Below, one piece after another: positions 1 to 20,087 of a stretch of DNA of 20,087 bases. The stretch comes from Bryobacterales bacterium (GTDB lineage Bacteria; Acidobacteriota; Terriglobia; Bryobacterales; Bryobacteraceae): positions 3,280 through 23,366 of the forward strand of contig PLRZ01000281.1 in assembly GCA_003164075.1 (NCBI GenBank), written 5' to 3'. Under the pieces are notes generated by a model. It made no database searches and was not told the origin of the DNA. It worked only from the letters and a program-made list of their open reading frames with translations. The position numbers and the translations under genes are program-made. The number at the start of each line of letters is the position of its first letter. Within the stretch, counting starts at the first letter, position 1.

Positions 1-1679
1 GTCCGCAGCCGTTCGCCAGCGCGACTTACACCACGGCGGGACAACTGTTCCAACTGTCGTATGGAGGGGCGACGGAGACGCGGAACTATAATAGCCTGTT
101 GCAACTGACCAGCCAGTCCGTGCCGGGCTATCTCAACATGACGTATACCTACGCGCCGGGACAGAACAACGGGCGGATCACCGGATCGCTGGACGGCATC
201 ACGGGCGAGAATACGACTTACAGCTACGACGCGTTAAATCGGCTGACAGGGGCGTCGAATTCGCAGTGGAGCGAGACGTACACCTACGACGGATTCGGGA
301 ACCTGACATCGAAATCGGGGAGCGGGGGCTCGCCGAACGCGGCGCCGTCGATGAGCGCGTCGTACGACGCGAATAATCACCAGGTGGGCAGCAATCCCGA
401 CGGCAACGGGAACAGCGGCGGCACCCGCTACTTCGAGAACCGGATGGTCATGCAGGGCTTCTATCCGACGAGCGCCACGTGGTTCTACGGGTACGATCCC
501 TGGGGCAAGCGGGTGATGACGGGATACGACGAGGACCCGGACAGCCTGGGCGCGGGGTCGGACCCGATCTACACGTACAACTTCTACGGGGTGGCGGCCC
601 GGAAGCTGGCGACGGTGTCGTGCAACGGGTGGCAGAGCAACGGGCTGCCGTATTGCGGGATGGGAGCATCGGGACAGAATGTGTACTTCGGGAGTAAGCT
701 GATCGTGTCGGGGGGAGTGACGGTGTTTACGGACCGGCTGGGGAGTGTGCGGGCGAACACGCAAGGGGAGCAGTTTGCGTACTACCCGTATGGGGAAGAG
801 CGGACGAACAGGGTGGATGGGCGGGATAAGTTCGGGACGTACTTCCGGGATACGGTGGGGCAGGATTACGCGGATCAGAGATACTATGGCTCGGGGACGG
901 GGAGATTTTGGAGCGTGGACCCGGGTGGGATTAAGACTGCGAACGCGGCGCAGCCAGCCAGTTGGAACCGCTACGCGTATGTGAGCGGCGATCCGGTCAA
1001 TCGCTTCGACCCCCACGGTCGTTATGCCGCAATTGCTGACTGCGGCTCCGGCTGGATGACGGACGCGTCCCTGGAAGGGCCATGCGATGACGGCGGCGGT
1101 GGCGGCTGCTATGGCGACGGTCTCGGCTTCGCGGAGCAGCCCGATCCCGGCTGTCCGACTGGTGGGGACCAGCCACCCCCGCCGCCCCCACCCCCCGCGC
1201 CAACTTGTGAGGATCTGTTGGTCGACGTGGTCAACGGTTTCCTTGATTTGCACTATCCGTCGCTGGCCAGCTACGCGAGCGAGATGGAGATGGTGGGGGT
1301 TTACGACAACATCGACCCGCGACTGTTCGCCGCTATTGCCGCGGGGGAGAACGGCACGGCAACCAACAACCCATTTGGCCTGGGCGGGAACGGATCGGCC
1401 AGGTTCAGCTCTATCGACACGGCGATCCAGAAGGCGGGATCATTTCTAGACTGGCTCATCTATACCATGAATGAGCAAACGGTTTCCCAACTATGGAGCG
1501 GTAACGGCTGGAAAACGGATCCCAAGAACCCAGCGAAAACCACACAGCCTCCGGCCTATTGCTATGGCGCGAACGCCGCCGCTGTCAAACTGTGCCAGAA
1601 CACCGGAGCGACGATTTCCGGATTCATGCAGTGGATGGGCGGCAACCCAAACAGCCTCGGATTTCCATGCGACAACTGA
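1..1679 (+). CDS. RHS/YD-repeat polymorphic toxin, C-terminal part (5' truncated by window edge)
   Basis: The frame is open from base 3, so the gene begins before the window. Residue numbers here count from the internal Met at 99. YD-repeat motifs such as YSYDALNRLTG and YTYDGFGNLTSKSG occur at about residues 40-75. The RHS core follows: DRLGSVRANTQGE, then YYGSGTGRFWSVDPGG and NRYAYVSGDPVNRFDPHGR, with paired DPxG motifs at D274 and D304. After the core comes a Gly/Cys-rich stretch and a poly-proline linker (about residues 355-368), then a variable tip to residue 526. The tip contains LFAAIAAGENG, NNPFGLGGNG and FSSIDTAI. These resemble the catalytic Glu and NN.FG..G signature of GH73/lysozyme-like peptidoglycan hydrolases (Glu would be E417). 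RHS shells are known to encapsulate and release C-terminal toxins. The RHS assignment is secure. The hydrolase call is an inference from short motifs. The downstream signal-peptide gene overlaps this one by 13 nt and fits an immunity role. Confidence 0.9.
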   Translation, partial: PQPFASATYTTAGQLFQLSYGGATETRNYNSLLQLTSQSVPGYLNMTYTYAPGQNNGRITGSLDGITGENTTYSYDALNRLTGASNSQWSETYTYDGFGNLTSKSGSGGSPNAAPSMSASYDANNHQVGSNPDGNGNSGGTRYFENRMVMQGFYPTSATWFYGYDPWGKRVMTGYDEDPDSLGAGSDPIYTYNFYGVAARKLATVSCNGWQSNGLPYCGMGASGQNVYFGSKLIVSGGVTVFTDRLGSVRANTQGEQFAYYPYGEERTNRVDGRDKFGTYFRDTVGQDYADQRYYGSGTGRFWSVDPGGIKTANAAQPASWNRYAYVSGDPVNRFDPHGRYAAIADCGSGWMTDASLEGPCDDGGGGGCYGDGLGFAEQPDPGCPTGGDQPPPPPPPPAPTCEDLLVDVVNGFLDLHYPSLASYASEMEMVGVYDNIDPRLFAAIAAGENGTATNNPFGLGGNGSARFSSIDTAIQKAGSFLDWLIYTMNEQTVSQLWSGNGWKTDPKNPAKTTQPPAYCYGANAAAVKLCQNTGATISGFMQWMGGNPNSLGFPCDN

Positions 1680-2239
1680 CCCTCCTTCTGGCATGCTTCG
1701 CCGCAGCCGCGTTCGGGCAACACCCGCCTGGGAACGCGACGGTCGCGGCCACGAGGTACGTAAGCGACCGGTTCCGGTTTTCAGTGGAAGTTCCGTCAGG
1801 CTGGCGAACCGCAACTGGACCAGACGAAGGACTGCCCCTTTTCACAAATCTTCCATGGTCGCGCATACAGGGCAGGCCTGCCCTGCCGAAGGGTGCCGCG
1901 ACTATCCACATGCTCTCAGAGGAGGATCTTCCTGCCCCTGTCGCGCACTACACGCTGGAGGGCTGGGCGGAATTTGGTCAGCGTGGTTCGGTGCGCGGAA
2001 CGGCAACGAGCGGGCTATTCGAGATGCCGCCTTCGACCGACGTCTCGAAGGCAATTGTCGCGGCGTTTGACGAACAAACGTTCGGCCCGTCGGTGCCTGT
2101 GCAGCACACCGTTGCGGTGTATTGGGAGTTTCGTGGGCATCGCTTCGCCACGTATCTGATCTACGCGGTCGGGGACCCCAAGGGCAAGCGATACGAAGGC
2201 GTTCTGACCGCTGTAATGCGCAGCATTCGGCCCCTCTAA
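1667..2239 (+). CDS. Small exported protein, candidate immunity protein for the RHS tip
   Basis: The 190-residue product starts MRQLTLLLACFAAAAFGQ, a clear Sec signal peptide with likely cleavage near FGQ. Its ATG at 1667 lies inside the end of the RHS gene (stop 1677-1679), so translation is probably coupled. An upstream in-frame ATG at 1559 would add 36 residues that are only the RHS sequence read out of frame, and it would bury the signal peptide, so I reject it. The mature part has a PsbP/DUF1795-like opening, RFRFSVEVPSGW, and ends GVLTAVMRSIRPL, a pattern of small alpha/beta PsbP-like domains. I do not recognise a specific family. Position directly after a toxin tip, coupling and periplasmic targeting together match an immunity protein against a peptidoglycan-acting toxin. 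That role is inferred. Alternatively it is an unrelated secreted PsbP-like protein. Confidence 0.75.
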   Translation: MRQLTLLLACFAAAAFGQHPPGNATVAATRYVSDRFRFSVEVPSGWRTATGPDEGLPLFTNLPWSRIQGRPALPKGAATIHMLSEEDLPAPVAHYTLEGWAEFGQRGSVRGTATSGLFEMPPSTDVSKAIVAAFDEQTFGPSVPVQHTVAVYWEFRGHRFATYLIYAVGDPKGKRYEGVLTAVMRSIRPL

Positions 2240-2241
2240 GG

Positions 2242-4812
2242 GATGCTGTTAACGGCCCTTCAGCGGGCGGACGGCCGATTCCGGAGCCCGGATGGACCTT
2301 GGTGGGATTAGGCCGGCGGCTCGAAGATCGTCGGGAATTGGAATCGGTATGGGTCTGCAAGCAGGATCCCTTTCTCGGTGCGTCGTTCGGCAGCGTGAAG
2401 GTGCTGAGTAGTGTAACGCCCATGGGAATCGGCAATTCCAACCAGTTTCAGTACAATGCCTACGGCGAAATGACGCAGTTCACCACCCCGCTGGGCGCCG
2501 TGCTGGGGTGGCAATACCGGACGTTCGTTTACACCGCCGGCAATTCCTCCCGGCAATACCGGGAAGTGCAGACCCGCACCATGTCGCCGGCCTACAATGG
2601 CAGCACCAACACCTGGAGCCTGTCACTGGCGAACGGTACCGGCAGCCTTCACGGGACGGGAACCGTGCAGGACCTGGGCGCCCAATCGGAGAAGCTCTGG
2701 ACCTTCAACACCAGCACGACCGCCCTGGCCGGTAACACTCCATACCCCGACGCGCTCCTAGGCAGCCTCACCGCGTACGACGAAATCTTCACCGGATCCG
2801 GCGGACCCACTACCCTGCTGCACAAAGACTACACTCCCTGGCAGAGCAGCGGCGGGCAGGCCTACGAGAGCACCATAGTGACCACCCTGAACCCCGGCGC
2901 CGGACCGGCGCAAACCAGAACCGTGCAGACGCTGGACAACCACGGCAACCTCACCCAGTCGCAGATCACCGACTATGCGGGCAGTGCCACTGGGACCCGC
3001 ACCTACAACATGACGTATACGGCGGGCAGCAGCAACTACGCCGCGCGCTACATCTTCAACCGCCTGCTCACCGCGACAGTGACAAACGGTGGCAGCCCCC
3101 TGGCGCTGGTTAACAACACCTACGACTCGGGCTGTTTCACGAACGGGATGACGAACACCAACGCCACCAACAGCCACGACCCCGCCTACAACACCTCCGT
3201 CACCATCCGCGGCAACCTCTCGGGCACCTCCGGGCTGAACGGCTCCGGCTGGTACTGCACCGCGTACGACACCGCGGGGGTCCCGTACTATAGTTGGAAC
3301 GGGACGCAATCGGTGACCATCCAGACCGATTCCACCACCGACTATTCGCTGCCCACCGCCATCCAGCCGAACAGTAACAGCGACATGCAGACCAGCGCGA
3401 CCTACGCCAGTTCGTGGGCCCCCACCAGCCTGACCGGGCCGAACGGCGACCAGGGAACCACCACCTACGATTCCTACGGACGGCCCGCGCAAACCACCAT
3501 CCCCGATGGCGCCGTCACCACCTACACATACGCCTATTACAACTCCGCGACCCAGTCCGGCGCCAACAGCCAGACCGCTACCCTCGACGGCCGCTGGCAG
3601 ACCACTACCCTGGACGGCTTCGGCCGGACTATCCGCGTGCAGACCGGCAACGGCAGCACCACGGTATCCACCGTCGACACCCAGTACGCCCCTTGTGCCT
3701 GCTCGCCGCTGGGCAAGATGTCGGCCGTATCCGAGCCCTATGCGCCGGGAGGCACCCCCGTGTGGACCACCTACACCTACGACGCCTCGGGCCGCACGCT
3801 GACCGTGACCGCCCCCGATGGCAGCATCACGAGGTACGCCTACCAGGGCAACAACACTACCGTGACCGACCCCGCCGGCAAGTGGAAAACCTCCACCGTG
3901 GATGCCTACGGCAACCTGATCGTGGTGACCGAGCCCAACCCGGCGGGCGGCACTTTCGCCACCAACTACACCTACACCTTGGCCAACCAGCTCACCATCG
4001 TCTCCATGACCCGCGGCAACGTCACGCAAACGCGGACCTTCCTCTACGGCGGCTCCGATCTGATAAGCGCCACCAACCCGGAGAACGGCACCGTCACCTA
4101 CACCTACGACGGCTCCCACCACGTCCTCAGCCGCACCGACGCGCTGGGACAGCAGACGCAGTACATCTACGATTCTTACGGCCGCCTCACCGAAGCGCAA
4201 TACTACCCATGCAGCGTGTGCGACGAAACCACTGCGGATCGCGTGACTTACTACTATGACGGAACCCTCCCGGCCAATCTGGGAAAAGGGTACGGTCAGT
4301 GGGGAAACTCGCCCCCTCCGGCGCTTCAAAACACCATCGGGCGGCTGAGCGCGGTGACCTTCAACGGCGGAATAAACGACGAGTTCAGCGACTCCTACTA
4401 CTACCTCTACAGCTACACGCCGCCGGGCCGCGTGGGCGCCCAGATGATGGGGGTGCAGGCGCAGCCGGTTCATCAGTTGAGCCCGGCTACGTGGCTGACC
4501 TTCTCCGCGGCCTATCAGTGGGACAATGAGGGGAGAATGACGTCGCTGCAATATCCCACCGTGCAGATAACGGGGTGGGGAAACTACCCGGGGGTCATGC
4601 CGACGGCCGGATATCAGTACGACGCCAACGGGCGGCTGGGCGCGAACGCAATCTCCTCCAAGGACGTTTCAAGCCAATCCGGGACATGCCCAACCACATC
4701 ACCAAACTCGAAAGTGAACTTCGACCGCGCAATACCATTCACCGACACACTCAACCGAGCGCGAGTCGAGTTCTGTTGCATTAGTACGACCTCGGCATGC
4801 TCATTTAGATAA
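2242..4812 (+). pseudogene. Orphan internal RHS/YD-repeat fragment
   Basis: This long open frame carries many YD repeats (YNAYGEMTQFTTPLG, YDSYGRPAQTTIPDG, YTYDASGRTLTV, YIYDSYGRLTEAQ, YQYDANGRLG). It has no signal peptide or N-terminal domain, no RHS core (no DP.GR) and no tip. The frame is open from 2122, but 2122-2239 overlaps the upstream gene in another frame. Recognisable RHS sequence starts around 2390, and the first in-frame ATG after that is at 2422. RHS similarity stops near 4640. The last ~57 codons are antisense to the MaoC-like gene and have no RHS character. It is best read as a leftover of an RHS gene after recombination, not a working protein. It ends just before the part of an RHS protein with which the upstream gene enters the window. 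The two pieces therefore do not visibly overlap, and whether they are paralogues cannot be judged. Confidence 0.8.
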
Positions 4813-5042
4813 ACGAATCTGCTGAATTGAGCACGTAGTTTGCACAGCGGCGGCAATTCCGGCTGGGCCGCGGCTAGCGCATCCAGCGTCCATAGCAGTA
4901 GATGGATGCCATGCACCACCTGAGACCCAGCCTGTGTCCGCCGCGCCAGCAGCGCATCCACATGCATTGGGTTATGGTCCCCCGACGTCGAGGCAAAACG
5001 CTGCTGATCCGTATCGGTGAACGTCCGCTCTGCCAGCCTCAT
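4614..5042 (-). CDS. MaoC-like hotdog dehydratase, 3' end replaced by RHS DNA
   Basis: The 142-residue frame begins MRLAERTFTDTDQQRF and shows the MaoC/R-hydratase signature SGDHNPMHVDA (D22, H23, N24, P25, H27, D29), then QVVHG at 41-45. This family hydrates or dehydrates acyl-CoA or acyl-ACP thioesters in a hotdog fold. A GGAGGA ribosome site lies 6 nt before the ATG, and the gene follows the MBOAT gene by 24 nt, so it is the last gene of the operon. The final residues (about the last 8, PSRPLASY) come from antisense RHS sequence, and the junction is near 4640. MaoC proteins of similar polymer or lipid clusters are often longer, with a second hotdog or a reductase downstream, so the native C-terminus was probably lost. 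The catalytic Asp/His region is intact, so partial activity is possible. Confidence 0.75.
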   Translation of the reverse strand: MRLAERTFTDTDQQRFASTSGDHNPMHVDALLARRTQAGSQVVHGIHLLLWTLDALAAAQPELPPLCKLRAQFSRFVYLNEHAEVVLMQQNSTRARLSVSVNGIARSKFTFEFGDVVGHVPDWLETSLEEIAFAPSRPLASY

Positions 5043-5066
5043 CGATCTTCCTCCGACCGCCGCCCT

Positions 5067-6506
5067 TCAAAATGTTCTGTAGACAATGCTTGGCGCTGGC
5101 TGATTCAGCAGCAGCCTCATCACAACCGCTATCAATCCCAGTCCGCTCGCATAAACCACCCGCGCGTAGCGACTGGTGAGCACCGGCCCCTCTGCTGACC
5201 TGATCGAAAGCAGCGCGCTCCGTAGCACCTCCCACGCCGCCAGCACCACCGTAGCCGAGATCCAGATTGCCAGCCAAACGCCCAGCCACTGCATCACGCT
5301 GATGGAGGAGAATACCTTGTAGATCTCTTCCCATCCCGCCCAGAACCAGAATAGTGTCAGTGAAAACCAACTAAACGTTAGCCCCCGCCCAAATGAGACA
5401 TAGATCGGGTTCACCGCCAATGCCTTGTAGCCTCTGCGCCCCATGACCCTCGTCAACCCCAGCTGCCACAGCCTGTTGATTGAAATCCCGCCACCCTGCA
5501 GCAGACCATAAACCACAAAAGCTGATGTCCGCCCGTGCCACACTCCTACTAGGAAGAAGGTCGCGAATAAGGAGAACACGTCCAACCACGGCTCCACCGA
5601 TGGAGACGGAAGCCGCCGCATCAGGGCTACCAGCAGCGGATTGTAGACATACTTCTTGAACCAGTCCGAAAGCGTAATGTGCCACCGGCTCCAAAACTCC
5701 AGGAACGACGATGCCGACAGCGGCCGGTCAAAGTTCTCGGGCAGGCGCACCCGCATCAGCCTCGCCAGCGCAATTACTATGTCGATGTAGCCGGAGAAAT
5801 TCGAGTACAGAAAGAACGGGTAGACGACGGCCACGCGGAAGGCAGCAATGAGTCTGAGCGACAGAGGAAACGATGGCTGCATCTGCGCAAGTGCGTCTTC
5901 CTGGACGGCATGGAGGAGTACCGACAACACGTTGACCTTGAAGAAGCCGCGAACGATGCGCTCCGCTTGCAGTCCGACGAGGCGTAGCCCCAACGGGATC
6001 GGCTCGCCGGCAAACTGGTCGCGGGCAAACTCGTCATAGCGCTGGATTGGGCCGGAAACCAGCGTCGTGAAATTGAGAGTGTAGAGCAGGTAGGCGCCCA
6101 GACCAATGTGCCGCTTTTCGTCTCCATCTCCCGTTTCAATGAGAACGTGCAGCACGCGAAAGAAGATGTAGGAGAGTCCAAGGGTGAAATAGGGATACGC
6201 GAGAAAGATTCCTTCTGGCAAAAAGGTATATTTCTTCAACCATATATAGGCGAAGATGACAGCCAGAATGCTCCAGACCATGGGCTTGGGCCAGCCGCGC
6301 TCAAGCAGGCTAAGTCCGGCGTAGCCCAAAAGCAAGAAACCGACCAGAGGCAAAAGGGCAACCGGGTTATGCGCGAGCACACCGAGGAACGCAATGCTCG
6401 CCAACATGAGCACGCTTGACCGCCAGATGTGCGAGTTGCCTTTGATGTTTGAGACCAATGCTGCAGCGAGGCCGAAAATCACGAACTGGAAAGACGCAGT
6501 ATCCAT
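5067..6506 (-). CDS. MBOAT-family membrane O-acyltransferase (DltB/AlgI type)
   Basis: The 479-residue polytopic membrane protein has about ten hydrophobic segments. The MBOAT hallmark is clear: FLEFWSRWHITLSDWFKKYV (H276 region), followed by FFLVGVWHGRTSAF with the invariant catalytic-type histidine H324. Members such as DltB, AlgI and PatA move acyl groups across the membrane to exported polymers. Length and motif order match the DltB/AlgI branch. The ATG at 6506 comes 3 nt after the stop of the SGNH-like gene. MBOAT plus SGNH is a known two-part surface O-acylation arrangement, and the ACP two genes upstream could supply the acyl group as DltC does. The substrate is unknown. Confidence 0.93.
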   Translation of the reverse strand: MDTASFQFVIFGLAAALVSNIKGNSHIWRSSVLMLASIAFLGVLAHNPVALLPLVGFLLLGYAGLSLLERGWPKPMVWSILAVIFAYIWLKKYTFLPEGIFLAYPYFTLGLSYIFFRVLHVLIETGDGDEKRHIGLGAYLLYTLNFTTLVSGPIQRYDEFARDQFAGEPIPLGLRLVGLQAERIVRGFFKVNVLSVLLHAVQEDALAQMQPSFPLSLRLIAAFRVAVVYPFFLYSNFSGYIDIVIALARLMRVRLPENFDRPLSASSFLEFWSRWHITLSDWFKKYVYNPLLVALMRRLPSPSVEPWLDVFSLFATFFLVGVWHGRTSAFVVYGLLQGGGISINRLWQLGLTRVMGRRGYKALAVNPIYVSFGRGLTFSWFSLTLFWFWAGWEEIYKVFSSISVMQWLGVWLAIWISATVVLAAWEVLRSALLSIRSAEGPVLTSRYARVVYASGLGLIAVVMRLLLNQPAPSIVYRTF

Positions 6507-6509
6507 TGG

Positions 6510-7727
6510 CTACCTGCCTTCCTCCAATACGGCCCTTTGCTGGGCCGCAACTTTGAGCACAGGCACCGCGCCGTTCGTAAGCTCTCTCGCCAACAGTCCG
6601 GAGATCATGGCGTGCCCGCGAGCATTGGGATGCACATCGAGTGGGAAGAAACCCTGCTCAGTATTGGGTATACTCCGGAAGTACGGCAAGATGTCGACAT
6701 AGATTCCGCCATGGCTCTCAATCATGGAGCGCAGTTCATTGTCCAGCTTGTAGGGGTCGAAGCCAGCCGGCCACACGCCCTTGGAGATCATGGCCACCTG
6801 AGCGCGTTGCGGTAGTAGCGCAGCCACCACAGGTACGCCTGCGGCCTTGGCCTGAGCCTCAATATCCGCGACATCGCTGTCGAGATCCCTTAGGTGGCTT
6901 TGCCATTCCGCGTTCGGTTTGGTTCTCAGGAATTCCGGGCCGTGGATCTTCTGCCCAAAAGGCGCGTCGGGCCTCTCTGCCAGGTAAGAACTGATCAACT
7001 GATTCTGACTCTCGTACAGAAAATGCCGAAACATGAATACGCTATGTGAGGATAACTCCAACTTCAAGCGTCCCAGAATCCGCCTTGCCTTGCGGTATGG
7101 CGACAGTGCCGAGAAGGCTTGGGGAACTTGGGACGCTCCAGGATCAGGCAGCGGTAACAACGGGTTCCAGATGTCGGATGGGTGCAATAGCCAGAGAATC
7201 ATGTCGGGCTTTGCCGTCAAAACCTCATTGAAGTGAAGAGCGACAATGTGCGGGGGGCGCCAAGGCATGCCTTCGTTGTAGAGCTCAACGTTGCGCCCCG
7301 TCCTCCGCGAGAGTTCCGAGGGCAGCAACGCGGCGATGGTTTTTTCGTTTGGCACCCGCATTCCCATCGCATAAGATCCACCTATCATCACGATCCTGTA
7401 GGTGCCCGGCGGCGGCTTAGTCCCGCATTGAAGATCCGTGCGATGGCCACAGCTGTTGAACCGGTACTCCGTTACTTCACCTTCGGGAATCTTTTCCCGG
7501 CACACGCTGTTTGGAATCCCCCGCGCGCCGGTCGAGGGATCGTTGAACACAATACAGTCTTCCCCTGACCCAGGTAAACTTGCAAACATCCGCCGCGCAA
7601 TAACATCTGTAGAAAACACTAGGAGACAGATCGTCGCAAAGCTGAGCGCGGGGAGCAGAATCCAGTCTCGCCGTGGCAGCTTCACTTCTTTAGAGTTCGA
7701 AGGCTCGCTGGCGTTGGGTTGGGTCAT
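6510..7727 (-). CDS. Membrane-anchored SGNH/GDSL-like hydrolase, partner of the MBOAT protein
   Basis: The 405-residue protein has a cytoplasmic N-terminus of about 22 residues and one transmembrane helix (WILLPALSFATICLLVFS, about 22-39). The large exported domain carries SGNH-like blocks: block I RIVMIGGSYAMGM with S118, and block V FPLDVHPNARGH with D364 and H366, giving a plausible Ser-Asp-His triad. Related proteins (DltD, AlgX/AlgJ, PatB) complete acyl transfer to, or remove acyl groups from, extracytoplasmic polymers. Its ATG overlaps the FkbH stop by 4 nt (ATGA), which implies translational coupling. Pairing with the adjacent MBOAT gene supports the surface-acylation role. Block I has GGSYAMG in place of the canonical GDSL spacing, so triad function is inferred and not demonstrated. 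Confidence 0.85.
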   Translation of the reverse strand: MTQPNASEPSNSKEVKLPRRDWILLPALSFATICLLVFSTDVIARRMFASLPGSGEDCIVFNDPSTGARGIPNSVCREKIPEGEVTEYRFNSCGHRTDLQCGTKPPPGTYRIVMIGGSYAMGMRVPNEKTIAALLPSELSRRTGRNVELYNEGMPWRPPHIVALHFNEVLTAKPDMILWLLHPSDIWNPLLPLPDPGASQVPQAFSALSPYRKARRILGRLKLELSSHSVFMFRHFLYESQNQLISSYLAERPDAPFGQKIHGPEFLRTKPNAEWQSHLRDLDSDVADIEAQAKAAGVPVVAALLPQRAQVAMISKGVWPAGFDPYKLDNELRSMIESHGGIYVDILPYFRSIPNTEQGFFPLDVHPNARGHAMISGLLARELTNGAVPVLKVAAQQRAVLEEGR

Positions 7728-9235
7728 ACGAGTGACTCCCCTTTGGCCACAAAGCCCTGCGAAACGACCTTCATCGGAGCATTCGCAGGGTCAGCGTTTT
7801 CAACCAACAGCTCCCAGCGAGTCAGCCCGGGCCCTTCTTCCATCACTTTCTCGAATCCGAGCCTAGCATAGTGGTCGACGACCAGCTTATTGCGGTCCGT
7901 GGGCCGGTAGGTACCGGTCACCTTGTGGACGCCGGCTGCACGGGCATGCTCCAGAATCTCGCGCAGCACCATATGTTCCACCTTGCGTCCCAGCACGCGG
8001 CAGCTCATCAGCCAGGTGTCGATGTCCCATACTCCGGCTTCGCCAGGCCGGCAGATGACCACACTAATCATGCCGTTATCGCCGAAAATATCCGCCAGCC
8101 GGACCTGCAGGGTAAAGACCTCAGGGTCGTTCTCCGCAGCGGTCACTTCCGGATCGGTGTAGCGGCGCGTCGTCAGGTTGTACTGGTTGGATTTGTTGAT
8201 GAGTTGGACAATGCGGGCCCTCCCAGTCGCGTCAAAGGGCTGAAATGTGATCGTCATGTCCAGGGACGCCAAGTATGCATCCACGCTGCCAACTTGCTTT
8301 TGCAGGTTGGCACGCTTGGCATTGTCCTGGTAGAAGCCCGCCCGCTTGAGATCCTCAGTGGCAAAGGCAACGGCCTCAAAGTAGCCGCCCGCGGTGAGGG
8401 TTCTCGCGTAGTAGGCCGCCTCTTCTGGCAACTCCGGCACGGCCACCTGCGGAAGTAGCGTTCGCACAAGCCCCCGCTCCACAGGATTGTCGTCGAGAAA
8501 TACCATGGCGTCCAAGCCAAGCGACAGTTCTTCAGCAATGGCCTGGATGTTAGTGGCTTTGTCATTCCAGTTGGCCTGAAAAACGGCAATGTGGTCCAGC
8601 TTCAGCAACATCTCGGGATGTTGCTCAAAAGGAGCACGCGCCACCTCGTCTGTGTTCTTCGACGATACAGCCAGCACGATTCCTCTTTGGCGCAAGTCCA
8701 GCGCAAGACGCTGCACTGCCAGGTACGCTTCGCCCGTGGCATCGCCCTGTGCGACTTTGATACCCTCCAAGCCGTCGTCTCCGATCACTCCGCCCCAAAC
8801 CGTATTATCGAGGTCGAGAATCAGAACTTTTCGGCTTTTGCCGCGAATGGCTGTAACCGTCCGAGCAACGTGATCGGCGTAAAGCGGAATGAGTTCGTCG
8901 GAGAAGGAGAACTTGGCCATATTCCACAGTTGTGTGTTGTGCCAGTCGGCGAGGCCCACCGTTTCCGCCAGGCCGGCAACATCTAGCAGCACATCGCCCG
9001 ATCCAAGAACATACTCAGCCAGTTCTCGGTTGATGTTGTCGACGAGGCTTCTCAGCGTTCCCGGTAGCGCCCGGTCTAGGCTTCCAAAGAGCGTTTCCAC
9101 AGGCGGAGCGAAAGTTTGAAAAAGGCAAACGGCATTCGAATTAGTCTTGATGCCGTTGCGAAGCACCTGCAGGTAGCCAATGACGCCTTGCACTGTGGCG
9201 GAAGAAGCTTCAGCGTCCGCCAGGGAGAGTTTCAA
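7724..9235 (-). CDS. FkbH-type HAD-IIIC enzyme with C-terminal GNAT-like domain (main part)
   Basis: The 503-residue frame carries the HAD signature LILDLDNTVWGG (D141 and D143), the second-motif region AVSSKNTDE (191-197), K226 in NWNDKATNI, and the acidic motif FLDDNPVER (D248, D249). The C-terminal part (about 330-490: VQLINKSNQYNLTTRRY, then WLMSCRVLGRKVEHMVL) is the acyltransferase-like domain of FkbH proteins. Characterised FkbH enzymes take the glyceryl unit from 1,3-bisphosphoglycerate, dephosphorylate it and load it on an ACP. The start is TTG (9235), because the first ~135 residues of a normal FkbH protein lie in the preceding overlapping frame. The N-terminus KLSLADAEASS continues that family sequence directly, so this is probably one gene broken by a one-base loss. 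It overlaps the downstream SGNH gene by 4 nt. Confidence 0.9.
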   Translation of the reverse strand: MKLSLADAEASSATVQGVIGYLQVLRNGIKTNSNAVCLFQTFAPPVETLFGSLDRALPGTLRSLVDNINRELAEYVLGSGDVLLDVAGLAETVGLADWHNTQLWNMAKFSFSDELIPLYADHVARTVTAIRGKSRKVLILDLDNTVWGGVIGDDGLEGIKVAQGDATGEAYLAVQRLALDLRQRGIVLAVSSKNTDEVARAPFEQHPEMLLKLDHIAVFQANWNDKATNIQAIAEELSLGLDAMVFLDDNPVERGLVRTLLPQVAVPELPEEAAYYARTLTAGGYFEAVAFATEDLKRAGFYQDNAKRANLQKQVGSVDAYLASLDMTITFQPFDATGRARIVQLINKSNQYNLTTRRYTDPEVTAAENDPEVFTLQVRLADIFGDNGMISVVICRPGEAGVWDIDTWLMSCRVLGRKVEHMVLREILEHARAAGVHKVTGTYRPTDRNKLVVDHYARLGFEKVMEEGPGLTRWELLVENADPANAPMKVVSQGFVAKGESLV

Positions 9236-9651
9236 CGCAGCGCTCGATAATCGAGTGCTAGGAGCACTGCATCCGGTTTCGAGCTATTGACCTTGGACCC
9301 CGGAGTTAAGGCCTCTTGTGCTACTTGGTCGTACGAGGGCTGTATAACCTCTAGCGCTATGCCATGCCGCGCAGCACTCGCCACCAGCGCCGGCACGATC
9401 AAATCGATAGTCGAGTTACTGAGCACCGCCAGCCGTAACGGTACGAGCGGTTCCAGCGACCTGCCGTCCGCGCGCGCTTTGCCTATGGTCTTGGCCAGCT
9501 TGGTCAACTGATTCACGTCCAAGGCGTGCAACGCCAGCGACTGCAGTTCGCGCCCGAGTTGACCGGCCGAGTTTTCCAAATCTCTCAGCCTCTCACGAAA
9601 TTCTCGCGGCGGCCGCGGCAGCCATTGTAATTCCGAATAAAGTGAGTTCAT
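9232..9651 (-). CDS. N-terminal part of FkbH-type protein (split or frameshifted)
   Basis: The 139-residue frame begins MNSLYSELQWLPRPPREF, the usual opening of FkbH-like proteins (WLPRPP), and ends PDAVLLALDYRALR followed by TGA. In intact relatives the sequence after the ALDYRAL-type motif runs straight into the helix encoded by the next frame. Here the CTGCGTTGAAAC junction switches frame by -1. Restoring one C (CTGCCGTTG) would give a continuous RALPLKLSLADA. The frame starts with ATG overlapping the ACP stop (ATGA), and its stop overlaps the TTG start of the main part (TTGA). It corresponds to the N-terminal alpha/beta region that precedes the HAD domain. The two chains might still be made by reinitiation and associate. 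A sequencing error is also possible. Confidence 0.8.
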   Translation of the reverse strand: MNSLYSELQWLPRPPREFRERLRDLENSAGQLGRELQSLALHALDVNQLTKLAKTIGKARADGRSLEPLVPLRLAVLSNSTIDLIVPALVASAARHGIALEVIQPSYDQVAQEALTPGSKVNSSKPDAVLLALDYRALR

Positions 9652-9905
9652 TGGAGCTGTTTCTTCAAAGTTCGCGCTTTGATCAGCATCACGAGGTCGC
9701 CCACATTTTCCAGTTTGCCAATTTCCGGAACGGAGAACTTGATTTTGAAAGCTTTCTCGACAGTAAGCATTAAGCGGATGTGGGTGAGGCTATCCCAACC
9801 GTCTACGTCCTTAGCCGACAGTTCAGGAGTCACCGCTATTGAGTCTTCATCAAAAACGTCTTGAAATATCTCCGCCAGCCGAGCGTAAATCTGTGGTTCG
9901 TCCAT
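9648..9905 (-). CDS. Acyl carrier protein, first gene of the acylation operon
   Basis: The 85-residue acidic protein has the phosphopantetheine attachment motif DVDGWDSLTHIRLM with the carrier serine at S39. Helix I is EPQIYARLAEIFQDVF and helix III is VGDLVMLIKARTL. It is a discrete carrier of the kind paired with FkbH enzymes, and it would hold a thioester intermediate in the cytoplasm. A strong ribosome site (GAGGAG) stands 8 nt before the ATG. No same-strand gene lies close upstream, so the promoter of the operon is expected between about 9906 and 10000, although I see no convincing -10/-35 pair. Its stop overlaps the start of the FkbH N-terminal frame by 4 nt. Confidence 0.93.
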   Translation of the reverse strand: MDEPQIYARLAEIFQDVFDEDSIAVTPELSAKDVDGWDSLTHIRLMLTVEKAFKIKFSVPEIGKLENVGDLVMLIKARTLKKQLQ

Positions 9906-10476
9906 TGTTCAAAATCTCCTCAAGCCAAGCTGCCCACCAGAGTGGAGCGAAGACGTAAGGCATAGAGCAGACTACCAAGAGCTGCAGGGCCTTTTGAAAG
10001 TTGAGGATACCACGACGTGCGGCCCACGGACGCTATACCCAGCGCGCCTGCGATGGCCACAAGCGCCCGGTGAGCCACCCGGCATAGTTGTCTTGTGCGG
10101 GAAGGAGCCTGGGCGGCTCACGCCGTTTCACACGCCGCGAAAACCGATGCGTCAGACTGCGTTCAATCTGGACACGGTCGAGTTCCTGGTGGCCAAACCA
10201 GCTCGCCGGCCAAGAGCGCGATTAGGTGCCGGTGTTGTTCGATCAGACCGCGGGTCTGCGCCCGCTGTTCCTTCGTTCCTTCGGCGTACGCGACCGCCGC
10301 AGGCCCGGCACCGGGGCGGTCCAGTAGGGTAGGTTAACAAAGAACGCACGTGCGTTTTTGCCAGCATGCATCGGCACCGGCGCTCCCACGCCAAACGCTT
10401 TTTGCGCTTGATGTTTCGCGGCACCGGAGTGATGAATCGTCATGCGCGGATCACGCGCAGGAAAGGAAGCACCACG
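9906..10476. other. Intergenic stretch without a supportable gene
   Basis: This 571-base gap separates the divergent ACP gene and the DUF3489 gene. Several open frames exist on both strands, but none has family resemblance or a good start. It presumably holds the promoters of both flanking genes. The only clear structure is a 14-bp perfect palindrome at 10343-10356. A minus-strand stretch at about 10170-10330 could encode a helical peptide (GTKEQRAQTRGLIEQHRHLI) but lacks a start codon, so it may be a gene relic. Confidence 0.5.
10343..10356. promoter_or_regulatory. 14-bp perfect palindrome, possible operator
   Basis: AACGCACGTGCGTT is its own reverse complement and is followed by three more T residues. 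It lies about 120 nt before the ATG of the DUF3489 gene, inside the intergenic region. Twofold symmetry of this length suits a dimeric regulator site. The absence of a loop and the short T run make it a poor terminator. Confidence 0.4.
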
Positions 10477-10956
10477 ATGAAGAAGAACGCCAGCACCACC
10501 ATACAGACCCCCATTGCGGAGCACTGCCCGCCAGTCGCGCTGGAACATGCCACCTTGAGCAAGCAGGCGGCCAGTACGAAGGGCGCGCCCAGGGGCAAAA
10601 AGGTCGCCAGGAAGGGCAAGGACGCCCCGGTCGCCAAGACGGTAGCCGCCAAGGTCAGCCCGCCCACCAGACAGGAGGGCCAGAAGAAGGCCACCAAAGC
10701 CGCCGCTAAGGCATCCACCAGGAAGGTCACGGGCACCGCCACCGTACCGCGAGAGTTCTCCAAGAAGGCCGTCGTTCTGGACCTCCTGCGACGGAACGAA
10801 GGCGCAACAATGGGCGAGATCGCCAAGGCGACCGGCTGGCAGAGTCACAGCATCAGGGGCTTCATCTCGGGCACGGTCGGGAAGAAGTTGAAGCTGGCGG
10901 TCGAATCCGCCAAGAACGGTGCCGGGGAGCGGACGTACCAGATTCCCGTGAAGTAA
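10477..10956 (+). CDS. DUF3489 domain protein with Lys/Ala-rich N-terminal half
   Basis: I choose the ATG at 10477 (159 residues) because it follows an AGGAAG ribosome site by 7 nt. A longer frame from 10366 adds an Arg-rich, unlikely leader. Residues about 1-85 are low-complexity and basic (KKVARKGKDAPVAK, KKATKAAAKASTRKV). Residues about 92-157 match the DUF3489 pattern: SKKAVVLDLLRRNEGATMGE, then IAKATGWQSHSIRGFISGT and GERTYQIPVK. This looks like a small winged-helix domain. The family is common on plasmids, phages and islands, and its function is not established. The basic tail plus helix-turn-helix-like domain suggests nucleic-acid binding, which is an inference. It stands alone and is closed by a strong terminator. 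Confidence 0.85.
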   Translation: MKKNASTTIQTPIAEHCPPVALEHATLSKQAASTKGAPRGKKVARKGKDAPVAKTVAAKVSPPTRQEGQKKATKAAAKASTRKVTGTATVPREFSKKAVVLDLLRRNEGATMGEIAKATGWQSHSIRGFISGTVGKKLKLAVESAKNGAGERTYQIPVK

Positions 10957-10974
10957 AGGACGCGGCGGCACGAG

Positions 10975-11004
10975 GCCGCCAGCCTGAAAAGCTGGCGGCT
11001 TTTT
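10975..11004 (+). terminator. Rho-independent terminator after the DUF3489 gene
   Basis: A perfect 9-bp stem (GCCGCCAGC / GCTGGCGGC) with a 7-nt loop is followed by TTTTT, 18 nt after the stop codon. It also separates this gene from the convergent hicA relic. Confidence 0.9.
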
Positions 11005-11008
11005 CAGT

Positions 11009-11328
11009 TCAGGGGACCGCTACGCCACTATCACAAAACGTGATAGTGACTGTGATCTCATCGCCAACGTCTCGTCGAAGATCACCCATGAACTCGCGGT
11101 TGGTGAATATGGGATTATAAAGATCCTCAGGCCGCAAGCCCGTGTGCTTGGCGATGCGGCTCAGGATCTTACGGCCCAGCTCATCATTGTCGTGGAAGGC
11201 AGACTCGTAGTCCGGCCAGCCTTCGCTGGTCAGAAGCTGTGGGAACCACTCTGGCGTTTCACGCGCCAGCCTATGCGCGCCAGAGCAGCCAGCACGCGGC
11301 GTGCTTTAGTCGCCGGCCAGTTGCTCAC
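11009..11328 (-). pseudogene. hicA: Frameshifted HicA-like toxin
   Basis: A GTG at 11328, overlapping the end of hicB, opens SNWPATKARRVLAALARIGW followed by RVKRQSGSHSF. This is the HicA double-stranded-RNA-binding-like opening with its catalytic-type histidine in SGSH. The frame then stops at TGA (11230-11232) after 32 residues. One base off, the family sequence resumes immediately: LTSEGWPDYESAFHDNDELG, then RKILSRIAKHTGLRPEDL, and the frame stays open to a TGA at 11009-11011. HicA toxins cleave mRNA. Here the single-base loss should abolish the toxin. The C-terminal extension beyond PEDL (about 35 residues, containing TNREFMGD) is longer than usual for the family. No ORF finder with a length cut-off would report the first 32 residues. 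Confidence 0.75.
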
Positions 11329-11533
11329 TCAGCACCTGGAACGACACATTGAGGGCCGAAGTCGGTAGTTCGGCGTGCTTGATCCGATCGGCGATCACCT
11401 CGATGGCCAGGCGCTCCGTGTTGCTGATGGCTTCCTCGCGCCTCTGCCCATAGGTCATGACGCCGGGGAGTTCCAGGGCCTCGGCAATCCAGCGACCGTC
11501 ATCCTCCCGGTCAATCTCGATGGAAAGGTGCAC
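11306..11533 (-). CDS. hicB: HicB-family antitoxin
   Basis: The 75-residue product has the HicB pattern DREDDGRWIAEALELPGVMT followed by YGQRREEAISNTERLAIEVI. HicB binds and neutralises HicA and usually represses its own operon. The start is GTG at 11533, with GGAGGG five nt upstream. The out-of-frame ATG just before it does not give the family sequence. This short form ends after the partial RNase-H-like domain and lacks an obvious C-terminal DNA-binding helix. It overlaps the start of the frameshifted hicA, as in authentic hicBA pairs, and is preceded on the same strand by two small unknown frames, so it may be part of a small operon. With the toxin broken, the antitoxin has no obvious partner at this locus. 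Confidence 0.85.
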   Translation of the reverse strand: MHLSIEIDREDDGRWIAEALELPGVMTYGQRREEAISNTERLAIEVIADRIKHAELPTSALNVSFQVLSEQLAGD

Positions 11534-11556
11534 CCCTCCATTGTAAGCCCGGCCCG

Positions 11557-11778
11557 CTATCGAATCCCGCCCATAAATTCGCGGTTCGTGATTTCCGCAG
11601 GTGGGGGAGCCACCTTCGGAACGTTCGGCATGGTCACCCGGAAGCGAACGCGGCGGTGGCCTTCGGGCAGATCGGACCGCCGCCAGCCCGCATTGACCGG
11701 GTGGCGCGGATCGTTCAGATCATATTGCGGCTCGCGCCGATCCGACGGACGAAATAGGTCTTTCAAAAACGTCAACAT
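11557..11778 (-). CDS. Small hypothetical protein (73 aa)
   Basis: I do not recognise this protein. It starts MLTFLKDLFRPSDRREP, contains an Arg/Pro-rich middle and ends AEITNREFMGGIR. A strong GGAGGGG ribosome site lies 6 nt before the ATG, and it sits 3 nt... after the stop of another small frame and 23 nt before hicB, which supports translation. No membrane segment or signal peptide is visible. The closing TNREFMG peptide recurs in the extended frame of the hicA relic. It may be a phage or island gene. Confidence 0.6.
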   Translation of the reverse strand: MLTFLKDLFRPSDRREPQYDLNDPRHPVNAGWRRSDLPEGHRRVRFRVTMPNVPKVAPPPAEITNREFMGGIR

Positions 11779-11781
11779 GGT

Positions 11782-11907
11782 TCACCCCTCCATGGGCGGG
11801 TGCGAGGCAGGAGTGGCCTCGGGACCGCCCTCCCGGCTGCTGGCGAAGAAGGTACAGCGGCCGGCCTCAACATCGCGCCAGCGGTCAACGCTGGACGATC
11901 TGAACAC
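11782..11907 (-). CDS. Very small hypothetical ORF (41 aa)
   Basis: A GTG at 11907 opens a 41-codon frame (FRSSSVDRWRDVEAGRCTFF, then ending PPMEG) that overlaps the end of the truncated ORF upstream by 23 nt and stops 3 nt before the ATG of the 73-residue ORF. The coupling geometry and its place in a run of same-strand small genes are the only support. No family is recognised, and it could be non-coding. Confidence 0.35.
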   Translation of the reverse strand: MFRSSSVDRWRDVEAGRCTFFASSREGGPEATPASHPPMEG

Positions 11908-12050
11908 CGGCAGCCCGCAACGTGTTCACCAGCGCGCGGGCGTTGTGCTCGGCCCGATAGCGCGCGTAGACATCCGGATCGGCTTCCAGCGCCCGCGCGA
12001 TGGCCTGTTCCTTTGTGGGTGCGGTCGACGCACCGGGGACATACAATCCC
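11885..12050 (-). pseudogene. C-terminal remnant of an unknown (possibly phage) protein
   Basis: A minus-strand frame without a start reads GLYVPGASTAPTKEQAIARA, then LEADPDVYARYRAEHNARAL, and ends VNTLRAAGVQIVQR with TGA at 11885-11887. The composition is that of a real amphipathic C-terminus. EADPDVYARYRAEH resembles the closing helix of some phage structural or scaffold proteins, but I cannot name a family. Sequence further upstream on this strand is antisense to the serine recombinase relic, so the gene was cut at about 12036-12054 by a rearrangement. Confidence 0.5.
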
Positions 12051-12919
12051 GGAAGGCTCGCGCCGCGTGCACAAGATCCTGCGCAACCGCATCTACTGCG
12101 GCGACTTCGATTTCGACGGCACGATGTACCACGGCGCCTACGAGCCGATCGTCACGCGCGAACTGTGGGAGCAGGTGCAGGCGATCCTCGATGGGCGTGG
12201 CTCGAAGAAGACGCGCAAGATGAAAGAACAGTTCGCCTTCAGCGGCCTGATCACCTGCGGCCACTGCGGCTGCGCCATGGTGGGCGAGATCAAGAAGGGC
12301 CGCTACATCTACTACCACTGCACCGGTTTCAAGGGGAAATGCCCGGAGCCGTACACGCGCGAGGAGGTGTTGGAGGAAAAGTTCACCGGCCTGCTGAAGG
12401 GCATCGCGTTCAGCGAGGAGACGCTGGTCTGGGTGCGGCAGGCTCTACGCGAAAGCCACCGCGACGAACGCCAGGTTCCACGACGATGCCATCGCCAAGC
12501 TCCAGCGTGAGCACCGCCGTCTCCAGGACCGCATCGACGCCATGTACGAGGACAAACTGGACGGCCGGATCGCCAACGACTTCTTCGACGCCAAGGCCGC
12601 CGAGATGCGCGCGGCGCAGACGGCCATCATTCGGGACCTGGGGGCGCACCAGACCGCCAACCGCAGCTATATCGAGGAAGGCGTCCAACTCCTTGAACTG
12701 GCGCACAGCGCGCACGCCCTGTTCGAGAGTCAGCCCGCAACGGCAAAACGCAAACTCCTGGATTTTGTACTCTCGAACTGCACCTGGAAGGGCGGCGAAC
12801 TGACCGCGAAATACCGGCAACCCTTTGACGTGTTGGCAGTTGCGGTCGCGTCGGAACAGCAGCGGGTGGGCGCGGGAATGGCGGAAACGGCCAGAAATGA
12901 GATATGGCTCCCCAGGTAG
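12036..12919 (+). pseudogene. Large serine recombinase, C-terminal relic with frameshift
   Basis: The Recombinase domain begins around SRRVHKILRNRIYCGDFDFD and continues through YEPIVTRELWEQVQAIL. The zinc ribbon follows (LITCGHCGCAMV, then YYHCTGFKGKCPEPYTREEV; first Cys codon at 12256), and then a coiled-coil region. At about 12474-12475 an extra G shifts the frame (CGCCAG|GTTCCAC). Skipping it joins RESHRDERQ to FHDDAIAKLQREHRRLQDR, and the frame then runs to TAG at 12917-12919. The resolvase catalytic domain that normally carries the N-terminal active serine is absent, so the protein is dead. Family members integrate or excise phages and islands. The left limit is approximate. The open frame from 11800 to about 12036 has no recombinase character. 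Confidence 0.88.
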
Positions 12920-12947
12920 GACTCGAACCTGCACCCCTTCCGTTACG
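12905..12947 (-). tRNA. tRNA 3'-end fragment (Asn-like), possible attachment-site remnant
   Basis: Read on the minus strand, the segment shows a T-arm (GCAGG TTCGAGT CCTAC, one mismatch) followed by CTGGGGA, discriminator G and encoded CCA. The acceptor 3' strand and the G discriminator fit tRNA-Asn-like genes. Upstream on that strand I cannot build an anticodon arm, D-arm or matching 5' acceptor strand, so this is only a fragment. The stop codon of the recombinase relic lies inside it. Integrases often use tRNA 3' ends as attachment sites and leave such copies at element borders. Confidence 0.5.
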
Positions 12948-12982
12948 AACCGCGGAATCGGACGCCGGATTTTGTAGGTCCC

Positions 12983-13390
12983 TTACGAAGCTTTCGCCTG
13001 TACCTGACTGGTCAGCGAGTGCACTTTCAGTAGCAGCGAGATTTCGTTAGCCGGAGTTTCCAGAGCCGCCGCGATACTGGGGACCGATTCTCCGCGCCGA
13101 TGCATACGCAGCGCCTGCGCCCGCTTGGTGAGATCGATGCCCGCGCCGATGGGGCGGCCGGGCGGTACCGCTTCCAGGTGGCGCACCGATTCCCGCAGGC
13201 TCTCGATTTCGGCTTCCAGCCCGCGAACCGCCACCAACTCCGACTCGCGAGCGGTGTCCGACTGCGTCGCCCGAAAGCGCGCCCTGGCCAATTCCACTTT
13301 GACGCTGACGAACAGCGCCAGGCTGGTCAGCAGGCACAACGACGCGCCGGAGTAAAAGGTCACGGGATTCAACAGCCATTCCAGGCGCAT
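12983..13390 (-). CDS. DUF2802-like membrane/coiled-coil protein of the flagellar operon
   Basis: The 135-residue protein has one N-terminal membrane helix (about 9-29, FYSGASLCLLTSLALFVSV), a coiled coil with heptad-like spacing (about 45-73, ESELVAVRGLEAEIESLRES) and a C-terminal helix-turn-helix-like module, KRAQALRMHRRGESVPSIAA followed by ALETPANEISLLLKV. This layout matches the DUF2802/YlxL-type proteins that close many flagellar operons. Their precise role is not settled, and a motility-linked function is inferred from context. Its ATG overlaps the fliN stop by one base (TAATG). It is the last gene of the operon before the mobile-element border. I see no clear terminator after it. Confidence 0.7.
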   Translation of the reverse strand: MRLEWLLNPVTFYSGASLCLLTSLALFVSVKVELARARFRATQSDTARESELVAVRGLEAEIESLRESVRHLEAVPPGRPIGAGIDLTKRAQALRMHRRGESVPSIAAALETPANEISLLLKVHSLTSQVQAKAS

Positions 13391-13692
13391 TACTTCTCCT
13401 CTTCCGGCGCCGGAGCCGCTTCCAGACGCTCGCGGCGGCTCTCGATCTGCGAAATCCGCACTCCGTAATTGCCCTGCACCATCACCGCCTCGCCGCGCGC
13501 CACTACCCGGCCGTTGACCAGAACTTCCACCGGCTCTTCGGCGCTCTGGCCGAAATCGATCACCGACCCGCGATTCAGATCGATCACTTCGTCGAGCGTC
13601 ATCTGCGTCCGCCCGAAACGCAGCGTGACCGGCAGTTCGATGTCCAACAGCAGATCCAGGGCCGAGCCCGGCTGACCGATTCCTGCGCTCAT
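13390..13692 (-). CDS. fliN: Flagellar motor switch protein FliN
   Basis: The 100-residue protein is a single SpoA (surface presentation of antigens) domain: LDIELPVTLRFGRTQMTLDE, then IDLNRGSVIDFGQSAEEPVE and LVNGRVVARGEAV, ending GVRISQI. FliN forms the lower C-ring with FliM and FliG and takes part in switching and in docking the export ATPase complex. The length is typical for short FliN proteins. The acidic tail EAAPAPEEEK is unremarkable. Its ATG overlaps the sigma-factor stop by 4 nt (ATGA). FliM and FliG are not in the window. Confidence 0.93.
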   Translation of the reverse strand: MSAGIGQPGSALDLLLDIELPVTLRFGRTQMTLDEVIDLNRGSVIDFGQSAEEPVEVLVNGRVVARGEAVMVQGNYGVRISQIESRRERLEAAPAPEEEK

Positions 13693-14459
13693 ACTCTTCT
13701 CCTTGGCTGATTCAGCCAGACTCGTTCCATGTGGCTGCGCAGCCGCAGGATGGCCTGCGTACGCAATTGGGCGATGCGCGAGAGGTGCATCTTCATCACT
13801 GCGGCGATTTCCCGCAGATTCAATTCTTCGTAGTAATACAGACTCAGCACGGTCCGCTCCGGCTTAGGCATGCGCTCGATCGCCAATGCCATGATTCGCA
13901 CCAGTTCGGCGCGTTCCACCATGTGCGACGGCCAGGCATCTTCGCCCGAGGAGATGAAGTGGAGCAGGTTGCGGCCGGAATTCTCTCCGGGCTCGAACTC
14001 CAGGCGCTCCAGTTCCACGGACTGTACCTCGGCCAGCCACTTCTGATACTCCGCAATGCCGATATTCAATTCGGCGGCGATTTCTTCTTCGGCCGGTTCG
14101 CGTCCATAACGCTGCTTGGCGCGGTGAATGGCGCCTTCGATCAGCTTGGATCGCTTGCGGGTTTCGCGTGGCGCCCAATCCATCTCCCGGAGGCTATCGA
14201 TGATGGCGCCGCGGATGCGCCGCTCGGCGTAGGTGTTGAGCTGCACGCCCATGGTCGGATCGAAATTGTCGATGGCCGCCATCAGCCCGATCACGCCGGT
14301 GGAAATCAGGTCGTCCAGGCTGATGTAGTCCGGCAGGCGGTCGTGAATCCGCCGGGCGATCAGACAAACCTGTGGGAGGTGCTCGAGGACAAGCGCCTCG
14401 CGCTGCGAGTTGATTCCCTCATCGCCAGCGGGACGGTAGTGTTGGAGGCCAGTGGCCAT
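13689..14459 (-). CDS. fliA: FliA/WhiG-type sigma-28 factor
   Basis: The 256-residue protein has sigma-70-family region 2 (SLDDLISTGVIGLMAAIDNF, then NTYAERRIRGAIIDSLREMD at about 48-97), region 3 (LIEGAIHRAKQRYGREPAEE, about 105-130) and region 4 (TVLSLYYYEELNLREIAAVM, then RTQAILRLRSHM at about 203-245). The RGAIIDSLREMDW box is characteristic of FliA/WhiG factors, which direct RNA polymerase to late flagellar and chemotaxis promoters. It lies 12 nt after flhF and overlaps fliN by 4 nt. Coexpression with export genes, as in many non-enteric flagellar operons, places it to switch on later genes elsewhere. Confidence 0.93.
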   Translation of the reverse strand: MATGLQHYRPAGDEGINSQREALVLEHLPQVCLIARRIHDRLPDYISLDDLISTGVIGLMAAIDNFDPTMGVQLNTYAERRIRGAIIDSLREMDWAPRETRKRSKLIEGAIHRAKQRYGREPAEEEIAAELNIGIAEYQKWLAEVQSVELERLEFEPGENSGRNLLHFISSGEDAWPSHMVERAELVRIMALAIERMPKPERTVLSLYYYEELNLREIAAVMKMHLSRIAQLRTQAILRLRSHMERVWLNQPRRRV

Positions 14460-14471
14460 CGGATCTCTCGG

Positions 14472-15545
14472 CTAAGCTACGGCCTGCAACGAATCAGGCA
14501 ATTGGCGTACCAGTGAATCGATCACCCGGTCCTTGGTTGCCTCCTGGATATCTTCGGGTACGGACTGGCCATGGCAGAAGAAAGAAAGCGGCTTTTGCGT
14601 GCGCGCCGCCTCGGTAAAGACGGCAGCGGTGGAACTTGTCTCATCCATGCGCGTAAAGATCAGTTTGCCGGGGTTAAACTCGCCGAAGCGGTCGATGGCG
14701 CTTCGCAGACCGGCGCGGTCCATGGAAGCTGTCAAAACTAAGTGAGTGTCAATATCCTGACGGCGGCTGAGAAACGTCGCGAGGTCGCCGCCGAGTTCCT
14801 GCTGCATGGCGGCGCTGAAGCCCGGAGTGTCGATCAAGACGTAGGTATTGGCGGGCGCGGAGTCGATGGCCTGGGCCAGTGCGGCGGTATTCTCCACGGC
14901 TTGAAACGGTACGCCGAGAATCGCGGCGTAGGTGCGCAACTGCTCGGCGGCGCCAATGCGCAAAGTATCGGCGGAGATCAACCGCACGGCGCGCCCCAGC
15001 TTGAGGCACTGGTGGACGGCGAGCTTGACTAGCGTGGTGGTCTTGCCCGATCCCGGAGGGCCCACCAGCGCGGTAATACGGCCGATTTCGGGGAGTACCT
15101 CGAAGCGGCTGGCGAGCTCGCCGGCCATGGCGGCCGATTCCGTCTCGGAGGCGGCCGAATGGGGCCGGACGATGTCCAGCACGGCGCCCTTCTTGCGCAC
15201 CGCGGGCTCGGTGGAAAACGGCCGTTCCTCCACGTCCGCATCGTCGCCGGAAAGCCCGGCTAGCGCGGACCTGTTGTGGGACAGCATCCGGCGGATTTGG
15301 GACATGCGCTGCTGCAGTTCTTCGGCGCGCGATGCCGGCTTAGGCGCGGGAAGGCTCGCCTCGGGACACACCCCAAAGACCACTTCGAAATCGCCCAGGC
15401 GCCGCGCCTCGGGAGGCGCTTCACGGGAATTCAAGAGCAGTGCGTCTGACCCAAACTCGCGGCGGGCCTGTTCCATGGCTGCGGGGATGGAGCCCGCAAA
15501 GAACGATTTCACGTACAGGTTCGCGGCTTTTTCAGGATTGGGCAT
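14472..15545 (-). CDS. flhF: Flagellar SRP-type GTPase FlhF
   Basis: The 357-residue protein starts with the FlhF N-terminal region (YVKSFFAGSIPAAMEQARRE, then FGSDALLLNSREAP), a variable middle, and an NG GTPase domain. The P-loop is VGPPGSGKTTTLVKLA (162-176). SADTLRIGAAEQLRTYAAIL at 191-210 is the SRP-family G2 segment. G3 is IDTPGF (238-243), and a TRMDET motif serves as G4. FlhF is a membrane-associated GTPase that helps set flagellar number and position. The ATG at 15545 lies 2 nt after the flhA stop. The usual next gene, flhG (a MinD-like ATPase that activates FlhF), is absent here; the sigma factor follows directly. Confidence 0.92.
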   Translation of the reverse strand: MPNPEKAANLYVKSFFAGSIPAAMEQARREFGSDALLLNSREAPPEARRLGDFEVVFGVCPEASLPAPKPASRAEELQQRMSQIRRMLSHNRSALAGLSGDDADVEERPFSTEPAVRKKGAVLDIVRPHSAASETESAAMAGELASRFEVLPEIGRITALVGPPGSGKTTTLVKLAVHQCLKLGRAVRLISADTLRIGAAEQLRTYAAILGVPFQAVENTAALAQAIDSAPANTYVLIDTPGFSAAMQQELGGDLATFLSRRQDIDTHLVLTASMDRAGLRSAIDRFGEFNPGKLIFTRMDETSSTAAVFTEAARTQKPLSFFCHGQSVPEDIQEATKDRVIDSLVRQLPDSLQAVA

Positions 15546-15547
15546 GG

Positions 15548-17620
15548 TTATTGGATAACTCCCTGCGAGATGATTTTGACTTCCATGGGAACCTCGTTAT
15601 GCGAGACGAAAAACACGTTGCGGTTGCTGGGCTCTACCATTTGCCGCAGGAAAAAGCGCGCCCCGGAACTGGCGATCGCCGCCACGGGCGTCTCCGGCGT
15701 GCCGACCTTCGCGTTGATGCGCTGCAGCAGGTCGCGGATGGCCGGCGGCGAGAGCGTCACATGGCTGTTCTGTTCGCCGTGCTGCACGGTGGATTCCACG
15801 GATTGCTCCAGTTGCGAGTCCAACAAATACGCCGGCAGGTCCCCGGCCGAATTCAGGAACGGCTTCACCACCATGCGGCGCAAGGCCTGGCGCACGTATT
15901 CGGTGAGCAGCACGGGATTGCGCGTGGTGACGGCGGCCTCGCCCAGCGCTTCCAGAATGGTGACGGCATCGCGGATGGAAACGCGCTCGCGCAGCAGGTT
16001 CTGCAGCACGCGCTGCACCGTGGAAAGCGGCAGTAGCTTGGGAACCAGGTCTTCCACCACCTTGGGATGGTCGATGGCTACACGGTCGAGGAATTTCTTG
16101 GCGTCCTGCCGGGAGAACAGTTCCTGCGCGTAGCGGCGGACCAGTTCGGACAGGTGCGTGCCCAGCACGCTGACGGCGTCCACTACCGTGTACCCTCCGC
16201 GCCGCGCGGCTTCGGCCTGCTCCGATGGCACCCACCAGCCGGACATGCCGAAGGCCGGTTCCTTAGTCGGTTTGCCGCCCGCGGGCGGGTCCACTTTGCC
16301 CACCGGGATGGCCAGTTCGCATCCCGCTGGCATCTCATAGCGGGCGATTTCGGCGCCCTTCAGCGAGATCGCATATTGGTGCGCTTTGAGCGCCACATTG
16401 TCCACCACGCGTACCGGACCGAGCACGAAGCCCAGGTCGGAAGCGATCTGCCGGCGGATTCCGCCAATGCGTTTGATAAGCGGGGAATCCTGCCCGCCGC
16501 CCACATATTTCACCAGGCCGAGGCCCATCTCGATGGCCAGCGGTTCCACCTTCAGCAGCGCATCGATATTCTCTTTGGCGGCAGCCGGCTTGGCCACGGC
16601 GGCGGTCTTTTCCGCGGCCGCCTGTTTCTTTCGCATGTTCCAGGCGGCGAAGCCCAGGCCGGAGCCGAGCAGCAGGAACGGCACACTGGGCAGCCCTGGA
16701 AAAACCGCCAACACGATCAGCACGCCGCTGGCCAGAAACAGAGGCTGCGGGCTGCCGAACAGTTGCTTGGCGAAATCGGCGCCCATGCGATCGTCGGAGC
16801 TGGCCCGGGTAACGATGAGGCCGCCCGAAATGGAAATCATCAGCGCGGGAATGACGGTCACCAGGCCATCGCCGATGGTCAGGATGGTGTAAGTCTGCAG
16901 GGCCTTGGCCAAGTCCATGCCATGTTGCAGCACGCCAATCAGGAATCCGGCGACGATGTTGATTCCGGTGATCAGGATGGCCGCCACGGCGTCGCGCTGG
17001 GTGAAGCGCGATGCGCCGTCCATGGCGCCGTAGAATTCGGCTTCGCGCCCCAGGTCTTTGCGGCGCTTGCGGGCTTCGGTCTCATCGATCAGGCCCGAGC
17101 TCAGGTCGGAATCGATGGACATCTGTTTGCCGGGGAGGGCGTCGAGAGTGAATCGCGCGGTCACTTCGGAGATGCGCACCGCCCCGTGATTGATGACCAC
17201 ATATTGAATGGCGATCAGGACCAGGAAAATGACCGTGCCGATGATGTAATTGCCGCCCACCACGAAGTTGCCGAAGGCCTGGATGACGTCGCCGGCGGCG
17301 CTGGTGCCGCCGTTGCCGTTCATCAGAATCAGGCGGGTGGCGGAAATACTCAGTGCCAGGCGGAAGAGCGTGAGCAGCAGGAGCGTGGTGGGGAAAACGG
17401 AGAACTCCACCGGCTTGCGGATATACATGGCGACCATCATCACTACCGTCGACATCATGATGTCGGTGACGATGAGGACGTCGAGCATGAAGCCCGGCAG
17501 CGGCGTGATCAGCGCGATCACGATGCCCAGGACGGCGATGGGGACGCCCAGCTCTTTCCAATTTGCGAGCGCCAGCTTCCACGGTGCGGGTGCGGCGATC
17601 GCTTTTGCCTGTGCTGCCAA
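15548..17620 (-). CDS. flhA: Flagellar export gate protein FlhA
   Basis: The 690-residue product has the usual FlhA length. Residues about 25-330 hold the membrane domain with about eight helices and the conserved cytoplasmic FHIPEP loop (VARFTLDALPGKQMSIDSDL, EARKRRKDLGREAEFYGAMD). The rest is the cytoplasmic domain that docks export substrates and chaperones (GGYTVVDAVSVLGTHLSELV near 480, ending with the hydrophobic FLRQMVEPSN region). FlhA is the largest membrane subunit of the flagellar type III gate. The start is TTG at 17620, supported by AAAGGAG six nt upstream and by the family alignment. No ATG gives a better N-terminus. A 188-nt spacer with a large palindromic element separates it from flhB. 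Confidence 0.96.
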   Translation of the reverse strand: MAAQAKAIAAPAPWKLALANWKELGVPIAVLGIVIALITPLPGFMLDVLIVTDIMMSTVVMMVAMYIRKPVEFSVFPTTLLLLTLFRLALSISATRLILMNGNGGTSAAGDVIQAFGNFVVGGNYIIGTVIFLVLIAIQYVVINHGAVRISEVTARFTLDALPGKQMSIDSDLSSGLIDETEARKRRKDLGREAEFYGAMDGASRFTQRDAVAAILITGINIVAGFLIGVLQHGMDLAKALQTYTILTIGDGLVTVIPALMISISGGLIVTRASSDDRMGADFAKQLFGSPQPLFLASGVLIVLAVFPGLPSVPFLLLGSGLGFAAWNMRKKQAAAEKTAAVAKPAAAKENIDALLKVEPLAIEMGLGLVKYVGGGQDSPLIKRIGGIRRQIASDLGFVLGPVRVVDNVALKAHQYAISLKGAEIARYEMPAGCELAIPVGKVDPPAGGKPTKEPAFGMSGWWVPSEQAEAARRGGYTVVDAVSVLGTHLSELVRRYAQELFSRQDAKKFLDRVAIDHPKVVEDLVPKLLPLSTVQRVLQNLLRERVSIRDAVTILEALGEAAVTTRNPVLLTEYVRQALRRMVVKPFLNSAGDLPAYLLDSQLEQSVESTVQHGEQNSHVTLSPPAIRDLLQRINAKVGTPETPVAAIASSGARFFLRQMVEPSNRNVFFVSHNEVPMEVKIISQGVIQ

Positions 17621-17652
17621 CTTACGCTCCTTTAGGTGTCATGCTGAAACTC

Positions 17653-17773
17653 GTGGCGCAGGCACTCCTGCCTGCCGGGTCGAGACTCGTCTCGACCCTT
17701 TTCGAACGCGGTATACACCGTCCCGGAGCGCCGAGATGAGTCTCGGCGCGGCAGACAAAAGTGTCTGCGCCAC
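17653..17773. repeat. Palindromic multi-hairpin repeat element between flhB and flhA
   Basis: Two 46-nt arms (17653-17698 and 17728-17773) are inverted copies about 80% identical (37 of 46), both beginning GTGGCGCAG when read inward. Each arm holds two smaller hairpins. Left: GCAGGCA/TGCCTGC and GGGTCGAGAC/GTCTCGACCC. Right: GCAGACA/TGTCTGC and GCGCCGAGA/TCTCGGCGC. The differences between arms are paired, so each stem stays perfect. The arms are separated by 29 nt. I believe similar sequences are widespread in acidobacterial genomes (recollection, unverified). It may be a REP/MITE-like element. Confidence 0.85.
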
Positions 17774-17808
17774 GTCGCTGCCGTCCGTTTTTTGACATTG
17801 CTAACCTT

Positions 17809-18870
17809 TTATGCACTTCGCCTTCCATTCATCAGCTTGAAAATGTAGGCCAGCACTTCGGCCACGGCGCGATAGAACTGCGCCGGAATCTCCTGTCCCA
17901 CGTCGACGGACTTATAGAGCGCCTGCGCGAGCGGCGGATTCTCGATCAGCGGAACCTGGTTTTCCACGGCCTTCTGGCGAATGCGCAGCGCCAGATAGTT
18001 CTTGCCCTTGGCTACGACCATGGGGGCGCCCTTGGCGTTCATGGAGTACTTCAACGCCACGGCGTAATGGGTGGGGTTGACGATGACGGCGGTGGCGGTG
18101 GGAACCTCGTGCATCATGCGGCGGCGCGCCAGATCGCGGCGGATGCGCCGGATGCGCTGCTTCATCATGGGGTTGCCTTCCACTTCCTTGAACTCGTCGC
18201 GGATGTCCTGCTTGCTCATCTTCAAATCGTTCTGGTAGCGCCTCTTCTGGCGCAGCAGGTCTACCGCGCCGAACACGATGAACACCAGCGACGCCTTCCA
18301 CAGCAGCGTCTGGATGGAGCCGCCCACCAGGCTCGCGCCATCGGGCACGCTGCGCAGGGGCAGCGACAGGTAGCTCTGGAAATTGTCGGCCACCAGGTAG
18401 TAGACCGCCAATCCGAATGCCGGAATCATGATGGCCGCCTGCAGCAGCGAAGGCAGGTTCTGCCTGGGCAACTCTTTCAGGCGCGAGGCGGGACTCAGAC
18501 GTTTGATATCGGGCGCCAGTTTTTTCAGGCTGACTCCCATGCGGGTGACGCCGAATTGGATCGCCAGAGTGATGGCGATCATGGTGGCGCCCAGGGCGCC
18601 CAGCGGGATCAGCATGTGCACCAGCAGGTCGAGTCCCAGGCCGACCACCTCGGAGGTGCTCAGGCGCGGGTCGAGCGCATGTTGTAGAAGGGCGGCCATA
18701 CTGGCGCGCATCGACTGGATCCAGCCCGGGCCCCAGGAGTGCAACAGCGTGACGAAGGCCAGGAACTGCAGGGCGTTCACGAACACGCGGGCGGTAGGGA
18801 AATTGCCGTCCTCGCGGGCCTTTTTCATGCGCCGCTGTGTCGGTTGCTCGGTCTTTTGCTGGTCGGCCAT
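17809..18870 (-). CDS. flhB: Flagellar export switch protein FlhB
   Basis: The 353-residue protein begins MADQQKTEQPTQRRMKKARE, the standard FlhB opening (KTEQPT..R...AR..G). It has four membrane segments (about 30-48, 85-107, 141-161, 188-205) and the autocleavage motif IVNPTHYAVALKY with NPTH at 265-268, followed by GKNYLALRIRQKAVENQVPL. Cleavage between Asn and Pro switches export from rod/hook to filament substrates. The length is typical. The C-terminal tail is short. It follows fliR after a 113-nt spacer containing a strong hairpin and precedes flhA after another repeat element. Both spacers are unusual in an otherwise tightly packed operon. Confidence 0.96.
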   Translation of the reverse strand: MADQQKTEQPTQRRMKKAREDGNFPTARVFVNALQFLAFVTLLHSWGPGWIQSMRASMAALLQHALDPRLSTSEVVGLGLDLLVHMLIPLGALGATMIAITLAIQFGVTRMGVSLKKLAPDIKRLSPASRLKELPRQNLPSLLQAAIMIPAFGLAVYYLVADNFQSYLSLPLRSVPDGASLVGGSIQTLLWKASLVFIVFGAVDLLRQKRRYQNDLKMSKQDIRDEFKEVEGNPMMKQRIRRIRRDLARRRMMHEVPTATAVIVNPTHYAVALKYSMNAKGAPMVVAKGKNYLALRIRQKAVENQVPLIENPPLAQALYKSVDVGQEIPAQFYRAVAEVLAYIFKLMNGRRSA

Positions 18871-18883
18871 GGGGTGTCAGGAT

Positions 18884-18946
18884 CGCTCCCTCACGGTCGC
18901 GGCTCGGTATCCGGCCTTCGTTCCGAGCCGCGACCGTCAGGGAGCG
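18884..18946. repeat. Long hairpin repeat between fliR and flhB
   Basis: Arms 18884-18907 and 18923-18946 are inverted repeats of 24 nt with one mismatch (23 of 24), starting CGCTCCCT, around a 15-nt loop. There is no T run on either side. It resembles a dispersed repeat more than a terminator, and its sequence differs from the flhB-flhA element. Confidence 0.8.
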
Positions 18947-18983
18947 TTAACGTCATCCGTGTCTGAACGACTGTTGCCATACC

Positions 18984-19754
18984 CTAGCGCGCGATGAGCC
19001 CTCGCGCCATGGTCAAAGCCACGCCGCTTTCGGCGCGATAGAGAACCGGAAATAGCACCGCCAGCCATCCCAACATGGTGAGACAAATCAACATTTTGAC
19101 GGGGAAGGCCACGGTGGTCAGATGCAGTTGCGCGTTGACCCGGCCCAGCAGCGCCAGCGCGATATCGAGCATCACCATGACGGCGATAATAGGCAGCGCC
19201 AGCCGCAGCCCGGTGGAGAACATCGTCGAGCCCACCGTCAACACTTGCGCCGCCGCGCCGCGGGTGAGCACAAACGACCCGGCGGGGTACGTCTCCATGC
19301 TGCGGGCGAACACGCGAATCACTTCGCGATCCAAACCGGTGGCAAAGAACAACATGCCGGAAGCGATCTGCATGAAGACCACCATCACCCCGGAATCGGC
19401 TTGTGTATTGGGGTCGAAAGTGGAGGCGAAGGCATAGCCCGCCTGCATGCTCAAGGCCTGCGCACCCACCGCGAAGGACTCGGTGACGAAGGCCACCCCC
19501 AGGCCGATGCCGATTCCCAGGGCCGCTTCCACGATCAGCCACATCACCAGCGTGCCGGCCGAGGGATAAGCCGTAATGTGCGGCCACAGCGGAAACAGGG
19601 CGACGGTGATGCCGAACGCGAGTATCACCCGCGCCGGATTGATGACCGCGCCGATGCCCGGCATGGGTACGAAAACGAAAACGCCGGCCACCCGCGCCAG
19701 CGTCAAAAGGAAGCCCAGTAGAGTTGCCGTGGAAAGGACCAGGTCACCGCCCAT
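18984..19754 (-). CDS. fliR: Flagellar export gate protein FliR
   Basis: The 256-residue integral membrane protein has about six hydrophobic helices. It begins GGDLVLSTATLLGFLLTLAR and contains RVAGVFVFVPMPGIGAV, LVMWLIVEAALGIGIGLGVA, the QAGYAFASTFDP segment and a C-terminal GLRLALPIIAVMVMLDIALA with VKMLICLTMLGWLAV. These are the FliR family landmarks. FliR joins FliP and FliQ in the helical export gate. The ATG at 19754 overlaps the fliQ end by 11 nt. Downstream, the 113-nt gap to flhB carries a hairpin repeat. Confidence 0.95.
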   Translation of the reverse strand: MGGDLVLSTATLLGFLLTLARVAGVFVFVPMPGIGAVINPARVILAFGITVALFPLWPHITAYPSAGTLVMWLIVEAALGIGIGLGVAFVTESFAVGAQALSMQAGYAFASTFDPNTQADSGVMVVFMQIASGMLFFATGLDREVIRVFARSMETYPAGSFVLTRGAAAQVLTVGSTMFSTGLRLALPIIAVMVMLDIALALLGRVNAQLHLTTVAFPVKMLICLTMLGWLAVLFPVLYRAESGVALTMARGLIAR

Positions 19755-20013
19755 AGCGGCTCAGGTCCCCCAGGATGCCGATGGTGTAGGCGCTCATTCT
19801 GTGGAGCATCCACGGCAGCGCGAGGATGAAGGCGCCCAGAAAAGCGAGCAGGCGCGGGATGGCGTTGAAGGCCGTGTCCTGAATAGAGGTGACGATCTGG
19901 ATCAGGCTGATGAAGATGCCCACTACGAAGCCCACGGTAAGCAGCGGCAACGCCAGCCAGAAGGCCGTCATGAGGGCCTCGCGCAGAATCTGAATCACGA
20001 ATTCGGGGGTCAT
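19744..20013 (-). CDS. fliQ: Flagellar export gate protein FliQ
   Basis: The 89-residue protein has two membrane hairpin helices (about 13-36 and 52-75) and the family pattern MTPEFVIQILREALMTAFWL, then LPLLTVGFVVGIFISLIQIV, TSIQDTAFNAIPRL and a PWMLHRM segment. I choose the ATG at 20013. The longer frame from 20055 adds 14 residues that overlap fliP and lie outside the family length. The start overlaps the fliP stop as ATGA. FliQ stacks on the FliP/FliR core of the type III export gate. Confidence 0.96.
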   Translation of the reverse strand: MTPEFVIQILREALMTAFWLALPLLTVGFVVGIFISLIQIVTSIQDTAFNAIPRLLAFLGAFILALPWMLHRMSAYTIGILGDLSRYGR

Positions 20014-20087
20014 GCGTAGAAGCCTTTCATGAGCGAGCCGATCACCAGGTTCCAACCGTCGGCCAGCACGAACAGGAGAATTTTAAA
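20010..20087 (-). CDS. fliP: Flagellar export gate protein FliP, C-terminal end (cut by window edge)
   Basis: Only the last 25 codons are inside the window: FKILLFVLADGWNLVIGSLM followed by KGFYA and TGA at 20010-20012. PFKLLLFVL.DGW.L...SL..SF is the conserved C-terminus of FliP, which forms the pentameric core of the export gate. The stop overlaps the fliQ start. The rest of the gene, and probably fliO or fliM/fliN-type neighbours, lies to the right. Confidence 0.93.
   Translation of the reverse strand, partial: FKILLFVLADGWNLVIGSLMKGFYA

Follow-up and report, generated by a model that had tools for sequence, protein, structure and literature searches.

We analyzed an operon of ACP, FkbH, SGNH, and MBOAT genes in a 20,087-nucleotide stretch (the window) of a contig from a soil acidobacterium of the order Bryobacterales and consider it likely that operons of this kind encode a carrier-fed MBOAT/SGNH system for envelope acylation, in which an FkbH-type enzyme loads the carrier and both the C3 donor and the polymer acceptor are inferred. 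Gene content, conservation of gene order, catalytic and shuttle motifs, the SGNH fold, and the placement of a MaoC-SDR gene beside FkbH were computed; the substrate, direction, and acceptor of the acylation we infer. As sequenced, the window's own operon is probably non-working, since its FkbH gene is frameshifted and its MaoC-SDR gene is cut.

Gene content of the operon

Gene calls and profile search placed the operon genes on the minus strand in the order ACP, FkbH, SGNH, MBOAT, followed by a MaoC gene:

9648..9905, minus strand: ACP, 85 aa, with the phosphopantetheine site DGWDSLTH (PF00550, E 1.3e-4)
9232..9651, minus strand: first piece of FkbH, 139 aa, N-terminal domain (PF21211, E 2.3e-5, just below the cut-off)
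7724..9235, minus strand: second piece of FkbH, 503 aa, HAD domain (DLDNTVWGG) and C-terminal part (TIGR01686, E 5e-88)
6510..7727, minus strand: SGNH-fold acyltransferase candidate, 405 aa, predicted to be membrane anchored (PF13472, E 1.5e-7)
5067..6506, minus strand: MBOAT, 479 aa, with WHITLS and GVWHG and the C-terminal IVYRTF (PF03062, E 2e-14)
4614..5042, minus strand: MaoC dehydratase, truncated, retaining GDHNPMHVD (PF01575, E 4e-12)

From ACP through MaoC, neighboring genes overlap by 4 bases or are separated by gaps of at most 24, in agreement with an earlier note on this DNA that had described the five genes as overlapping or nearly touching. The note had also read the operon as a mirror of Dlt with FkbH as the activator. 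The layout, the presence of FkbH in the place of DltA, and the retention of this arrangement across Terriglobia uphold that reading, but FkbH is not intact in the contig and MaoC is a remnant. The best NCBIfam ACP match of the operon ACP had an E of 1e-10 and fell below the cut-offs of these models. Profile search matched none of the operon's proteins to an AMP-binding family and gave no synthase match among the proteins scanned in the window (six from the operon and four neighbors). Flagellar-looking genes adjoin the operon; among 101 flanking ORFs of its relatives, no flagellar Pfam was found in the commonest 25 of 97 families.

The region 7724–9651 scored 295 bits with TIGR01686 (cut-off 147), which supports the family of the FkbH-type loading enzyme claimed earlier, but its reading frame is not intact in the window, where the gene consists of two ORFs of 139 and 503 aa. 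The two are collinear with residues 1–138 and 140–639 of one single-ORF relative. An intact FkbH of 642 aa (P0123) is identical to the first piece at 138 of 138 residues and, over its residues 140–642, shares 99.6% identity with the second. Because such near-identical intact copies exist, we interpret the split as a frameshift in the window sequence; a natural split was ruled out, the relatives and P0123 being single ORFs. The FkbH of another locus (L105) is likewise split, into 192 and 442 aa.

Although the PF01575 match at 4614–5042 confirms MaoC as the fifth gene, only a remnant of a longer gene is present. The counterpart in relatives is a MaoC-SDR fusion of 476–497 aa. The similarity of the window to full-length fusions ends at about position 4638, nothing recognizable remains of the SDR half, and a plus-strand YD-repeat (Rhs/YD) reading terminates at the same point. 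Judged by this sequence comparison, the window's MaoC gene is the stump of such a fusion, cut at the end of a putative Rhs/YD gene.

Both lesions would fit an operon that is decaying and productless in this organism, a state that does not conflict with the explanation we favor for its relatives, and in the protein database the split form of FkbH represents 7 contigs. Against decay, the other operon genes are open with their motifs retained, and the near-identical intact P0123 is found in 5 contigs; given the existence of P0123, an error in the sequence or its assembly may account for the frameshift. We consider decay somewhat unlikely.

Conservation of the gene order

In the comparison of neighborhoods proposed in the earlier note, the order ACP-FkbH-SGNH-MBOAT recurs across Terriglobia, in loci L003, L005, L006, L011, and L012 and in further genomes, and this recurrence argues that it is not due to chance. 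FkbH, ACP, and MBOAT also occur together on three alphaproteobacterial plasmids. In Sinorhizobium meliloti 2011, pSymB brings together an MBOAT, a 409-aa partner, an ACP, and an FkbH in one ORF. By profile search, FkbH genes were found in 103 of 249 genomes of the host's order. Among 100 FkbH neighborhoods from this order, 75 have an ACP at most 1.5 kb from FkbH, 45 an MBOAT at most 5 kb away, and 44 both, the chance expectation for an MBOAT near FkbH being about 0.4% (from 64 MBOAT genes in 40 genomes).

The earlier note had named constant residence in polyketide or lipid clusters as evidence against its proposal. We found NRPS-like neighborhoods, called by an A-domain motif and ORF length, in 6 of 100 cases; the 15 neighborhoods that have the SGNH family of the window included no such case. 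No ORF was labeled with KS or A-domain motifs in the window-class loci read; the motifs used in the analysis (KS, A-domain, PGK, SGNH, ACP, and MaoC) are ones commonly taken to mark these genes. With five local profiles, a glycosyltransferase, Wzy, or Wzx gene was found in 8 of 15 flanks of related operons and none in the other 7. Phosphoglycerate kinase was one of the 101 flank genes; the FkbH-ACP pair about 3 kb away from it has no MBOAT (L097), and we do not use this gene as a clue to the substrate.

These neighborhoods bear on the alternative that a secreted small molecule or lipid is tailored rather than a surface polymer. FkbH is best known in polyketide and NRPS pathways (excerpts of PMC8949500), and the suomilide and varlaxin clusters combine a glycerate-loading FkbH domain within an NRPS with a separate MBOAT that is proposed to modify the product (excerpts of PMC10143770 and PMC13122637); a set of ACP, FkbH, and methyltransferase genes also lies near mprF on one plasmid. 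The absence of a synthase beside the window-class operons in the loci read, the Wzy, Wzx, or glycosyltransferase genes flanking several of them, and the N-terminal helix of the SGNH protein, which on its structure model would be a membrane anchor, nevertheless make such tailoring quite unlikely in our judgment.

The MaoC-SDR fusion is less widespread. Profile search gave 16 matches in 15 of 249 genomes, and all 15 carry FkbH. The fusion lies within 5 kb of FkbH in 11 of the 16, 9 of these 11 being rows used for building the profile; of the 7 matches outside the profile rows, 2 lie near FkbH and 2 near an MBOAT, and the short stretches read around the other 3 show neither gene. It is missing in 12 of 17 window-class operons with a readable downstream side.

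MBOAT, shuttle-like peptide, and SGNH partner

Both conserved His motifs (WHITLS and GVWHG) are present in the MBOAT, whose extreme C terminus, IVYRTF, has the Tyr and final Phe of FXYXXF with Ile replacing the first Phe. The FXYXXF peptide of PatA passes the acyl group to the SGNH partner, a shuttle demonstrated for PatA/PatB (excerpts of PMC12148441). An [ILV]VY[KR]xF end was found together with the His motifs in the window MBOAT and 20 window-class rows (17 distinct). In 8 related loci the MBOAT is without the C-terminal peptide, and each of these encodes a small hydrophobic protein bearing such an end, LVYQAF in 7 loci of closely related genomes and SVYQGF in 1. The same pattern search found no shuttle-ended microprotein near 44 MBOATs having the fused end, and near the window operon there is no DltX-like short minus-strand ORF with a shuttle end.

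The closest solved structures to the MBOAT by sequence are those of DltB (E 2e-31). With the DltB equivalog model it scored 158 bits (cut-off 375), compared with 172 and 177 for two non-FkbH MBOATs and 552 for a true DltB. As FkbH-linked and other MBOATs score alike, the donor type is unreadable from this model, and a specific DltB kinship was for the same reason rejected as evidence. A tree whose branches are long and whose bootstraps had not settled, and which includes neither PatA nor AlgI, placed the window-class MBOATs on the same side as DltB of a split with 100/99 support. A constrained topology in which window-class and microprotein-class MBOATs group together to the exclusion of DltB was not rejected (p-AU 0.31). 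A single clade of FkbH-linked MBOATs was rejected (p-AU 0.0005), indicating that the pairing with FkbH recurs on different MBOAT branches.

This recurrence on separate branches speaks against ordinary O-acetylation, in which the MBOAT and SGNH proteins would take acetyl-CoA as PatA/PatB do and FkbH and ACP would serve a separate small-molecule pathway, as does the joint occurrence of FkbH, ACP, and MBOAT in 44 neighborhoods and on the three plasmids. That reading can draw on the C-terminal hexapeptide, described for acyl-CoA-using MBOAT/SGNH pairs (excerpts of PMC12148441), and on related MBOATs having such an end for which the stretches read show no FkbH; on balance, we regard it as quite unlikely.

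The SGNH protein scored 32.6 bits with PF13472 (cut-off 32.9). Its structure model (pLDDT 84) has an SGNH fold and a helix at residues 19–47, and Ser118 and His366 are invariant in 38 of 38 aligned rows. The model is closer to ordinary GDSL esterases than to DltD, with DltD 6o93 at Foldseek rank 45 (E 9e-4). By the model, the N-terminal helix would anchor the protein in the membrane.

Proposed mechanism and its implications

In the carrier-fed acylation that we propose, FkbH would draw a C3 unit from glycolysis, by precedent 1,3-bisphosphoglycerate, and form glyceryl-ACP. FkbH enzymes load glyceryl from this compound (excerpts of PMC8949500 and PMC13122637), and by analogy the donor acyl is probably glyceryl. 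The MBOAT would move the acyl group from ACP across the membrane to the Tyr in the hexapeptide at its own C terminus. From there the group would pass to the Ser of the SGNH partner in the membrane, which would esterify a polymer outside the cytoplasm, an exopolysaccharide being the most likely. In operons retaining MaoC-SDR, dehydration and reduction of the ACP-bound unit by the fusion would give lactyl-ACP, and the product may then be lactyl rather than glyceryl. This step is modeled on the logic of the bryostatin loading module, for which the literature searched gave no confirmation.

A broader claim, which we hold tentatively and as something near an even chance, is that these operons form a separate class of envelope acylation. 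An FkbH-charged carrier would feed MBOAT/SGNH from 1,3-bisphosphoglycerate; the shuttle Tyr would be part of the MBOAT itself or, outside Gram-positives, sit on a DltX-like microprotein; and surface polymers would be lactylated by variants with MaoC-SDR and glycerylated by the others.

If true, the acyl repertoire of MBOAT/SGNH machines would extend beyond acetyl and D-alanyl and take in glyceryl or lactyl units from central metabolism. The model offers testable functions for the FkbH genes of the host's order, and the fused and split shuttle forms make a natural experiment on the assembly of the machinery. Non-Dlt MBOAT/SGNH pathways are said to have neither a carrier protein nor a DltX-like microprotein (excerpts of PMC12148441), a generalization that the FkbH operons, having a carrier protein and, in the 8 related loci, a microprotein, run against.

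Comparison with known systems

We found no description of machinery that resembles Dlt but is loaded in this way by another enzyme. The open-license literature, as excerpted, gave no case of FkbH tied to an MBOAT/SGNH pair (including PMC4552970, PMC3783018, PMC12148441, PMC7099621, and PMC7600079); where it joins FkbH and MBOAT, it concerns NRPS clusters (PMC10143770 and PMC13122637), and a search for a parallel in gellan glyceryl groups gave NRPS work only.

In Campylobacter jejuni, the FkbH-domain gene cj1302 is part of a flagellar glycan locus, and the glycan bears dimethylglyceric acid on pseudaminic acid; the excerpts of the source (PMC7099621), however, neither link cj1302 to the dimethylglyceric group nor mention an MBOAT/SGNH pair. 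The FkbH proteins of polyketide and NRPS pathways resemble that of the window in their adjoining carrier protein and in the glyceryl loaded from 1,3-bisphosphoglycerate (excerpts of PMC8949500 and PMC13122637). The window's FkbH, in contrast, is a stand-alone protein, accompanied by SGNH and MBOAT genes and by no synthase, whereas the suomilide cluster, as excerpted, has FkbH as a domain of an NRPS and an MBOAT for which acylation of a hexose in the product has been proposed. PatA/PatB, with PatA and AlgI compared by description only, share an MBOAT with the conserved His and a C-terminal Tyr hexapeptide as well as an SGNH partner, but are described as using acyl-CoA without a carrier protein (excerpts of PMC12148441), whereas the window operon includes ACP and FkbH.

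The Dlt system (DltX-A-B-C-D) matches in having an activating enzyme, a carrier protein, an MBOAT, and a membrane-anchored SGNH protein, the last as predicted here, and the relatives of the window operon add a DltX-like microprotein. It differs in that its DltA is an adenylating enzyme where the window operon has FkbH, in that the shuttle-like peptide is fused to the window's MBOAT, and in that this MBOAT scores far under the DltB cut-off; the FkbH-type operon, moreover, occurs in Acidobacteriota and Alphaproteobacteria.

Gene Content and Integrity of the Operon

The gene row claimed in the earlier note, with overlaps or near contact between its members, is present on the window's minus strand. 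The genes lie head to tail, and adjacent open reading frames (ORFs) overlap by 4 bases or are separated by gaps of at most 24 bases:

9648-9905, minus: acyl carrier protein (ACP)
9232-9651 and 7724-9235, minus: FkbH-type HAD enzyme in two ORFs (TIGR01686, 295 bits; cut-off 147)
6510-7727, minus: membrane-anchored SGNH-fold protein (PF13472, 32.6 bits, slightly below the cut-off of 32.9)
5067-6506, minus: MBOAT (PF03062, 54 bits; cut-off 27)
4614-5042, minus: short MaoC protein

Genes identified by eye as FlhF-, FliA-, FlhA-, FlhB-, FliR- and FliQ-like adjoin the operon (13390-20055, minus strand), and overlapping ORFs at 11800-12919 on the plus strand, again by eye, resemble fragments of a serine recombinase with a zinc ribbon.

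While the identity proposed for FkbH held, its intactness did not. Placed one after the other, the two ORFs align with residues 1-138 and 140-639 of the FkbH of locus L003, which is a single ORF. The database protein P0123 (642 aa, five contigs) is identical to the first piece at 138/138 residues and matches the second at 99.6% identity, with P0125 almost as similar; a whole FkbH therefore exists in this population or in one very near to it. These intact, near-identical copies indicate that the split in the window is a frameshift, real or technical, and rule out a natural splitting of the gene. The split form, P0121, represents seven contigs. The FkbH of another window-class locus (L105, 8198-10120) is in ORFs of 192 and 442 aa, with the break at a different site, and that of Sinorhizobium meliloti pSymB spans two overlapping ORFs in strain 1021 (L159) but is one ORF in strain 2011 (L196).

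The MaoC domain was likewise correctly recognized, but in relatives the last gene encodes more than MaoC: its product is a fusion protein, MaoC joined to a short-chain dehydrogenase (SDR), of 476 aa (L002) or 497 aa (L003), matching PF01575, PF00106 and PF08659. The motifs GDxNPxHxD, GGSRGLGE and YxMxK are invariant across 11 aligned fusions. The window protein covers only the first ~130-140 fusion residues, with similarity ending at ~4638, and a plus-strand Rhs-like ORF turns from YD-repeat reading into antisense MaoC at 4639. The Rhs-like and MaoC genes are cut at one shared point, which is either a recombination junction or an assembly chimera. Two Rhs/YD-repeat pieces lie on the plus strand, one at 99-1679 with an Rhs-core-like stretch and variable C-terminus and the other at 2122-4812, cut at ~4638 at the start of the MaoC remnant; a tandem array of Rhs genes, recombination at the junction or chimeric assembly may account for them.

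A MaoC-SDR profile built from the 11 fusions (E up to 1e-30; at most six candidates scored per genome) gave 16 matches in 15 of the 249 Bryobacterales genomes, all 15 of them FkbH-positive. Eleven matches were within 5 kb of an FkbH match, nine of these being the profile's own rows, first found via FkbH proximity. Seven matches came from outside the profile, two by FkbH, two beside an MBOAT and three by neither (~1.5 kb flank), and their six further genomes were all FkbH-positive. Among window-class operons with a readable downstream side, the fusion is carried by L002, L003, L105, L116 and L125 and absent from L001, L005, L006, L009, L011, L012, L104, L122, L126, L129, L130 and L137. The bryostatin loading module provides a logic of dehydration and keto reduction giving lactyl-ACP. 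On this model, we infer that the fusion could dehydrate glyceryl-ACP and then reduce the resulting keto form to lactyl-ACP.

Conservation and Genomic Context

Comparison of the neighborhood across genomes, a check proposed in the earlier note, confirmed its conservation. Scanning the genome collection with the alignment of window-type SGNH proteins recovered 12 loci, all Acidobacteriota by their titles, and ACP-FkbH-SGNH-MBOAT is complete in five (L003, L005, L006, L011 and L012). L001, L002, L004 and L010 contain parts of the operon truncated at contig boundaries; in L008, the end of an FkbH, two SGNH genes and the beginning of an MBOAT are interspersed with other ORFs. On the stretches read, the SGNH gene of L007 stands alone, and L009 has SGNH and MBOAT without a detected FkbH. 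At L008 1838-6803 and L009 9599-12291, window-family SGNH genes also adjoin ~380-aa ORFs that by eye are acyltransferase-3-like, which suggests partner exchange. In a sample of the phylum, the window-type SGNH family was rare, occurring in 3 of 297 genomes, each of them already recovered within the order.

FkbH exceeded the cut-off in 103 of the 249 genomes. Using profiles made from the window's own proteins, we scored the neighborhoods of the best 100 of 133 over-cut-off FkbH matches by score, the 33 weakest being outside the counts. Contig ends truncate some neighborhoods, those of L077 and L092 share part of a single contig, and three (L099, L123 and L135) duplicate L006, L005 and L011. Among these best 100 of 133, an ACP was present within 1.5 kb in 75, an MBOAT within 5 kb in 45 and both in 44; the window SGNH family appeared in 15, the MaoC-SDR fusion in 9, the ACP only in 28 and none of the scored features in 18, while 6 had an NRPS-like setting. 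In 40 of the genomes behind these neighborhoods, PF03062 gave 68 matches, or 64 genes after merging four second pieces; by arithmetic from this gene count, ~0.4% would be expected to have an MBOAT nearby by chance.

In Pfam scans, GT2, GT4 and Wzy genes surround the L011 operon, and the L006 operon follows genes for a sugar transferase, Wzx and GT8. Glycosyltransferases (8) and Wzy_C (5) were the top families among 101 ORFs flanking 15 loci, including L097 (FkbH-ACP only) and the near-identical pair L126/L129. Five local profiles detected a glycosyltransferase/Wzy/Wzx-type gene in 8 of the 15 loci (L105 weakly) and in none of the other seven. The flanking glycan genes favor an exopolysaccharide as the probable acceptor.

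Related Loci and MBOAT Phylogeny

Outside Acidobacteriota, a Rhodobacteraceae SC52 plasmid carries ACP-FkbH-MBOAT followed by a 358-aa protein; a Tistrella mobilis plasmid has MBOAT, a 340-aa partner, ACP and FkbH on mixed strands with a methyltransferase in between; and S. meliloti pSymB has MBOAT, a 409-aa partner, ACP and FkbH. The partner proteins gave no Pfam match at E 0.01; by eye, each starts with a hydrophobic N-terminal stretch and contains a motif resembling G-x-S or G-x-S-S. Paroceanicella has ACP-FkbH-methyltransferase and no MBOAT in the stretch read. This set (P. profunda plasmid, L161 9690-17724) is separated by a few genes from mprF and a gene of the AcvB/VirJ family, which may point to the acylation of lipids with methylated glyceryl.

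In a 66-row MBOAT tree, built without a named PatA or AlgI and marked by long branches and an unsettled bootstrap, a 100/99 split separates two groups. One contains the window class together with DltB, the microprotein class, the row from Tistrella and a single non-FkbH row (Leptolinea); in the other, the remaining FkbH-linked MBOATs group with the rest of the non-FkbH plasmid MBOATs. A single clade of all FkbH-linked MBOATs was rejected (p-AU 0.0005), and FkbH/ACP have thus been coupled to MBOATs on more than one occasion or exchanged. A profile check of 10 non-FkbH MBOAT stretches found no FkbH, and an ACP directly after the Nonomuraea MBOAT. This MBOAT (N. gerenzanensis, L172 2635-4449) ends in FLYYRY, with no FkbH in the 6.8 kb read, and may likewise be fed by a carrier protein, though one charged by some other enzyme. 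The DltB model does not tell FkbH-linked from other MBOATs: eight of the former scored 158-186 bits, two non-FkbH proteins 172 and 177, and true DltB 552.

A Putative Acyl Shuttle, Fused or Separate

According to PMC12148441, PatA acetylates the Tyr within its own C-terminal FXYXXF peptide, and the acetylated FXYXXF-type peptide is usable as a donor by PatB. The Dlt counterpart of this peptide forms the terminus of a microprotein, DltX. A Tyr hexapeptide forms the C-terminal end in 48 of 56 MBOATs, the window's included. The ending [ILV]VY[KR]xF is shared by the window MBOAT and 20 rows from its class, 17 of which are distinct; the remaining 27 end in F[LIV]YxxF (26) or FIYAAY (1). The hexapeptide is missing in eight MBOATs of 424-429 aa, and at seven of these eight loci an ORF beside the MBOAT has as its last 44 residues a hydrophobic stretch ending SVNLVYQAF:

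L064, L067, L071, L073, L076, L080 and L085, last 44 residues of the ORF: DltX-like microprotein ending LVYQAF, near C-terminally short MBOATs in FkbH-ACP loci of the order
L062, 10416-10604: DltX-like microprotein of 62 aa ending GSVYQGF, between ACP and the partner gene (by eye, outside the pattern used)

The window has no such microprotein, and the shuttle-end pattern occurred in none of 774 small ORFs near 44 MBOATs with a fused end. The seven LVYQAF ORFs, from related and thus not independent genomes, show 314 synonymous and 244 non-synonymous codon differences summed over pairs. The putative shuttle thus comes in a fused and a separate form, and DltX-like proteins occur outside Gram-positives in the FkbH-linked set.

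Comparison with Known Systems

An FkbH tied to an MBOAT/SGNH pair was not found among the open-access papers searched. FkbH and MBOAT do occur together in the NRPS clusters for suomilide and varlaxin; there, glycerate is loaded by the FkbH domain, and the proposed target of the MBOAT is the finished product or another part of it (PMC10143770, PMC13122637). For an FkbH in a surface glycan locus, the nearest precedent in the sources consulted is cj1302 of Campylobacter jejuni, a bacterium with dimethylglyceric acid on its flagellar sugars (PMC7099621). PMC12148441 states that non-Dlt MBOAT/SGNH pathways have neither a carrier protein nor a DltX-like microprotein. The window operon would represent a variant of MBOAT/SGNH envelope acylation: it resembles Dlt in its proposed mode of working but differs from it in having no DltA, an MBOAT below the cut-off of the DltB model and, within the window itself, no DltX.
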